A stretch of 59,051 nt of DNA from an uncultured Nitrospira sp. (GTDB lineage: Bacteria > Nitrospirota > Nitrospiria > Nitrospirales > Nitrospiraceae), in contig CABVSR010000024.1 of assembly GCA_902500995.1 (NCBI GenBank), forward strand, positions 1 to 59,051, read 5' to 3'. Below, piece after piece: positions 1-59,051 of the stretch (its first letter is position 1; every line of letters begins with the position of its first letter). Under the pieces are notes generated by a model, which was not told where the DNA came from, did no database searches, and worked only from the letters and a program-made list of their open reading frames with translations. A program made the translations under genes and the position numbers.

Positions 1-173
1 CTGTCCGAGTCATGCCATTCTGCTGTGACGAACGATCTGCCGGCATCTGCGTCGTTCTCGGTTCCTAAAAATCCTCACCGTATTCCAGCGAATACGCTTC
101 CGGTTTTTTCGAACCTGCGGCCTCGCATCTGTCAGCAGCTCCTTCGCCTCGCTACGAAGGATGACTCGGACAG
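1..173. repeat. Possible small inverted-repeat element, cut by window edge
   Basis: Positions 1-13 (ctgtccgagtcat) are the exact reverse complement of 161-173 (atgactcggacag). The stretch between them has no convincing gene. It may be a small non-coding element with 13-bp inverted ends, but it starts at the window edge, so its true left end cannot be seen. The function is unknown; it could be a hairpin downstream of a gene outside the window. Confidence 0.3.
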
Positions 174-211
174 GCTCCTAGCGCCGAGCGCTGATACAGA
201 CCCGCCGGCTC

Positions 212-318
212 TCCTGGTGAAGCGTGAAACGTAAGACGTGAGACGTATTCGGAGTTCACGCCAACGATTACCCAATCCGGATCAGGGACCAACGACGCTT
301 CACGAGATACACTTCACG
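212..318. repeat. Degenerate short repeats and hairpin
   Basis: This non-coding stretch has several copies of a cgtgaa/acgtgaga-type word in both orientations. For example, gtgaagcgt at 217-225 is the reverse complement of acgcttcac at 295-303, and tandem acgtaagacgtgagacgt-like steps lie at 229-246. It can fold into a hairpin and sits just 3' of the minus-strand gene at 333-1091, so a terminator or REP-like role is possible. No U-tract was seen. Confidence 0.25.
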
Positions 319-332
319 CGCGACGGATCGAC

Positions 333-1091
333 CTACGCCCTTAGCTTGAGCAGGTCCTTCGCCATCTTCACTTTCCCCGGGAAATACTGCTTCGCTTGCG
401 CGCAGACGTCGTACCGTTCGGCGATCGGATAAAAATGAGACAAGATCAGCTGATTCACTCCGGCTTCCTGCGCCACGCGCCCGCACAATCCCGCGTGTAA
501 ATGCCCCTCTCCAGGCCGGTTCTCAGGAAACGAGCAGTCGAGAACGGCGAGATCCGCCTCCCGGCAGAGTCGAACCAGCCCGTCGCAATAGAGCGAATCG
601 CCTGAATAGGTCGCGACATGCCCCTGGTATTCGACCCGGTACCCTACGCAATGCAATGTGGGAGCATGGGTCACAGTGGCGGGTGTGATGCGGGTCTCAC
701 CGATGCGGAAGCTGCGGTCGGACACTTCGCGGATGGTGACCCGGAATAGCGCCCGATCGAAACTCGGAAAGGTCGTCATCATCGCACGCATCAAGGTGGA
801 GGTGCCGCGCGGTCCGATGAGGGTCAGCGGCGGTCTGGTCCCGCCCTGATATTTGCAAAAGATCACGGCATCAAAAAAGAACGGAATAAAATCGGCGAAA
901 TGGTCCGCATGGAAATGGGAAAAGAGAATATGCGTGATGGAGTGCCGATCGACCCCGCTTTTGATCAGGTTGGAGAGTGTGCGCGGCCCGAAGTCCAAGA
1001 GAAAGGTCTGATCGGTTCGGACGAGATACCCGGCTGCGGCGCGCGTGGGATGCACATTGGTTCCTGATCCCAGAACGGTGAGGCGGATCAT
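333..1091 (-). CDS. MBL-fold metallo-hydrolase, ribonuclease Z-like
   Basis: This 252-residue protein is a cytoplasmic metallo-beta-lactamase-fold hydrolase. The zinc motif HFHADH is at residues 59-64, preceded by the LGSG start typical of the RNase Z/ElaC-like branch. Further ligand sites fit YSGDS (about 170), DCSF (about 187) and the late LSHFYP (about 220). It is shorter than true RNase Z (about 300 residues), and I do not see the long exosite arm that binds tRNA. A general phosphodiesterase or other hydrolase role is therefore as likely as tRNA 3' processing. The ATG overlaps the TGA of the upstream MarR gene by 4 bases, so the two are probably translated from one message and the regulator may control it. 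The fold is certain; the substrate is not known. Confidence 0.85.
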   Translation of the reverse strand: MIRLTVLGSGTNVHPTRAAAGYLVRTDQTFLLDFGPRTLSNLIKSGVDRHSITHILFSHFHADHFADFIPFFFDAVIFCKYQGGTRPPLTLIGPRGTSTLMRAMMTTFPSFDRALFRVTIREVSDRSFRIGETRITPATVTHAPTLHCVGYRVEYQGHVATYSGDSLYCDGLVRLCREADLAVLDCSFPENRPGEGHLHAGLCGRVAQEAGVNQLILSHFYPIAERYDVCAQAKQYFPGKVKMAKDLLKLRA

Positions 1092-1546
1092 GCGCCAGGT
1101 TTCTCCTGAAAGCTTCGATGGAGACGCACGAGCAGGGAGCGCAATTGATCGGCTTCCACCGCCGAGAGCGCGCGTTCGAAGAAGGGGCGGAGAAATGCAA
1201 TGTGGGCGGCGAACGTGGTTTGAAACAGCCGGTTACCCTTGCCGGTCAGACAGATGCGGGTGCTCCGCCGATCGTCGGCGACCGGAGTCCGGCGGATCAG
1301 TCCCTTGGCCTCTAGACGGTCCAGCACGCCGGTCAATGTGCCTTTGGTGACCAGCGTCGCGGTCGACAGTTCTGCGCACGTCAGGCCCTTGGTGTCACCG
1401 AGGGTGGCGATCACGTCGAATTGCGACGGCGTCAGCCGGAGCGAGCGTACATGGCGGCTGTCGGCACGCGAAAACGCGAGATAGGTCTCGACCAGGGGAC
1501 GGAGCACTTTGAGGTGGGGATCATTCTGCAGGTCGGGAAGTTCCAT
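1088..1546 (-). CDS. MarR-family transcriptional regulator
   Basis: This 152-residue protein is a dimeric winged-helix DNA-binding regulator of the MarR family. The recognition region runs roughly from residue 45 to 100: LTPSQFDVIATL, then TCAELSTATLVTKGTLTGVLDRL, then the wing with the family signature DDRRSTRICLT. Flanking helices form the dimer interface, and the length is normal for the family. It precedes and overlaps the MBL-hydrolase gene, and it is divergent from the HEAT-repeat gene at 1632 across an 85-bp gap where its operator would be expected. No clear palindrome was picked out there. The ligand is unknown. Confidence 0.88.
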   Translation of the reverse strand: MELPDLQNDPHLKVLRPLVETYLAFSRADSRHVRSLRLTPSQFDVIATLGDTKGLTCAELSTATLVTKGTLTGVLDRLEAKGLIRRTPVADDRRSTRICLTGKGNRLFQTTFAAHIAFLRPFFERALSAVEADQLRSLLVRLHRSFQEKPGA

Positions 1547-1631
1547 CGCCGGCGAAGACTAGTCATCCGTGAGTGTGACTGTCAAGAGCGGTGCCTGCGT
1601 GCGTTGACGCCGCACGGAGCGCCCCCCTATC

Positions 1632-2276
1632 ATGTCGCCTGCCATGGCTCGTCACACGCAATCCGGCCAAGCCAATCTGACGGCTATTTTTCTCCTGTTG
1701 GGCCTGGTGGTCTCCGGGGTCTGGGTGTGGAAGCGCCTGTCGCCGGACACGCAGGATCTCATCATCGATCAGGCCATTCCCGTGGCGGCTGCGGTGCTGG
1801 CGGTGATCGCGGTGGTGTGGCTGCTGGCCGGCAAGATACGCAAGCGCCGCCAACGGAACCGGGAGCGTGATCGGTTGATCACGTTGTTCGAGAGCCAGCC
1901 TGCCGCCGACAAACAGCTGCAGCTGGCGTTCGCCGTGATCGAAGTTAATGAATACCGGCGCGCCGGCCTCGAGGCCATTGCTCCTCGCTTTCAGGAATTG
2001 TTTCTCACGACGCTGAAACGGGCCCTGGGCGACAAGCAGCATCAAGTGCGAGGAATGGCAGCCAGCCATTTGGGCGTGATCGGGGATGACAGGGTCGTGC
2101 CTCACCTATTGGCGGCCTTGGAAGACGACCATGCCTATGTGCGATCCAGCGCCGCTTTGGGGCTCGGTCGTCTGCGCGCCACTTCGGCGAAAGACAAGTT
2201 GGCGGTTGTCAGTCAGGAAGATTGGGATCAAACGGTGCGGAGTCGCGCGCGGGAAGCCTTGGAACGCATTCGATAA
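1632..2276 (+). CDS. Membrane-anchored HEAT-repeat protein
   Basis: This 214-residue protein has two hydrophobic helices near the N-terminus (about 17-35 and 49-67). A basic stretch (KIRKRRQRNRERDR) follows, and then a soluble part containing HEAT/PBS-lyase-type repeats, for example DKQHQVRGMAASHLGVIGDD and DDHAYVRSSAALGLGRLRA. Such repeats are protein-binding scaffolds; no catalytic residues are seen. The basic segment after the second helix suggests the repeat domain is cytoplasmic. A start four codons later (ATG at 1644) is also possible. The partner is unknown and no operon partner lies on this strand nearby. Confidence 0.7.
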   Translation: MSPAMARHTQSGQANLTAIFLLLGLVVSGVWVWKRLSPDTQDLIIDQAIPVAAAVLAVIAVVWLLAGKIRKRRQRNRERDRLITLFESQPAADKQLQLAFAVIEVNEYRRAGLEAIAPRFQELFLTTLKRALGDKQHQVRGMAASHLGVIGDDRVVPHLLAALEDDHAYVRSSAALGLGRLRATSAKDKLAVVSQEDWDQTVRSRAREALERIR

Positions 2277-2306
2277 GGATCAGGCGCGCAGATCTTCGGC
2301 GAACGG

Positions 2307-3140
2307 TTACGCCGCCCATTCGAGCAGCACAATTTCGGGAGGGCAGTTCACTCGCAGGGGAAGGACCGACCAGCCCAGACCGCGATTGACATACAAGCGG
2401 TGGCCGGCCTTTTCAAATAGGCCGTGAGTCCGCCCCTGGCAACCGGGCGGCAGCCAGAAGGTCGGAATGCCGGGAATCCGCCATTGCCCGGCATGGCTGT
2501 GGCCGCAGAGCGTCAGATCGGTATGGTGATGAGCCGTCAGTTGGTCCAGGATGTTGGGCGCATGCGCGAGCACCAGCGTGAAACGCCCCGGCTGTGGCGA
2601 AGGAATGCAGTGAAGGTCCGCGCGGTGGAGTGAGGGGTCGTCCAATCCGACGAGAGCCAGTTCGCCGGTGGGCACCCGGATAAAGGTAACTTGATTGAGC
2701 AGCAGGGTGACTTTGCGGCGATCGAATTGTTCGGCGAATTCATCGACGGCAATCCCGCTGTAGTGATCGTGGTTTCCGAGGGTGACGAAGACGGGGGCGA
2801 CCCGGCGCAGTTCCGTGAGAAAACGCAAGAGATGTGGGAGCCCGTCGCGCACGTTGACCAGATCGCCGGTGATGAAGATCCAGTCCGGCTTGAGCTCCGC
2901 CACGGTGCGAACCAGCAGGCGATGCCGGGGGCGGTACCGGTCCAAATGCAGATCGCTCAGATGCACGGCGCGCCGACCGGCCAGGGGAGCATGGGTGAGC
3001 TCAAGCCGGGTCGTGCCTGCCGTCGATAGCCCGATTTCCACTCCCGGAATGAGATTGAACAGATGGTGGAAGGGGCGGCTGAGCCAATGGCCGATCCAGA
3101 CGCGCGCGAGTTCCTGCCATCGCATCACCGTGGAGATCAT
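2307..3140 (-). CDS. Calcineurin-like metallophosphoesterase
   Basis: This 277-residue protein carries the full set of dinuclear-metal motifs of the calcineurin-like phosphoesterases: LSDLHLD (about 62), GDLVN (about 93), GNHDH (about 122), an AHAPN histidine (about 193) and GHSHAGQ (about 214). The N-terminal stretch before the first motif and the overall layout resemble the YkuE/YaeI-type membrane-associated phosphodiesterases, some of which act on UDP-sugar lipids. The substrate cannot be read from the sequence. Its ATG overlaps the TGA of the upstream exported-protein gene (3137-3140), so the two are probably co-translated. Confidence 0.85.
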   Translation of the reverse strand: MISTVMRWQELARVWIGHWLSRPFHHLFNLIPGVEIGLSTAGTTRLELTHAPLAGRRAVHLSDLHLDRYRPRHRLLVRTVAELKPDWIFITGDLVNVRDGLPHLLRFLTELRRVAPVFVTLGNHDHYSGIAVDEFAEQFDRRKVTLLLNQVTFIRVPTGELALVGLDDPSLHRADLHCIPSPQPGRFTLVLAHAPNILDQLTAHHHTDLTLCGHSHAGQWRIPGIPTFWLPPGCQGRTHGLFEKAGHRLYVNRGLGWSVLPLRVNCPPEIVLLEWAA

Positions 3141-3787
3141 TCCATGACTCGATTCAGGTGGGCCTTGTCGGCGGTGGTGACACGATAGCCCTGATCATAG
3201 AGTTTGCCCATGCCGGCCATGAGCGCTTCCATGCCGCGGGCATCATGGAGCGAATCAAATTGCGCGGTCAGCGAACGGAGATGGGCCGCAGCTCCCAGTG
3301 AAGGCTCGGCGGCGAGGTTCAAGGCCACGAGGATGTCGTGCAGTTCACGGGCGTTGTACAACGAATTGTCGTCGCCGTCCCCGACCAGGGCGAATTCATA
3401 GAAGGTCAAACTCAGGGAAAGCAGGGCTTGGGTGCGTTGAAAATCGGTGCGCACCGCATCGAGTCCTTCGGGATACCGTGTGCGGCAATCCGCCTCGTCC
3501 GGCCCAGAATCGGCGGCGGGCCGCGCGGATGACTCCGGCACGATCCAGGTGATCTGTTGCACGGCGGGCGGGGCCGGCTTGTGACGCTGTTGTTTATAAA
3601 ACAGGTTCATGCATTGGCTGGCCATCGCAAAGGCTTGTTTGTCGGTGTCCGCTTGGCGCTTGATGTGCTGGGTCAGCTGCGCAAAGACATCGATCCCGAT
3701 CGGCCGGGATGCCGCCGTCGCCGGCGAGACGCGCATGACCGTGACGGCGCACAAGCACATCACAATCGCATAACTCGTCCGGGCCAT
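3137..3787 (-). CDS. Exported protein of unknown function
   Basis: A Sec-type signal peptide is seen right at the chosen start: MARTSY followed by a hydrophobic run and an A-x-A cleavage-like site before SRPIGID. The reading frame stays open upstream to 4066, but that part overlaps truD and looks non-coding, so ATG 3787 is preferred (ATG 3799 is the alternative). The mature part, about 190 residues, is mainly helical, with acidic and charged heptad-like stretches and two Cys (ASQCMN and EADCRT). I do not recognise a family. The stop overlaps the start of the metallophosphoesterase, suggesting a shared envelope role. Confidence 0.6.
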   Translation of the reverse strand: MARTSYAIVMCLCAVTVMRVSPATAASRPIGIDVFAQLTQHIKRQADTDKQAFAMASQCMNLFYKQQRHKPAPPAVQQITWIVPESSARPAADSGPDEADCRTRYPEGLDAVRTDFQRTQALLSLSLTFYEFALVGDGDDNSLYNARELHDILVALNLAAEPSLGAAAHLRSLTAQFDSLHDARGMEALMAGMGKLYDQGYRVTTADKAHLNRVME

Positions 3788-3922
3788 GCTTCTTCGCATC
3801 GAGATCGCGTCCAGCAGGATCGTTGGCGTCGGAGACTGACAGAGATGAGTATAACACGGGTCGTCGCCGCGCCTATCCATATGATGTGAAGTGTAATCGT
3901 TCAGGATCGATAAAGGAACGTC

Positions 3923-4975
3923 ATGCCGACTCCCTCTTGGCTCGATGATACGGTGCCGTACTTGACCGCCTCCATTCCCGCGCTCGGCGGGCGCATTCGG
4001 AGCAGCCCGGAAGATTTTCGCGTGGAGGAGCGCCCCTTGTATCTGCCGTGCGGAGAAGGAGAGCATCTCTACATCAAAATCACCAAGCGAGGGTTGTCCA
4101 CCCCCGATCTGCTGCTGCGACTCTCATCCCAACTGCATGTGAAGGCCAAGACAATCGGTGTGGCCGGACTCAAGGACGCGCAAGCCGTGACGACGCAAAT
4201 GTTGTCTCTGCAAGGCGTGAAGGCCGACGCGGTTGCGGCGTTGCCGACCGACGAGCGGCTGCTCACTGTGGAGGTGTTGGGGCGACATCGCAATCGGCTA
4301 CGCAAAGGCCACCATGCCGGGAATCACTTCCGTTTGGTCGTGCGGGATGTTCGCGAGGGGAGCGAGGAACTATTGAGCCGGCTGTTCGATGAGCTGGTGC
4401 GGCGCGGGGTGCCCAATTATTTCGGCCCGCAACGGCAAGGGCGGTCGGGCACGAATTTTCAACTGGGCGCCGAGTTGCTTGGGGATGCAGCACGGCGCAA
4501 TACGATGCCTCGCTCCAAACGCATCTGGTTCATGAATGCCTATCAATCGTATGTGTTCAATCACATTGTCGCGAGGCGAATCGGTAGTATCGACCGGGTG
4601 TTTCTCGGCGACTGGGCCATGAAGTCCGACAACGGCGCCTGCTTCCCGGTGGAGCAGCCGGAGATGGAACAGTCGCGGGCGGATCGATTCGAAATCAGCC
4701 CGACGGGACCGCTGTTCGGTTCCCGTGCGCCCTGGGCGACGGGGGAGCCGGGAGAGATCGAACGGGCGGTCATCGCTGCTTTGGGGACCACGCCGGAGCT
4801 GTTGTCGCAAGCCGGCGCGGAATGCGGATTCCGCGGCGAACGGCGAGCCCTTCGTGTTCGTCTCAATGACCTGGCCTGGTCGCTGGAAGGGTCGGTGTTA
4901 ACGCTCTCGTTCTGGCTTCCTCCCGGTTCCTACGCGACCAGCGTGCTGCGGGAGGTGGTGAAGACGAACGCATAA
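3923..4975 (+). CDS. truD: tRNA pseudouridine synthase D (U13)
   Basis: This 350-residue protein matches TruD, which makes pseudouridine 13 in tRNA-Glu and other tRNAs. The catalytic Asp is in GLKDAQA (Asp85), and the family box NYFGPQRQGRSGTN is near residue 165. An N-terminal SSPEDFRVEE motif and a C-terminal PPGSYATSVLREVV finish the fold. The length equals that of the E. coli enzyme. It is monocistronic as far as visible: the next gene begins 88 bp downstream and is not functionally related. Confidence 0.95.
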   Translation: MPTPSWLDDTVPYLTASIPALGGRIRSSPEDFRVEERPLYLPCGEGEHLYIKITKRGLSTPDLLLRLSSQLHVKAKTIGVAGLKDAQAVTTQMLSLQGVKADAVAALPTDERLLTVEVLGRHRNRLRKGHHAGNHFRLVVRDVREGSEELLSRLFDELVRRGVPNYFGPQRQGRSGTNFQLGAELLGDAARRNTMPRSKRIWFMNAYQSYVFNHIVARRIGSIDRVFLGDWAMKSDNGACFPVEQPEMEQSRADRFEISPTGPLFGSRAPWATGEPGEIERAVIAALGTTPELLSQAGAECGFRGERRALRVRLNDLAWSLEGSVLTLSFWLPPGSYATSVLREVVKTNA

Positions 4976-5063
4976 CGCGGGTCATCTCTCCGGACTAATG
5001 GTAGAATCATCATAGGCAGCGATCATCCACGGTGGATGCTGCTCGACGTACAGAGGTCCGGTC

Positions 5064-6308
5064 ATGACGGCATCGCAGGAAACAGTCTTCCTCAAAGGTC
5101 ATATCATTGATTCGTTGATCCTGGCCAAGGTGCTGGACACGATTCTCATGATGGGTGGCACTTTCGATCTGCAAGACGTCAACATCGGGGCTACGAGAGA
5201 CGCGCCCTCGCAGGCCCGGATTGTCGTGCGCGCCTCTTCCGGCCGGTTGCTGGCGGAGATTCTGCAGGCCATTCAACCCCACGGCGCCGCCGTTGAGCGG
5301 GACACCGATTGCCGCTTTGAGCCGGCTCCGGCCGCGGGCATCTTTCCGGACGAGTTCTACGCCACCACCCATTTGCCGACGCAGATCCGTCTTGATAGTG
5401 ACTGGGTGGAAGTCGAGGGCATGGAAATGGATCTCGGCATCTGTGTCGACCCGGCGAAGGCTCACGCCAGAACGATACCGATGGGAGCGGTCAAGGCGGG
5501 CGACTTGATCGTGACGGGACGAGACGGCATCAGGGTCACGCCGCTGGCACGTCCTGCCGAACGCGATGTATTCGGGTTCATGGAGTCCGTGGTGTCCTCG
5601 GAGCGCCCGCATCAGCCGGTCATCGCCGATATCGCGCAACGCATGCTGAAGATGCGCGGCGGCCATCGCCAGGGACAACCGGGGACGAAGGTGCTGTGTG
5701 CCGGGGGGCCGGCGATCGTGCACGCCGGGGGCCGGGAGGCGCTGACTTGGTTGATCGAGTCCGGCTTTATCCACGTCTTGTTCTGCGGCAATGCCCTGGC
5801 GGCGCACGATATGGAAGCCGGACTGTACGGCACGTCACTCGGGTACGGTCTGACCGCTGGCCGTTCCGTCCCGCACGGGCATGAGCATCACTTGCGGACG
5901 ATCAATCGGATACGCGCGATCGGCAGCATCCACCAGGCGGTGCGCTCCGGAGTCATCACCGACGGCATTATGGCCGCCTGCGTACGCCACGACGTCAACA
6001 TGGTGATGGCCGGTACCATCCGTGACGACGGTCCCCTGCCCGGCGTGGTGACGGATTCCATGCGGGCCCAGGAAGCAATGCGCGAGGCGGTGCAGGGTGT
6101 CGGCTTGGCGCTCCTGGTGGCGTCCACGCTCCACGCAATTGCGACCGGCAATTTGTTGCCGGCCACGGTCCCCACCGTCTGCGTCGATGTCAATCCTTCC
6201 GTGCCGACGAAACTGGCAGACCGGGGCAGTTTTCAAGCCGTTGGCCTCGTGATGGACGCGGCCTCCTTCCTCAAGGAACTGGCGCGGGAACTCGGGTGGC
6301 GCCGATGA
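5064..6308 (+). CDS. LOR/SDH-family (TIGR00300) protein, likely ornithine cyclodeaminase
   Basis: This 414-residue protein belongs to the LOR/SDH conserved-region family (TIGR00300). Members include an archaeal ornithine cyclodeaminase, and the C-terminal domain of cyanobacterial ArgZ/AgrE belongs here too; these convert ornithine to proline and ammonia using bound NAD. Visible features are the N-terminal LOR-type domain (about 1-100, KGHIIDSLILAKVLD and GGTFDLQDVNIG), a linker barrel, and a C-terminal Rossmann-like part with CAGGPAIVHAGG and CGNALAAHDME, then GTSLG and HEHHLRTINRIR. The last base pairs overlap ATGA-fashion with the arginine dihydrolase-like gene, matching the two halves of ArgZ/AgrE in swapped order. 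The family is sure; the activity is inferred from homologues and context. Confidence 0.85.
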   Translation: MTASQETVFLKGHIIDSLILAKVLDTILMMGGTFDLQDVNIGATRDAPSQARIVVRASSGRLLAEILQAIQPHGAAVERDTDCRFEPAPAAGIFPDEFYATTHLPTQIRLDSDWVEVEGMEMDLGICVDPAKAHARTIPMGAVKAGDLIVTGRDGIRVTPLARPAERDVFGFMESVVSSERPHQPVIADIAQRMLKMRGGHRQGQPGTKVLCAGGPAIVHAGGREALTWLIESGFIHVLFCGNALAAHDMEAGLYGTSLGYGLTAGRSVPHGHEHHLRTINRIRAIGSIHQAVRSGVITDGIMAACVRHDVNMVMAGTIRDDGPLPGVVTDSMRAQEAMREAVQGVGLALLVASTLHAIATGNLLPATVPTVCVDVNPSVPTKLADRGSFQAVGLVMDAASFLKELARELGWRR

Positions 6309-7105
6309 GCCGGTTGCTGGTCTGCCCTCCCGACTATTTTCAGATCGATTACGAAATCAATCCTTGGATGAAGCGTGACAATGCGGTCGTGCCTTCGCGC
6401 GCGGTCGCTCAATGGCAGAGGCTGATGCAGGTGCTGGAAGAGGACGTGGCTGCGGGCGTCGAGCGGATGCAGCCGGTGCCCGGCCTGCCGGACCTCGTCT
6501 TTACCGCCAATGCCGGGGTGGTGGCCGGTCGCCGGGCCGTCATCAGCCGGTTCCGCTATCCCGAGCGCCGGCGAGAGGAATTGCATTTTGCGCAGTGGTT
6601 TCGCGAGCAGGGCTATGAGGTGCTGACGCTCGACGAATCGCTCTATTTCGAAGGGGCCGGCGACCTCTTAGGATTTCCCGAAACCTGGTTCGGCGGCTAT
6701 CGCCAACGATCGGATATCCGGTCGTTTCCAAGGCTCAGCGAACTCTTCCAGCGTGAAATCATTCCACTCGAACTCATCGATAGCCGCTTCTATCACCTCG
6801 ATACTTGTTTTTGTCCGCTCAGCGGCGGAGAGCTGCTCTACTTTCCTTCCTCATTCGATGCCTATGGCCTGGCCGCCATCGCGCAACGCCTCCCGGAGGA
6901 ACGTCGGCTGGCGGTGCCTGAGGAGGAAGCGATTCGATTTGCCTGTAATGCGGTGTGCAGCGGCAAGCACATCGTGATTCCGGCCGGCTGTCCCCGCACG
7001 ATGCGGCTCCTGGAATCCCGGGGGTATCTGACGCATGAGGTGGAGCTGAGTGAGTTCATGAAGTCGGGCGGCGCCGCCAAATGCCTGACCCTCGCGCTGG
7101 ACTGA
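6305..7105 (+). CDS. Arginine dihydrolase-like guanidine-modifying enzyme (ArgZ N-terminal type)
   Basis: This 266-residue protein of the amidinotransferase/DDAH fold probably hydrolyses arginine to ornithine, CO2 and two ammonia. Seen are CPPDYFQIDYEINPWM (7-22), FTANAG (66-71), EGAGD (116-120), His164-x-Asp166 and the nucleophile Cys260 in GGAAKCLTL. The opening CPPDY-x-x-DY-x-INPWM is like that of cyanobacterial ArgZ/AgrE. The Asn of the FTAN motif is the residue reported to set dihydrolases apart from deiminases. I chose ATG 6305, which overlaps the stop of the upstream gene as ATGA; a GTG at 6296 is possible. Arginine deiminase or dimethylargininase activity is the alternative. Confidence 0.82.
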   Translation: MSRLLVCPPDYFQIDYEINPWMKRDNAVVPSRAVAQWQRLMQVLEEDVAAGVERMQPVPGLPDLVFTANAGVVAGRRAVISRFRYPERRREELHFAQWFREQGYEVLTLDESLYFEGAGDLLGFPETWFGGYRQRSDIRSFPRLSELFQREIIPLELIDSRFYHLDTCFCPLSGGELLYFPSSFDAYGLAAIAQRLPEERRLAVPEEEAIRFACNAVCSGKHIVIPAGCPRTMRLLESRGYLTHEVELSEFMKSGGAAKCLTLALD

Positions 7106-7206
7106 CAGGGACCGTGATCCGCCTGACGCGTAGGAGGCTGTTGAATAACTATTTGGAAGGTCCCTGGAGAGCAAGACTCCAGGTGTGGGAACACGCACCG
7201 TCCGCG

Positions 7207-7332
7207 CACAGGATGTTCAAATGGCCGTCCAGCGCGGCCGCAGCAAGTGAAGCGGCGAAGCGTACTCCGAGTACGTTGAGCCTCTGAACGACGCGAGAAC
7301 AAAGCTGGCGGACTTTTTCAACATCCTGCTGC
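7207..7332. repeat. Hairpin-forming intergenic repeat, family 1, copy 1
   Basis: The element starts with caggatgttcaaa and ends with tttttcaacatcctgctg, so the ends are inverted repeats. It also holds an internal tccgagta/gtacg dyad. It lies between two converging genes (stops at 7105 and 7335). Copies with the shared core gacgcgagaacaaag(c)(t/c)ggcgg are at 9650-9701 (partial), and in reverse orientation at 17985-18110 (diverged). No coding sense was found. A REP/MITE-like element that can act as a bidirectional terminator is likely. A related ggctgttgaa word occurs at about 7135. Confidence 0.65.
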
Positions 7333-7334
7333 GG

Positions 7335-7694
7335 TTATCCCTTCGATCGGAACAGAAACGACAAGTAGAGCCCGGCGATGGCGGTCGTGGTGAGCTCGAT
7401 CGTGAGCAACAACCGGCTCACGATGGCGTCCGGCCGCGGCGGCGAAAGGATGAAGTGAAAGCCAAGAAAGGCGGCCGGTTGCGAGGGCGGCGTTTCCCAG
7501 GGCGGCATGATGACAGACACGATCAGGACCGTGACCATGCCGTAGAGGATGTGGAGATTCAGCTGTTCTCTGGCAGATGCGGGACTGCCCTGCGTCGCCG
7601 TCTCCTCCGTCCCGCTCGCCACGTTGCTGCCGCAGTAGGTGCAGTAGCGATTGATTTCAGGCAGGGCGCGTCCGCAAGCTGGACAGGGCTTCAT
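7335..7694 (-). CDS. Zinc-ribbon membrane protein
   Basis: This 119-residue protein opens with a zinc-ribbon: CPACGR at residues 4-9 and CTYCGS at 18-23 (two CxxC pairs), which would bind one zinc. A Ser/Thr/Ala-rich linker follows. Two hydrophobic helices come next (about 48-64, LHILYGMVTVLIVSVIM, and about 93-115, LLLTIELTTTAIAGLYLSFLF), suggesting an inner-membrane protein with a cytoplasmic zinc-ribbon. The family is common in bacteria without assigned function. Its stop codon is three bases from the hairpin repeat, which may end its transcript. Confidence 0.7.
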   Translation of the reverse strand: MKPCPACGRALPEINRYCTYCGSNVASGTEETATQGSPASAREQLNLHILYGMVTVLIVSVIMPPWETPPSQPAAFLGFHFILSPPRPDAIVSRLLLTIELTTTAIAGLYLSFLFRSKG

Positions 7695-7815
7695 GATGAT
7701 CGCTCCTCGTGGACCTGCAGCCTACCGTCTGCGCGAGTGGAATTCCAGTGCTGATACGAATGTGCCGGACCGCTTCGTTGACACCCTTCCAGACCCCTTC
7801 CTATAATCCGCGTCC

Positions 7816-8841
7816 ATGACGCGACCATCGAGTCAACGTGTAGCAGTCATCGGCGCCGGCGCCTGGGGCACCGCATTGGCCCGGCACTTGGCTGAGAAGC
7901 AGATGTCCGTGTGCCTGTGGGCGCACGAACCGGAGGTCGTGCAGGCCATTGAACAACGGCGTGAAAACGTCGTGTTTTTACCGGGCGTGCGACTGCCGTC
8001 TACGTTGACCGCCACAAATGGGTTGTCCGACGCCCTGGAAGGGGCTGATTGCGTCATCTTCGCCGTGCCTTCCCATGTGGCGCGACCGGTCCTGAGCCGG
8101 GTCGGCCCGCTTCTAGCGCCATCGGTTCCCTTTGTCAGCGCGACCAAGGGTATCGAAGAAACCACGCTCGAACTGATGACACACGTGATGCAGGAGGTCC
8201 TGCCTGTCCATATGCGGCATTCCTTGATGGTCTTGTCAGGCCCGAGTTTCGCCAGCGAAGTCAGTCAAGGCAAACCCACGGCGCTCTGCCTCGCCGGCCA
8301 GGATGCCGCTGCCGTCAAGACGATCCAGGCCCTGTTCATGACGCCGGCGTTCCGAGTCTATGCGGATGACGATGTGATCGGAGTCCAACTCGGCGGGGCG
8401 TTGAAAAACGTCATGGCCCTGGCGGCCGGCGTGGTGGATGGGCTGGAACTTGGCCATAACGCGCGCGCGGCCTTGATCACGCGCGGCCTGGCCGAAATGA
8501 TTCGGCTTGGTATGGCCATGGGCGCGGATCCGCGAACCTTTTACGGATTGTCCGGTGTGGGTGATCTCATCCTGACCTGTACCGGCCCGTTGAGTCGCAA
8601 CCATTCGGTGGGGATGCGGTTAGGGCAGGGCGAACGGTTGGAAGGAATACTGGCGAGCATGCAGGCCGTCGCGGAAGGCGTGCGTACGGCCAAGGCCGCA
8701 TTAGGCCTGGCGCAACGGTGCGGAGTGGATATGCCGATCGTGCAGGAGGTCAACGCCGTACTGTTCGCCGGCAAATCCTGTCGCCAGGCAGTCGGCGATC
8801 TGATGGAACGTGAAGCCAAGGAAGAAAAGGCCCTGTCATGA
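7816..8841 (+). CDS. gpsA: NAD(P)H-dependent glycerol-3-phosphate dehydrogenase
   Basis: This 341-residue cytoplasmic enzyme reduces dihydroxyacetone phosphate to sn-glycerol 3-phosphate for phospholipid synthesis. The dinucleotide site GAGAWGTALA is at about 11-20. FAVPSHVAR, SATKGIE, LSGPSFASEV, the catalytic GGALKNVMALAAG with its Lys, and the conserved GLSGVGDLILTC near 240 are all present, so it looks complete. The stop overlaps the larB start (ATGA at 8838-8841), giving translational coupling with a nickel-cofactor gene although no pathway link is known. Confidence 0.96.
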   Translation: MTRPSSQRVAVIGAGAWGTALARHLAEKQMSVCLWAHEPEVVQAIEQRRENVVFLPGVRLPSTLTATNGLSDALEGADCVIFAVPSHVARPVLSRVGPLLAPSVPFVSATKGIEETTLELMTHVMQEVLPVHMRHSLMVLSGPSFASEVSQGKPTALCLAGQDAAAVKTIQALFMTPAFRVYADDDVIGVQLGGALKNVMALAAGVVDGLELGHNARAALITRGLAEMIRLGMAMGADPRTFYGLSGVGDLILTCTGPLSRNHSVGMRLGQGERLEGILASMQAVAEGVRTAKAALGLAQRCGVDMPIVQEVNAVLFAGKSCRQAVGDLMEREAKEEKALS

Positions 8842-9620
8842 ATCAAGACCAGTTGCGGGCATTGCTCACCGACGTTCAGCAGGGCGCCATGGCGGTGCCG
8901 GACGCGCTGCACCGGTTACGCACCCTCCCGTATGAAAATTTGGGGTTCGCCTCGCTCGACCACCACCGCGCGCTGCGGCAGGGTTTTCCGGAAGTCATTT
9001 TTTGCGAAGGGAAAACGGTGTCGCAGGTGGTAGCCATCGCCAAGACCCTCTTGCAGAAGAACAATGCGCTGCTGGCCACGCGGGTGGAACCTGCCGCGGC
9101 GCGCGCGTTGCTGCGGCTGAGCAAGCGGGCGACCTTTCATGAGGCGGCGCGCGTGGTGGCGATTGTGCCGCCGAAGCTGGTGCGTCGAGGGTCGGTGCTC
9201 ATCGTCACCGCCGGAACGGCAGATATTCCCGTCGCCGAAGAGGCGCGCGTGACGGCCGACATCATGGGGAGCAAGACGGACACCTTATATGACGTGGGTG
9301 TGGCTGGATTGCACCGCCTGCTCGGCCAACAGGAACGTCTGCATGACGCACGGGCCATCATTGTTGCAGCGGGGATGGACGGTGTGCTTCCCAGCGTCGT
9401 CGGCGGGTTGGTGCGGCAGCCGGTGATCGCTGTGCCTACGAGCCGGGGCTATGGCGCGCATTTCGGCGGCTTGGCCGCCTTGTTGACGATGCTGAATTCC
9501 TGCGCGGCCGGTGTCGGCGTGATGAACATCGATAACGGATTCGGCGCCGGCTGCCTGGCCCACCGCATCAACATGGTGAGCGGGATGGATGGTGTGAAGC
9601 CTGCAGTTGAGAAGGATTGA
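8838..9620 (+). CDS. larB: Nickel-pincer cofactor biosynthesis protein LarB
   Basis: This 260-residue protein matches LarB, which carboxylates nicotinic acid adenine dinucleotide and hydrolyses it to give the pyridinium-3,5-biscarboxylate mononucleotide, the first step of nickel-pincer nucleotide synthesis. The C-terminal half is an AIR-carboxylase (PurE-like) domain: VTAGTADIPVAEEA, VAAGMDGVLPSVVGGL, VPTSRGYGAHFGG and the catalytic-Cys motif NSCAAGVGVMNIDNGFGAG. The length is normal. larC lies 0.8 kb downstream on the same strand, separated by an oppositely oriented exported-protein gene. No larE or larA is in the window. Confidence 0.94.
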   Translation: MNQDQLRALLTDVQQGAMAVPDALHRLRTLPYENLGFASLDHHRALRQGFPEVIFCEGKTVSQVVAIAKTLLQKNNALLATRVEPAAARALLRLSKRATFHEAARVVAIVPPKLVRRGSVLIVTAGTADIPVAEEARVTADIMGSKTDTLYDVGVAGLHRLLGQQERLHDARAIIVAAGMDGVLPSVVGGLVRQPVIAVPTSRGYGAHFGGLAALLTMLNSCAAGVGVMNIDNGFGAGCLAHRINMVSGMDGVKPAVEKD

Positions 9621-9649
9621 GGGGGGCGCATCCGGCCGCCGTTGTGAAG

Positions 9650-9701
9650 GCCTTGGAGCGACGCGAGAACAAAGCCGGCGGCCTTTTTCCCGATCCTGCT
9701 A
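9650..9701. repeat. Hairpin repeat, family 1, partial copy 2
   Basis: This short stretch shares the core gacgcgagaacaaagc and the end cctttttcccgatcctgctag with the repeat ending at 7332. Only the right part is present, as a truncated copy. It lies between the converging larB (stop 9620) and the minus-strand gene whose stop codon (complement of 9699-9701) is formed by the last bases of the repeat. It may work as a terminator for both. Confidence 0.55.
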
Positions 9702-10268
9702 GTTCTTGACGACAATCTTGCCGCGTTTGGGCCACGAAAGCATTTGGGTTCGCTGGCCCTTCTCTCCGTTGCTTAACAGCTTGACCCGCACTTCAAACTC
9801 ATACGAGCCGACCGGTATCGGCTGTTTATTGTGATCCAGCCCGTCCCACTCGAGATCCACCTGCACATGTTTTTGCGGCGTATCTCCATTGGCGCTGGGC
9901 GTCGTTTGGGCATGTTCATTCACCGGTTGCCGGATCGACAGGAAGCGTAGCGAGGTCATCGAAGAAGAGGTGACCAGGGCGGACACCTCGAGCATGAGGT
10001 GCTCATCGACTTCCTTCGGCAGCTGCACCGTGGCAACGAAATGGAAAGGCCCGTCCTGCGGCCGGTAGGGCATCGGGGCGGCCTGCAGCGAGAGAATTTT
10101 CAGATCCGGCTCAGGGCGCGGCACACTGCTTTTCCCTTTGGTCTTGGCGAACACCAGGCTCTGCCCCCCCAGCAGCACGATGCCGCTGAGCAGAATCAGC
10201 AGCGCGAATCGTACTCGCCCACGTGGGCCTCTGGTGACGATCTGTTGAGCTGACGTTGAATGGTTCAT
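9699..10268 (-). CDS. Exported/anchored protein with FlgD-Ig-like domain
   Basis: This protein of about 189 residues begins with a basic N-terminus and one hydrophobic helix (about 20-40, FALLILLSGIVLLGGQSLVFA), a signal peptide or anchor. The soluble part is beta-rich. Near its C-terminus it has DLEWDGLDHNKQPIPVGSYEF, the WDG-x-D-x-x-G/N-x-P-x-P-x-G-x-Y pattern of FlgD-type Ig-like repeats. No enzyme motif is seen. ATG 10268 is preferred because the signal segment starts there, although the frame is open to 10334. It sits between larB and larC on the other strand, and its stop lies in a hairpin repeat, so it may have been inserted. The function is unknown. Confidence 0.65.
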   Translation of the reverse strand: MNHSTSAQQIVTRGPRGRVRFALLILLSGIVLLGGQSLVFAKTKGKSSVPRPEPDLKILSLQAAPMPYRPQDGPFHFVATVQLPKEVDEHLMLEVSALVTSSSMTSLRFLSIRQPVNEHAQTTPSANGDTPQKHVQVDLEWDGLDHNKQPIPVGSYEFEVRVKLLSNGEKGQRTQMLSWPKRGKIVVKN

Positions 10269-10437
10269 GGCTGCCGGTGTCGCAGACTGTGGCTGGTGGT
10301 CCGCTGGAACGCGTCCTTCGATTGGGGATAACACAGCATGGCAGGGCTGTCAATGAACGAGCGGAATGATTGCTGTCCGGGTGCGGGTCCGGTAAGATGC
10401 CGCTCGTTTGCGCGGACGACTGAATCGTAGGAGCGAC

Positions 10438-11658
10438 GTGGCGAAGCATCTTCATTTCGATTGTTTTTCCGGCATCAGCGGCGACATGACATTGGGCGCG
10501 CTGGTCGATGCGGGATTGCCGTTCAAGGATCTCGCGCGCGGGCTGGCGTCGCTGAAGATCGATGGGTATCGTCTGGCGCGCAAGCGGGTCGAGCGCGGAG
10601 CCATCACGGCAACCAAGGTCGATGTGCTGATCGACAAAGGCTTGCGTGCCCCGCTCACGCTGACACAAATCGCGCGGATCCTCCTGAAAAGCGGCCTGCC
10701 GCCGGTGGTGAAAGAACGGAGTCAGGCGGTGTTCGATGTCCTGGCTGACGCCGAGGGGAAGGCTCACGGGGTTGAACCGTCGCATGTGCATTTCCACGAA
10801 GTGGGCGTGATCGATTCTTTCGTCGATGTCGTCGGCGGCATCCTGGGCCTGCACCTTCTCGACATCCAGCGTGTGACGGCCTCCGCTGTCAATGTCGGCT
10901 CCGGGATGCTCCAGTCGGCGCATGGCGCGTTGCCCGTGCCGGGACCAGCCGTGGCGGCGTTAGCGGTCGGCGTGCCGATTTATGCCCGCGGTCCTGAGCG
11001 GGAACTGACGACGCCGACCGGGATGGCCTTGCTCAAAACCGTGGCGGCGGAATTCGGCGGGCTGCCTTCCATGCAGGTGCGCCGGGTGGGCTACGGGGCG
11101 GGGACTGCCGATCCCGCGCAGTGGGCCAACGTCTTGCGAGTCTTCATCGGCGAAGAGGCGGATCTGGTCGGGACGGTGGAAACGGTCGTCGAACTGGAGA
11201 CGAACCTCGATGATATGAATCCGCAAGTGTACGAAACGGTCTTCGGTAAGGTGTTTGCCGCCGGCGCCCTCGATGCCACGCTCGCGCCGGTCATGATGAA
11301 GAAAGGCCGGCCGGGGAATGTCCTCTCGATTCTGGCGCCGCGGGCACAAGCCGAGGCGATACTGGCCGTCCTCTTTGCCGACACGACGGCGCTCGGTGTC
11401 CGCACCCGCGAGGTGCAGCGGCACGTCTTGCCGCGCCGCTTTGCGTCGGTACGGGTGAACGGGAAGGATGTGCGTATCAAACTCGCAGACATTGGACGGG
11501 GACAGACCAAAGCCGCGCCGGAATATGAGGATTGTAAACGCGTGGCCGAACAGAGTGGCCGCCCTGTCAAAGACGTGTTACACGACGCCCTGCTGGCCTA
11601 TCGCCAGGCGCCAGGCGCAAGCCGCACACGTACCGAGCGGACGCGGGGGCGCCGGTGA
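10438..11658 (+). CDS. larC: Nickel insertion protein LarC
   Basis: This protein of about 406 residues matches LarC, the CTP-dependent cyclometallase that inserts nickel into the pincer nucleotide. Motifs seen are HLHFDCFSGISGDMTLGAL at the start, HVHFHEVGVIDSFVDVVG (His-rich, about 115), TPTGMALLK (about 193), ETNLDDMNPQVYETVFGK and MMKKGRPGN. I chose GTG 10438, which has a GGAG ribosome site about 5 bases upstream and starts just before the conserved HFDCFSG; a TTG at 10408 is possible but has no support. It is a single full-length LarC with no internal frameshift. It overlaps the antiporter gene (GTGA at 11655). Confidence 0.94.
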   Translation: MAKHLHFDCFSGISGDMTLGALVDAGLPFKDLARGLASLKIDGYRLARKRVERGAITATKVDVLIDKGLRAPLTLTQIARILLKSGLPPVVKERSQAVFDVLADAEGKAHGVEPSHVHFHEVGVIDSFVDVVGGILGLHLLDIQRVTASAVNVGSGMLQSAHGALPVPGPAVAALAVGVPIYARGPERELTTPTGMALLKTVAAEFGGLPSMQVRRVGYGAGTADPAQWANVLRVFIGEEADLVGTVETVVELETNLDDMNPQVYETVFGKVFAAGALDATLAPVMMKKGRPGNVLSILAPRAQAEAILAVLFADTTALGVRTREVQRHVLPRRFASVRVNGKDVRIKLADIGRGQTKAAPEYEDCKRVAEQSGRPVKDVLHDALLAYRQAPGASRTRTERTRGRR

Positions 11659-12668
11659 CGGTTCTACTGTATGTGGGACTGTTTGTGGTCTCCGTCGTCG
11701 TCACTCTGGCCGGTTGCCATCTTTTCACGAACGGCATTGAGTGGCTCGGAAAGCGCCTGAATATTTCCGAAGGCGCGGTCGGGAGTGTATTTGCCGCCGT
11801 CGGGACGACGCTGCCCGAAACCTCGATCCCGATCATCGCCATTTTCTTCGGGTCGAGCCGCGAGCAGATGGAGGTCGGCCTGGGAGCGATCCTGGGCGCG
11901 CCATTCATGCTGAGCACGTTGGTGCTGCCGATTCTGGCGCTGCTGCTGGTCCTCTACGCAAAATTGGGAAAACGGACGGCGACCTTCAAACTCAACTATG
12001 ACGAGGTCCGGGTCGATATCAGCTTCTTTCTGGTCAGTTATGCGCTGGCGCTGACCTGCGCCATGATCCCATCGCGGGCCTTCCATACAGCCGTGGCGGT
12101 CGTCCTGCTGGCCATGTACGTCTATTACATGAAACTCAAATTTTCTGCCGAGGACGAAGCAGGCGAGGGGGGAGACGAACTGGAACCGCTGCTGTTCGCC
12201 CGCCGCTCCGCCAGGCCCTCCTATCTGATGATCGGGGTGCAAGGACTCGTGGGGCTGCTGGGCCTGGTCGGCGGAGCCCATCTGTTCGTCACCGCGGCGA
12301 ATTCCATATCGGCTGAACTGCAGGTCTCGCCGCTCATTCTCGCCTTGCTGATCGCTCCGCTGGCCACGGAGCTGCCCGAGATGTCCAACAGTTTTTTATG
12401 GTTGTACCGGAAGAAGGATCGGCTGGCGGTGGGCAACGTGACCGGTGCGATGGTGTTCCAGGGCTCGATCCCCGTCTCGGTCGGATTGCTGGGGACCGAA
12501 TGGACGCTGGGCACCACCGCGTTGGCGACGATGGTCCTGGCGGTCGTGGCCATGGGCCTCAGCCTGTTGCAGGCGATCTGGTCCGGGCATTGGCGGCCCT
12601 GGTTGCTGAGCGGCAGCGCGCTGCTGTACCTTGGATACACGCTATTTTTGTACACGCATGGCTCGTAA
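11655..12668 (+). CDS. CaCA-family sodium/calcium antiporter
   Basis: This 337-residue inner-membrane protein of the Ca2+:cation antiporter family has about ten hydrophobic helices in two homologous halves. The alpha-1 repeat has GSVFAAVGTTLPETSIPI (about 41-58) with the ion-binding Glu. The alpha-2 repeat has LLIAPLATELPEMSNSF and then AVGNVTGAMVFQGSIPVSVG. An acidic loop (SAEDEAGEGGDELEP) lies between the halves. The GTG start overlaps the larC stop. It could exchange Na+ or H+ for Ca2+ or another divalent ion; a link with nickel through larC is only contextual. Confidence 0.88.
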   Translation: MTVLLYVGLFVVSVVVTLAGCHLFTNGIEWLGKRLNISEGAVGSVFAAVGTTLPETSIPIIAIFFGSSREQMEVGLGAILGAPFMLSTLVLPILALLLVLYAKLGKRTATFKLNYDEVRVDISFFLVSYALALTCAMIPSRAFHTAVAVVLLAMYVYYMKLKFSAEDEAGEGGDELEPLLFARRSARPSYLMIGVQGLVGLLGLVGGAHLFVTAANSISAELQVSPLILALLIAPLATELPEMSNSFLWLYRKKDRLAVGNVTGAMVFQGSIPVSVGLLGTEWTLGTTALATMVLAVVAMGLSLLQAIWSGHWRPWLLSGSALLYLGYTLFLYTHGS

Positions 12669-13731
12669 CTCCTCACCACGATCCGTCCGCCCGATCTTGG
12701 GTCTCACCATGGGGGATCCAGCCGGGATCGGGCCTGAGGTCATTGCCAAGGCCTTGGCCGACAAGGCGCTGACGCGGCTCTGTCAGCCGGTGGTCATCGG
12801 CTCCCGCCCGGTCATGGAACGAACGATCGCCTGGCTGGACCTGCCCTTGGAGGTGGTGACGTTTGACCCTGCCGGCCGTTCACGGTTGAAACCACGACAG
12901 GTCGCTGTGGCTGATCCGCTGGAGAGGCCGCTGCCGAAGTTTCGCATGGGGGTGGCGTCGGCAGTGACCGGCGCGGCGTCCATCGCATTCATCAAGAGAG
13001 CGGTCGACCTGGCGCAGGCAGGCAGCCTGGGCGGAATCGTCACGGCTCCCATCAACAAGGAAGCGATGAACATGGCCGGGTTCCACTACCCGGGTCATAC
13101 GGAATTGCTGGCGGATCTCACCGGGACGAAAGAGTTCGGGATGATGATTGTGGGCGGGCCTCTGAAAATCATGTTCACCACGACCCATGTCGCCATCCAT
13201 GCCTTGTCCCCGCTCTTGACCAGACAGCGCATCACCAAGGCGATTCGTCTCGCGCATCTCGGTCTGACGAAGTATTTCGGCATCGCCCGCCCGAAGATCG
13301 GCGTGGCGGCGTTGAATCCGCATGCGGGTGAACATGGGTTGTTCGGCAACGAGGAACAAACCAGCATCGCGCCGGCCATCAAAGCGGCCAGGGCAGCCGG
13401 CATCAAGGCCAGCGATCCCTTGCCGGCCGATACCCTGTTCGGCAAAGCGGCCCGCGGCGACTACGATGGGGTCGTGGCGATGTACCATGATCAGGGACTG
13501 ATTCCCTTGAAGCTGGTCGCCTTCGGCACCTGCGTCAATTTGACCGTGGGTCTGCCGATTATCCGCACCTCGGTCGATCATGGCACAGCTTACGATATTG
13601 CGGGCAGAGGCGTGGCAGAGCATGGCAGTCTGCTGGAAGCCGTGAAGGTCGCGGCCCGTTTGGCGCAATCCTGGTCTCCTGTTCAATCAGCGTCACGCCT
13701 GCGGGTTGCGGTTTCTCCCACGGATGGATAG
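12658..13731 (+). CDS. pdxA: 4-hydroxythreonine-4-phosphate dehydrogenase
   Basis: This protein of about 357 residues matches PdxA, the NAD-dependent enzyme of the DXP-dependent vitamin B6 pathway. TMGDPAGIGPEV is at about 17-28, then APINKEAMNMAG and YPGHTELLADLTG with a metal-binding His. NPHAGEHGLFGNEE, MYHDQGLIPLK and DHGTAYDIAGRG supply the remaining metal and phosphate ligands. The start at ATG 12658 overlaps the antiporter stop by 11 bases; an upstream start at 12631 would add nine unlikely residues. It is followed by rsmA with an 8-base overlap or a 16-base gap, a pdxA-rsmA pairing known in many bacteria. Confidence 0.95.
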   Translation: MARNSSPRSVRPILGLTMGDPAGIGPEVIAKALADKALTRLCQPVVIGSRPVMERTIAWLDLPLEVVTFDPAGRSRLKPRQVAVADPLERPLPKFRMGVASAVTGAASIAFIKRAVDLAQAGSLGGIVTAPINKEAMNMAGFHYPGHTELLADLTGTKEFGMMIVGGPLKIMFTTTHVAIHALSPLLTRQRITKAIRLAHLGLTKYFGIARPKIGVAALNPHAGEHGLFGNEEQTSIAPAIKAARAAGIKASDPLPADTLFGKAARGDYDGVVAMYHDQGLIPLKLVAFGTCVNLTVGLPIIRTSVDHGTAYDIAGRGVAEHGSLLEAVKVAARLAQSWSPVQSASRLRVAVSPTDG

Positions 13732-14551
13732 AACGCCGCGTGAATCCATGGCTGCATCCTTCCCCCCGGCCCTGAAACGGTTGGGTCAGAATTTCCTCAT
13801 CGATCCGAACATCATCCGGAAAATTGTGTCCCTGGCGGCGCTTCGCCCCGAGGACACGGTGTTGGAAATCGGCCCGGGGCGGGGCGCTTTGACGGCCGGC
13901 TTGTGCGCCGAGGCGGGACGTGTCTTTGCCGTTGAAATCGATCCGCAACTCGAGCCGCACCTGCGGGAGACACTCGCGCACTGCCGCAACCTCGACCTCC
14001 GCATCGGGGATGCCTTGGAGTTTCCCTTCGACAGTCTGCCGCCGCGGACGGTGGTGGTCTCGAACCTGCCCTATTATGTGTCCACGCCGATCCTGTTCGC
14101 CTTACTGGATGCCCGTGCCCACTTCGACCGTCTGGTGCTGATGCTGCAAACGGAAGTGGCGCTCCGATTGGCTGCCAAACCGGGCAGCGCGGATTACGGA
14201 GTCCTCTCGGTGCTGACGCAAGAAGCGGCCGAGGTGGAGGTGGCCTTTCGTGTGTCGGCCAATTGTTTCCGCCCTCGTCCGACCGTCGGCTCGGCGGTCG
14301 TGCATCTCAAGATCAAGCCTTGCGATGGTGCCGATCCGGTTCGTGATGAGCGGTTCCGCCGGCTGGTCCGGGCGGCGTTTGCCCACCGTCGAAAGACGTT
14401 GATGAATTCCTTGCGTGACGAGGGATACCAGGCCGATCGGATCGCCCGCGTGATGCAGGCGGTGGATGTCCCGGCGCAGGCTCGCGCCGAAACCTTGACC
14501 CTCGAGCAGTATCATGCCCTCGCCGCTGCGTTCGGCGACGAGCCACGGTGA
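13724..14551 (+). CDS. rsmA: 16S rRNA dimethyladenosine transferase
   Basis: This protein of about 275 residues matches RsmA/KsgA, which dimethylates two adjacent adenines in helix 45 of 16S rRNA. RLGQNFLIDPNIIRKIV near the N-terminus, the SAM site EIGPGRGALT and the catalytic NLPYYVSTPIL are all present. The C-terminal helical part has FAHRRKTLMNSL. The start may be ATG 13724, overlapping pdxA, or ATG 13748; neither has a strong ribosome site. It is downstream of pdxA and likely co-transcribed. Confidence 0.95.
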   Translation: MDRTPRESMAASFPPALKRLGQNFLIDPNIIRKIVSLAALRPEDTVLEIGPGRGALTAGLCAEAGRVFAVEIDPQLEPHLRETLAHCRNLDLRIGDALEFPFDSLPPRTVVVSNLPYYVSTPILFALLDARAHFDRLVLMLQTEVALRLAAKPGSADYGVLSVLTQEAAEVEVAFRVSANCFRPRPTVGSAVVHLKIKPCDGADPVRDERFRRLVRAAFAHRRKTLMNSLRDEGYQADRIARVMQAVDVPAQARAETLTLEQYHALAAAFGDEPR

Positions 14552-14647
14552 TCACCGCGGGCACAGACCCTCGAGCCGCGGCTGATCGGCCTGCGCAACA
14601 ATGCCCTTTGTTTGAAAAGGCCTTTTTCCTGTGCTACCATCCGCCGC

Positions 14648-17089
14648 ATGGGTGTATCCACCACGGCAAAGCGCGGTGACGCCCGCTCAGCCCCTTCCCG
14701 TTCCTCTCATGTGAAGCGCGAAGTGATCGGGGTTCTCCTGATCGCAGTCGGTCTCTTGATCCTGCTCAGTCTGGTGTCGTTCGTTCCCGGCGACGCCAAA
14801 TCGATCGCGGCATCCGGAGCGGCCGGCAGTCAGCCCAAAAACATGATCGGGTCGGTCGGCGCGCTGACGGCGGCGGCCTGTTTTTTTCTGGTGGGTGGAG
14901 CCGCCTATCTTTTTCCGATTCTGCTCGGCCTCCTCGGTGCCCGTTGTTTCACCCCCATCCCGCTCACGATGCGACTCAGACATGCCGGCAGCGGTCTGGC
15001 CGCCATGGTGTTTTTGAGCGCGCTCCTGCATTTGGAAGTGACGGCGGTGCCTACGATTGCCAGCGGATGGGTGAACCGCGGGTTGGCCGGAGGCATCATC
15101 GGCCAGGTGTTGGCCGATGGCCTGCGCAGTTATTTCGCGACCACCGGCGCGCATATCGTCGTCCTCACCGGCTTGATGGTGGCCCTTCTGTTTACGGTGC
15201 CACTGTCGTTGACCGCATTGCTGCAGCGGGTTCCGGACTGGTGGATCGTGATCCGCGAACGCATGATCGGACTCCTGCCGGAATGGCCGGCAAAGCTGGA
15301 TGAGCCGGCGACTCAATCCAAGCGGGCTCGAGTGAAGGTCTCGCGCCCGCCCCGCGAGACGGACGATCCGGAGCTCGATCGCGAAGTCCAGGTGGTGGCT
15401 GAAGCGGTTGAACAGATCGCGGTGCCGGTGATCCCTCCCAAGATTCAGCCGCCGATGAAAGTGGAGAAGCGGTCCACGGCTGATGAAGAACCGGCCGCAG
15501 CCGTGGCGACCAGTCCATCGGTGTCCGACGGGTATGTCTTGCCGGACCCGCAAGAATTGCTCAGTGATCCATCCGGTCCCATCGCCCGGCTCAGTGACGA
15601 GGAATTGAAGCTGCAATCGGAGATTCTGACCAAGGCTCTGAAGAGTTTTGCGATTGAGGGACGAGTCACCGAAGTGCGGCCTGGCCCGGTCGTCACGATG
15701 TATGAATTTGAACCGGCGCCGGGCACCAAAGTCGCGCGTATCGTCAACCTGGCCGATGACCTGGCCCTGGCACTGAAGGCGATCAGTTTACGTATCGTGG
15801 CTCCCTTGCCGGGCAAATCCGTCGTCGGCATTGAAGTACCGAACCCGCATCGTGAAATGGTGTCCATGAAAGAGGTCGTCACCAGTGATGCCTTTTCACG
15901 TTCACGCTCAAAACTGAGTCTGGCGCTCGGGAAAGACATTTTCGGCGGAGCGGTCTGCGCCGATTTGAAAACCATGCCGCATTTGCTGGTGGCGGGTGCC
16001 ACCGGGGCCGGCAAGAGCGTCGGCCTCAATACGATGCTGCTGAGCATTTTATTCAGTGCTCGTCCGGACGAAGTGAAGATGCTCCTCATCGATCCCAAAA
16101 TGCTGGAATTCCAAAGTTACGACGGCATTCCGCATCTGCTTCGCCCGGTCATCACCGATCCCAAGTCCGCGGCGCGCGGGCTGGGCTGGGTGGTGCAGGA
16201 AATGGAACGGCGCTACAAGCTGCTGGCCGAAGCGGGCGTGCGCAACATCGACGCCTACAATCGACGGATTTCCGAGGTGCAGGGGGCCGTGTCCGATGTC
16301 TGGCAATCCGGCAAAGCCGAGCAGGTGGAGCTGACCTTTCTGTCCGAAGAGGAACGGCTCTCCAAGGGCGAGGATGCGGAACCGGCCGGCGAAAATGGAC
16401 CGACCGATTCGGTCAAGCCGAGTCCGCCGGAACCGTTGCCCTATATCATGGTGATGATCGACGAGTTGGCGGACCTCATGATGGTGGCCCCCAAAGATGT
16501 GGAAGACAAGATTGCCCGCCTTGCCCAGATGGCGCGCGCCTCGGGCATACACCTCGTGCTGGCGACGCAGCGGCCGTCGGTCGATGTGCTGACCGGCCTC
16601 ATCAAGGCCAACTTTCCGGCGCGGATCGCCTTTCAGGTCTCATCCAAAACCGACTCCCGCACGATTCTCGATGCCAACGGCGCGGAAGCGTTGCTCGGCC
16701 GGGGCGACATGCTCTACCTCGCGTCGGGGACCGGCAAATTGATGCGTATCCACGGCTCCTTTGTATCGGATGACGACGTGCGGCGGGTGGTCGATTTTGT
16801 CAAGAAGCAGGCGCTGCCCTCCTATTGCCGTGAGTTGCAATCGCTCAAGATCGAGGAGGCGGAAGAGGAACAGGCGAAAGACGACGTCTATGAACAGGCA
16901 AAGGATCTGGTCCTCTCGACAGGCCAGGCCTCGGCGTCGCTCATCCAACGCCGCTTGCGCGTCGGGTATCCTCGTGCGGCCAGGATGATCGAACAGATGG
17001 AGGCGGAGGGCGTCGTGGGAGCGGCCGGGCGGGATGGGCGCCGCGAGGTGCTGGGACGCCGGGGCCCGGTCGGCGGAGAAGAGGCATAA
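14648..17089 (+). CDS. ftsK: DNA translocase FtsK/SpoIIIE
   Basis: This membrane-anchored DNA motor of about 813 residues clears chromosome dimers and DNA from the closing septum. The N-terminal quarter has four hydrophobic segments (about 25-45, 70-105, 115-135 and 155-185). A charged, Pro-rich linker follows, then the alpha/beta motor domains with Walker A GATGAGKSVGLN (about 456) and Walker B YIMVMIDELADLMMV (about 600). The C-terminal gamma winged-helix, which reads KOPS-like sites, is ASASLIQRRLRVGYPRAARMIEQ. ATG 14648 is preferred over a TTG at 14612 because it leads straight into the basic start. The stop overlaps the lolA ATG by one base. Confidence 0.96.
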   Translation: MGVSTTAKRGDARSAPSRSSHVKREVIGVLLIAVGLLILLSLVSFVPGDAKSIAASGAAGSQPKNMIGSVGALTAAACFFLVGGAAYLFPILLGLLGARCFTPIPLTMRLRHAGSGLAAMVFLSALLHLEVTAVPTIASGWVNRGLAGGIIGQVLADGLRSYFATTGAHIVVLTGLMVALLFTVPLSLTALLQRVPDWWIVIRERMIGLLPEWPAKLDEPATQSKRARVKVSRPPRETDDPELDREVQVVAEAVEQIAVPVIPPKIQPPMKVEKRSTADEEPAAAVATSPSVSDGYVLPDPQELLSDPSGPIARLSDEELKLQSEILTKALKSFAIEGRVTEVRPGPVVTMYEFEPAPGTKVARIVNLADDLALALKAISLRIVAPLPGKSVVGIEVPNPHREMVSMKEVVTSDAFSRSRSKLSLALGKDIFGGAVCADLKTMPHLLVAGATGAGKSVGLNTMLLSILFSARPDEVKMLLIDPKMLEFQSYDGIPHLLRPVITDPKSAARGLGWVVQEMERRYKLLAEAGVRNIDAYNRRISEVQGAVSDVWQSGKAEQVELTFLSEEERLSKGEDAEPAGENGPTDSVKPSPPEPLPYIMVMIDELADLMMVAPKDVEDKIARLAQMARASGIHLVLATQRPSVDVLTGLIKANFPARIAFQVSSKTDSRTILDANGAEALLGRGDMLYLASGTGKLMRIHGSFVSDDDVRRVVDFVKKQALPSYCRELQSLKIEEAEEEQAKDDVYEQAKDLVLSTGQASASLIQRRLRVGYPRAARMIEQMEAEGVVGAAGRDGRREVLGRRGPVGGEEA

Positions 17090-17808
17090 TGCGCACATTC
17101 ATACTACTTGCGGTTCTCCTGGTGAATGCGATTCCGGTTGTGGCTCAACTGGTAAAACCGGATGAGCCGGCGGTCGACCTCCAAGCGCTGCAGGAGGTCC
17201 AGGATATCGTCAAAAAAATCCAAGTTCGCTACGAAAAGACTAAAGACCTGCAGGCCTCTTTCACGCAAAAAACCAGGATTGAAGGATTTTCCACGCCGGT
17301 GATTTCGACCGGTCATTTCTACATCAAGAAGCCCGGCAAGTTGCGGTGGGATTACATCGAACCGGCCACGGAAGAAATCTACGTCAACAAAGACGATGTG
17401 AAGATGTACGTGCCGGAGCATAAGCAGGTGCTGGTCGGCAAGCTGACCTATATGGCGGCTTCCCAGGCGCCGCTGCAGCTGTTGCAGGGTGTGGCCAAGC
17501 TGGATGAGGAATTCGATATCGAACCGGCGCCGAACAAGGAGCGGGGAGCGGGGGGCATTCTGCTAGTCTCGCTGACTCCCAAGCAGGGACGAGCCGAGCC
17601 GGAGCGGGCGATTCAGAAAATCGTGATCGAGGTCCAGCCGAAAACCTACTTTCTGAAAACCATCGCGCTGCACGAGGTCAGCGGCAATGTCGCCACGTTC
17701 GAGTTTTCAGAACTGAAGCCGAACAGCGGATTGAAAGACGACCTGTTTGATTTCAAGGCCCCGGCCGATGTAGAAGTTGTGCGGGCGCCGGTGTTGAGCC
17801 GTCCTTAG
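17089..17808 (+). CDS. lolA: Outer-membrane lipoprotein carrier protein LolA
   Basis: This 239-residue periplasmic chaperone carries lipoproteins from LolCDE to the outer membrane. It has a signal peptide (residues 1-19) and then the LolA core: KTKDLQASFTQKT, GHFYIKKPGKLRWDY and PEHKQVLVGKL, with a late FEFSELKPN. Its ATG overlaps the ftsK stop, so both are co-translated, a common pairing. Its TAG stop (17806-17808) is made by the first three bases of the inverted-repeat element that follows, so the last residues may have been set by that insertion. Confidence 0.93.
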   Translation: MRTFILLAVLLVNAIPVVAQLVKPDEPAVDLQALQEVQDIVKKIQVRYEKTKDLQASFTQKTRIEGFSTPVISTGHFYIKKPGKLRWDYIEPATEEIYVNKDDVKMYVPEHKQVLVGKLTYMAASQAPLQLLQGVAKLDEEFDIEPAPNKERGAGGILLVSLTPKQGRAEPERAIQKIVIEVQPKTYFLKTIALHEVSGNVATFEFSELKPNSGLKDDLFDFKAPADVEVVRAPVLSRP

Positions 17809-17984
17809 CCCGGACTATTCATGAATGCCTGTTCCGTCATCCGATGCTCTCGCCCGGCGGGGTTTTTCTCGTTCGGCCTCCTCGACGGACTGCAAGTACG
17901 CCTGCGTCGGCCTTACTTGCGAGAACCCCCGGCGGGCTTCAGCCTCGAATGCCTCACGACGGCATTCATGAATAATCCGGGCTA
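17806..17984. mobile_element. MITE-like fold-back element with 24-bp terminal inverted repeats
   Basis: The ends 17806-17829 and 17961-17984 are inverted repeats matching at 23 of 24 positions (tagcccgga(c/t)tattcatgaa...). The inside is also self-complementary: cccggcgggg...ctcg against cgagaacccccggcggg, and gcaagta against tacttgc around the centre near 17905. The 179-bp unit can therefore fold into one long hairpin. It codes for nothing. A non-autonomous mobile element or REP-like structure is likely. It supplies the stop codon of lolA and abuts another repeat. Confidence 0.6.
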
Positions 17985-18110
17985 GCAGAATGGTGAAAAC
18001 GGCCGCAGCATCGTTCTCGCATCGCAGAGAACCTCAACGTACCGCAAGGGTACGCCTCGGCCCTCTGCTCGCTGCGGCCTTGCTGGACGGTTGTTTTGAC
18101 CATCCTGCGC
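17985..18110. repeat. Hairpin repeat, family 1, diverged copy 3
   Basis: The ends gcagaatggtgaaaac and gttttgaccatcctgc are inverted repeats. The interior (gttctcgcatcgcagagaacctcaacgtac, then gctgcggccttgctggacgg) aligns with the reverse complement of the repeat at 7207-7332. This copy is more diverged and in the opposite orientation. It directly follows the 179-bp fold-back element, so two hairpin elements are nested or stacked between lolA and the oxygenase gene. No gene is present. Confidence 0.55.
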
Positions 18111-18196
18111 ACGAACGAAAATTCTTCAGAAGCCAGGCAACAAACTAACACGCAAGAACGACCGCGAATCGTGAATCAAGACGTGGCGAGGGGAGC

Positions 18197-18958
18197 ATGA
18201 CGCAAGCCTGTGCAAGCAGCGTGACGGAAGCGGTGGAGCGGGCAGTTGCGGCCTTGGATCTCGATCACTTAGAGCAGGACTATTGGGCGCAGAATGAATT
18301 CTTGTATATCCCTCAATTTTTGCCGCGCGAGTTTGTCGAGGCCGAGCTGACCTCACAGGCGCAGGCTTTGAAACCAGGGCTGAACCGCAACTACATTCCC
18401 GGACATAAGAAGGGCGGCAGTGTCAGTTACTACGCGGTGAGGGAACAGGCTCCGCAGTTGATCGATCTCTATCGCTCTGAGGCCTTCCGCACGATGCTGA
18501 ACCGATTGACCAAGGTCAATCTGCTGCTCTGCCCGGACAACGATCCCCATTCCTGCGCCTTGTACTACTACACGGAGGCGGGCGACCACATCGGATACCA
18601 CTACGATACGTCCTACTATAAAGGCGCTCGATATACGATCCTGCTGGGGCTGCTCGATCAGTCGAAGCAGTGCCGCCTCGTATGCGATCTGTTCAAGGAC
18701 GTACCGGGCAAGCAGCCGGTGCATATGGAACTGGCGACGGCGCCAGGAGACCTGGTGATTTTCAACGGCGACAAGCTCTGGCATGCCGTGACGCCGCTCG
18801 GCGAGCAGGAGGAGCGGATTGTGCTGACACTGGAGTACGTCACCAACGCGGACATGGGGGCCTTCAAGCGGCTCTATTCCAACCTGAAGGATTCGTTCGC
18901 CTACTTCGGATTGCGGTCTGTGTTTAAGCGAGCCTACTCGCCTCGTTCTCGCGCGTGA
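18197..18958 (+). CDS. 2-oxoglutarate/Fe(II)-dependent oxygenase
   Basis: This 253-residue protein has the double-stranded beta-helix iron motif: His-x-Asp in GYHYDTSYYKG (about 135), a distal His in KLWHAVTPLG (about 195) and an Arg for 2-oxoglutarate in EERIVLTLEY (about 206). A conserved phosphate/Arg-rich loop, GLNRNYIPGHKKGGSVSYY, lies near residue 60. It should hydroxylate a small molecule or protein side chain; the substrate is unknown. A good ribosome site (gaggggagc) sits before the ATG. It stands alone between the repeats and a converging kinase gene. Confidence 0.82.
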   Translation: MTQACASSVTEAVERAVAALDLDHLEQDYWAQNEFLYIPQFLPREFVEAELTSQAQALKPGLNRNYIPGHKKGGSVSYYAVREQAPQLIDLYRSEAFRTMLNRLTKVNLLLCPDNDPHSCALYYYTEAGDHIGYHYDTSYYKGARYTILLGLLDQSKQCRLVCDLFKDVPGKQPVHMELATAPGDLVIFNGDKLWHAVTPLGEQEERIVLTLEYVTNADMGAFKRLYSNLKDSFAYFGLRSVFKRAYSPRSRA

Positions 18959-19003
18959 GTCCCGCCATCGAGACCCTTCGCGAAAGTGTGCGATGTCGAT
19001 CCG

Positions 19004-21736
19004 TTACTGCGACAGGGCGGGGAAGCGCAGCCTGAACGTGGTGCCCTGCCCCTCCGCGCTCTCCACGGTGATCGTCCCTGCATGTCGAGTCACGATCTTC
19101 CGTACTATGCTCAGCCCCAGTCCCGTCCCTTTACCCGGCGGCTTGGTGGTAAAAAACGGATCGAAAATGCGCGGTCGCACCGCCGCCGGAATGCCGGGAC
19201 CGGTATCTGCAATGGTCACATCGATCCATGCCCCGTTCTGGACCGCGCCCAAGGTCAGGCGACCGGTCCCGTTCATGGCTTGCGTGGCGTTGTTGATCAA
19301 GTTGACGAAGACCTGGTCGATCTCGCCCTTGCGCGCGCGCAGGAACGCCGGCGCCTCGAATTGTGTCACGACATCCACGTACCCGAAATGGGGGCCGCGG
19401 CGGGCCATTTTGACGGCTTCCATCAACCGCTCCGCCACATCGATTTCGGTTTCGCCGTCCCGGCCGGCCGACCGGGCGTACCCTGAAAAATCGCGGACCA
19501 CGTTAGAGACGTGACGGGCGTATCCCACGATATCCGCGGCAAATTCTTTGACCGTCGCCGGATTGTTTTCCTCCTGAATCAGCTCGGCCATGCTGAGAAT
19601 GGCTTGGGCCGGATTATTGATCTCATGCGCCATCCCCGAAACCATGGTACCCAGGCTGGTCAGCTTTTCCGATTGGATGAGTTGATCCTGGAGGTGTTTG
19701 TCGTCGGTCACATCCCACAGCACCATGCCGATTTGATCTTGCGCGCGTTCGGGAGTGGAAACCGGGAAAAACCGGTACCGGTACAGGCGTGAGGCGACTT
19801 CGCACTCGCGCTCGGGCGCGTGATGCGGTAATTCGGCATCGAGGACCGTCCATTCCTTGATCAACTGTTGAGCCGCAGTCTCACCCAGCGCCAGGCATTC
19901 GAACAGAGGCCTGCCGAGCAAGGACGTTCCTGCCCCCGCGAAATAGTGATGCGCCAGCGTGTTGGCATACTGGATCTGCCAATCGCGCCCGCAGAGGAAA
20001 ATGGCGCCCGGTAGACTGGCCAGCACACTCTGCGTCATCCGATGGGTCGCGCGCAACGCGCTACCGGCCTGCGCGCGATCGATGAATTGTCCGATCTTCA
20101 TACCGGTGTCGGTCAGGATGTGAATGAGTTGCCGATCAGGGGCGCGAGGTGTGTCGGCATACAACTCCAACACACCATGGATGACGTTGCCGGTCCGGAT
20201 CGGAACGATGCAGGCTCCGTGGATGCCGAGCCGCGCGGCCGTCGGAGCCCTGGTAAAACGCGGATCCGTCAAGGCGTCCGGTATCCAGAGCGGCAGTTTG
20301 ATACTCCACACGACTCCGGGAAAATCCATGCCCGGAGGCAGGTCGCTGTTGCGGCACACCGCGGCGAATTCCTCCCAGCGGCAGGATGGCCTGATCCAGG
20401 TGCCCTTACAGGCGAGCCGGTCCGTCATCGATTCTTTTTGCCAGAAGATCGTCATGTCCCACGGCCCCATTTCTCCGACCACGCGAAGCAGTTGTGGCAC
20501 GGCTTCGTCGAGGGTGCCGGCCTGGGCGAGAATATGACTGACGGACAGTTGCGCCTGCTGCAAACATTCCAGCTGCTTCCGTTCGGTGATATCTTCGAAG
20601 ACCACCACCACGCCCACGGGTCGATCCTGTTCACGGAGAGGGCTGGTGACATACTGGACCGGAAACGGCACGCCGCTTTTGCTGGTGAACATGTCGTTTT
20701 GGACACGGTGAATGGCTCCGTCATGAATCGCGGCGGACAGACAGAAGGGGTCCGACGCATGCTCGGCGTCATCGCGATGACCTTGATACAGGAGCGGCGC
20801 CAAGCGTTTGCCGATCAATTCAGCCGCGCTCCATCCCAGCATCCGCGCCGCCGTGGCGTTGACGAAGGTGGCCTGTCCTTCCAAGTCGAGCCCGAAGATC
20901 CCTTCCCCCGCGGCATCGAGAATGAGGGCGTTCTGGTGGCTCAGGCGCACGACGGATTCTTCCGCCTTTTTGCGGCGTGTGATGTTGCGGATGATGCCGC
21001 TGAAGAATGTGCCCTCCTTGGCGCGCCAGGATGCCAGGGACAGCTCGATCGGAAACTCATCTCCCGCTTTGGTCAGTCCGACCAATTCGACCGTTTTGCC
21101 GATGAGTTTCGCCGCTTCTCCTTTGGCGAGGCGCGCGAGGCCGCTGTCATGCGCCCCGCGAAAGCGTTCCGGCATCAAGCTCGCGAGAGATTGCCCCAGC
21201 GCTTCCCGTTTGGAATACCCGAACATCCGCTCCGCGGCCCCGTTCCACCAGATGATATGGCCGCAGTGATCGGCCAACACCATGGCATCGGTGGCCGACT
21301 CCACCAGCGCCCGGAATCGCTCCTCGCTGGCATGTAAGGCTTCTTCCACATGCTCTGCCCGTATGGCCAGGCCTTTGACTGAAACGGCCCGGCGCACCAC
21401 GGCCTTGAGCTCCTGGGAATTGTAGGGTTTTGTCAGATAGGCAAACGCGCCCTTCGCGAGGGAGCCGATCGTGTTCTCGGACGTCGCGTTGCCGGTCAGG
21501 ATGATGACCGGCAGCGAGGCGTCCAACTCCATCAGCACTTTCAGCACAGAGAGTCCGTTCAAGTCGGGGAGCTGGATATCGAGGATGGCTGCGCCGTACT
21601 GCCGCTGTTTGGCCTGGTGCAGCGCCTCATGCCCTGAAGCGGCGCTCTCCACCAGATACCCCTCATGGCGCAGCATGTCGGTGAGGGATTCCCGGATGTC
21701 CCGATCGTCATCGACAATGAGTACGGCGCTGTGCAC
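19004..21736 (-). CDS. Hybrid sensor: receiver-PAS-PAS-GAF-PAS-histidine kinase
   Basis: This signalling protein of about 910 residues has, in order: a receiver domain (VLIVDDDRD; phospho-Asp in AAILDIQLPDLNG; TGNATS; YLTKPY), PAS (ERFRALVESATDAMVLAD), PAS (LILDAAGEGIFGLDLEG), a GAF-like segment (TLDEAVPQLLRVVGEMGPWDM onward) and PAS (SVLASLPGAIFLCG). The HisKA phospho-His is in GMAHEINNPAQAIL, and the HATPase has NLINNATQAMNG, DTGPGIP and GKGTGLGLSIV. There is no membrane segment, so it is cytoplasmic. GTG 21736 with a GGAG site is preferred, as the receiver begins there; the frame is open to 21913. It closes the signalling block, 263 bp after the kinase at 22000. Confidence 0.88.
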   Translation of the reverse strand: MHSAVLIVDDDRDIRESLTDMLRHEGYLVESAASGHEALHQAKQRQYGAAILDIQLPDLNGLSVLKVLMELDASLPVIILTGNATSENTIGSLAKGAFAYLTKPYNSQELKAVVRRAVSVKGLAIRAEHVEEALHASEERFRALVESATDAMVLADHCGHIIWWNGAAERMFGYSKREALGQSLASLMPERFRGAHDSGLARLAKGEAAKLIGKTVELVGLTKAGDEFPIELSLASWRAKEGTFFSGIIRNITRRKKAEESVVRLSHQNALILDAAGEGIFGLDLEGQATFVNATAARMLGWSAAELIGKRLAPLLYQGHRDDAEHASDPFCLSAAIHDGAIHRVQNDMFTSKSGVPFPVQYVTSPLREQDRPVGVVVVFEDITERKQLECLQQAQLSVSHILAQAGTLDEAVPQLLRVVGEMGPWDMTIFWQKESMTDRLACKGTWIRPSCRWEEFAAVCRNSDLPPGMDFPGVVWSIKLPLWIPDALTDPRFTRAPTAARLGIHGACIVPIRTGNVIHGVLELYADTPRAPDRQLIHILTDTGMKIGQFIDRAQAGSALRATHRMTQSVLASLPGAIFLCGRDWQIQYANTLAHHYFAGAGTSLLGRPLFECLALGETAAQQLIKEWTVLDAELPHHAPERECEVASRLYRYRFFPVSTPERAQDQIGMVLWDVTDDKHLQDQLIQSEKLTSLGTMVSGMAHEINNPAQAILSMAELIQEENNPATVKEFAADIVGYARHVSNVVRDFSGYARSAGRDGETEIDVAERLMEAVKMARRGPHFGYVDVVTQFEAPAFLRARKGEIDQVFVNLINNATQAMNGTGRLTLGAVQNGAWIDVTIADTGPGIPAAVRPRIFDPFFTTKPPGKGTGLGLSIVRKIVTRHAGTITVESAEGQGTTFRLRFPALSQ

Positions 21737-21999
21737 GGTATGCCTGCTCCGGCTTGTGAGACAGCATGCGTTGATGGATGCGTCCGCAATACCCATGCCG
21801 CGAAGGCGATGCCGATGCCGGCAAGACGCCGTGGAGCAACGTATTGATTCTCCGGCGAAGCGGCCCTTCGCCGGTGACGCCTCGGTCGTTGCGGCAGGCT
21901 GACTGTTGTTCAAAACAATGCGGCTATTATCAGATCAGATACAGGGCAGGGCAGGTGAGGTCGCAGGGTGATGTCGGAGTCGGCCTACGCCGGTACTGT

Positions 22000-24300
22000 C
22001 TATCTGCCGGCGAGCGGTAAGGTGAAGGAGAACTGGGTTCCCGCGCCCAACCGGCTTTCAGCCCACATCTGGCCTCCGTGCAGGCTGACGAGACTACGGG
22101 TGATGAACAGACCGAGCTGAGCGCCTTGCGAGGTCGGCATGGCCGATTCCACCTTGGAAAATTCATTGAATACCCGCGGCAGTTCGTCAGGAGCAATTCC
22201 GCAGCCCGTGTCGGCGACGGTGATCAGCGCAAAGCCTGCGTCATGGATGCGGCATTGCACCGAAACATGTCCGGCCTGCGGCGTGAACTTGATGGCATTG
22301 CCGACCAGATTGAACATGATCTGCTCCAGTTTGTCGCGGTCGGCGAGTACCGTGAGGGGCTGCTCGCAGGGCAGCACCTCGAGGCTCACGGACTTTTCTG
22401 CCGCGAGGGTGTGTAAACTCTCCACCACGTCACGGACGAAGGGATCGATGAGCAACGGTTCAGGTTTGATGTCGATTCGCCCGAGATCCAGGCGCGACCA
22501 ATCCAGCAATTGATTGATGATCCTGGTCAGGCGATCCACGTTATGTTTGACGCGTTGCAGATAGTGCTCCTGCCGTTCGGACAGGTCGCCGGTCAACCCA
22601 TCCAGCATGTTTTCGACGAATCCTTTGATCGACGTCATCGGGGTGCGCAATTCGTGGGAGGCGACGGACACAAATTTTGACCGACGCTGATCCTGGTCCT
22701 GCAGGCGTTCGTTGACGGTCTGCAATTCCTGCGTGCGTTCCTGCACGCGCCGTTCGAGGTGCTCCGTCAGGGTGGCCAGTTGGGTATAGGCCTGCGCATT
22801 GTCGACGGCGACGGCCACATGGCTGGCGATGGTGACCAGCAGGTCGAGATCTTCCTGGGTGCAAGGCTGCGCTCCGCGATCGGCGCCAAGGTAGCCGAGA
22901 ATGCGCTGCTGGCTGCGAAGCGGGGCGGCAACGAAGGACGATAAGCCGACCTGGCGGAGCCAAGGCAGGACGGCCGGAGAAATGCGGTCGGCGACGCTCT
23001 CGATATTGGGCACCAACACGGGTTTCCCGTGAAGCAGGATTTCAGCGGCGAACCCGCCGTCCTCCTGTACGGGAATGACCAGACGACGTGCGGCTTCTTC
23101 GGCTTCGGGCGGCATGCCGAGCATTTGTCCGACCGTGGCGACGCCGCGCTCGTGGTCCCACAAGAACAGGACCATCCGGGTAAACCCTAAATTTTCGCTC
23201 AGCAGCTGCAGCACCGTGGACAGGAGACGATCGAGGTCGAGGGTGGACGTAATGGCCGCGCTGGATTGGTTTAATGTCGTCAACTGCGTGACATGGCGCC
23301 GGATGGTTTCAAGATTTGCAGAGATGGCCTGGTTGCGTTCCTGAAGCGATTTCGTCATGACATTGAAGAGCGCGGTCAGCTGGCCGACTTCGTCTTGCGT
23401 AGTGGGCACGACAAACGTCGAGAGATCGCCCTCTCCGACCTTGCGCGCCCCGGCGGCGAGATTCCGCAGGGGCGTAATGATGCGGCGGGCGAGAAGATTG
23501 GTGAAGAGAATACCGGCCGCGATGATCCCCAGGGTCAGCAGGAGGAAGGTTCGCAGCGCGTCCGCCAGTTCTCGCTGCATCGGCACCTCGGTCAAGCCGA
23601 TTTGAACCACGCCGAAGGCAGGCGAGGCGGTTTGAGCGGTGCGCGTCTTGTGTGTTTCCGCCTCTTGAAGAGCCAGCGCTTCCAGCCGGGGTTCGGCGCG
23701 TTTGAGCACCGGAAGGGCGAAGTCGTAAAAGGTCTCTCCGCGTATGCCGGGGGTCGACACGCGCAGCGTAGAATCTGCATCCTCAAACGGGATCGTGCTC
23801 TCGCCCGTGAGCCTGTACCGGGTCACGGTCGGTTCTGGGACGGGATGTTCGATCAGGGAAGCGGCAAGCGTGGGGGCCGGATAAAATGGTTGATCGACCG
23901 CGCGCTCCGTCCCGAGCGCAGTCTGTAACTTCCCCTTACTCTTGGCGGCGAGAATCTGGCCGCCGGCGCCAGTGATCTGCGCGTAGACGACTTCATCCAC
24001 TCCCAGCACCCCGTCGATGAATTGTTCCAGAATTACCCGGTCTTCGAGAATGATGCCATAGCGCGCATTGTGCGCGAGGTTCCTGACCAGGATGCTGCCC
24101 AGGCCCTGCACGCGTTCCGTCATGGCGAGGCGTTTGTTGTGGATGAAATACCAACTCATGCCTGAGCACGTGAGGATGATGATGAGGCTGAAAAAGCCTA
24201 CGAACTTCTTTTTCAAGCTGACGAACCGCTTCAGGCCGCCGGGAAGGAACGGCGGCGCGGCCAGATGGGTGGGATCTTTCACAAGCGGTCCTTTCATCAA
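22000..24300 (-). CDS. Membrane histidine kinase with HAMP and GAF domains
   Basis: This 766-residue inner-membrane sensor has a first membrane helix at about 32-52 (FVGFFSLIIILTCSGMSWYFI) and a periplasmic region of about 190 residues. The second helix (LLTLGIIAAGILFTNLLARRI) leads into a HAMP domain (TPLRNLAAGARKVGEGDL), a coiled coil and a GAF domain (LDLDRLLSTVLQLLSENLGFTRM onward). Another coiled coil follows, then HisKA (SVASHELRTPMTSIKGF) and the HATPase (NLVGNAIKFTP, DTGCGIAPDELPRVF, GAQLGLFITRS). Its ATG overlaps the stop of the substrate-binding protein gene (ATGA, 24297-24300), so the two are coupled and the binding protein probably feeds this kinase. It has no receiver domain of its own. 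Confidence 0.9.
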   Translation of the reverse strand: MMKGPLVKDPTHLAAPPFLPGGLKRFVSLKKKFVGFFSLIIILTCSGMSWYFIHNKRLAMTERVQGLGSILVRNLAHNARYGIILEDRVILEQFIDGVLGVDEVVYAQITGAGGQILAAKSKGKLQTALGTERAVDQPFYPAPTLAASLIEHPVPEPTVTRYRLTGESTIPFEDADSTLRVSTPGIRGETFYDFALPVLKRAEPRLEALALQEAETHKTRTAQTASPAFGVVQIGLTEVPMQRELADALRTFLLLTLGIIAAGILFTNLLARRIITPLRNLAAGARKVGEGDLSTFVVPTTQDEVGQLTALFNVMTKSLQERNQAISANLETIRRHVTQLTTLNQSSAAITSTLDLDRLLSTVLQLLSENLGFTRMVLFLWDHERGVATVGQMLGMPPEAEEAARRLVIPVQEDGGFAAEILLHGKPVLVPNIESVADRISPAVLPWLRQVGLSSFVAAPLRSQQRILGYLGADRGAQPCTQEDLDLLVTIASHVAVAVDNAQAYTQLATLTEHLERRVQERTQELQTVNERLQDQDQRRSKFVSVASHELRTPMTSIKGFVENMLDGLTGDLSERQEHYLQRVKHNVDRLTRIINQLLDWSRLDLGRIDIKPEPLLIDPFVRDVVESLHTLAAEKSVSLEVLPCEQPLTVLADRDKLEQIMFNLVGNAIKFTPQAGHVSVQCRIHDAGFALITVADTGCGIAPDELPRVFNEFSKVESAMPTSQGAQLGLFITRSLVSLHGGQMWAESRLGAGTQFSFTLPLAGR

Positions 24301-25265
24301 TAGAGCTCGTCGGCCTTTTGTTCGAGTTCACGGGGAATGTCGATACCGAGGAATTTGGCCGTTTTGAGATTCACGCTCGTTTCGATGCGTTCAGGGTGCC
24401 AGGGTTTCATGGGGAGCGAGAGCTGCCCGTCGAGCAGCTTGCGGGTGAGTTGCCCGGCTTGCCGACCGATGTCGGCATAGTTGACGGACAGGCACAATAA
24501 CGCGCCGCTTCGCGCGAACTCGCGGGAGAACCCGATCACCGGTACCCGGCCTTCCAGCGCGGAATTCAGGATAAAGCGCAGGGACTCGTCGGTCAGCACC
24601 GTGGAATCAGGGACGAGCCACAAGGCGTCGATGGAAGGCAGCAGCGCGCGCAGGCTCCCGGGGACCTCCCGTTCGCTCGTGATTTGCATCGGCACGAGTT
24701 CGGTGCCGCTTTGCTTCAGCAACCGCCGGGCTTCGTCGATGAGCGTCGACGTTTTCGCGGGGTCGTACAATGTGCCGATGTGTTTGAGTTGCGGCAGCAG
24801 GTTTCGAATCATGGCCAGTTGCCGTTCGACGGGCACTTCCAGCAGGACGCCGGTCATGTTCTGGGAATTGAGACCATATTTGGCCGGGTCCAAGACCATG
24901 GAATAGACCACGGGAATGTCGACGATCTCGAGTTGCGCAGCTTTCGCCGCCTTTAAGCCCACTGCGAAGACCAGCGCCGGATCGGAGGCGCGGATCTTTC
25001 GAGCCAGTTTCCTGCCCTTTTCAAGATCGCCTTGCAAGTCGTATTCAGAGAGGTTGATGCCGGATGGAATGGCGGCTTTGAAACCGGTAATGGCCTGGTT
25101 ATAGGCAGCGATATCGGATGATTTGAGAATGATGATGTCCGCCGCAAAGGCCGGGGCTGTAAGCGGCAGCGCCCACAGCATCAGAGTGAGGATCCGGCAC
25201 AACCTGTACCGGACGCGTGTCGGAGACGGAACATCGAACGGTATCTGTAGGAATGCGAACGTCAC
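24297..25265 (-). CDS. Orphan ABC-type substrate-binding protein (PF04392-like)
   Basis: This 322-residue periplasmic protein has a signal peptide (to about residue 42, ALPLTAPAFAA). The mature two-lobed fold resembles the ABC_sub_bind/TrpX family: ILKSSDIAAYNQAITGFKA, DPALVFAVGLKAAKAA, DIPVVYSMVLDPAKYGL, HIGTLYDPAKTS and LLCLSVNYADIGRQAGQLTRKLL. No permease or ATPase gene is nearby. Instead it lies between a PAS sensor and a histidine kinase, overlapping the kinase start. I infer it is a periplasmic ligand sensor for that kinase rather than a transporter part. The ligand is unknown; related proteins bind aromatic amino acids or small organics. Confidence 0.82.
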   Translation of the reverse strand: MTFAFLQIPFDVPSPTRVRYRLCRILTLMLWALPLTAPAFAADIIILKSSDIAAYNQAITGFKAAIPSGINLSEYDLQGDLEKGRKLARKIRASDPALVFAVGLKAAKAAQLEIVDIPVVYSMVLDPAKYGLNSQNMTGVLLEVPVERQLAMIRNLLPQLKHIGTLYDPAKTSTLIDEARRLLKQSGTELVPMQITSEREVPGSLRALLPSIDALWLVPDSTVLTDESLRFILNSALEGRVPVIGFSREFARSGALLCLSVNYADIGRQAGQLTRKLLDGQLSLPMKPWHPERIETSVNLKTAKFLGIDIPRELEQKADELY

Positions 25266-25322
25266 AATCTGCGCCCTCGTCGAATCAGCCGGCCCGGTAT
25301 GAGGTCGCCGAATGTCGCCGGT

Positions 25323-28300
25323 TCATTCGGCCGCGCGTCCCGTCGTGTCGTGGACGATGCCGAGCACGCGTGTCGCGGCTCCGTCGGCGTTCCGATAGAT
25401 CCGTCCGCTCCAGGCCAGCCAATGGATCGAGCGATCGGGCCATACGACACGATGCCGGATATGGACGGAGGTCTGATCGCGAAGACCGAGTTCGAGGCGG
25501 GTGAGGGTGGACCCGCGATCAAGCGGGTAGATCAATCCGATATAGGCGGAATAGGTGCCGGGAAAAGATTCCGGCGCCAAGCCGAACAGCATCTCGACGC
25601 CCTCGGACCAATAGAGACGGTCGGAGACGACATCCCAGTCCCAGATACCAAGTTCCGTCGAGATGAGGGCCATCCGCAGGCGTTCTTCGCTGAGGCGTAA
25701 TCTGGCTTCGGTCCGTTTGCGGTCGGTGATATCTTGCAGGGCGCCGGCCATCCTGACGGCTCGCCCCTGCGCGTCCCGCTGCACCACCTCCGCGCGCGCA
25801 TGAAACCACTGATATTCATTCCGCTTGTTCAGCAGCCGGTACTCGGCGTCATAGTGAGAGTGCCCTGGATCCATGCAGGCCGTCAGTTGCGCAAAGACGC
25901 CGTCGCGATCCTCGGGGTGCAAGCGAGAAGTCCAACTGTCCAAGACGTCGGGAAACTCCTCCTCATTGTACCCGAGCATCTCGCGCACGCGAGGAGACCA
26001 CCAGACAGGCGTGATCGGCGCATTCCACGGTTGTTCCGGTAGGATACAGCCATCCCAGAAGCCGTCGTGAGAGCCGCGAATGACATGTTCCAAACGTTCC
26101 TCGCTGGCGCGCAGGGATTCCTGGACCTGTTTGTATGCGGTGATGTCGCGGGAGATGGCCAGGAGCCGACGGGACCGCCCTTGCGCATCGAGCATGGGTG
26201 TGACCTGCACATCCCACCACTTCGCGACTCCACCCATGGTGGGGCAGAAGCCGACAAATTTGCCGATCTCCCCCGCTTTGGCCGCTTCCAAGGCCGCCAG
26301 GGCCGCCGCGCGATCGTCGCCTTCCCAGAAGTCGGGCCAGGGTTTGTTGAGGTAGCCAGCGAGATCGTGGATCTCCAAGAGTGTTCGCCCCGCGTCATTC
26401 ATGTATTGCAGCCGACCTTCCAGATCGAGGACTTTGATGCAATCCGCGCTGCTGTGGAGGATCTGGTTTTTAAACTCCTCACTGTCATGAAGGGCGATCT
26501 CCGCTTCTTTGATGGCGGTGATGTCTTCGCAGACGATCAGGACCACCGGCGCCTGCTCGTCCCGCCGTACGGCTTGAGCGGTTTCTCGCACCCAGATCAC
26601 CTGGCCATCCTTCCTGATGTTGCGCAGCTCCCACCGCCTGGGCTGCCCTACGGTGGACAGGCAATTAAAGAGATTCCGGCGAACCGCTGCCCGATCGTCC
26701 GGATGACACAGTTCTAAGACGGAGGTGCCGATCAGCTCCCGCACCTCGTAGCCCAGCTGTTCGGCTCCGAAGCGATTCACGGACAAGACCGTGCCGGTCG
26801 CATTCACCATGAAGTACATCGAGGGGTTGTCGTCGAACAACGCCCGATAACGTCGCTCGCTGGCGATCAATTCGGCTTCGATCCGCTTGTGCTCGGTCAT
26901 ATCCTCGGCGAATCCGACGATACGATAGACATGGCCCGATGCGTCACGGATGGGAAAGGCACGATCCCAGATCCATCGCATGGACCCGTCAGGGCGCAGG
27001 ATGCGGTAGGTTTCGTCGTAGGCATTCTGGGTTTGGCGACTGAGCGCGGCCTGCTCGATACGAGCGCGATCGTCGGGGTGGATCGCTTCCATCCAGGAAG
27101 CGGGATGGGCGTAGAGACTGTCGCAGGAGCGACCCCAGATCTCTTCGTAGCCGGGGCTGATATACACCACCTGCGTTTTTTCCGGGTTGGTGATCCAGAA
27201 GACCTCCCGGATATGTTCCGCCAGTTGCCGAAACCGTTGCTGACTTTCCTCGACCGCCCGCTCAGCCTCTTTACGTTCGGAAATATCGCGAAACACCACG
27301 ACCGCGCCTGCCGTATGCCCTTTTTCGACGATCGGCGTGCTGACGTATTCCACGGGCACCGTCACGCCGTCTTTCCGCCAAAACACCTCGGTTGCCACGC
27401 GGTGCACCAAGCCGTCCTGCAACGACGCATAAATCGGGCATTGCTCGGCCGGATAGGGGCTGCCATCCGAACGGGAGTGATGCAGCAGGGCATGCATGGG
27501 CCGGTCGATCAACTCGTACGGTTCGTAGCCCAGCAATTGCGCCGCCGTCGGATTGACAAATGTCGTCAATCCTTCGTGATCCAGGCCATAAATGCCTTCG
27601 CCCGCCTGCGTGAGGATGACCTCGTGGAGATGGCGGAGGCGGTCCAGAATGTCCTCTGCGCGCCGCCGTTGGGTAATGTCTCGAATGATGCCGCTGTAGA
27701 ACACCGCCTCGTCGGTCTTCCACATGGCCAATGACAGTTCCAGCGGGAATTCACTCCCGTCCTTCCGCAACCCTTCCAGTTCGACGAGTCGCCCGATGAG
27801 CCGGGACTCTCCTGTATCTCTCACGCGCGCGAGCCCGCGTTCGTGGGCCGCGCGGTGGCGGGCCGGCATCAACATGCTGAGGGATTGCCCGCGGACCTCC
27901 TCATCCGTATACCCGAAGAGATGCGCCGCGGCGCGGTTCCACGACAGGATGCGGCCGTGATGATCCGCGAGGACGATGGAGTCGGTCGCCGCTTCCACGA
28001 GAGAGCGGAATCGCGCTTCGCTTTCATGCAGGGCATGCTCGGCATGTTCCGCCTTGACGGCCAAGGCTTGCACGCCGACTGCCCGTTGCAGAACGGCGCG
28101 CAACTCATCCCGGTTATAGGGTTTGGTGAGGTAGGCGAAGGCCCCCTGAGTCAGCGAACCGACCGTACGGTCGGTGCCGGTATAGGCCGTGAGGATGATG
28201 ACAGGCAGTTGCGGCTGTTGTTGCTGGAGCGTCAGCAGGACGGAGGAGCCGTCTCCGTCCGGGAGCCCGAGGTCGAGTAGGACGGCATTGTAGTGGTGGG

Positions 28301-28445
28301 CGTGGGCTTGCGCGAGCGCGTCCGCGCAGGTCATGGCAACGTTCACCTGATAGCCGTCGTGATCGAGCAAATCCTGCAGCCCGAGGGCAATATCAGGATC
28401 GTCGTCCACGACCAGGATGGAATGTGTCAGCGTCGCTTGTGCCAT
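25323..28445 (-). CDS. Receiver plus seven-PAS sensor protein without kinase domain
   Basis: A protein of about 1040 residues. The receiver domain is at the N-terminus (ILVVDDDPD, phospho-Asp in VLLDLGLPDGDG, LTAYTGTD, YLTKPYN). Then come seven PAS/PAC units starting near FRSLVEAATDSIVLAD, VILTQAGEGIYGLD, FRQLAEHIREVFWIT, YRALFDDNPSMYFMV, FKNQILHSSADCIKVLD, LEHVIRGSHDGFWDG and LRMALISTELGIWDWD. It ends right after the last PAC motif, with no HisKA, HATPase, GGDEF or other output domain. ATG 28445 has a strong GGAGG site 5 bases upstream, so it is preferred over 28472. It follows the TonB receptor gene by 30 bp. It probably signals by protein contact to the two kinases downstream. Confidence 0.88.
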   Translation of the reverse strand: MAQATLTHSILVVDDDPDIALGLQDLLDHDGYQVNVAMTCADALAQAHAHHYNAVLLDLGLPDGDGSSVLLTLQQQQPQLPVIILTAYTGTDRTVGSLTQGAFAYLTKPYNRDELRAVLQRAVGVQALAVKAEHAEHALHESEARFRSLVEAATDSIVLADHHGRILSWNRAAAHLFGYTDEEVRGQSLSMLMPARHRAAHERGLARVRDTGESRLIGRLVELEGLRKDGSEFPLELSLAMWKTDEAVFYSGIIRDITQRRRAEDILDRLRHLHEVILTQAGEGIYGLDHEGLTTFVNPTAAQLLGYEPYELIDRPMHALLHHSRSDGSPYPAEQCPIYASLQDGLVHRVATEVFWRKDGVTVPVEYVSTPIVEKGHTAGAVVVFRDISERKEAERAVEESQQRFRQLAEHIREVFWITNPEKTQVVYISPGYEEIWGRSCDSLYAHPASWMEAIHPDDRARIEQAALSRQTQNAYDETYRILRPDGSMRWIWDRAFPIRDASGHVYRIVGFAEDMTEHKRIEAELIASERRYRALFDDNPSMYFMVNATGTVLSVNRFGAEQLGYEVRELIGTSVLELCHPDDRAAVRRNLFNCLSTVGQPRRWELRNIRKDGQVIWVRETAQAVRRDEQAPVVLIVCEDITAIKEAEIALHDSEEFKNQILHSSADCIKVLDLEGRLQYMNDAGRTLLEIHDLAGYLNKPWPDFWEGDDRAAALAALEAAKAGEIGKFVGFCPTMGGVAKWWDVQVTPMLDAQGRSRRLLAISRDITAYKQVQESLRASEERLEHVIRGSHDGFWDGCILPEQPWNAPITPVWWSPRVREMLGYNEEEFPDVLDSWTSRLHPEDRDGVFAQLTACMDPGHSHYDAEYRLLNKRNEYQWFHARAEVVQRDAQGRAVRMAGALQDITDRKRTEARLRLSEERLRMALISTELGIWDWDVVSDRLYWSEGVEMLFGLAPESFPGTYSAYIGLIYPLDRGSTLTRLELGLRDQTSVHIRHRVVWPDRSIHWLAWSGRIYRNADGAATRVLGIVHDTTGRAAE

Positions 28446-28475
28446 CGCATCCTCCCGGGTGTCACCGGGCACGTG

Positions 28476-30545
28476 CTAAAACCGAAGGGTCAGCCAACCC
28501 ATGACCCGCCGGCTGATCAGGTCGCCCAGCGGGTGTTCCTTATGTTCGTCATTCAACGCGTTGAAGACCGAGATCGCCAGCTCCGCATCGCGCATATAGC
28601 CGGCGACGGCCTTCTGCTGCCAGAACCGATACCCCGCCCGCAGGTTGAGCAGGTTGTAGCTGCCGACCCGGCTTCCCGGCACCGTGACGCCGGCCGCTGG
28701 AAGCGCTCCTAATTGAGTGAAGCTTTGCGCGAGCGGGTAGTCGCTGGCGCCGACGTAGTAGTAACTGATTTCTCCGCTCAGGCCGCTATCCCATTCCGTC
28801 CGGAGACCAGCGCTGACTTTAGATCGCGGCGCGCCCCGGCGGACTGTTCCGGTGAAGGATTGATTGATTTCCTCATAGGCATAGTTGGCAAATCCGCTCA
28901 GCCACCGGCTGGCAAGCACTTCGATGCCGGCTTCGCCTCCGTAGATATCCGCGGACCCGGGATCGTTCACAAATGCAGAAGCTCCGCCTGCGGTGACCCG
29001 GCTACCGATCAGATCCGAGAGATGGTTGAAAAACACGTTGGCCCGCGCGCGGAGGCGATGTTTCCAGTACCAGCCCTGATACCCGGCCTCATACGAAATA
29101 ATCCGTTCGGGGGCGAGGCCGGTCGAACCGGTGACGGGAACAGTGGACGAAACCGATGCAGGCAGGGGGAAGGGCAGACCGGTCGGGATGGTGGTCGTGA
29201 CGCGTTGGTCCTGATGAGATTCGAACAGAGTGGGAGGGCGATAGGCCGCCGAACCGGAGAGGTGAAACGTGTGGCCCTCCACCGGTTGATACAAGACGGC
29301 CAGTCGCGGGCTCCACGTGCCGTTGATCTGCGAGTGGAGATCATACCGGACACCTGCCACGAAGGTGAGTGCCGGTGCGGCGCGCCATTCATCCTGCAAG
29401 AACAATCCGAGCCGGTTCTCGCGACTAAATTGATCGATGGTCGGACTCGAGAGCGAATTGTGCCGATAGCTCGCGCCATACAGGAGCCGGTTTGCCGGGC
29501 CAACCGTCAACGCATGTTGCACGTCGACGTTGTAGGTGTTGCCTGAAAAGGGGTTGGTCGAGACGCCGTTGCGGTCGGTCACGTTGATGAGGCCGGTCAA
29601 TTGAGGCAGCGCATTGATGGTGGCATGGTCCGTATAGCCGGACCACCAGGCTCGAACGAGAAACTCTCCATGTTCGTAGACAGCGTTCGCGTAGCCGAAC
29701 GACGGGCGAGTGGCGTTGCTGGTCACTTCGCCGACTTGCCCGTCGAACCGGTTCGTTTCGACCAATCCCCCGGACAGCTGCAGCTTCGACGTGGAGGACA
29801 GGGCATAGTCCGTCTGGATATTGAATCGGTGGGAGCGGAACGCCAGAGCGTCTGCGTCTCGCCATTGCTGCGTCTGGTCCCGGCCGATCGAGAGCCGGTA
29901 GCCGAACTTGCCCGCGGTTCCGGCGTGGACCGCGGCGCTGCTGAGCGTGCCTTGTTCGCCTCCGCCAAACTGCAACGTCGTTCCCTTCATTTCTTCCGGG
30001 GATTTGGTGATGATATTGATCACCCCGTCGAAGGCATTGAACCCGTACATGGCGGACGCGGGCCCCTTCAGCACTTCGATGCGCTTGATTTCAGGGAGCG
30101 TGATGGGAAGGGATTTCCAAAAGACGTTTCCCTGCACGTCGAGGTAGATCGAACGTCCGTCGACCATCACCAGCATCTTGTTCGCGAACGGTTGATTGTC
30201 TCCCCGCGCGCTGACGTTGAAATCGGCTCCGGTCATCTGCATGACTTCCAGCCCGGGAATGCGTCGGAGCACGGTCGGAAGATCGATGGCGCCGGATTGC
30301 CTGATATCCTCGTCCGTGATGACGTAGACGTTTGACGGAGCCTGTGAAATGGGTTGTTCATACCGTGACGCAATGCTCACGGTTTCTTCTTCTTTCAGCA
30401 GCTCCAGATCCTGGTTGGCGGAAAAGGATGGGGGATCGTCAAAACGACTGGTCGGAGATTCGGCGGCAGCGCCCGTGCTCACGCTCACCGTCAGGAATGC
30501 CGCGACCATCGTATGCCACACTCCCTTGAAATCAGAATGCATCAT
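28476..30545 (-). CDS. TonB-dependent outer-membrane receptor
   Basis: A protein of about 689 residues with a signal peptide (FLTVSVSTGAAAES). Its plug domain has SNVYVITDEDIRQSGAIDLPTVLRRIPGLEVMQ and RIEVLKGPASAMYGFNAFDGVINIITK. A 22-strand barrel follows, ending in WLTLRF with the terminal Phe expected for BAM recognition. A weak TonB-box-like ETVSIASR precedes the plug. The start is ATG 30545 or 30542; no strong ribosome site is seen and longer starts look non-coding. The plug resembles siderophore/vitamin-type receptors, but the ligand is unknown. It heads a sensor operon, and a 37-bp operator-like box lies about 410 bp upstream. Confidence 0.9.
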   Translation of the reverse strand: MMHSDFKGVWHTMVAAFLTVSVSTGAAAESPTSRFDDPPSFSANQDLELLKEEETVSIASRYEQPISQAPSNVYVITDEDIRQSGAIDLPTVLRRIPGLEVMQMTGADFNVSARGDNQPFANKMLVMVDGRSIYLDVQGNVFWKSLPITLPEIKRIEVLKGPASAMYGFNAFDGVINIITKSPEEMKGTTLQFGGGEQGTLSSAAVHAGTAGKFGYRLSIGRDQTQQWRDADALAFRSHRFNIQTDYALSSTSKLQLSGGLVETNRFDGQVGEVTSNATRPSFGYANAVYEHGEFLVRAWWSGYTDHATINALPQLTGLINVTDRNGVSTNPFSGNTYNVDVQHALTVGPANRLLYGASYRHNSLSSPTIDQFSRENRLGLFLQDEWRAAPALTFVAGVRYDLHSQINGTWSPRLAVLYQPVEGHTFHLSGSAAYRPPTLFESHQDQRVTTTIPTGLPFPLPASVSSTVPVTGSTGLAPERIISYEAGYQGWYWKHRLRARANVFFNHLSDLIGSRVTAGGASAFVNDPGSADIYGGEAGIEVLASRWLSGFANYAYEEINQSFTGTVRRGAPRSKVSAGLRTEWDSGLSGEISYYYVGASDYPLAQSFTQLGALPAAGVTVPGSRVGSYNLLNLRAGYRFWQQKAVAGYMRDAELAISVFNALNDEHKEHPLGDLISRRVMGWLTLRF

Positions 30546-30952
30546 GCATGACTCGGTACCGTGCTGTGTTCGATCCTGCGACCCGTCTTCCCCGGGCGTT
30601 TCCAAGCGAACGTTCTGCGGAGCGCCTGGTGATCCCGGCCGCTGCGGGGCGGTGGTGTTGCCGGTTGGGGCTCAGGCGGAGTGGATGCAGAGAGACAGTG
30701 AACGACGGTGCCGTCTCGTGCGGTCCGAGTGCGTTTGGCATATCGTGAGCCCTCTCGCGGCGGCATCGGACGTGGTCTGACAGAAAAAGGGAGGGAGATC
30801 CGCGTTGCCCCTAGGAACGCTCACGCAAAAGGCATGCTTGCCCAGAGGGGATGGATCAGGAAAGGGCGGGTGAGGGTTTTGAAAGGTTCCGCGAGATTGG
30901 GGTGATCTTCGTAGGAAGGATGGTAGTGCGTGGTATTTGGAATTCGATGCGC
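30546..30952. other. Intergenic region without recognised gene
   Basis: These 400 bp lie between the TonB-receptor start and the RHH gene end and probably hold the receptor promoter and leader. I looked for a cobalamin riboswitch (B12 box) and TPP or other riboswitch motifs on the minus strand and did not find one I could support. Short open frames here look like chance. Confidence 0.4.
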
Positions 30953-30989
30953 GTATCTAAGGGGATACAGACTGTATGTGTTCAGATAC
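30953..30989. promoter_or_regulatory. 37-bp tandem palindrome, box A
   Basis: Two 16-bp palindromes, GTATC-taaggg-GATAC at 30953-30968 and GTATg-tgttca-GATAC at 30974-30989, are set 21 bp apart by a 5-bp spacer. The same layout occurs at 31671 and 49654. The box covers the last codons and stop of the RHH gene and lies about 410 bp upstream of the TonB receptor. The 21-bp step (two helical turns) suits side-by-side dimers of a small regulator such as the RHH protein encoded here; that link is inferred. Confidence 0.6.
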
Positions 30990-31238
30990 AACCGGCAGAT
31001 TCGATTTGGCGGTTCGAGGACGGCCTGGTTTTAAGTCCTGAAGACGCGGGGAGAAGGGGCGGCCATTCTGAGATTCCAAATTGTGAAGCAACTCTTCAAT
31101 GGCCGACGAAATGAGCCCGGCCATCGTAGTGCCGGAGGTCCAGTACGCCGCATCCCGCATACGTTCTAACAGCTCTGCCGGAAGGCTCACGGTCATGCGT
31201 TGCCGTTTTTGAGGCCTCAAATAGATGAATCGGTTCAT
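30957..31238 (-). CDS. Ribbon-helix-helix (CopG/Arc-type) DNA-binding protein
   Basis: A 93-residue protein. The ribbon strand is RQRMTVSLP (about 12-20). Helix A is AELLERMRDAAYW and helix B is TTMAGLISSAIEELLHNL, with the usual Gly-Thr turn between them. The C-terminal 35 residues are basic and Pro-rich (SPRLQDLKPGRPRTAK), possibly an extra DNA-contact tail. ATG 31238 is chosen because AAGGAG lies 7 bases before it. The gene sits between two copies of the tandem palindrome (30953 and 31671), one of them overlapping its own 3' end, so autoregulation is likely. An antitoxin role is possible for this fold, but no toxin gene is adjacent. Confidence 0.75.
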   Translation of the reverse strand: MNRFIYLRPQKRQRMTVSLPAELLERMRDAAYWTSGTTMAGLISSAIEELLHNLESQNGRPFSPRLQDLKPGRPRTAKSNLPVVSEHIQSVSP

Positions 31239-31338
31239 GATGCAACTCCTTTGCACGAGAGGCGTGTGGAGGAGCACGCCTCCCGATCCGTTTTCCGTCT
31301 GTACGATGCGCCGCTTCCTTCCTCAGGGAAACAGCCGG

Positions 31339-31464
31339 CTACGTCCTCCGCTGTGACGGATGGGTGTCGGTACGCTGAGACGCGCTGTCTTTCCAGACCG
31401 CCACGATCAACACGGCCAACATCCCGCTGACTCCCACGAGGAGACCGCCCATGATGAGTTCCAT
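31339..31464 (-). CDS. Small single-pass membrane protein
   Basis: A 41-residue protein: a short N-terminus, one hydrophobic helix (about 4-24, GGLLVGVSGMLAVLIVAVW with flanking residues), then a polar, basic tail ending in SQRRT. ATG 31464 has a strong ribosome site (AAAGGAG, 6 bases before). It lies 100 bp upstream of the RHH gene on the same strand and about 207 bp downstream of box B, so the two may form a small operon. It resembles small regulatory membrane peptides. A toxin-like (type I) peptide is a possibility but there is no evidence for it. Confidence 0.55.
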   Translation of the reverse strand: MELIMGGLLVGVSGMLAVLIVAVWKDSASQRTDTHPSQRRT

Positions 31465-31670
31465 GTCAGGCTCCTTTCTATCTCGAAGGCTGCTGTCCTG
31501 TCGGACAGCCACGCCAAGCATGATCGACGTCCCGCTGAAGCAGCAACAGCCGTGCCACCAGGCGGGCTTCGCAGGACGTTCGATCGATGGACAAGCGGTT
31601 GATAAAAAATGCGTGAAGGAAACGCCGTTCTCCGGCGGGAAGAGTGCAGGCAGAAGAGGCGGGTCTCACT

Positions 31671-31707
31671 GTATCGGATCAGATCCAACGCGTATCTGAT
31701 TCGATAC
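31671..31707. promoter_or_regulatory. 37-bp tandem palindrome, box B
   Basis: GTATC-ggatca-GATcC at 31671-31686 and GTATC-tgattc-GATAC at 31692-31707 have the same 6-bp cores and 21-bp step as box A. The box lies 42 bp past the stop of the last DUF928 gene and upstream of the small membrane protein and RHH genes, a sensible place for an operator of the latter. It could also mark the end of an island. Confidence 0.6.
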
Positions 31708-31749
31708 CGGGGGCAATGTCTGACGCCTCGCGCGATACACGGGGCGAGA

Positions 31750-32490
31750 TCAGGGTGAGGAGTCTCCAGGAAGATGCACGCCGGATTGATGCAACAAATG
31801 GTCGAGCATCAGGCGTAGCCGCTCCTTGTCGGCGTCTCGTTCAATCAGTTCGACGAGGCAGGCGATAGCGTCGTACCACAGCCCCGATTCGGCATAACGA
31901 TACACGCCCTCAATATCGCAAGAAGACGAAGGGCAGGGCATGCCGAGGGCGCAGGCCTGATCCAAAGAGATTCGTTCGATCATTCCACCCGCCACCACAT
32001 CGAGTGATGGCCTCTCGGGGTCCATCACCACGGTCACATACCATCGATACGACTCGTCCGCCCTGAATTCCACTCCGTATTCACGAGGCCTCAGGCAATG
32101 GATTCCGTGTCGACCCGGCGAAGGCAGTGATTGTTCCAGAACAGGGCGGATCCCTCGCGAATCGACCACGGTCAGGATCATGGGCCGGGACGTACGCAGA
32201 GACTGATACCAGCAGAGGGTGGGATCGGTCTTCACCGTAAACGCAATGTGATCTGGCACCAGGGCAATAAGGACAGGAGCTCCGGCGTCCACGCCACGGC
32301 CTTGCCCGCCGATACGGGCTCGCGGCGCGTCTGCTTTTCTCGGCTTGTATTCAGGCAGCTGCCGGTCGGAGGCGCCGGCAGAGTCAGCGGCGATACTGCC
32401 GGGAGCGCTCAAGGCGAATGGCAGTTCGGGCCAGCCCGCCAACCACGTGGCTGCGAAGACCAGCAAAAAAAGCACTTCTCGATAGGGCAT
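31750..32490 (-). CDS. DUF928-family exported protein, copy 2
   Basis: A 246-residue protein. A hydrophobic N-terminus is followed by the DUF928 pattern: LPEYKPRKADAPRARIGGQGRG (about 45-66), ALVPDHIAFTVKTDPTLCWYQS and ESYRWYVTVVMDPERPSLDVVAGGMIER. The C-terminal part (WYDAIACLVELIE) is a short helical region shared with the neighbour. DUF928 has no known function and is usually found in cyanobacteria next to CHAT/TPR and TpsA genes. It starts 3 bp after the stop of its paralogue and is the last gene of the operon. Confidence 0.75.
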   Translation of the reverse strand: MPYREVLFLLVFAATWLAGWPELPFALSAPGSIAADSAGASDRQLPEYKPRKADAPRARIGGQGRGVDAGAPVLIALVPDHIAFTVKTDPTLCWYQSLRTSRPMILTVVDSRGIRPVLEQSLPSPGRHGIHCLRPREYGVEFRADESYRWYVTVVMDPERPSLDVVAGGMIERISLDQACALGMPCPSSSCDIEGVYRYAESGLWYDAIACLVELIERDADKERLRLMLDHLLHQSGVHLPGDSSP

Positions 32491-32493
32491 TCG

Positions 32494-33225
32494 TCACCGT
32501 TGCCGGGCATGGGATTGCGCGAGATCCCAATCCGCCACATCATGCAGACCCACTTGTCTGAGCAAGGCGGCGCGCTGTTTCCGGAGTCCTGTGTCTGCCG
32601 GATTGGTCTCAATGAGTTCGCAGAGACAGGCCATGGCATCGTACCAGAATCCTTTGCCGGCATTGTCCATGACTGCGTCACGGGTACAGGTCGTCGTGGC
32701 CCCGAGTATCGAGCATTCGCTGAATTCACAGCGCTCAATCATGCCGCCGGTCACAATATCGTGCGAGGGCGCGTCCGGGTCTTTGATCACGGAGATATAC
32801 CACCGGTATTGGACGTTGGGTTGAAGCGCAAAGCCCAGATCTTCGAGTTTCACGGCATGGACCCCGGCCTGGTGCGGAGAGGGCATGGACCGCTCCACCA
32901 ATGCGCGAATCGACCGCTCGTCGATCAAGGTGAATCGGATCGGCAAGGACGTGTGTTTGGAAAGGAACCAATTGAGCGCCGGATGTTGTTTCACCGTGAT
33001 GCCGACATGGTCGGGCACGAGCGCGGAAATCGCCGGGTCTTCACCCTCACTGCCTCGCAGCGTTCCCCCGATGCGAGCGCGCGGGGTGGTGCGCTGAGGC
33101 GTCTGATAGATCGGCAGGTCCGGGTCGGCGTCGGTGACGGCCTGGGTCGGGGTTGCGAACGCAACGATGACGAGGGCCGCGACACCTATCGTCTGGGTCA
33201 GGCAGCGAAAATTCCAACTAGCCAA
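32494..33225 (-). CDS. DUF928-family exported protein, copy 1
   Basis: A 243-residue protein with a signal peptide (VAALVIVAFATPTQA). DUF928 motifs are PIYQTPQRTTPRARIGGTLRG, SALVPDHVGITVKQHPALNWFLS and VQYRWYISVIKDPDAPSHDIVTGGMIER. Extra Cys occur in the second half (RCEFSECSILGATTTCT), followed by the shared WYDAMACLCELIET helix. It is a clear paralogue of the following gene. It starts 21 bp downstream of the CHAT gene, so it belongs to the same transcript. A periplasmic or outer-membrane accessory to the TpsA/CHAT system is inferred; nothing biochemical is known. Confidence 0.78.
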   Translation of the reverse strand: MASWNFRCLTQTIGVAALVIVAFATPTQAVTDADPDLPIYQTPQRTTPRARIGGTLRGSEGEDPAISALVPDHVGITVKQHPALNWFLSKHTSLPIRFTLIDERSIRALVERSMPSPHQAGVHAVKLEDLGFALQPNVQYRWYISVIKDPDAPSHDIVTGGMIERCEFSECSILGATTTCTRDAVMDNAGKGFWYDAMACLCELIETNPADTGLRKQRAALLRQVGLHDVADWDLAQSHARQR

Positions 33226-33246
33226 GCAAGACCTCGTGCGCGCTCC

Positions 33247-35559
33247 TCACAACCAATTGTTCAACAGGAGAAACGCGGCCCAATAAGCCGGATGTTCATA
33301 CACGCGTTCCGAGATGAGTTTTAACTGTGCACGTTGCAATGCCTGTGCCTTCGAAATCGACGTGTCACGCAGTTGACGGTAGAATTCGGACATCAACTCG
33401 ACCGAGGCGTCGTCATTAATAAACCAGAGTGTGGCGAGCGCGCTTCTAGCTCCGGCCTTTACCGCAATGCCGGCGAGTCCAAGCGCCGCCCGGTCGTCCC
33501 CGATCCCGGTTTCACAGGCGCTCAAGGTCAGCAGTTCCAACGGGTCCCGGCGAAAACGAAACAGACCCACCAGCCGCTCGAGCTCGGTCATGGTCAGCTT
33601 GCCGTCGAACGTCAGAAGGAACGATTGAGACACGTCCGTCGCGAACAGGCCGTGCGTGGCAATGTGGAAGATGTTGTACCGGCCGTCACGCAACGCGGTT
33701 TCGATTCGCGGCGCGATAAAATGCTGGTCGAGCAGTTGCTCTCCGCGAAAAAGTGAATGCAGGTAGCCCACCTCTTCGGCCACGTGCGGGAGCGGAGGAA
33801 ATCCCTGCACGGATTTGGTCAACCCGCTGGAAAGGAGTTGGATCCCGGTCCGTGGGAGAGGATGAGGATCGGTCAGCTCAAGCCCCGGGGTCACGGCGAC
33901 GGCATAGCGCGCGATGAGGAATGACTCGCCGTCATGCAATGCCGCCATGGGAATCGTGCGGAGCGCTCCATCGGGAACGAACACCAGCGTGTCCACATGG
34001 AGCCGGCGCAGATCCTGCTGCAGGGGGCGAATGAGCCAATCGTATAACTGTTGCGCGTGCGGCAGATATTCCCTGGTGGTCCGCTTTTCCAGCCGTTGCC
34101 GGAAGCGGCGGACCTCTTCCGTCAGCGCCGAGGCCGTGACCGGGATGGACTGCCGTGTGAGTTTATCGGGAAAGCTCACGAGCAGTTCTGTGCGATCCTT
34201 GAACATGATCGGGTACACGACGGCCGTCGACGCGGAGACGCTGTCGAGTTTTGTGATGCGGGCTTGCAGCTGATCGACGCAGTCGTCCCGGAAATAGTCG
34301 CGAAGCTCCGCGGCCTTGTAGACTTCGATGACATCGCGCGCCGTGCGCAAATAGGGTTCGGTTTCCGCTTCGTCCGGCACCAGGGCCGCGCGCTTCAGGA
34401 GCAAGTCGGCGAATTCAAAATACAAGGCACGGATCGACGGATGGTCCGGATCCGGAGAGCTTTGCGCGGCCCGCGCGACTTCGGCTCGAATCGGCTGGAG
34501 GGTCGATGCCGCGTCCTTGTATGCCGACAAGGCCTCATCGAGTTTGCCGAGGCTGGTGAGCAGTCGGCCGCTTTGCCATTGCCACCGGTAGAGTGATTCC
34601 GGCGCGCCGGCGGCCTGCGCGGCAAACAGGGCTCGGCGAGTCAGGAGCAGGGCCTCGTCGATGCGGCGCTCGTCTTCGTAGAGATGCCCGAGGTGCCCGT
34701 AGGCATAGGAGGCGAAGCGCCGATGGCCTGACCGCTCCGCCATCGATGCCGCTTCTTGCAGCAGCGCCGCGGCCTTCGTGAGCCGGCGGGCATGTTCGTC
34801 CGCCTGAGCCGTCGAGAGGCCGCGATAACCTAAGGCCAGGTTGATGAGCCCATCGATCTTGTCCGGTGAATCAGGCGAGGCCGACAGCCGGTGATCGGCG
34901 TCATCCAAATCCGCCGCCGCCTCCTCCCACCGCTGCACCTGCATCGCCACCCGCGCAGCGTTGATGCGGGCGCGAGCGGGAAGCAGGGTGGTCCCCTGGA
35001 GGTCGGCCAGCGCGGCGGCCTGATGGAACGCGGCCAGCGCATCCACCGGGCGACCCTGTAACACCAGGATAATGCCGAGGTCGTTCTGCAGCGAAGGCGC
35101 CAGTGCGGTGAGGGTCTGTGCCTGCGCGAGATCGACCGCCTGTTGGATGTACTCCGCGGCGACGTCGAATTGGCGATTCGTGACGTAGGTCTTCGCCAGT
35201 TCGGAGAGGGTCAGCGTCAACCAGTACGGATCGCCTTGTTTGCGTGCGAGTTGAAGCGCCAGTTCCTGCTGGAGAAAGGCTTGGTTGAGGTGGCCCAAGG
35301 TCCTGGCCGCATGGGCGGCGTGAGAGAGCGCCTGAATATGGTCCTTGGTCTGGCCAGCCTGATCGTAGAGCCGCGCGGCCTCTTTCCAGGCGACGAGCGC
35401 CTGTTCCCAGTCGCCCGCCTGCTCTGCCGCCAGGCCTTGCCGCACGAACGCCTCGGCTGAAGGTTCTGCCCCGGCGTTCGACACCAGCGGGCAGAGGAGT
35501 AAAAACGCCATCCCGAACAGGATCGCCATCCCGGTCAATGCGCGATGCCGTGACTGCAT
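33247..35559 (-). CDS. Exported TPR-CHAT caspase-like protease
   Basis: A 770-residue protein. It has a signal peptide (GMAILFGMAFLLLCPLVSNAGA) and then about 400 residues of TPR-like helix pairs (AEQAGDWEQALVAWKEAARLYDQAG and following). The C-terminal CHAT domain begins near residue 500. The clan CD protease dyad is seen: His636 in FHIATHG and Cys682 in LSACETG, with LATLWFINDDAS and HPAYWAAFLLLNNW at the end. CHAT proteases of this clan tend to cut after Arg or Lys. It sits directly after the TpsB gene (99 bp) and before the DUF928 genes. The signal peptide puts it in the envelope, unlike the CRISPR-linked craspase, so processing of the TpsA proteins is a plausible job. Confidence 0.9.
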   Translation of the reverse strand: MQSRHRALTGMAILFGMAFLLLCPLVSNAGAEPSAEAFVRQGLAAEQAGDWEQALVAWKEAARLYDQAGQTKDHIQALSHAAHAARTLGHLNQAFLQQELALQLARKQGDPYWLTLTLSELAKTYVTNRQFDVAAEYIQQAVDLAQAQTLTALAPSLQNDLGIILVLQGRPVDALAAFHQAAALADLQGTTLLPARARINAARVAMQVQRWEEAAADLDDADHRLSASPDSPDKIDGLINLALGYRGLSTAQADEHARRLTKAAALLQEAASMAERSGHRRFASYAYGHLGHLYEDERRIDEALLLTRRALFAAQAAGAPESLYRWQWQSGRLLTSLGKLDEALSAYKDAASTLQPIRAEVARAAQSSPDPDHPSIRALYFEFADLLLKRAALVPDEAETEPYLRTARDVIEVYKAAELRDYFRDDCVDQLQARITKLDSVSASTAVVYPIMFKDRTELLVSFPDKLTRQSIPVTASALTEEVRRFRQRLEKRTTREYLPHAQQLYDWLIRPLQQDLRRLHVDTLVFVPDGALRTIPMAALHDGESFLIARYAVAVTPGLELTDPHPLPRTGIQLLSSGLTKSVQGFPPLPHVAEEVGYLHSLFRGEQLLDQHFIAPRIETALRDGRYNIFHIATHGLFATDVSQSFLLTFDGKLTMTELERLVGLFRFRRDPLELLTLSACETGIGDDRAALGLAGIAVKAGARSALATLWFINDDASVELMSEFYRQLRDTSISKAQALQRAQLKLISERVYEHPAYWAAFLLLNNWL

Positions 35560-35658
35560 GCCATTCCTTTCAGCGCGATCGTGCCGGCTGTCCTGACGCG
35601 AGACGGCCAGTGTGTAAACGCGACGTATGACGCCATAACCCAGTTTTTTCGCAGCCTG

Positions 35659-37416
35659 TTAGAGAACTTGCACCACCAGTTGGAGATGAATCCCGTGATC
35701 CTGCAGATTACCCTCACCTCCCCGGATGTGATTGAGCTGCTGGCCCCAATAGAGTTCGAAGCGCGCGCGTTCCTGCGGCAGAATCATCCACCGCAATCCG
35801 ACGCCCACGCTGGCCAGGGTGCTCGGATCGGGCGTGTCGCCTTTGGCATTCCAGGCATGGCCAAAATCGACAAATTGCGCAAACTGCAGCCGGTCTTCGC
35901 CGGACGCGTAGCGCCACAGGGGGATGCGCGATTCAAATGATGCCAGCACCGCATCGTCGCGCACGAGGGTATTCTCCCGATACCCGCGTACGCTGAAACG
36001 TCCGCCGACCGGCATCTGTTCAAGAGGAAACAACCGGTCATTGGCGAGCTGCGCGGCGACGCGCGCCAGCAATTGCACCCCCCACCATTCGTCCAGGCGT
36101 TTGACCGCCTGGGTTTGCCCCAGCCATGAGACAAATTGCCCGTCGGGCAGCGGTCCGCTGTTGATCGTGGCCCCGAGGACGTTCACTCCCACGCTGAGCC
36201 GGGACAGGGCGGCGAACACAAATGAGGACGAACGATGGGTGTACTCCTGGCTGAACCGGAGCGCGCTGACGGTGGCCACTCCGGTGTTGGATGAGCCGGG
36301 AATAAACAAGGACGGCAGGCCCGGCGCATCGAAGGCGGAGGTCGTTTTGAGATAGAGATGTTCCCCGATAATCGAAAGCGCCAACTCGTCGGTGACCGTG
36401 CGGTAGACCGGTTGACGGAGGGCCAGCCCGATGATTTGCGTATCGACATTCAGATCCAGCGTGCGAAACGGATCCTCCACGACGAGAAAAGCGTTCTTCC
36501 GGTAATAAGCGGTCAAGGTCGTGTCGTACGCATTGAGAGGCAGACTATAGGAGGTATCGATGATCGGGTTGACCCCGCTCGATCGACCATAGGTGAACGT
36601 AAATTGGTCGCCATGGCCCGTAAGGTTTTGGTGCGCGATTGTTGCCAGACCCCGTTCGGCGCCGACCACCGGGGTTTGATAATTGTTGAACTCCAGCCAG
36701 GCCCTGAACGGGCTTGCATCCTTCACGCGCACATGCAACAGGCTCTCGCCCCGCACGTCTCCCGGCTTTAGCTCGGCATTGATCCGTTCGATGCGCGGAT
36801 CTTGCTGGAGTAATTGAATCCGTTCCTGGAGCGGCTGAATACTCAGGGGCGTAGAGAGCCCGCGCGCCACCCGGTCGCGCAGATACGAGCTGCGAAACCA
36901 GCGGTTGCCCTCGATATCGATGCGGGAAAGCTTGCCCTCCACGATCTGAATGACGATGGTGCCGAACGACACATCTTGATCCGGAATAACGGCGCCGGAC
37001 GTGAGATAGCCTCTGTTCACATACAGGAGCGTGAGGGCCAGGCGGACCCGTTCCAGATCCTCCGTGGTCAGTTCGCGATTTCGATAGGGGGCGATCACGT
37101 CGGCGAGCTCCGCTTCCGAAAAGACGGTGCTGCCGGTGACATGGATGTCATGCACGAAGACCCGGATCGATCCGAGCCGCTGAGAAGGCGGCGATAAAGG
37201 GGGAGAGATGTCCGGAAGAAGGGGACTCGGCGGGGGCATGTCGGGCGCCTTGAACTCCTCCTTCAGCGGAGCGGGAGGTTTTCCCGATCGGCCGGTCGGA
37301 TCGAACACCGGCGGCAGCGGCGGCGTTACCTGCGCCGTGGCGGCCACGGCAGTCAGGCACTGCCCCACGATCAATCCCGCGCACAGGATGCGGGTGTTGA
37401 AGATCCCCAGCGACAA
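35659..37416 (-). CDS. Two-partner secretion outer-membrane transporter (TpsB, ShlB/FhaC family)
   Basis: A 585-residue protein. A signal peptide is followed by a Pro-rich stretch (about 30-80) and two POTRA domains (RVFVHDIHVTGSTVFSEAEL and GTIVIQIVEGKLSRIDIEGNRWF). A 16-strand Omp85-type barrel comes next, with the conserved loop-6 motif RFSVRGYREN. The C-terminus ends in strand-like QLVVQVL. The start is TTG 37416 with AAGGAG five bases before. It should export the three TpsA proteins encoded just upstream; only one TpsB serves all three. Confidence 0.92.
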   Translation of the reverse strand: MSLGIFNTRILCAGLIVGQCLTAVAATAQVTPPLPPVFDPTGRSGKPPAPLKEEFKAPDMPPPSPLLPDISPPLSPPSQRLGSIRVFVHDIHVTGSTVFSEAELADVIAPYRNRELTTEDLERVRLALTLLYVNRGYLTSGAVIPDQDVSFGTIVIQIVEGKLSRIDIEGNRWFRSSYLRDRVARGLSTPLSIQPLQERIQLLQQDPRIERINAELKPGDVRGESLLHVRVKDASPFRAWLEFNNYQTPVVGAERGLATIAHQNLTGHGDQFTFTYGRSSGVNPIIDTSYSLPLNAYDTTLTAYYRKNAFLVVEDPFRTLDLNVDTQIIGLALRQPVYRTVTDELALSIIGEHLYLKTTSAFDAPGLPSLFIPGSSNTGVATVSALRFSQEYTHRSSSFVFAALSRLSVGVNVLGATINSGPLPDGQFVSWLGQTQAVKRLDEWWGVQLLARVAAQLANDRLFPLEQMPVGGRFSVRGYRENTLVRDDAVLASFESRIPLWRYASGEDRLQFAQFVDFGHAWNAKGDTPDPSTLASVGVGLRWMILPQERARFELYWGQQLNHIRGGEGNLQDHGIHLQLVVQVL

Positions 37417-37452
37417 TGCCGCTCCTTTTCGTTCAGGCGCCGCCTCAACCGA

Positions 37453-40374
37453 TCATGATCGACAACCCGCTGTCAGGCCGAGTGCGACATGTTCTGACAA
37501 GGCGCGGCGATCCGCTTCTTGTCCGACATGCGCCAGCGGCTCAGATGCAGACTCAACAAAGTGCCCGGCGGGCATCTGGGCCGTGCCGGTGACGCCTCCG
37601 CCGGCGAACATCGGAGGGCTCATGAGCCATCCGCCTGGTTCGGCAGGCAGGGCATCCCGTCCGGCGATCACGAGGCTGCTCAGTTGTCCGCCGGACTGGG
37701 CCGCGCAGCGCTGCCGCAAAAGCTGGCGCGCGTGAAACGGTTGCTGAGGCAACGTGGCCAGGCTGCCGCTCAAGCTGGAGACGGGAGATTGGATGTTCAC
37801 GGCCCCGCTCAGACCGAATTGAGACGACGCGCTGATGACGCTCGACGGATCGGCGAGGAAGGTGCCGGCAATGATGTTGATGTTCCCGCCTTGGCCCTCC
37901 ACGGCTTGCGCCAGCACCTGGCTGTTCTGCAGGGTGACGACCGCCGGATCGAGCAGGATATTGCCGCCGGCTGTGGTCGGGCCGCCTTGAACCGACGTGT
38001 TCAGTTGGCTGTTGATGAGCCGGATCGAATCGGTGGCCTGCAGCGTGATATTGCCGCCGCTCGCGTGGACGGCTTGCGTTGTCACGGAGCTATTCTGACT
38101 GAGGAACGAATTGCCGGCATTGAGAACAATGTCGCCGGCGTTGCCTGGGCCAGTGCTCTCCGCAGTCATATTCGAACCGCCACGGATCATAACCGAATCC
38201 AATGCGGCAATGGAGATATGGCCTCCCGTCCCCTCGGACGATGTGGTACTGCTGATCTTTGTTTGCTGATCCGCCCGGAACCCGACGGTGTCGATCACAA
38301 TGTTGCCGGCTGGAGCTCCGCCGTTTGTATCCGTCCTAATGCGGCTACTATTTATGCTCAAGTTGTCTCCCGAAAGAGCGATTGTTGCGGGGTTTGTTGC
38401 GGCGGTTCCTCCGTTTAGTGTCGTGGTGAACTCCGTATTGTTCACGGCAATCAAGTGCGCCGAGGGCGATGCGGATTCGAGTCCTGCGATCGTGATGTCC
38501 CCAGATTTCCCGGCTGATCCGGCGTCGCTGCCGCTGACGGAGAAAATCGACGATGGGGGCTGGCCATTGATCAGAGTCCCGTCCTGCTTCACGTTCGCTC
38601 GGAATGTATGCACATTGAATGTAATATTGCTGCCAGGCGCGGATCGGGATGTGAAGGCAAAAAATACGGTTCTTCCCGTCATGCTGAAGGTGTCCGATGT
38701 GATCCTGATCACGCCTGGGACGAGCGCCGGTGTCCCCCCCAATACCGCTGAGCTGAGTTGCGCGTTGTTGAGAGCGATCAACGAGGCAGGATCGGTAGAT
38801 TCCGGACGCAAGCCGGAGATCGTCAGCGCCCCGGCCGGACCGGCTGTATCCTCTGCGCTCACACTCGGAGTGTTGAGGAAAACGCGATGAGCACCTTCGA
38901 TAGGTGTTTCATCGTGGTTCACGTTTATTCGGAGGACATCGACGTTGATGGCGATGTCACCCGCAGGTGCGGGTCCGAGCGATGTAGTGACCATGGTAGC
39001 CGCGCCGCTTCCCTGCGCGTCGGGAAAATCATCGTTGGTCAAGAGCAGTGATTTGGTGGTGAGTGTAATGGCGCCTGGTCTGCTATGTGCTGATCCGCCG
39101 AAGATCCTTGTGCTGAAAGAGGTGTCCTTCAAGATGACGCTCGTTGCAGCTGTTCCCACTCCCTCGAGCCCTTGCAACGTGATCCGCCCTGCAGAGCCGG
39201 CATCGGTATCGAGGCTTAGGCTATCGCTTGTTATCAGATTTTGTGCGATGGTAGTGGGATCATCTGGGTTCAATCGGAGTCGATTGGTGGCATCTCCTTC
39301 CGTCTTAAAGGTGCCGACGTTAAATAGAATATCCCCTGCTGGTGCTGACCCGTGAGTATCTGCCGTAATGAACGATCCATTGTTCAGGGCAATGGTCTCT
39401 GAAGTAATGGAAATGGCGGAGAATGCCGTATTCCCCCTGTTTGTCATGCTTTGACCATTCACCGCAGTCGCTTTGAGTGACGCATCATCCATAGTGAATC
39501 GACCACTGCGAATGACGATTCTTCCGGCTGCGTTTGCACTGGTGTCGATGCTGGACTCTTGAGAAAGGGAAATAGTCCCGAGCGAATTGAAACCACTCAG
39601 AGTTGGGTCTGTGCCAGCCATTAAGACTTCCCCTGGCGACGCGACACTGACGAGCGTGACCTGGCCCGCTGGCACTGACAGACGAGCAGCCTGTGATGAA
39701 CCATTTTCCAATGTGCCCGACCGGACTTCGATGTTCCCGCCCACCAAGGAGAGCCCCTGTCCCTCCGACACCGCGAGCCGCCCGCCCTGGACGGTGATCG
39801 CCGCCGGGTTTGACCCCAGGAACCCGAAGGCCGCCACCGGTGCAGTGGAGACGGAGGCATCCTGTGGGCCGGGGAGGGCATTGAACTGCGCACCGTCCGT
39901 GAGACGCAAATAGTCCGCCGTGGTGAAACTCACCGATCCCCCGACATTCAATGACGCAGTCGGGCCGAAGACGATGCCGGCTGGGTTCATCAGGAAGAGA
40001 TTGGCGCCGCCGAAGCCGGTGGTTTGGATCGTGCCGAAGATGTTGGAGGGGTTGCCGCCGGTGACACGGCTGAGAATATTGGAGGTGGCGAGTCCGGAGT
40101 CGTTCACGAAATTGGCGAGGGCATTGGCCGGCACGCCGAACTCTCCGAAGCTGTGGAAGAGATTGGGCCCGTTGCCGGGGCGCGTGCCGCCGGTAATGTC
40201 GTAAAGGGCGCCGCGGTTGGTCACGGTGGTATTCAGCCCCGACGAGGTGATCGGCGAGGATGTTTGCGGATATCCGCTGTCGGGTAGGCAGGGTGGAATC
40301 AGACAGCAAGTCATCAATGCCGCAGTGAACATAGATCTTTGCCGATGGCTAATGCAGATCAAGACGCTATTCAT
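37453..40374 (-). CDS. TpsA exoprotein 1 (filamentous haemagglutinin N-terminal domain)
   Basis: A protein of about 973 residues. The signal peptide is followed by the TPS secretion domain (SPITSSGLNTTV, SILSRVTGGNPSNIFG-like, LFLMNPAGIVFGPTASL, SVSFTTADYLRL), which is the cyanobacterial style of NPNG-type motif. A long Ser/Thr/Gly-rich beta-helix follows. The tail has RQRCAAQ and SSLVIAGRDALPAEPGGW, then a variable stretch, and ends in GCRS. After the signal peptide, I see Cys only in these two tail positions. ATG 40374 is preferred over the longer frame. No toxin, RGD or CDI domain was seen. It is next to tpsB (36 bp) and likely exported by it as a surface or released fibre. Confidence 0.85.
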   Translation of the reverse strand: MNSVLICISHRQRSMFTAALMTCCLIPPCLPDSGYPQTSSPITSSGLNTTVTNRGALYDITGGTRPGNGPNLFHSFGEFGVPANALANFVNDSGLATSNILSRVTGGNPSNIFGTIQTTGFGGANLFLMNPAGIVFGPTASLNVGGSVSFTTADYLRLTDGAQFNALPGPQDASVSTAPVAAFGFLGSNPAAITVQGGRLAVSEGQGLSLVGGNIEVRSGTLENGSSQAARLSVPAGQVTLVSVASPGEVLMAGTDPTLSGFNSLGTISLSQESSIDTSANAAGRIVIRSGRFTMDDASLKATAVNGQSMTNRGNTAFSAISITSETIALNNGSFITADTHGSAPAGDILFNVGTFKTEGDATNRLRLNPDDPTTIAQNLITSDSLSLDTDAGSAGRITLQGLEGVGTAATSVILKDTSFSTRIFGGSAHSRPGAITLTTKSLLLTNDDFPDAQGSGAATMVTTSLGPAPAGDIAINVDVLRINVNHDETPIEGAHRVFLNTPSVSAEDTAGPAGALTISGLRPESTDPASLIALNNAQLSSAVLGGTPALVPGVIRITSDTFSMTGRTVFFAFTSRSAPGSNITFNVHTFRANVKQDGTLINGQPPSSIFSVSGSDAGSAGKSGDITIAGLESASPSAHLIAVNNTEFTTTLNGGTAATNPATIALSGDNLSINSSRIRTDTNGGAPAGNIVIDTVGFRADQQTKISSTTSSEGTGGHISIAALDSVMIRGGSNMTAESTGPGNAGDIVLNAGNSFLSQNSSVTTQAVHASGGNITLQATDSIRLINSQLNTSVQGGPTTAGGNILLDPAVVTLQNSQVLAQAVEGQGGNINIIAGTFLADPSSVISASSQFGLSGAVNIQSPVSSLSGSLATLPQQPFHARQLLRQRCAAQSGGQLSSLVIAGRDALPAEPGGWLMSPPMFAGGGVTGTAQMPAGHFVESASEPLAHVGQEADRRALSEHVALGLTAGCRS
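37641..37962. repeat. 322-bp direct repeat, copy 1 (TpsA tail)
   Basis: This stretch matches 40567-40888 at all but two of 322 positions with no gap; both code for the C-terminal tail of a TpsA. The regions beside the repeat are much less alike, as shown by the different last 50 residues. Recent duplication or gene conversion is the simplest reading. Confidence 0.9.
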
Positions 40375-40396
40375 CGTCACGCCTTCGGTTCGACCG

Positions 40397-42304
40397 TTAG
40401 GACCCACAACCGGTTGCCCTGTCATATACTCCTTGCCGAGATATTTGTCCTGCCAATCTTTGACGTTGGTCTGGCACGAGGGGAAAGCCGTGGCCTAGTA
40501 AGGGCTCGCGGGAAGAGTTTTCTGTCGCCACGAGAACAAATGGACTCAACAACCACCCGCCGGGCTCGGCAGGCAGGGCATCCCGTCCGGCGATCACGAG
40601 GCTGCTCAGTTGTCCGCCCGACTGGGCGGCGCAGCGCTGCCGCAAAAGCTGGCGCGCGTGAAACGGTTGCTGAGGCAACGTGGCCAGGCTGCCGCTCAAG
40701 CTGGAGACGGGAGATTGGATGTTCACGGCCCCGCTCAGACCGAATTGAGACGACGCGCTGATGACGCTCGACGGATCGGCGAGGAAGGTGCCGGCAATGA
40801 TGTTGATGTTCCCGCCTTGGCCCTCCACGGCTTGCGCCAGCACCTGGCTGTTCTGCAGGGTGACGACCGCCGGATCGAGCAGGATATTACCGCCAACGGT
40901 ATCGGCTCCGCCCTGCACTGAAGTGCTTAGTTTGCTGTTGATGATTCGAATCGAATCGACGGCTTGAACGAGAATATTGCCGCCGCTCGCCAGACGGGCA
41001 TCGGTGGTTACAGTGGAATCGCGGCTGAGAAACTGAGGTCCGGCATTGATGGTGATGTTACCGGCGTTGGCTGAACCGGTACTGTTGGCGGACAGAAATG
41101 CGCCGTTGCCTAGCGTGGCAGATTCGGTTGCGTTCAACGAAATGTTTCCGCCGGCCCGAGTTCCTCTGGATAGGGCGGATACTCCGCCACCCTGCATCAC
41201 CAGACTGCCGGCGGAGAGCTCAATATTGCCGGTATGTTCCTGGCCATTCGACGAACGCGGTCGTATATCCCTGACATTGGCTGAAATATACGTATTGCGC
41301 AGTTCTAGGGGGCCGCTCGCTCGTATCTCAATTTTGCCTCCGAGACCGATGCTGTTTGTCTCCGTCAAGACATCCGTTCCTGTCAGACGGATGGCCGAGG
41401 AGGGTGGATAAGGAGTGTCGTCCGGAATGGGTCCGCTGACGCCGCTGATACTGATCATGCCTGCGCCGCCGGAACCGGTACTGCTGCTGGAGATGACCAC
41501 TCGGGTCGGATCGGTGGCATCTATGATCCTGGGGGCCGTAAGTGTCCCTCCCGGTCTGGTCCCAGGTCTGGTGGTCAGTACATCCGCATGCAACTCGATG
41601 CGATTCGCAATCCGGTTGCCTTGAGTGGGCGCAATGATCCCCCCACCGGTGATGTCCAAGTTCTTCGCAGACACGAAAAGACTGCCCTGAACGCTCCGTC
41701 CGTCCGTTACCACCGTACCCGCCTCCCCCGCGCCCACGACATCTATCAATCGTCCCATTGAATCCAGGACGTTCGTTACATTGTTCACTTGAGAATTTAC
41801 GATGGAATGGTCGAGGATGATGTTGTCGGCTCTGATTCGGAGATAACCCGGCAATCCTTCGTGTAGTGCTTCGACCGTGACCTCCGAATTGGTCAACTTC
41901 ACCGTATTAGTCGGTACATCGGGGTAAGGGGCATCCCAAAGAGCCCCGAATGAAAAAAAGTGATCCTTGATAATTTTCGTGATGCCAGCCTGGGCTCGTC
42001 CATGTCCCGTATTCGTGATCAGCGAATTGTCGGCCTGTAGTGAGTGATCGACCCGTAACCAGATTTCTCCTGCGCTTGGCCCTCCCTGACATAATGGGCA
42101 GGACCCAATGTCCGACACTTCAGCATTGGCCTTGATCGTGCTGTCCCTTAAAACGATATCCCGAGCCATGAGATCAATGCGGCTGAACCCCTGATTTTTC
42201 GCTGGTTGGCCATTGGGTTTATTGTCGTTTATTGTGAAGTCCTGGGTCGCGACCGAAATATTGGTGTCGGTGAACGAAGCTTGCCCGTTCGTCCTCATCA
42301 TCAC
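40397..42304 (-). pseudogene. TpsA exoprotein 2, C-terminal part (frameshifted gene)
   Basis: This frame encodes the beta-helix and C-terminal tail of the second TpsA, but has no secretion signal. Its coding sense continues upstream beyond the first ATG: the frame reads ITYYFAGEFDINGTDIHSDATGNAPGG and, further up, SNCGSQCLGGQAGYITIQG, back to about 42520, where it should join the N-terminal part in the neighbouring frame. The tail holds RQRCAAQ, AGRDALP and the end GCGS, as in the paralogues. It contains a CPLC pair (GSCPLCQGG). It is either a broken gene, a sequencing error of one base, or a programmed shift; no slippery heptamer was obvious. Confidence 0.75.
40567..40888. repeat. 322-bp direct repeat, copy 2 (TpsA tail)
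   Basis: This is the partner of 37641-37962, with two mismatches in 322 bp. It encodes the same conserved TpsA tail segment (ending in the GRDALPAEPGGW region). Confidence 0.9.
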
Positions 42305-43923
42305 GATTCCGCCCGGGGCATTGCCGGTGGCGTCCGAATGAATATCTGTGCCGTTGATGTCAAACTCTCCTGCGAAATAATAGGTAATGGCTCTATTGGG
42401 CTCAGAATCAGGGGTGGTGACGTGTCTGTAAAGTCGAGTACTCGAAGGGGTGAAGCCTGGAATGCCTTGAATCGTGATATAGCCGGCCTGTCCTCCGAGG
42501 CATTGACTGCCGCAATTACTATGCTTGAAACTGAAACGCGCCCATTTGGACCGGCTTGTGTGTTCAGGCTGTCAACGTTCAGCGTGATAGCTCCGGCATC
42601 CGCCCCGCCGGTGGTGTCCGACTGCAGGAGGGTCCCGTTCGCCAACTCGACCTGGTGCGCCGTTATCTCGATGTTGCCGGGAGCCACCATTGGGTCTGCA
42701 ACATGGCCCACACCCGTCACGATGCGGGTATTGCTCAATAAGACCGCGTCCGCCGGCTCCCCTGTTTTGCCGCCAATGGTAATCGTGCCGGCTCCGCCCG
42801 GCCCGCTACTGGTACTCGCAATGGTCACCGGCGCGGCTCCGGTGAGAGGCGCCCCGTTAGGGGCGACATTGCTGCGGAAGGAGCTCGCCTCAAACCTGAT
42901 ATGCCCTGCTGGTCCGCCGCTGGTGGAAGCGATCACGCTCGATCCATGCGACAGGTCGATGTCTTCCGCGTGGACCGCAATACCCCCCGTGGCCGCAGCA
43001 GAGGGAGAAAGGCCCGGCGCGATCGATGTCGTGTTCGCTTCCAGCGTCGCGCCTTCCATACTGAACTGCCCGCTACGTATCGCGATGCGACCTGCCGTGG
43101 GGCCGCTTGCGCTGATCACCGAGCCTGGTGCGAGCTCCATCGCACCCATCGAGGCAAAGCTGTTCAGAGCTGATTCGCCGGCCAGCGTTCCTCCGATCGG
43201 CACCTCACCCGGCGAGGCGACACTTGCCAGATGGAGGTGTCCACCGGGAGCAGAGAGTCGAGCAGCCTGTGATGATCCGTTCTCCAACGTGTTGGAACGT
43301 ACTTCGATGGTCCCTCCCACTAATGAGAGCCCCTGTCCCTCCGACACGGCCAGTCGCCCGCCCTGGACGATGATTGCGCCGGGGTTCGATCCCAGAAACC
43401 CGAAGGCCGCCACCGGTGCAGTGGAGACGGAGGCATCCACCGGGCCGGGGAGGGCATTGAACTGCGCGCCGTCCGTGAGCCGCAGATAGTCTGCCGTCGT
43501 GAAACTCACCGATCCGCCCACGTTCAACGAGGCCGTCGGGCCGAAGACGATGCCGGCCGGGTTCATCAGGAAGAGATTGGCGGCACCGAAGCCTGTGGTA
43601 CGCAGGGTGCCGAAGATGTTGGAGGGGTTGCCGCCGGTGACACGGCTGAGAATGTTTGAGGTGGCGAGTCCGGAGTCGTTCACGAAATTGGCGAGGGCAT
43701 TGGCCGGCACGCCGAACTCTCCGAAGCTGTGGAAGAGATTGGGCCCGTTGCCGGGGCGCGTGCCGCCGGTGATGTCGTAGGCGGTGCCGCTTTTGGCGAC
43801 GGACGTGTTCAACCCCGATGAGGTGATCGGCGAGGGCGCCTGAGCCTGCCCCGGGGCGGGCACGCTCAAGGGGATCAGCCAGCAGGCCAAGAGGGCGGCC
43901 GAGAGATGTGACGCGCTCATCAT
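42301..43923 (-). pseudogene. TpsA exoprotein 2, N-terminal part (frameshifted gene)
   Basis: This part has a signal peptide (LSAALLACWLIPLSVPAPGQAQA), the TPS secretion domain (SPITSSGLNTSV, LFLMNPAGIVFG, SVSFTTADYLRL) and part of the beta-helix, so the true coding sense covers about residues 1-468. From about 42520 onward the reading becomes Pro/Ser-rich nonsense ending at 42301. The other frame gives the expected beta-helix pattern, placing a one-base shift near 42515-42525. The N-terminal domain is nearly the same as that of TpsA 1. The start ATG 43923 is followed by a second ATG. Joined, the protein would have about 1175 residues. Confidence 0.75.
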
Positions 43924-43960
43924 ACCAGCGTTCTCGCCCCTTCCTATCGACCTGCCGCTC

Positions 43961-46900
43961 TTAGGACCTACAGCCCTCCGGATCGCCGTTAGTTCTCCAG
44001 GATGGCGACTCTCCCGCCTGGGCCTGGTGATGGGCGGCCTGCTCGTAACCGTTCTCGGGAACGCCGAGCGCCTGTGAACCGGTGTTGTGGTCTACGATGG
44101 CTGTCAATGGACTCAATAGCCACCCGCCCGGTTCGCTTGGCAGCGCATCGCGACCCGCCACCACGAAGCTGCTCAGATGCCCATCGATCTGCGCGGCGCA
44201 GCGCTGCCGTAAAAGATGCTGGGCTTGTAGCGGACGTTGCGGCAGCGTGGCCAAGGTGTTGCTCAAGCTCGACACCGGGGATTGAATGGTCACCGTGCCG
44301 CTCAAGCCGAATTGCGAGGACGCACTCACGACGCTCGTCTGATCGGCAAGGAATGTCCCCGCAACGATGTTGATGTTACCCCCTTGCCCTTGCACCGCCT
44401 GCGCCAAAACTTGGCTGTTTTGAAGCGTCACCACCGCCGGGTCGAGGATGATATTGCCGCCGGAGGTGGCAGGACCGCCTTGGACAGAGGTGTTGATCTG
44501 GCCGTTGACGAGGCGGATGGAATCCGTGGCTTGAATGAGAATATTCCCCCCGCTCGCTTGGCTGGCTTCCGTCGTCACGGCGGCATTCTGGCTGAGGAAC
44601 TGGGCTCCGGCATTGATGGCAATATTCCCGGCATTAGCCGGGCCGGTGCTGCTCGCGGAGATCGCCGCGCCGTTGCTCAGCGTGACGGATTGGCCGGCCG
44701 TGAGGGAGGTATTTCCACCCACGCCGGAGTCCTGCGCGGTTCCGATCGAACGGCTGACGATTCCTCCGGATGTGCCGTCGGTCATGGCGCCGGAAATCGA
44801 GATGTGATCAGTTGCGTGAACGGTCACATCTCCGCCCCGACCGCTCCCCGTCGTTCCGCTGTTGATTTGAGCACCGTCGCTAAGCGTGAAGCCTCCGGTG
44901 GTAATGGTCACGCTGCCCGCATCGCCGCACGGGCCTGTGCACAGCTCATCCCCGACCGTTCTGGTGAAGATCCCGCTGCCACGGCGGCTTCCGAGGTTAA
45001 ACGAGGGCTCGTTCGGTTCTGCGAGACGTTCTCCGGAGAGCGTCGTTTGCTGACTGGTCAGGATGACATCACCGCCACGCCCGCTGGTTTGCGTACTGCT
45101 GTCGATTCTGGCGCCGCCCGTGACATCGAGGCGTGGTGTCGTCACAACAATTGCTCCGGCATCCCCTTGTGTACCCACCGCCGGATCTCCGAGTGAATTC
45201 GTAAAAAGGCCCGTGGGGCGTGTTCCGCCTCCCTGCGTGGAAGGGTCGTCTGAGAGCATGAGATGGTCGGTCGCGACGATCTGAATCGCGCCGGCTGCGC
45301 CGTCTCCGCGGGTCTGACTAGTGATGGTGCTGCCGTTCCGGAACTCAACCGTGTTGCCTGTAATTGTGATTCCTCCGCCCGGGTTAAGCCACGTCGTGAC
45401 ATCCATCTGCGAGGAATCAACAATGACGTTCTGGCCATCGACGCGGATATTTCCTGCGCGTTCAAACCCGCTGGCGCCGAGACCCGAGAAATTCATCAGC
45501 CGAATGTCAGCGGCTGAAAGGGTGATGTCACCGCCACGCCCGCCCAAATCCGCGATGGTCAAAATAGGCGACGATATGAGCAGGATCCTATCCGCCGTCA
45601 TCGTCACATTCCCGGCAGAGCCGGCGGCGTCCTGCCCTCCGAGTAGAGCAGGAAACACCCCTGTATTGATGAGACCGTTCTCCAAGCGGACGTCCCTTGC
45701 GGTGATGGTGACGTCGCCGCCTTGTCCGCCAGCCGTTCCGATGGTGCCGCTGTCGATAAAGGTTTCCAGGCCGGTGAGAGTCGCCTGAATCGTCTGGCTT
45801 GCCAGGCTGACGGCTCCGGCCCGGCCAGTGCCGGATGTATGGGTATCAATGAGGGTCAGGAAGTCATCGGCTTGCGCGGTCACTTCCAGCGCGGCCGATT
45901 GAACGCGAACCTCGCCGGCATTTCCGGAGTCGGAGGCCTTCGCGGTGAGCGTGGGCTCTGTGGTGGCGGTGATAGCCAAGTCGTCGGTCAGAAGGATGTC
46001 GATCGCGCGAGAGGTTCCCGAGGCGCTCCCGGTATCAGCCGAGAGAGTCGAATTCCTCATGACTAGTCTGCCGCCTCGAATGGTGATGGTGCCGGCTGCA
46101 TCGGCCGAAACATTCAGGGTTGAGGCATCTGAGAGCGAGATGTGTCCCAGGCTGGTCACCTGTTGACCGTTGAAGGCGGGGCCCAATTCCAGGCTGGAAG
46201 CGGAGACCTCCGCTGGTGAGGCCACGCTGGCCAAGTTGATCTGACCGCTGGGAGCAGTGATGGATGAGGGCTGAAGATGATCGACGGGCTGAGTGCTGCC
46301 CTCAATCGTGATGTCTCCGCCGACGAGGGTGACGGATTGTCCGCCGGAGACCGCAAGCTGCGCGCCTTGCAGGGTGATTGCTCCGGGGTTGGAGCCCAAA
46401 AACCCAAACGCCGCAACCGGGGCGCTGGAAAGCGCCGCATCCTGTGGTCCCGGCAAGGCCGCAAACCGCGTTCCGTCTCCTAAGCGGAGATAATCCGCCG
46501 TCGTAAAGCTGACCGAGCCGCCGACACTCAACGCGGCAGTCGGACCAAAGACGATTCCGGCCGGATTCATCAGGAAAAGATTGGCGCCGCCGAAGCCGGT
46601 GGTTTGAATCGTCCCAAAGATGTTGGATGGATGCCCGGCGGTCACACGGCTCAGAATGTTGGTGGTGGGTAATGCGGTTTCATTCAGGAAGTTCGCGATG
46701 TGACCGGTGGGTACGCTGAATTCGCCGAAGCTATGATAGAGGTTGGGTCCGCTTCCCGGTCTGGTCCCGCCGGTGATGCTGAACTGGATCTTGCCGTCGG
46801 GCGCGGGGATCGGCCCACTGATCTGCGTATTCAGACCGGAGGATGTGATGGGAGCACTCTGCCCATAGACGGACCAACCGGGAGACAGCATGAAACACAG

Positions 46901-46993
46901 CCCCAGCCAGCAGGCTTTCCGGAATAGTCCTGCGCGCGGCCGATGCGCATGTGTGCAGGGGCGCCGGGTGATGTGTCGAGAGCAGGTCGTCAT
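43961..46993 (-). CDS. TpsA exoprotein 3 (filamentous haemagglutinin N-terminal domain)
   Basis: A 1010-residue protein. A long basic signal peptide ends near YGQS, followed by the TPS domain (APITSSGLNTQISG, ILSRVTAGHPSNIFG, LFLMNPAGIVFGPTAALS, SVSFTTADYLRLGDG). A repetitive beta-helix follows with many G-G-x-I/V-T/N steps, including a CTGPC pair. The tail is QRCAAQIDGHLSSFVVAGRDALPSEPGGW and the end is GCRS. It is intact, unlike copy 2, and more diverged from copies 1 and 2 at the DNA level. It is first of the TpsA genes; TpsA 2 starts 37 bp after its stop. Confidence 0.87.
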   Translation of the reverse strand: MTTCSRHITRRPCTHAHRPRAGLFRKACWLGLCFMLSPGWSVYGQSAPITSSGLNTQISGPIPAPDGKIQFSITGGTRPGSGPNLYHSFGEFSVPTGHIANFLNETALPTTNILSRVTAGHPSNIFGTIQTTGFGGANLFLMNPAGIVFGPTAALSVGGSVSFTTADYLRLGDGTRFAALPGPQDAALSSAPVAAFGFLGSNPGAITLQGAQLAVSGGQSVTLVGGDITIEGSTQPVDHLQPSSITAPSGQINLASVASPAEVSASSLELGPAFNGQQVTSLGHISLSDASTLNVSADAAGTITIRGGRLVMRNSTLSADTGSASGTSRAIDILLTDDLAITATTEPTLTAKASDSGNAGEVRVQSAALEVTAQADDFLTLIDTHTSGTGRAGAVSLASQTIQATLTGLETFIDSGTIGTAGGQGGDVTITARDVRLENGLINTGVFPALLGGQDAAGSAGNVTMTADRILLISSPILTIADLGGRGGDITLSAADIRLMNFSGLGASGFERAGNIRVDGQNVIVDSSQMDVTTWLNPGGGITITGNTVEFRNGSTITSQTRGDGAAGAIQIVATDHLMLSDDPSTQGGGTRPTGLFTNSLGDPAVGTQGDAGAIVVTTPRLDVTGGARIDSSTQTSGRGGDVILTSQQTTLSGERLAEPNEPSFNLGSRRGSGIFTRTVGDELCTGPCGDAGSVTITTGGFTLSDGAQINSGTTGSGRGGDVTVHATDHISISGAMTDGTSGGIVSRSIGTAQDSGVGGNTSLTAGQSVTLSNGAAISASSTGPANAGNIAINAGAQFLSQNAAVTTEASQASGGNILIQATDSIRLVNGQINTSVQGGPATSGGNIILDPAVVTLQNSQVLAQAVQGQGGNINIVAGTFLADQTSVVSASSQFGLSGTVTIQSPVSSLSNTLATLPQRPLQAQHLLRQRCAAQIDGHLSSFVVAGRDALPSEPGGWLLSPLTAIVDHNTGSQALGVPENGYEQAAHHQAQAGESPSWRTNGDPEGCRS

Positions 46994-47079
46994 TCATTCA
47001 TCTCGCCAGTTGGTCATGTCGATCGCAGTACGAATGCGGTTGGGCCCCGTGAGCGGACCATGACTCCAGGTATCGCTTG

Positions 47080-47397
47080 CTAGGGAGTGCACTGGCATGA
47101 ACAGAGGCCCGATCCTGATACGTAGGTTTTACACGTCCCGCCTCCACCGACACATCGGCTGGCCTCAGCTCGGCATTTCTTCCCTGATTGGCAGGTGCCG
47201 TTCACCGCCTGATCGCCGGGGTTGGCATTCGGGTGCGGGCCTGGGCACCAGCCATGGGGGCGTTCACTGATCCCGCCGGTTGTCCCCGGTTCACCGCAGT
47301 CAAGGGTGACCGTGGTGCAGGCCTGCAGCGCAACGGCGAGCAAAACAAGCCACAGCCAGTCCCGGCATGCTCTGACAACTGCTGGTAGCGTCCGCAT
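47080..47397 (-). CDS. Small Cys-rich lipoprotein
   Basis: A 105-residue protein. The signal peptide has a lipobox-like LLAVALQAC (Cys27), so the protein should be lipidated. The mature part has nine more Cys, most in a final block of the form TC-x4-KC-x5-RC-x5-TC-x8-LCSCQC, which suggests a compact disulfide-bonded domain. ATG 47397 has an AAGGAG site 7 bases upstream. It lies 86 bp before tpsA 3 on the same strand and follows the exported protein at 47439 by 41 bp, so it belongs to the cluster. I do not recognise the domain. Confidence 0.7.
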   Translation of the reverse strand: MRTLPAVVRACRDWLWLVLLAVALQACTTVTLDCGEPGTTGGISERPHGWCPGPHPNANPGDQAVNGTCQSGKKCRAEASRCVGGGGTCKTYVSGSGLCSCQCTP

Positions 47398-47438
47398 GGG
47401 TCATCTCCTTGTCGAGATGGTGGAGAATCGGTTGATGT

Positions 47439-48218
47439 TCATCGGAGCGCATCTCCCGCGACCTGCGCTTCCGTCGCCAGCGTCTTGAAGACTATGTCGA
47501 TGGGCAGAGGTTCCCGATCGAGACCGGCGGGCGCTCCGGATATCGGCATCAGAAAGGCCGTTTCGGGCTTCTGCAGATAGCCCAAATACACTCGGTTCAA
47601 CGCGGGGACTTCCACTATGAAAAATGCAAGTTCAGGCGATTGTTTTTTCTGTGCCAACTCGCTTCGAAGTGTGGAGAGTCGCCTGATGAAATTTCGTGAC
47701 CCCCACTGGAGGATTTTGTCGCTCTTTCCGTCTCCACCCAGCCGCACTGTGATGGCCGAGAGGGCCTGTGCTTGTTTTTCGACTGTCATGGGGACAACAA
47801 ACTGCGCCACTCCCTTGTGCAGTAGGAGTGGCAGCGGATGACCGTCATACCGTTGTAACTGCGCGAGGCCGACGCGAAAGACGGGGAATGGAGGTAGCGC
47901 GACCGGTTTTCCGTCTGTGACTTGCGATAACGACTCAAAGCCCAACCGTTTCGCGTAGAGTTCATCCTTTCCGACGAACCGGCGCAACATCTCTACTCCG
48001 GTTGTCTCCGCCACTGTCCTGGCCAGCGTGAGGCGTTTTTCCGACGTCAGCATCGTCTTGAGGGACTGAAGGGACGAATCGTCGTGCTGTTTGGAACGTC
48101 CATCTTCCGCGCCGGCTGTCAGTCCCGGAACGATGACCGGGAGCAGAGCGCAGAGAAAGATGACGCAGGAGGAGCATCCCCTGCTCAGAATGCTACCGTT
48201 AGAGAGGCCGGATGTCGA
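47439..48218 (-). CDS. Exported protein of unknown function, protease partner
   Basis: A protein of about 259 residues with a signal peptide (SSCVIFLCALLPVIVPGLTAGA). The mature part is mixed alpha/beta with LGFESLSQV, PPFPVFRVGLAQLQRY and LGGDGKSDKILQWGSRNFIRRL. No known motif is seen. The start is ATG 48218 or 48227; it overlaps the 3' end of the papain-like protease gene by about 20 bp, so the two are translationally linked. It could be a substrate, inhibitor or chaperone of that protease. The function is unknown. Confidence 0.65.
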   Translation of the reverse strand, partial: STSGLSNGSILSRGCSSCVIFLCALLPVIVPGLTAGAEDGRSKQHDDSSLQSLKTMLTSEKRLTLARTVAETTGVEMLRRFVGKDELYAKRLGFESLSQVTDGKPVALPPFPVFRVGLAQLQRYDGHPLPLLLHKGVAQFVVPMTVEKQAQALSAITVRLGGDGKSDKILQWGSRNFIRRLSTLRSELAQKKQSPELAFFIVEVPALNRVYLGYLQKPETAFLMPISGAPAGLDREPLPIDIVFKTLATEAQVAGDALR

Positions 48219-49002
48219 CATAGAACACATCCTGTGAATATCCGAACGGTCCGTAGAGATCATCCGCACTGTCGCCTATGAAGACGTCAAAAGGCTGCGT
48301 ATTGAAATCCGCCTCAAGGTGATCGTTCACTTCCACGACCTGGAGCAGAGTATTGATGGCGCGCACAACCTGGGTATGTCCCCCGCCTTCAGACCACCGG
48401 ATCACGCTGATGAGCGGGCCGTTTTGGCAAAGCTGTGTTTTCAACGCGTCGAAGTACGCTCCCCACTCATTCGAATCGGCTGAGCCGGGAGCCCTGATCC
48501 GTTCGTAGTCGAATCCTGACGACGCGAACACCCAATGAGGCCACCCGCCTTGATCGCAGGCCGAAGGTGTATCGGTGAACCACCGATTGAGCACGGCCAG
48601 GAAGTCTCGCGGCCCGCAGCAATCGTCCCTCGATAGGGCTCGGTCGACCCAACGACACTGTTCGCTGACGTGCTTGTGAAACTCCAAGACGATCTGCGCA
48701 CTCGTCGCCCAGCACCAACTGGCCGTTTCTTGATTGTATGGACGAACCTCTTCTCCCAGCCCGCCTGTAGACTCGCACTGGGAGGCAGTCGCTAGGCTAT
48801 TGGATCCCGCGGACGTATCACGTTGCTGTTTCTGCCGGGCAACAAGTTCGGCAAGGGAGAGGGACGCCTTTGCCTGAGGGGGATCGAAATCACCTGTCGC
48901 AGTCTGAGTGCGGTGTGGCATCCTCACATGAACTTCCGTGCATGCCCCCACGAACACAAACACAAGTCCCGTCGCGATGGTTTTGAACGTCGCACGCCTC
49001 AC
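48199..49002 (-). CDS. Papain-like cysteine protease lipoprotein
   Basis: A 267-residue protein. A signal peptide ends in VFVGAC, a lipobox with Cys20. A linker follows, then a papain-like/C39-type catalytic domain: Cys97 in ETASWCWATSAQIVLEF, His209 in GGGHTQVVRAI, and a downstream Asn-Asp in VVEVNDHL. Several other Cys (EQC, DDCCGP, SAC, QLC) may form disulfides. It should be a periplasmic or surface-anchored protease. It is the first gene of the cluster on this strand. Some papain-like fold members are effectors in other systems, but the lipobox argues for an envelope-bound maturation enzyme here. Confidence 0.8.
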   Translation of the reverse strand: MRRATFKTIATGLVFVFVGACTEVHVRMPHRTQTATGDFDPPQAKASLSLAELVARQKQQRDTSAGSNSLATASQCESTGGLGEEVRPYNQETASWCWATSAQIVLEFHKHVSEQCRWVDRALSRDDCCGPRDFLAVLNRWFTDTPSACDQGGWPHWVFASSGFDYERIRAPGSADSNEWGAYFDALKTQLCQNGPLISVIRWSEGGGHTQVVRAINTLLQVVEVNDHLEADFNTQPFDVFIGDSADDLYGPFGYSQDVFYVDIRPL

Positions 49003-49653
49003 AGCTGCGCTCCTCGGCTGGCTCGGCTGGAATGATCGGGAATGTCGAATGGGAGGGTATCTTGTCGCCGCACCGATCGAGCCGATTGAGGTTGTGCGAT
49101 GAGACCAGACACATGACTGAGCTGAAGCGCAGAGGATGGGGCTTGTTCAGCTCCCTGCCGGAACGCGTGTTTGCCGAGGTCGGGACGCAATTCTTGCCGA
49201 ACGGAAAATGAAGAGAAGCAACGCAGAGAGCATGATCCCCCATGGGTGGGAATCGGCCGGAGGAGCAGGAACGCTACATTCAGCCGGTGGGGTCGAATAG
49301 CTTGGGGAGAACGTCCGACGAGTTGTGAGCAGCCATCCATGGCAGGCTCCATTTCCTCCGAGTTCGGCTCCATGAAAGCCCTACCATACGGACAGAGGGG
49401 GCTTTTCATGAGGTCCAGGATCACAGCAGGCAGACGAACCGTGACCTGGTTGCAGTGGGTCTTCGTACGAGTTGTCTTAGACCTCCCTCCGGAGCCATGT
49501 TCTCTGGCCCGTCGGAGGCGCAAAGGCTATGCCTCGCGTGCGGGGAGGTTCCGGTTCTCATGTCAACCAGGGAACTGTAGCAATGTGAAGGACATCTATT
49601 CTCCAGTCCCTTCTATTCAGCCCTGGCCGAACATACGTAGTACCGTTCAGACT
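49003..49653. other. Upstream region of the cluster, little coding
   Basis: These 650 bp hold the likely promoter of the protease/TpsA cluster and, at 49326-49466, a stretch with RHH-like coding sense (listed separately). The other open frames have no recognisable family and look like chance. No promoter could be fixed. Confidence 0.35.
49326..49466 (-). pseudogene. Degraded ribbon-helix-helix coding remnant
   Basis: The frame reads NQVTVRLPAVILDLMK, close to the ribbon and first helix of the RHH protein at 30957 (RMTVSLPAELLERMR), then a poor second-helix part (YGRAFMEPNSEEMEPAMD) aligned at the same spacing. The frame has only a TTG far upstream and runs into an unrelated Ser/Arg-rich tail. 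A GGAGG-like site precedes the RHH part without a usable start codon. It lies about 190 bp downstream of box C, as the RHH operon does of box B. Most likely it is a decayed paralogue; a chance match is possible. Confidence 0.35.
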
Positions 49654-49690
49654 GTATCGGATCGGATTCAGACCGTATCTGATCTGATAC
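49654..49690. promoter_or_regulatory. 37-bp tandem palindrome, box C
   Basis: GTATC-ggatcg-GATtC at 49654-49669 and GTATC-tgatct-GATAC at 49675-49690 have the same 21-bp step as boxes A and B. The core hexamers ggatc(a/g) and tgat(t/c)(c/t) are also alike in B and C. The box lies about 650 bp upstream of the papain-like protease gene. Confidence 0.6.
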
Positions 49691-50073
49691 GCATGAGGGA
49701 AAAACGCTGGCTGTCGAAGGACTCCTTGCGCAGAATCATGAAGGGAAAAGATCCCGTCGGAGGCGAGAAGCTGTCGTGATGAAAGGAGCCGCGTCTCCGT
49801 TGGGGACGAAGACGCGGCGGATGGCGCGGGGAGGAAGGCGGTCCGCTCAGCGCTGGATGGGCACGATCCAGGAGGCGTGAGATACGGCCGGTCAGTGACG
49901 ACAACCGGCGGCAGGAACCGGTTCCACGCCACGCCGCACTGTCTGCGCACCTGCTACCTGGGCACTCGCTTCCGCGGAGAGTTTCTATCGTAACGAGAAG
50001 CAATCACTGTGCCCTGGGGGGTGAAGGAAACCCGGCTGTGAACGGGTCGCTTTGATGGGCATGGGCCGATCTA
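49691..50073. other. Intergenic region without recognised gene
   Basis: These 380 bp separate box C from the 3' end of the FadL-type gene. Short frames on both strands have no family resemblance. No terminator hairpin with a T-run was made out. Confidence 0.4.
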
Positions 50074-51462
50074 TTAGTAGTTGAAGCGCAACGACAGTGA
50101 GCCGGCGTGAATGAGTGTATCGTAGCGGCCGTTGACGGTGGGATTTTGGTTGCCCGTGATGGTGCGGACTTCATAGATGGCCGCTTGGTAGGCCAGATCG
50201 ATCGCAAACAGTTTTGGTTTGAGCGGGCCGATCCCCAAGTCGCCGCACCGTATCAAGCCGAGGAACGACCCGTTGGGGTGGCAAGCCAACCCGATGCCTA
50301 CTGAAGGAATGTGCGCGTTGGCCGAGGGAACGCCGGGGTTAAAGGTGCGATCCGGTATTTGAGTCTGCTGGTTCATATACCCGCCACGAAGGGCAATGTC
50401 CCAGTCCGGCAACGAGGGTAGCTGAAGCCAGCGATATTCGGTCCCGATCATCGCGGTATAGCCGCTTTGCCAATTTTGCGGGAACGGAAGCACGGCGCCG
50501 TTCGTCAAGCGAATGTCGAGCGTTCGATTGGACTTCCAGCCGACATAATCCACATCAAACTCCAGCTTCCATTCGCGATTCTGCGTACGAACCGGCCAGA
50601 CCGCGATGCCTCCGGAAAACACCTGGGGCAGCACAAAGGTCGCCGCGGTGCCCGCGACCAGGTTGCCGTTGGCGAGGAGATTTCCCGTGAGGTGCAGCGT
50701 GGCCTGGCTGCGATAGACCATGCCGATGTTCACGAGCGGCTTGCCGTCGCTGTTGCGGTAGGGCGTGTAGAGGAAGCTGACGTTGAAGCCTGCCGTCGTG
50801 TCACTCCCGTTGAGTTCAACGAGCGAACCGGCGGGTATGCCCAACCCGCCGGGCCAGATCGATTTCTGTTCAAGATGCCCCTCACCGAAGAGGCCTGAAA
50901 AGGTGTAGATGTCCGCGCCCAGGCCGAACGACAGTTGCTCATTGAGCTTATAGGCCAGGGTGGGTTTGATATCGAGGAGGGGCAAGGTGGTGAACGTCAG
51001 TGCGCTGTTGAACGGGCCGTTGTTGGGATAGCGTGACAGGGAACCGAACGGATTGTTGAATCCGATGCCGGCGCTGAAATCACCGAGCGCCGAGAAGCCG
51101 AGGTCTTTGAGATTGGCGACCAGGTACACGTGACCGGGCGGGGGCCAGGCCAGGCTGCCGTTGCGATCTCCGATTGCCTGGGCCCCTGTGGGACTGGTGA
51201 ATTGCGTGGTGCCGCCGATCAGCGACGTTCCGAACAGGGTTTGAAATCCATGCAGCTGCGTCATGCCGGCAGGATTGTAATGCAGCGCGGAGGGATCATC
51301 CGCCTGAGCGACGAAGGCATTACCCATGGCGGCGGCGGAAGCCGATTGTCCTTGAAGGCGAGGCGTCTGCGCCTGCGCGGAAGGGATGACGAACGAGAGG
51401 CCCCAGAGAAGCAGGCCCACGAACAGGATCAGGGTGAGGCGGAATCTCCGGGAGCGCAGCAT
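50074..51462 (-). CDS. FadL/TodX-family outer-membrane channel
   Basis: A 462-residue protein. The signal peptide ends in AQAQ. The N-terminal hatch region has the family signature SASAAAMGNAFVAQADDPSALHYNPAGMTQL (NPA motif), and a 14-strand barrel ends in SLSLRFNY with an aromatic terminus. FadL-type channels let hydrophobic molecules (fatty acids, hydrocarbons) cross the outer membrane. It starts 4 bp after the stop of the hybrid kinase gene, so they are co-transcribed. The substrate is unknown. Confidence 0.9.
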   Translation of the reverse strand: MLRSRRFRLTLILFVGLLLWGLSFVIPSAQAQTPRLQGQSASAAAMGNAFVAQADDPSALHYNPAGMTQLHGFQTLFGTSLIGGTTQFTSPTGAQAIGDRNGSLAWPPPGHVYLVANLKDLGFSALGDFSAGIGFNNPFGSLSRYPNNGPFNSALTFTTLPLLDIKPTLAYKLNEQLSFGLGADIYTFSGLFGEGHLEQKSIWPGGLGIPAGSLVELNGSDTTAGFNVSFLYTPYRNSDGKPLVNIGMVYRSQATLHLTGNLLANGNLVAGTAATFVLPQVFSGGIAVWPVRTQNREWKLEFDVDYVGWKSNRTLDIRLTNGAVLPFPQNWQSGYTAMIGTEYRWLQLPSLPDWDIALRGGYMNQQTQIPDRTFNPGVPSANAHIPSVGIGLACHPNGSFLGLIRCGDLGIGPLKPKLFAIDLAYQAAIYEVRTITGNQNPTVNGRYDTLIHAGSLSLRFNY

Positions 51463-51466
51463 AGCG

Positions 51467-54184
51467 TTATCGTCCTATCGGCGGATCGGTTGTGCCGGCG
51501 CCGGCGAGGAACCAGTGATCGATGGTCTGTCGCAATCGGGCGGCGTCGAATGGTTTGAGAAGATAGCCTTGCGCGCCGGCTTCTACCGCCGCCATGGCGC
51601 GATCCAACGCCTCCACGGCCGTCATCATCACGACCGGTAATGAGGGATGTTGAGGGCGCAGTTGTCGCAACACTTCAAAGCCATCCGCTTCCGGCAGCGC
51701 GATGTCCAGCAACAGCCCGTCGATCGGCGTTTCCGCGAGGATGCGGAGCGCCGTCCGGCCGTCTGCCGCCGTGTCGACATGAAATCCTTCCGACTCCAGT
51801 CGATCCCGCAGCAGATCGCAAATGTCCGCGTCGTCATCGACCACCAGTAACCTGCGGCGGGCGGCAGCCAGGTGAGCGGGAGGCTCCGGCATCGGCGAAT
51901 GTAACGGCAGGGTGAACGTAAACTCCGTGCCGGCATCCACCGTGCTGTGCACCATGATGGTGCCGCCGTGCAGATCGACCAAATCTTTCACAATGGCCAG
52001 TCCGAGGCCTAACCCCTTCGTCTGGCTCCGCTCCTGATGGTGCACGCGGAAAAACGGATCGAAGAGTTTCGGGAGGGCATCGGCGGGGATGCCTTGACCC
52101 GTGTCACGGACGACGACGCGGGCCATGTCATGCTCACCGATCGACAGGTCTACGGTGATGTGTCCCCCCTCCGGGGTGTACTTGATAGCATTATCGAGCA
52201 GATTCGTCAAAATTTGACTGACGCGATCCGGGTCGGCCCAGACCAGCAATGCCGGGTCAGGACTCCGGAGTTCAATCTGCAAGTGTTTGGCGATAGCCAG
52301 CGGCAGGAGCTGTTCGATGACGTCGCTGACTACTGTTTGAAGCGCCACGTGATCGAAGGACAGCACGAGCTTGCCGGCTTCGACCCGGGAGAGGTCGAGC
52401 AAATCGGTGATCATGCGCGCGAGTCTCGTCCCGTTCGCCTTGATCCGGGCGAGATATTGCTCCTGCTTCATGTTGAGCGAGCCGACCAGTCCCTCCAGCA
52501 TATTGTCTGCAAACCCGACGATGCTGGTCAGGGGAGTGCGCAATTCGTGGGAAACATGCGCGAGAAATTTCGATTTGAGCCGGTCCATTTGCTTGAGCTG
52601 ACTATTGGCCGCCTCCAATTCGGCGGTGCGTTCCTGAACGCGGGCTTCCAGTCCGGCGTTGAGCGCCTCGATTTCCCGATAGGCCTGAGCGTTGTCGAGG
52701 GCAATGGCCACCTGGCTGGCCAAGGTCATTAGCATGTCGAGGTCGTCTTGCGTCAGCGCCTGGCTGTGCGTGCGATCGACCGAAAGGGAGCCGATCACGG
52801 CGTCGTGCGTCTTGAGCGGAACGGTAATAAAGGATTTCACATTGACCATGGCGATCAATTTCTGATCGAACGGGTGTAAGCGATCCCAGATCTCATGCAC
52901 GTTATTCGTGAGCACCGGTTCGCCGCGCAACAAGACGGCGCCTTCCACGGTCTCCGGGTCGGTGACGGATACTTCCTGCGTGCGCAAAAAATCCGCCACT
53001 TCCTGCGGCATGCCTCGCACGCGAAAGTCGTGCGCGACCCGTCTGGTTCGATCGAATTGCGTGATCATGGCGCGATCGTAGTGCAAGTCGCGGACGATGG
53101 TGTCCAGAACATTGGTCAGCAGTTCTTCCCGGTCGAACGTCGAGCTGAACAGCAACCCTGCGCGGTGAAGCGTGGTGAGGTCGTTCACTTTCCGGCGTAA
53201 CGTGACAGCGGTGCTCTGCTGTTCAAGGTAGGCCTCGCGCAGTTCCTCATGCCTGGCATCGACGACCTGTTCTTGATCCTTGATCAGGCGCTGCAGAGGT
53301 TTGGTGGCCTGCCGCATGTGACTGGTCATCATCCACCAGAGCAGAGAGGCGGGCACGGCCGCCAGTCCCAGCGCTTCGAACGTGGGCACGTGGGGCCAGC
53401 GCAGATGGACATAGGTGAAGGTGCCGCCGGCGACCAGCGTGCACATTGCCAAGGGAATGGAACTCCGGACCTGCGGCGTCCAGGTAAACTCCCACTCACA
53501 ATAGGGATCGCCCTTGGCGGTACAGGAGAGATCCTTGACCGTGGCGGCCGGTGTGCCGTGTAGTTGCGTTTGCACGCGCGCAATGCTGCTCTTGCAGGAG
53601 AGGCAGATCACCTCGACACAGCGCTTTCGGTACGGGCCGAATTGGACGAGGGCCCGTTCCGTAAATGTCATGCGAAGCACGGCGGAGCGTCTGGTGACTC
53701 GGCCGACCTCGAATTCCAATACATCGCGGACATACTTCCTGCCGAAGTACGGCCACATTTTATACAGTTGCGGGGTCGAAAACGGGCGGCAGAGGATCTG
53801 GATGAGCGGCGGAACCTTCCGGTCGGTTCCCACGTTGACATGGAACTCGGGATCTCCGGACAACTGTTCGCAGAATTCTCTCAAATAGCAGACGAATTCG
53901 TAGGAGTAGCTGTTCCAGATATTGCGAAGAAAGTCGGGCGTGACATGATAGGTGCGGTCGGGGAGGCGGGTATTGAGAAGCCGGCAGAGTTCTTCCAGCG
54001 CGTCCGCCGCTTTGGCGGCGCCGGCGGTGCGCGTGAGATAGTCGCACAGGTAATCCACATTGGATTGCACGACGACCCCGCTGATGTCGGAGATCTTTTC
54101 GCCCTGGTCGTTGAGGCCGAACGGACGAAACTCCATGAACGGGCGCTCGAGAATGGAGTGCTCGCTGGAGAGAAGGTCGGTCAT
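51467..54184 (-). CDS. Hybrid histidine kinase with V4R-like N-terminal sensor
   Basis: A 905-residue protein. The N-terminal 235 residues form a helical and alpha/beta region that ends in KDLSCTAKGDPYCEWEFTW, matching the C-x-GD-x-x-C ending of V4R (4-vinyl reductase) small-molecule sensor domains. Two hydrophobic helices follow (about 240-285), then a coiled coil, GAF (FDREELLTNVLDTIVRDLHYDRAM onward), HisKA (HVSHELRTPLTSIVGF) and HATPase (NLLDNAIKYTPEGG, DTGQGIP, GLGLGLAIV). The C-terminal receiver has LLLDIALPEADG. V4R domains in XylR/DmpR bind aromatics. With a FadL channel after it and a RoxA-like cytochrome before it, sensing of a hydrophobic compound is inferred. Start ATG 54184 has only a weak ribosome site; 54136 is an alternative. 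Confidence 0.85.
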   Translation of the reverse strand: MTDLLSSEHSILERPFMEFRPFGLNDQGEKISDISGVVVQSNVDYLCDYLTRTAGAAKAADALEELCRLLNTRLPDRTYHVTPDFLRNIWNSYSYEFVCYLREFCEQLSGDPEFHVNVGTDRKVPPLIQILCRPFSTPQLYKMWPYFGRKYVRDVLEFEVGRVTRRSAVLRMTFTERALVQFGPYRKRCVEVICLSCKSSIARVQTQLHGTPAATVKDLSCTAKGDPYCEWEFTWTPQVRSSIPLAMCTLVAGGTFTYVHLRWPHVPTFEALGLAAVPASLLWWMMTSHMRQATKPLQRLIKDQEQVVDARHEELREAYLEQQSTAVTLRRKVNDLTTLHRAGLLFSSTFDREELLTNVLDTIVRDLHYDRAMITQFDRTRRVAHDFRVRGMPQEVADFLRTQEVSVTDPETVEGAVLLRGEPVLTNNVHEIWDRLHPFDQKLIAMVNVKSFITVPLKTHDAVIGSLSVDRTHSQALTQDDLDMLMTLASQVAIALDNAQAYREIEALNAGLEARVQERTAELEAANSQLKQMDRLKSKFLAHVSHELRTPLTSIVGFADNMLEGLVGSLNMKQEQYLARIKANGTRLARMITDLLDLSRVEAGKLVLSFDHVALQTVVSDVIEQLLPLAIAKHLQIELRSPDPALLVWADPDRVSQILTNLLDNAIKYTPEGGHITVDLSIGEHDMARVVVRDTGQGIPADALPKLFDPFFRVHHQERSQTKGLGLGLAIVKDLVDLHGGTIMVHSTVDAGTEFTFTLPLHSPMPEPPAHLAAARRRLLVVDDDADICDLLRDRLESEGFHVDTAADGRTALRILAETPIDGLLLDIALPEADGFEVLRQLRPQHPSLPVVMMTAVEALDRAMAAVEAGAQGYLLKPFDAARLRQTIDHWFLAGAGTTDPPIGR

Positions 54185-54253
54185 GCGTCGGCGCGCCTCG
54201 TTCGATGCATCGACGTCCTGTGCGAGCGGCAGCGGCCGGTTCGCGCCTGTTCG

Positions 54254-56029
54254 CTAGTCAAAATTCCGGCAGACCGGTGCGTTCGGCAGAATCATTCGGT
54301 CCAGATCGCAGGTTTTGAGATATTCGATGATGGCCAGGCGGTCATCGACCGGCAACTCACAACCCAATACCCCGTTGCTCTTCGTGCTGTCGCAATCGGG
54401 CGTATTGGTGAACTCATGCCCCCGATTGCTATTGCCGGGCCACGCGGTCTTGAAATCAAGCCGGGGGGGAGGACTCGGCGATTGGGGCGGGGGACAGTCA
54501 CCTGTCACCACGCCCACTTTTTCGGTGTCGAACTCCATGTTCGGATCGAGTACGAAGCAGGCGCGGCGTTCTCTTGCTGGGGAGAGCAGTTCGTAGAGGG
54601 TCGGGATCGAGCCATTGTGAAGGAAGGGAGGGGTGGCCCATACGGCCAGATGCGGGCGAGCGATGTATTGGGCCTTATCTCGCCAGACATTGGGCCGGTC
54701 CCGATAGGAAGGGGCAGCCGCGGCATCCGTCATGGACATCAATTCGCTCGTGAGGTATTCCGAGGCTTCGCGCGCGGAGACCCGTCCGCGCCCTAAGCGA
54801 CTCATATCCACAGTGCGTTGGGAAAAATTCTCCAGATAGAGGGAGTCGGTGCCGATTTCCTGGAGCGGCACCATCGTAATTTGCAGGCTGGGACCACCGT
54901 CTGATGAGGCGGGGAGTTTTGCGGGGAGATGGCAGTGGGCACAGAGGTTCGGAATTCCCTTGGCTTTATTGCCGTGGTACAGGTCTTTGCCGCGGGCAGC
55001 TAATTCCCGTTTGATTGCCGGGAAGGCCGACGGCCATTGCGGCGGAGGCAGCCGGCGCGCCAGGTTTTCAAGGATCGTGAGGGAATTGCCATCGATGGAC
55101 GATCGGAACAGGGTCCGCTTGTCTAATGGGAGGGCGCCGCCGCGCTGAGCCCAATCGAAGAGTCCGGCATTGACGCCGATCACCTGCCCGATATTTCTTG
55201 CCAGAGGATGCTGGATCGACCCCGCCCACTGAACCCAGTCATATTCCCACACGCCCCACAAGGGAGGAATGCTGACGGGGGCGTTGGCCGGCCTGAGATT
55301 GTCCGGATTGAGCTGGGTAAAAACCGTGTTGCCCCCGCGACCGAGCGCATCGAATCGGCCCGGACCCCACAGCTCCGGAGAAGGGTCCCTGCCGCTCCGT
55401 AAAACCAACCCGTAGGTGAGCTTTCGCACGTCTTGCGCCAGCGCCGTCAGAGTATAGGCAGTCACGGCTTCCCCGCGGCTGGTCAGGACGCGGGTGGCGA
55501 AGGTCTTAAACGGCTCAGGCGGGCTCAATTCTTTCAGGCTCTTGAGGAATGCGGGCATGTCGGAAGGCGTGAGCGCTGCCAGCCGTTGGATCAAGGCTTT
55601 GACCAAGGTCGAATTGTTCTGAAGCGAAGGGCCGCCCTCGATCCTGATCGATTGCGATTTGTAGGTGAACTGGGTCGTGTGACAAAACGAACAAGTAAAG
55701 CCGACCTGGGGCACCGTTCCGTCCGGCCCGTTGGTCTTGGCAAAGCCGACCGGGAGTTTGTCGGGATGGTTGCGATCTTCGACGAGGCCGGTCACCGCGA
55801 AGGTCTTGATGAGCGTGTCATCGAGTAGCGCCACCAGCCAATCATAGGGAATCAGCTGGGTTCCGGCGGACAAATGGTACCACTGCTGCAGTTCCTGGTC
55901 AGACAATCCCTGATTGATCGACTGCACGACCTGCGGGGGAGGGCCAGGATCGATTGCCCGGCAATGCAGGGGAGATAACGCCAGCAGCAGAGCGGTCAGG
56001 ACCAGGGAGCGATGGAGGCGGATGCGCAT
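54254..56029 (-). CDS. Di-haem c-type cytochrome, RoxA/MauG/peroxidase family
   Basis: A protein of about 591 residues. It has a signal peptide and two haem-binding CxxCH motifs, CSFCH (about 113) and CAHCH (about 370). After the second haem come SQRTVDMSRLGRGRVSA and the family ending YIARPHLAVWATPPFLHNGSIPTLYELLSP, typical of RoxA/MauG-type and bacterial cytochrome c peroxidase proteins. The length fits RoxA-like oxygenases better than classical peroxidases (about 350 residues). ATG 56029 with a GAGGAG site is chosen. It is followed after 69 bp by the V4R-like kinase. It may oxidise a hydrophobic polymer or quinol or work as a peroxidase; which one is not known. Confidence 0.82.
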   Translation of the reverse strand: MRIRLHRSLVLTALLLALSPLHCRAIDPGPPPQVVQSINQGLSDQELQQWYHLSAGTQLIPYDWLVALLDDTLIKTFAVTGLVEDRNHPDKLPVGFAKTNGPDGTVPQVGFTCSFCHTTQFTYKSQSIRIEGGPSLQNNSTLVKALIQRLAALTPSDMPAFLKSLKELSPPEPFKTFATRVLTSRGEAVTAYTLTALAQDVRKLTYGLVLRSGRDPSPELWGPGRFDALGRGGNTVFTQLNPDNLRPANAPVSIPPLWGVWEYDWVQWAGSIQHPLARNIGQVIGVNAGLFDWAQRGGALPLDKRTLFRSSIDGNSLTILENLARRLPPPQWPSAFPAIKRELAARGKDLYHGNKAKGIPNLCAHCHLPAKLPASSDGGPSLQITMVPLQEIGTDSLYLENFSQRTVDMSRLGRGRVSAREASEYLTSELMSMTDAAAAPSYRDRPNVWRDKAQYIARPHLAVWATPPFLHNGSIPTLYELLSPARERRACFVLDPNMEFDTEKVGVVTGDCPPPQSPSPPPRLDFKTAWPGNSNRGHEFTNTPDCDSTKSNGVLGCELPVDDRLAIIEYLKTCDLDRMILPNAPVCRNFD

Positions 56030-56334
56030 GGTTCGTCTCCTCATGAAGGACGAGAGTAATGAGTCAGGTTATGTATGGTCGATCAGGCCCGCAAGTTTCC
56101 CGAAAGGGCACTTGCTTGGATGAGCCAGGGCGCGCCCCATTACGTACCAATAACCAATCTACATAAAGCAACTCACGTGCCATATGCGCGGACGCAGGGT
56201 ACCTGGATCGACCTCCGAATGCCAATAGATTTTGAATAGGTAGACCAAAGGGATGTCGCCGGATCCGGCGGCTTGGTAGGAAATCCGATGGTCGAGGGGC
56301 GGTGTCGGGAGCGGGGGAGTGCCGTTACTGGGGG
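56030..56334. other. Intergenic region without recognised gene
   Basis: These 300 bp lie upstream of the cytochrome gene and downstream of the CopD-like gene. I see no gene, repeat or clear promoter here. A short frame at 56159-56530 on the minus strand is a shadow. Confidence 0.4.
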
Positions 56335-56850
56335 CTATTGATGCAGATGCTTCATGGCCGCGGCGCACAGGATGATGAAGAAGCCCATCCAGAGTGCGGC
56401 GCGTTGAAAGGGAATCGACTCGTAGTTTTCGCCTTCTTCTTCCTCGTCCTGGTCCGATTTGAAGATGACCGTATAGAGAAACAGCGTGAGGAGGCACAGG
56501 ACCAGAATCAGCTTGATGCAGAAAATCCACAAGTACTTAGGGTGGTTCTGCATGCCCTGGCCGGTCTGGGAGACGAAGATCTGATTGACGTAGTGGAGGT
56601 TGATGCCGCCGGTGAAGAGCAGGACGACGAGCAAGATCCCCGCCACTCGCTTGTAATGCTTGTAAAAGGCGTCCGTGATCGGGCGAACATATTCCTTGGG
56701 CAAGGCGGCTTCCCGAAGTCCCGGCTTGACAGCCATCACAATGAAGGCGAGTCCGCCGATCCAGATGACCGCGGACAGGAGATGGAGCCAGTGATTGACG
56801 ATCGGAATCAGCTGGTTCAAATCGAGAAAGATGCTTTGTACGGAATCCAT
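56335..56850 (-). CDS. CopD-like integral membrane protein
   Basis: A 171-residue protein with four predicted membrane helices (about 18-38, 75-95, 105-130 and 150-168). The first helix has HWLHLLSAVIWIGGLAF, like the CopD/DUF4149 group, with His and Trp that may bind copper or haem. An acidic loop (DQDEEEEGE) precedes the last helix, which ends in AAAMKHLHQ. It lies 60 bp after the radical SAM gene, so it is probably in the same operon. Function unknown; a haem or copper-linked role would fit its neighbours. Confidence 0.72.
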   Translation of the reverse strand: MDSVQSIFLDLNQLIPIVNHWLHLLSAVIWIGGLAFIVMAVKPGLREAALPKEYVRPITDAFYKHYKRVAGILLVVLLFTGGINLHYVNQIFVSQTGQGMQNHPKYLWIFCIKLILVLCLLTLFLYTVIFKSDQDEEEEGENYESIPFQRAALWMGFFIILCAAAMKHLHQ

Positions 56851-56910
56851 GATCGAAGGAGGATCGCGCAGGTCGCGGTGAATACCGAAGGCGGTGTCTT
56901 TCGCCGGCGC

Positions 56911-58314
56911 CTAGTCTTTCCCTTTCATGTCGAAATTGAAGACCGGCGCGTCGTTGCCGAAACGCTTCTTCCGCAGCTCTTCCATCAATTCGATGGTGAC
57001 GAGGGCTATGCCGTTTTCACGGGCATGGCGTTCGACGCCTTTCTTGACCATCGCGCGGAGAAAATACGGAATCCGGCTCAACCGAAGCTCCGAGGCTTCA
57101 TCCCATGCAACGGCGCTTTCTTCGGGCGTGTTGAATGCGACCTTGATTTTCTCGCCGCCCTTGGGCGTGTAGAGGCACCATTGATCCTCGTCCAGCCAGT
57201 CGCCGTGATCCACATAGGGACGGGCCCGGCAGCCACCGCAGATATCGGTATATTCGCAGTCACCGCATTTGCCTTTGAGCTGAGGGTAGCGGAAGGAATT
57301 AAACACATCCGACCGGTCCCACAAATCAGCGAAACTCGTCTCGCGCACGTTGCCGGCCGACAGCGGCATGTAGGGACAAGGCGTCAGCTCACCGTTCGGC
57401 GTGACGCGCGCATAGTTGGTTCCTGCAAGGCACCCGCCGCCCATATAGCCGGTCGCTTTTGTGAGCGGGGAATTCGGATCCTTTTCGTAGGCCAGCCGCT
57501 TGAAGTGCGGGGCGCAACGTGCCCGGACCAGCATGTCTTTATACCGGTCCTGACAATCCACCAAATATCCCAACACTTCCTCATACTGCTGGGGCGTGAT
57601 GTCGGTGAGCTCTTCTCCACGCCCGGTACAGACCATGAAAAAGACGTTGAGCACCCGGGCCCCCAGAGTATGCGCCCATTCCACGACGGCAGGTAACTCC
57701 TGATAGTTCATGGGCTGGGCGCTGAAATGCACTTGGAACTGAAGGCCGTTGCGTTTGCAGGCCTCAATACCGGCCAGCGCGCTGGCGAACGCACCCGGCA
57801 CTCCGCGAAACTGATCGTGTTTAGCGGGATCGAGTGAATCAATGCTGATGCCGACGCCCATCACCCCGATCTCAACCAGCGTCTTCGCCATCCGATCGTT
57901 GATCAGCATGCCGTTCGTGCCGAAGACGACGATGAAGCCGAGTCCGACCGCATGGCGGGCAATGTCGAGAATGTCCGGGCGCACGAGCGGTTCGCCGCCG
58001 GTAATGACGAGCAGGCACCCTTTATTGACCTCGGCAATCTGATCGATGAGGCGGAAGCATTCTTCCGTGCTGAGTTCATCAGATCCGCCGCCGGCTTTCG
58101 TCGTGGCGTCCAGATAACAATGATCGCACTTGAGATTGCAACGCTTGGTGAGGTTCAGGGCGACGAGATAGGGCTTGAAGTCATCGACCGTCCGGCCATC
58201 ATTCGGCGCCGCGGCCGGAGAAGTGGGGGACATGAACTTCGAGATCTGCTGCTGGAGAGACTCCAGCTTGTCTCCCAGAAACGGGAAATTGAGGACCGGC
58301 AATGATTTTCCCAT
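56911..58314 (-). CDS. Radical SAM/SPASM protein with C-terminal PCP_red domain
   Basis: A 467-residue protein. The radical SAM cluster motif CNLKCDHC is near residue 59. ITGGEP (about 104) and GTNGMLI continue the fold. A SPASM-type region has the extra cluster Cys: GGGCLAGTNYARVTPNGELTPCPYMPLS, then GKCGDCEYTDICGGCRAR. The C-terminal 50 residues (LSRIPYFLRAMVKKGVERHARENGIALVTIELMEELRKKRFG) look like a PCP_red domain (found in protochlorophyllide reductase B subunit). The fold resembles the haem-modifying NirJ/AhbD branch. Its ATG overlaps the stop of the rubredoxin-PCP_red gene by one base. A role in modified-haem synthesis is likely but unproven. Confidence 0.85.
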   Translation of the reverse strand: MGKSLPVLNFPFLGDKLESLQQQISKFMSPTSPAAAPNDGRTVDDFKPYLVALNLTKRCNLKCDHCYLDATTKAGGGSDELSTEECFRLIDQIAEVNKGCLLVITGGEPLVRPDILDIARHAVGLGFIVVFGTNGMLINDRMAKTLVEIGVMGVGISIDSLDPAKHDQFRGVPGAFASALAGIEACKRNGLQFQVHFSAQPMNYQELPAVVEWAHTLGARVLNVFFMVCTGRGEELTDITPQQYEEVLGYLVDCQDRYKDMLVRARCAPHFKRLAYEKDPNSPLTKATGYMGGGCLAGTNYARVTPNGELTPCPYMPLSAGNVRETSFADLWDRSDVFNSFRYPQLKGKCGDCEYTDICGGCRARPYVDHGDWLDEDQWCLYTPKGGEKIKVAFNTPEESAVAWDEASELRLSRIPYFLRAMVKKGVERHARENGIALVTIELMEELRKKRFGNDAPVFNFDMKGKD

Positions 58315-59048
58315 CAGCGGTTCGCCCCGGTCTTGGAGCCCGTCAGATTGGCAATCATGTCCTTTAAGTTGCCGGTCTTCATCGCATCGGCCATGTAGCC
58401 TTTCGCTTGTTCAATCCCCTCAGTCGCGACTTCCAGGGTGATGACCGTCGTGCCGATCTTGTCGGCATGTTTTTCGATCAGCGCCTTGGTGCATTCGCGC
58501 ATGAAACCTTCCGGCGCGCGATCCAGACGTCCTTGCGCATCGGGGGTCCAGGTGTAGGGAGAGGTTGGCTCTTGAGCAGCCTGAGCCTGCTCTGTGCCCG
58601 TTCCGTTCGCCGCACTGGTTTGGGTCCCGTTGGCAATCGGCAGATCGGCGGAAGGTGGGGCGGCGGTTCCCGTCCCTTTGTTCGCAAAAATCGGCGTGTA
58701 ATCCTCGGAAGCCGCTTCTTGAATCATGGGATTGGCATATTCGAGCGTAATCGTCGTCATGCCGAGTTTGCGAGCACTCTTCTCGATCTTGGCTTTGGCC
58801 CGGCGGCGTTGGAATCCGGCCGGCACCGCGCGAATCGCTTCCTTGGCATCTTTCGTCCACTGCATCGGGATATCGTCGTACGCCACGTCGGTCTCGAGAC
58901 CGCCCTCCGCTTTGGCCGCCGCTTCGAAGATCGACTTGTCGACTTGCTTGAATCGGTCCCCTTCGGCGCTGCACACCGGGCACTTCACAGGGGTGTCGCC
59001 CTTTCCGATATATCCGCATCCGTCGCAGACAAAGTAGTTCTGGCTCAT
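58314..59048 (-). CDS. Rubredoxin-like protein with two PCP_red domains
   Basis: A 244-residue protein. The N-terminus has a rubredoxin-like knuckle pair, CDGCGYIG (8-15) and CPVCSAEGDRFKQV (about 23-36), able to bind Fe or Zn. Next come two PCP_red-like domains: WTKDAKEAIRAVPAGFQRRRAKAKIEKSARKLGMTTITLEYA (about 65-105) and WTPDAQGRLDRAPEGFMRECTKALIEKHADKIGTTVITLEVA (about 167-208). An Ala/Gly/Thr-rich linker lies between them. It is complete at ATG 59048, 3 bases from the window end. It is co-translated with the radical SAM gene. It may give electrons to the radical SAM enzyme; this is inferred. Confidence 0.82.
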   Translation of the reverse strand: MSQNYFVCDGCGYIGKGDTPVKCPVCSAEGDRFKQVDKSIFEAAAKAEGGLETDVAYDDIPMQWTKDAKEAIRAVPAGFQRRRAKAKIEKSARKLGMTTITLEYANPMIQEAASEDYTPIFANKGTGTAAPPSADLPIANGTQTSAANGTGTEQAQAAQEPTSPYTWTPDAQGRLDRAPEGFMRECTKALIEKHADKIGTTVITLEVATEGIEQAKGYMADAMKTGNLKDMIANLTGSKTGANR

Positions 59049-59051
59049 GCG

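Follow-up and report, generated by a model that had tools for sequence, protein, structure and literature searches.

The closest described systems to the locus reported here are AgrE (Alr4995) of Anabaena and ArgZ (Sll1336) of Synechocystis, in which an N-terminal arginine dihydrolase and a C-terminal ornithine cyclodeaminase share one chain. The published AgrE pathway leads from arginine via ornithine to proline (PMC8262935). A stand-alone relative of the cyclodeaminase half is the archaeal LOR/SDH-type protein of Methanococcus maripaludis (PDB 3c2q). The enzyme families are known by their chemistry, and no description of a two-gene arrangement was found in the literature searched. We analysed a 59,051-nt stretch of DNA from an uncultured Nitrospira sp. 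(contig CABVSR010000024.1), called the window below, which contains the following features:

5064-6308, plus strand: ORF1, predicted ornithine cyclodeaminase of the ArgZ/AgrE C-terminal type (ATG start, 414 aa; TIGR00300, Pfam, PDB, AlphaFold2 model)
6305-7105, plus strand: ORF2, predicted arginine dihydrolase of the ArgZ/AgrE N-terminal type (ATG at 6305, 266 aa; NF052232 as best model, below its cut-off; PDB, catalytic residues)
6305-6308, plus strand: ATGA start/stop overlap between ORF1 and ORF2 (sequence; 4 nt shared)

The cyclodeaminase gene comes first and the dihydrolase gene second, with an ATGA join, exactly as the first-pass annotation had it. The enzyme identities given there also agree with our profile matches, as ORF1 scored above the TIGR00300 cut-off and ORF2 had ArgZ/AgrE as its nearest relatives. 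Its mention of the dihydrolase as the "first enzyme" was swapped, since the dihydrolase is encoded by the second gene. The 4-nt overlap suggests translational coupling, which would keep the amounts of the two proteins roughly matched, and the two products might, if at all, form a complex. Elsewhere in the window, the minus strand carries a two-partner secretion cluster (33247-46993), in which three proteins with TPS secretion domains are encoded side by side with a ShlB/FhaC-type transporter and a CHAT-TPR protein.

ORF1 reached 460.4 bits against TIGR00300 in the NCBIfam profile search (cut-off 410.8), a model entitled "ornithine cyclodeaminase, nickel-pincer nucleotide-dependent" in NCBIfam release 20. 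Its three Pfam domains, the N-domain PF04455 followed by PF21571 and PF21570 (ArgZ-like_C_1st and ArgZ-like_C_2nd), are those of the ArgZ/AgrE C-terminal half. The best PDB matches were 3c2q, AgrE (6lrf) and ArgZ (6juy). An AlphaFold2 model of ORF1 (mean pLDDT 80) matched the C-terminal half of AgrE over the whole length of the fold (6lrg, E=2.8e-42, TMq 0.74); it also matched 3c2q and, more weakly, deoxyhypusine synthases, and no LarA structure was among the 50 matches listed. The genome encodes a deoxyhypusine-synthase-like protein of its own (G000:C9:113872-114096), distantly related in fold to the cyclodeaminase, which hhalign matched to ORF1 too weakly for histidines to be mapped.

ORF1 shares about 40% identity with the cyclodeaminase of AgrE/ArgZ, and about 44% over the shared part with 3c2q, which is likewise a stand-alone member of the same family. 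The classical ornithine cyclodeaminases (PF02423, mu-crystallin family) have the same overall reaction as that predicted here but belong to a different family, and PF02423 had zero matches in the genome. The locus resembles AgrE/ArgZ in having both domains, the dihydrolase catalytic residues, the cyclodeaminase fold and the predicted reactions. It differs in that two proteins replace the single chain and the cyclodeaminase precedes the dihydrolase. The locus thus does not fit the bifunctional ArgZ/AgrE model NF052231, having two ORFs in the opposite order and no single fused chain with the dihydrolase at its N-terminus.

The pair is well conserved within Nitrospirota. TIGR00300 was matched above its cut-off in 24 of 118 genomes, 21 from the family of the window, two from another family of the order and one from another family of the class. 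All 24 also carried the dihydrolase, always directly downstream of the cyclodeaminase. This recurrence of the adjacent pair in every TIGR00300-positive genome rules out chance adjacency. The two genes overlapped by 4 nt in 20 pairs, and were separated by 106-198 nt in three and by 4 nt in one. At one locus (L043), the two genes, which overlap in its relatives, are parted by a copy of a roughly 125-bp dispersed repeat. The repeat occurs at many Nitrospira loci (L043, L039, L056, L044 and others), and within the window at 7200-7330, 17984-18117 and 9650-9700. One seeming absence of the pair (G105) was left uncounted, as the contig breaks off shortly after gpsA, at the expected site of the pair. 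Another Nitrospirota family (f11) has the dihydrolase with no TIGR00300 match above the cut-off (G008, G017, G026, G035, G054, G059, G064 and G069).

The arrangement extends beyond this phylum. When GTDB contigs were scanned with the cyclodeaminase profile, at least 598 pattern matches were obtained, of which 80 were kept. Among 41 kept loci mostly from other phyla (L100-L140), 22 had a dihydrolase downstream on the same strand, close by in 21 and 1.9 kb away in the remaining one (L114). These included Planctomycetota, Omnitrophota, Deltaproteobacteria, Methylomirabilis and Armatimonadetes, and the scan thus ruled out an arrangement restricted to Nitrospira. The dihydrolase-first order was found at none of the 80 kept loci of the 598 or more. 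An apparent cyclodeaminase-dihydrolase fusion at L127 proved to be an artefact, with a stop codon between the two. In a planctomycete genome (G253, locus L146), dihydrolase and cyclodeaminase follow each other as in cyanobacteria, apparently in one open frame of 816 aa.

Separate genes with the cyclodeaminase first are therefore a common arrangement. The pair had been presented as a split and reversed oddity, a view that our survey does not support, as Nitrospirota and several other phyla usually have this form. The two-gene form is not special to this genome (24 of 24 cyclodeaminase-positive Nitrospirota; several other phyla). The Nitrospira form was probably not derived by splitting of a fusion. 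Because the two-gene form is usual in Nitrospirota and several phyla, and the cyclodeaminase stands alone elsewhere, it is the cyanobacterial fusion that may be the derived state.

The assignment of ORF2 required more care. Its top model was the arginine dihydrolase NF052232, at 292 bits below the curated cut-off of 450, so the dihydrolase name rests on the nearest relatives, the catalytic residues and the neighbouring gene. ORF2 also matched the dimethylargininase model NF045659 (229.5 bits, under the cut-off of 300) and Pfam DDAH_eukar, with other dimethylargininase models lower still. These matches and the low dihydrolase score would fit a deiminase or a DDAH-like dimethylargininase, which would yield citrulline instead of ornithine and leave the two steps unconnected. 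We regard this as very improbable, because the dihydrolase profile and the ArgZ/AgrE structures outscored the DDAH-type matches by far. The best PDB matches were ArgZ (8e-77; 6jv0/6juy) and then AgrE (6lrf), with DDAH only at about 1e-10, so that among solved structures the E-values of ArgZ/AgrE were over 60 orders of magnitude lower. In alignments to 6juy, 6juz and 6jv1, residues N69, H164 and C260 of ORF2 corresponded to N71, H168 and C264 of ArgZ, H168 being the catalytic His of that enzyme. The Asn and Cys correspondences came from aligned mutant ArgZ chains (Asn-to-Ser in 6juz, Cys-to-Ser in 6jv1). The three residues were invariant in 15 Nitrospirota proteins and 61 survey sequences, except for one alignment gap at C260. 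Deiminases and DDAH carry an acidic residue at the position of ArgZ Asn71, whereas ORF2 and all its relatives have Asn. The pairing with an ornithine-using enzyme also argues against citrulline as the product. By sequence, ORF2 is an ArgZ-type guanidine-modifying enzyme.

Taken together, the two genes likely encode a two-protein version of AgrE/ArgZ and a two-step route from arginine to proline, as judged from predicted activities. The ORF2 product would convert arginine to ornithine, CO2 and two NH4+, and the ORF1 product would convert ornithine to proline with release of a third NH4+, so that arginine would yield proline, CO2 and three NH4+ overall. This predicted route with its three ammonium ions, also put forward in the first-pass annotation, is in line with the published AgrE pathway (PMC8262935). 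The pair could instead be mainly anabolic and make proline, as is thought for ornithine cyclisation in methanogens, and the relationship of the cyclodeaminase to archaeal proteins such as 3c2q would suit such a role. We consider this unlikely, as every one of the 24 pair-bearing genomes, including that of the window, has a proC match above the cut-off, and the partner is an arginine-degrading enzyme, which fits catabolism. The cyclodeaminase as the sole source of proline is likewise unsupported, as proC is present. Given this distribution of proC, the glutamate route to proline is probably present besides the pair, and a catabolic, nitrogen-releasing role appears likelier. Nitrogen buffering in a nitrifier is a plausible candidate for that role.

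Downstream of the pair lie genes for biosynthesis of the nickel-pincer nucleotide (NPN), together with gpsA:

7778-7807, plus strand: sigma70-type promoter match TTGACA-18-TATAAT, just upstream of gpsA (consensus scan, 12/12)
7816-8841, plus strand: gpsA, glycerol-3-phosphate dehydrogenase (NCBIfam; overlaps larB by ATGA)
8838-9620, plus strand: larB, nickel-pincer nucleotide biosynthesis (NF033503, 285 bits, cut-off 175)
10408-11658, plus strand: larC, nickel insertion for the NPN cofactor (TIGR00299 192 bits and NF052512 137 bits, both above cut-off)

The larB and larC genes start 1.7 kb and 3.3 kb downstream of the pair, and together they span 1.7-4.6 kb. The LarC1 and LarC2 domains lie within one uninterrupted ORF. 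A minus-strand ORF (7335-7694) is located between ORF2 and gpsA. A single operon of the pair with larB and larC is unlikely, since this ORF and the perfect promoter match intervene, which suggests that gpsA-larB forms a separate transcription unit. Between the end of the -10 box in this match and the listed start codon of gpsA there are 8 bases, which suggests that gpsA is leaderless or starts later than listed. The order cyclodeaminase, dihydrolase, gpsA, larB and larC was kept in all 21 family genomes sampled, flanked by truD upstream and by pdxA and ksgA downstream where the sequence compared extends that far. The pair was unlinked to larB in G065, G081 and G117, which are related at the level of the order or class. 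The larE gene is found elsewhere in the genome of the window (G000:C7:140953-141717, 303.7 bits), which thus holds the NPN pathway genes larB, larC and larE. The encoded LarE carries SGGIDS, CYHC and a distal Cys, as in LarE of the [4Fe-4S] type (PMC9283937).

This neighbourhood raises the question of which cofactor the cyclodeaminase uses, a point absent from the first-pass annotation. LarB scored above its cut-off in all 24 Nitrospirota genomes with the pair and in 49 of 94 without it (Fisher p 2e-6, uncorrected for relatedness). When only LarA-less genomes were considered, the proportions were 18 of 18 and about 47 of 90 (Fisher p 4e-5, likewise uncorrected). LarA itself was found in six of the 24, among them the genome of the window, and the other 18 had larB and larE without larA. 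Among 43 further genomes with the cyclodeaminase, LarB was above the cut-off in 39, and 15 of the 16 LarA-less ones, in other phyla, kept it. Planctomycetia were uninformative as a test of co-occurrence, since 116 of 118 genomes had LarB above the cut-off and all 118 had LarA. On these grounds, the chances that the cyclodeaminase uses NPN, the product of LarB, LarE and LarC, either in place of NAD+ or in addition to it seem even or very slightly better. For the stricter reading, we would put the balance at the midpoint: here the stand-alone Nitrospira cyclodeaminase would be an NPN enzyme, arginine breakdown would depend on nickel and on LarB, LarE and LarC, and the NAD+ seen in the crystal would not be the working cofactor, or not the only one. 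ORF1 would then resemble the LarA nickel-pincer racemases in possibly using an NPN cofactor and in its association with lar biosynthesis genes. It differs from them in its fold matches, as noted above, and in its predicted reaction, which is not a racemisation.

The same pathway could also run on a plain NAD+-dependent cyclodeaminase, with larB and larC supplying LarA-type racemases or some other NPN enzyme and lying close by through inherited gene order; we give this a little under an even chance. The NAD(H) site of AgrE is reportedly needed for cyclodeaminase activity, and its two active sites are said to lie about 45 angstroms apart. Structure 6lrg is a ternary complex of AgrE with ornithine and NAD+, and the deoxyhypusine synthases among the fold relatives of ORF1 are NAD-dependent. 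The lar genes are set apart from the pair by the minus-strand ORF and the promoter match, and their linkage to it is the gene order of one clade, absent from the three more distant relatives. Furthermore, larB is widespread without the enzyme, occurring in about half of the Nitrospirota that lack both the cyclodeaminase and LarA, and the LarA homologue of the window's genome could use NPN. Against a plain NAD+ enzyme stand the 18 of 24 cyclodeaminase-positive genomes that keep larB and larE in the absence of LarA, and the NCBIfam classification of TIGR00300 as NPN-dependent, a name for which our literature search found no published basis. The genomic pattern agrees with NPN dependence but falls short of proof, because the linkage amounts to a single evolutionary event, LarB also works with other partners and the AgrE crystals contained NAD+.

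The cyanobacterial arginine-to-proline route thus appears, from sequence comparison, to exist as a two-gene unit in swapped order across Nitrospira and several other phyla. A non-LarA NPN enzyme has been predicted in cyanobacteria, among them Synechocystis PCC 6803, from which ArgZ comes, and the identity of the NPN-using protein was left open (PMC11796402). With larB and larE but no LarA in 18 of the 24 genomes, Nitrospira offers a clean test of who uses the nickel cofactor, and of whether the cyclodeaminase works with NAD+ or NPN. If NPN dependence is true, this would identify the NPN-using enzyme other than LarA that has been proposed for bacteria lacking larA.
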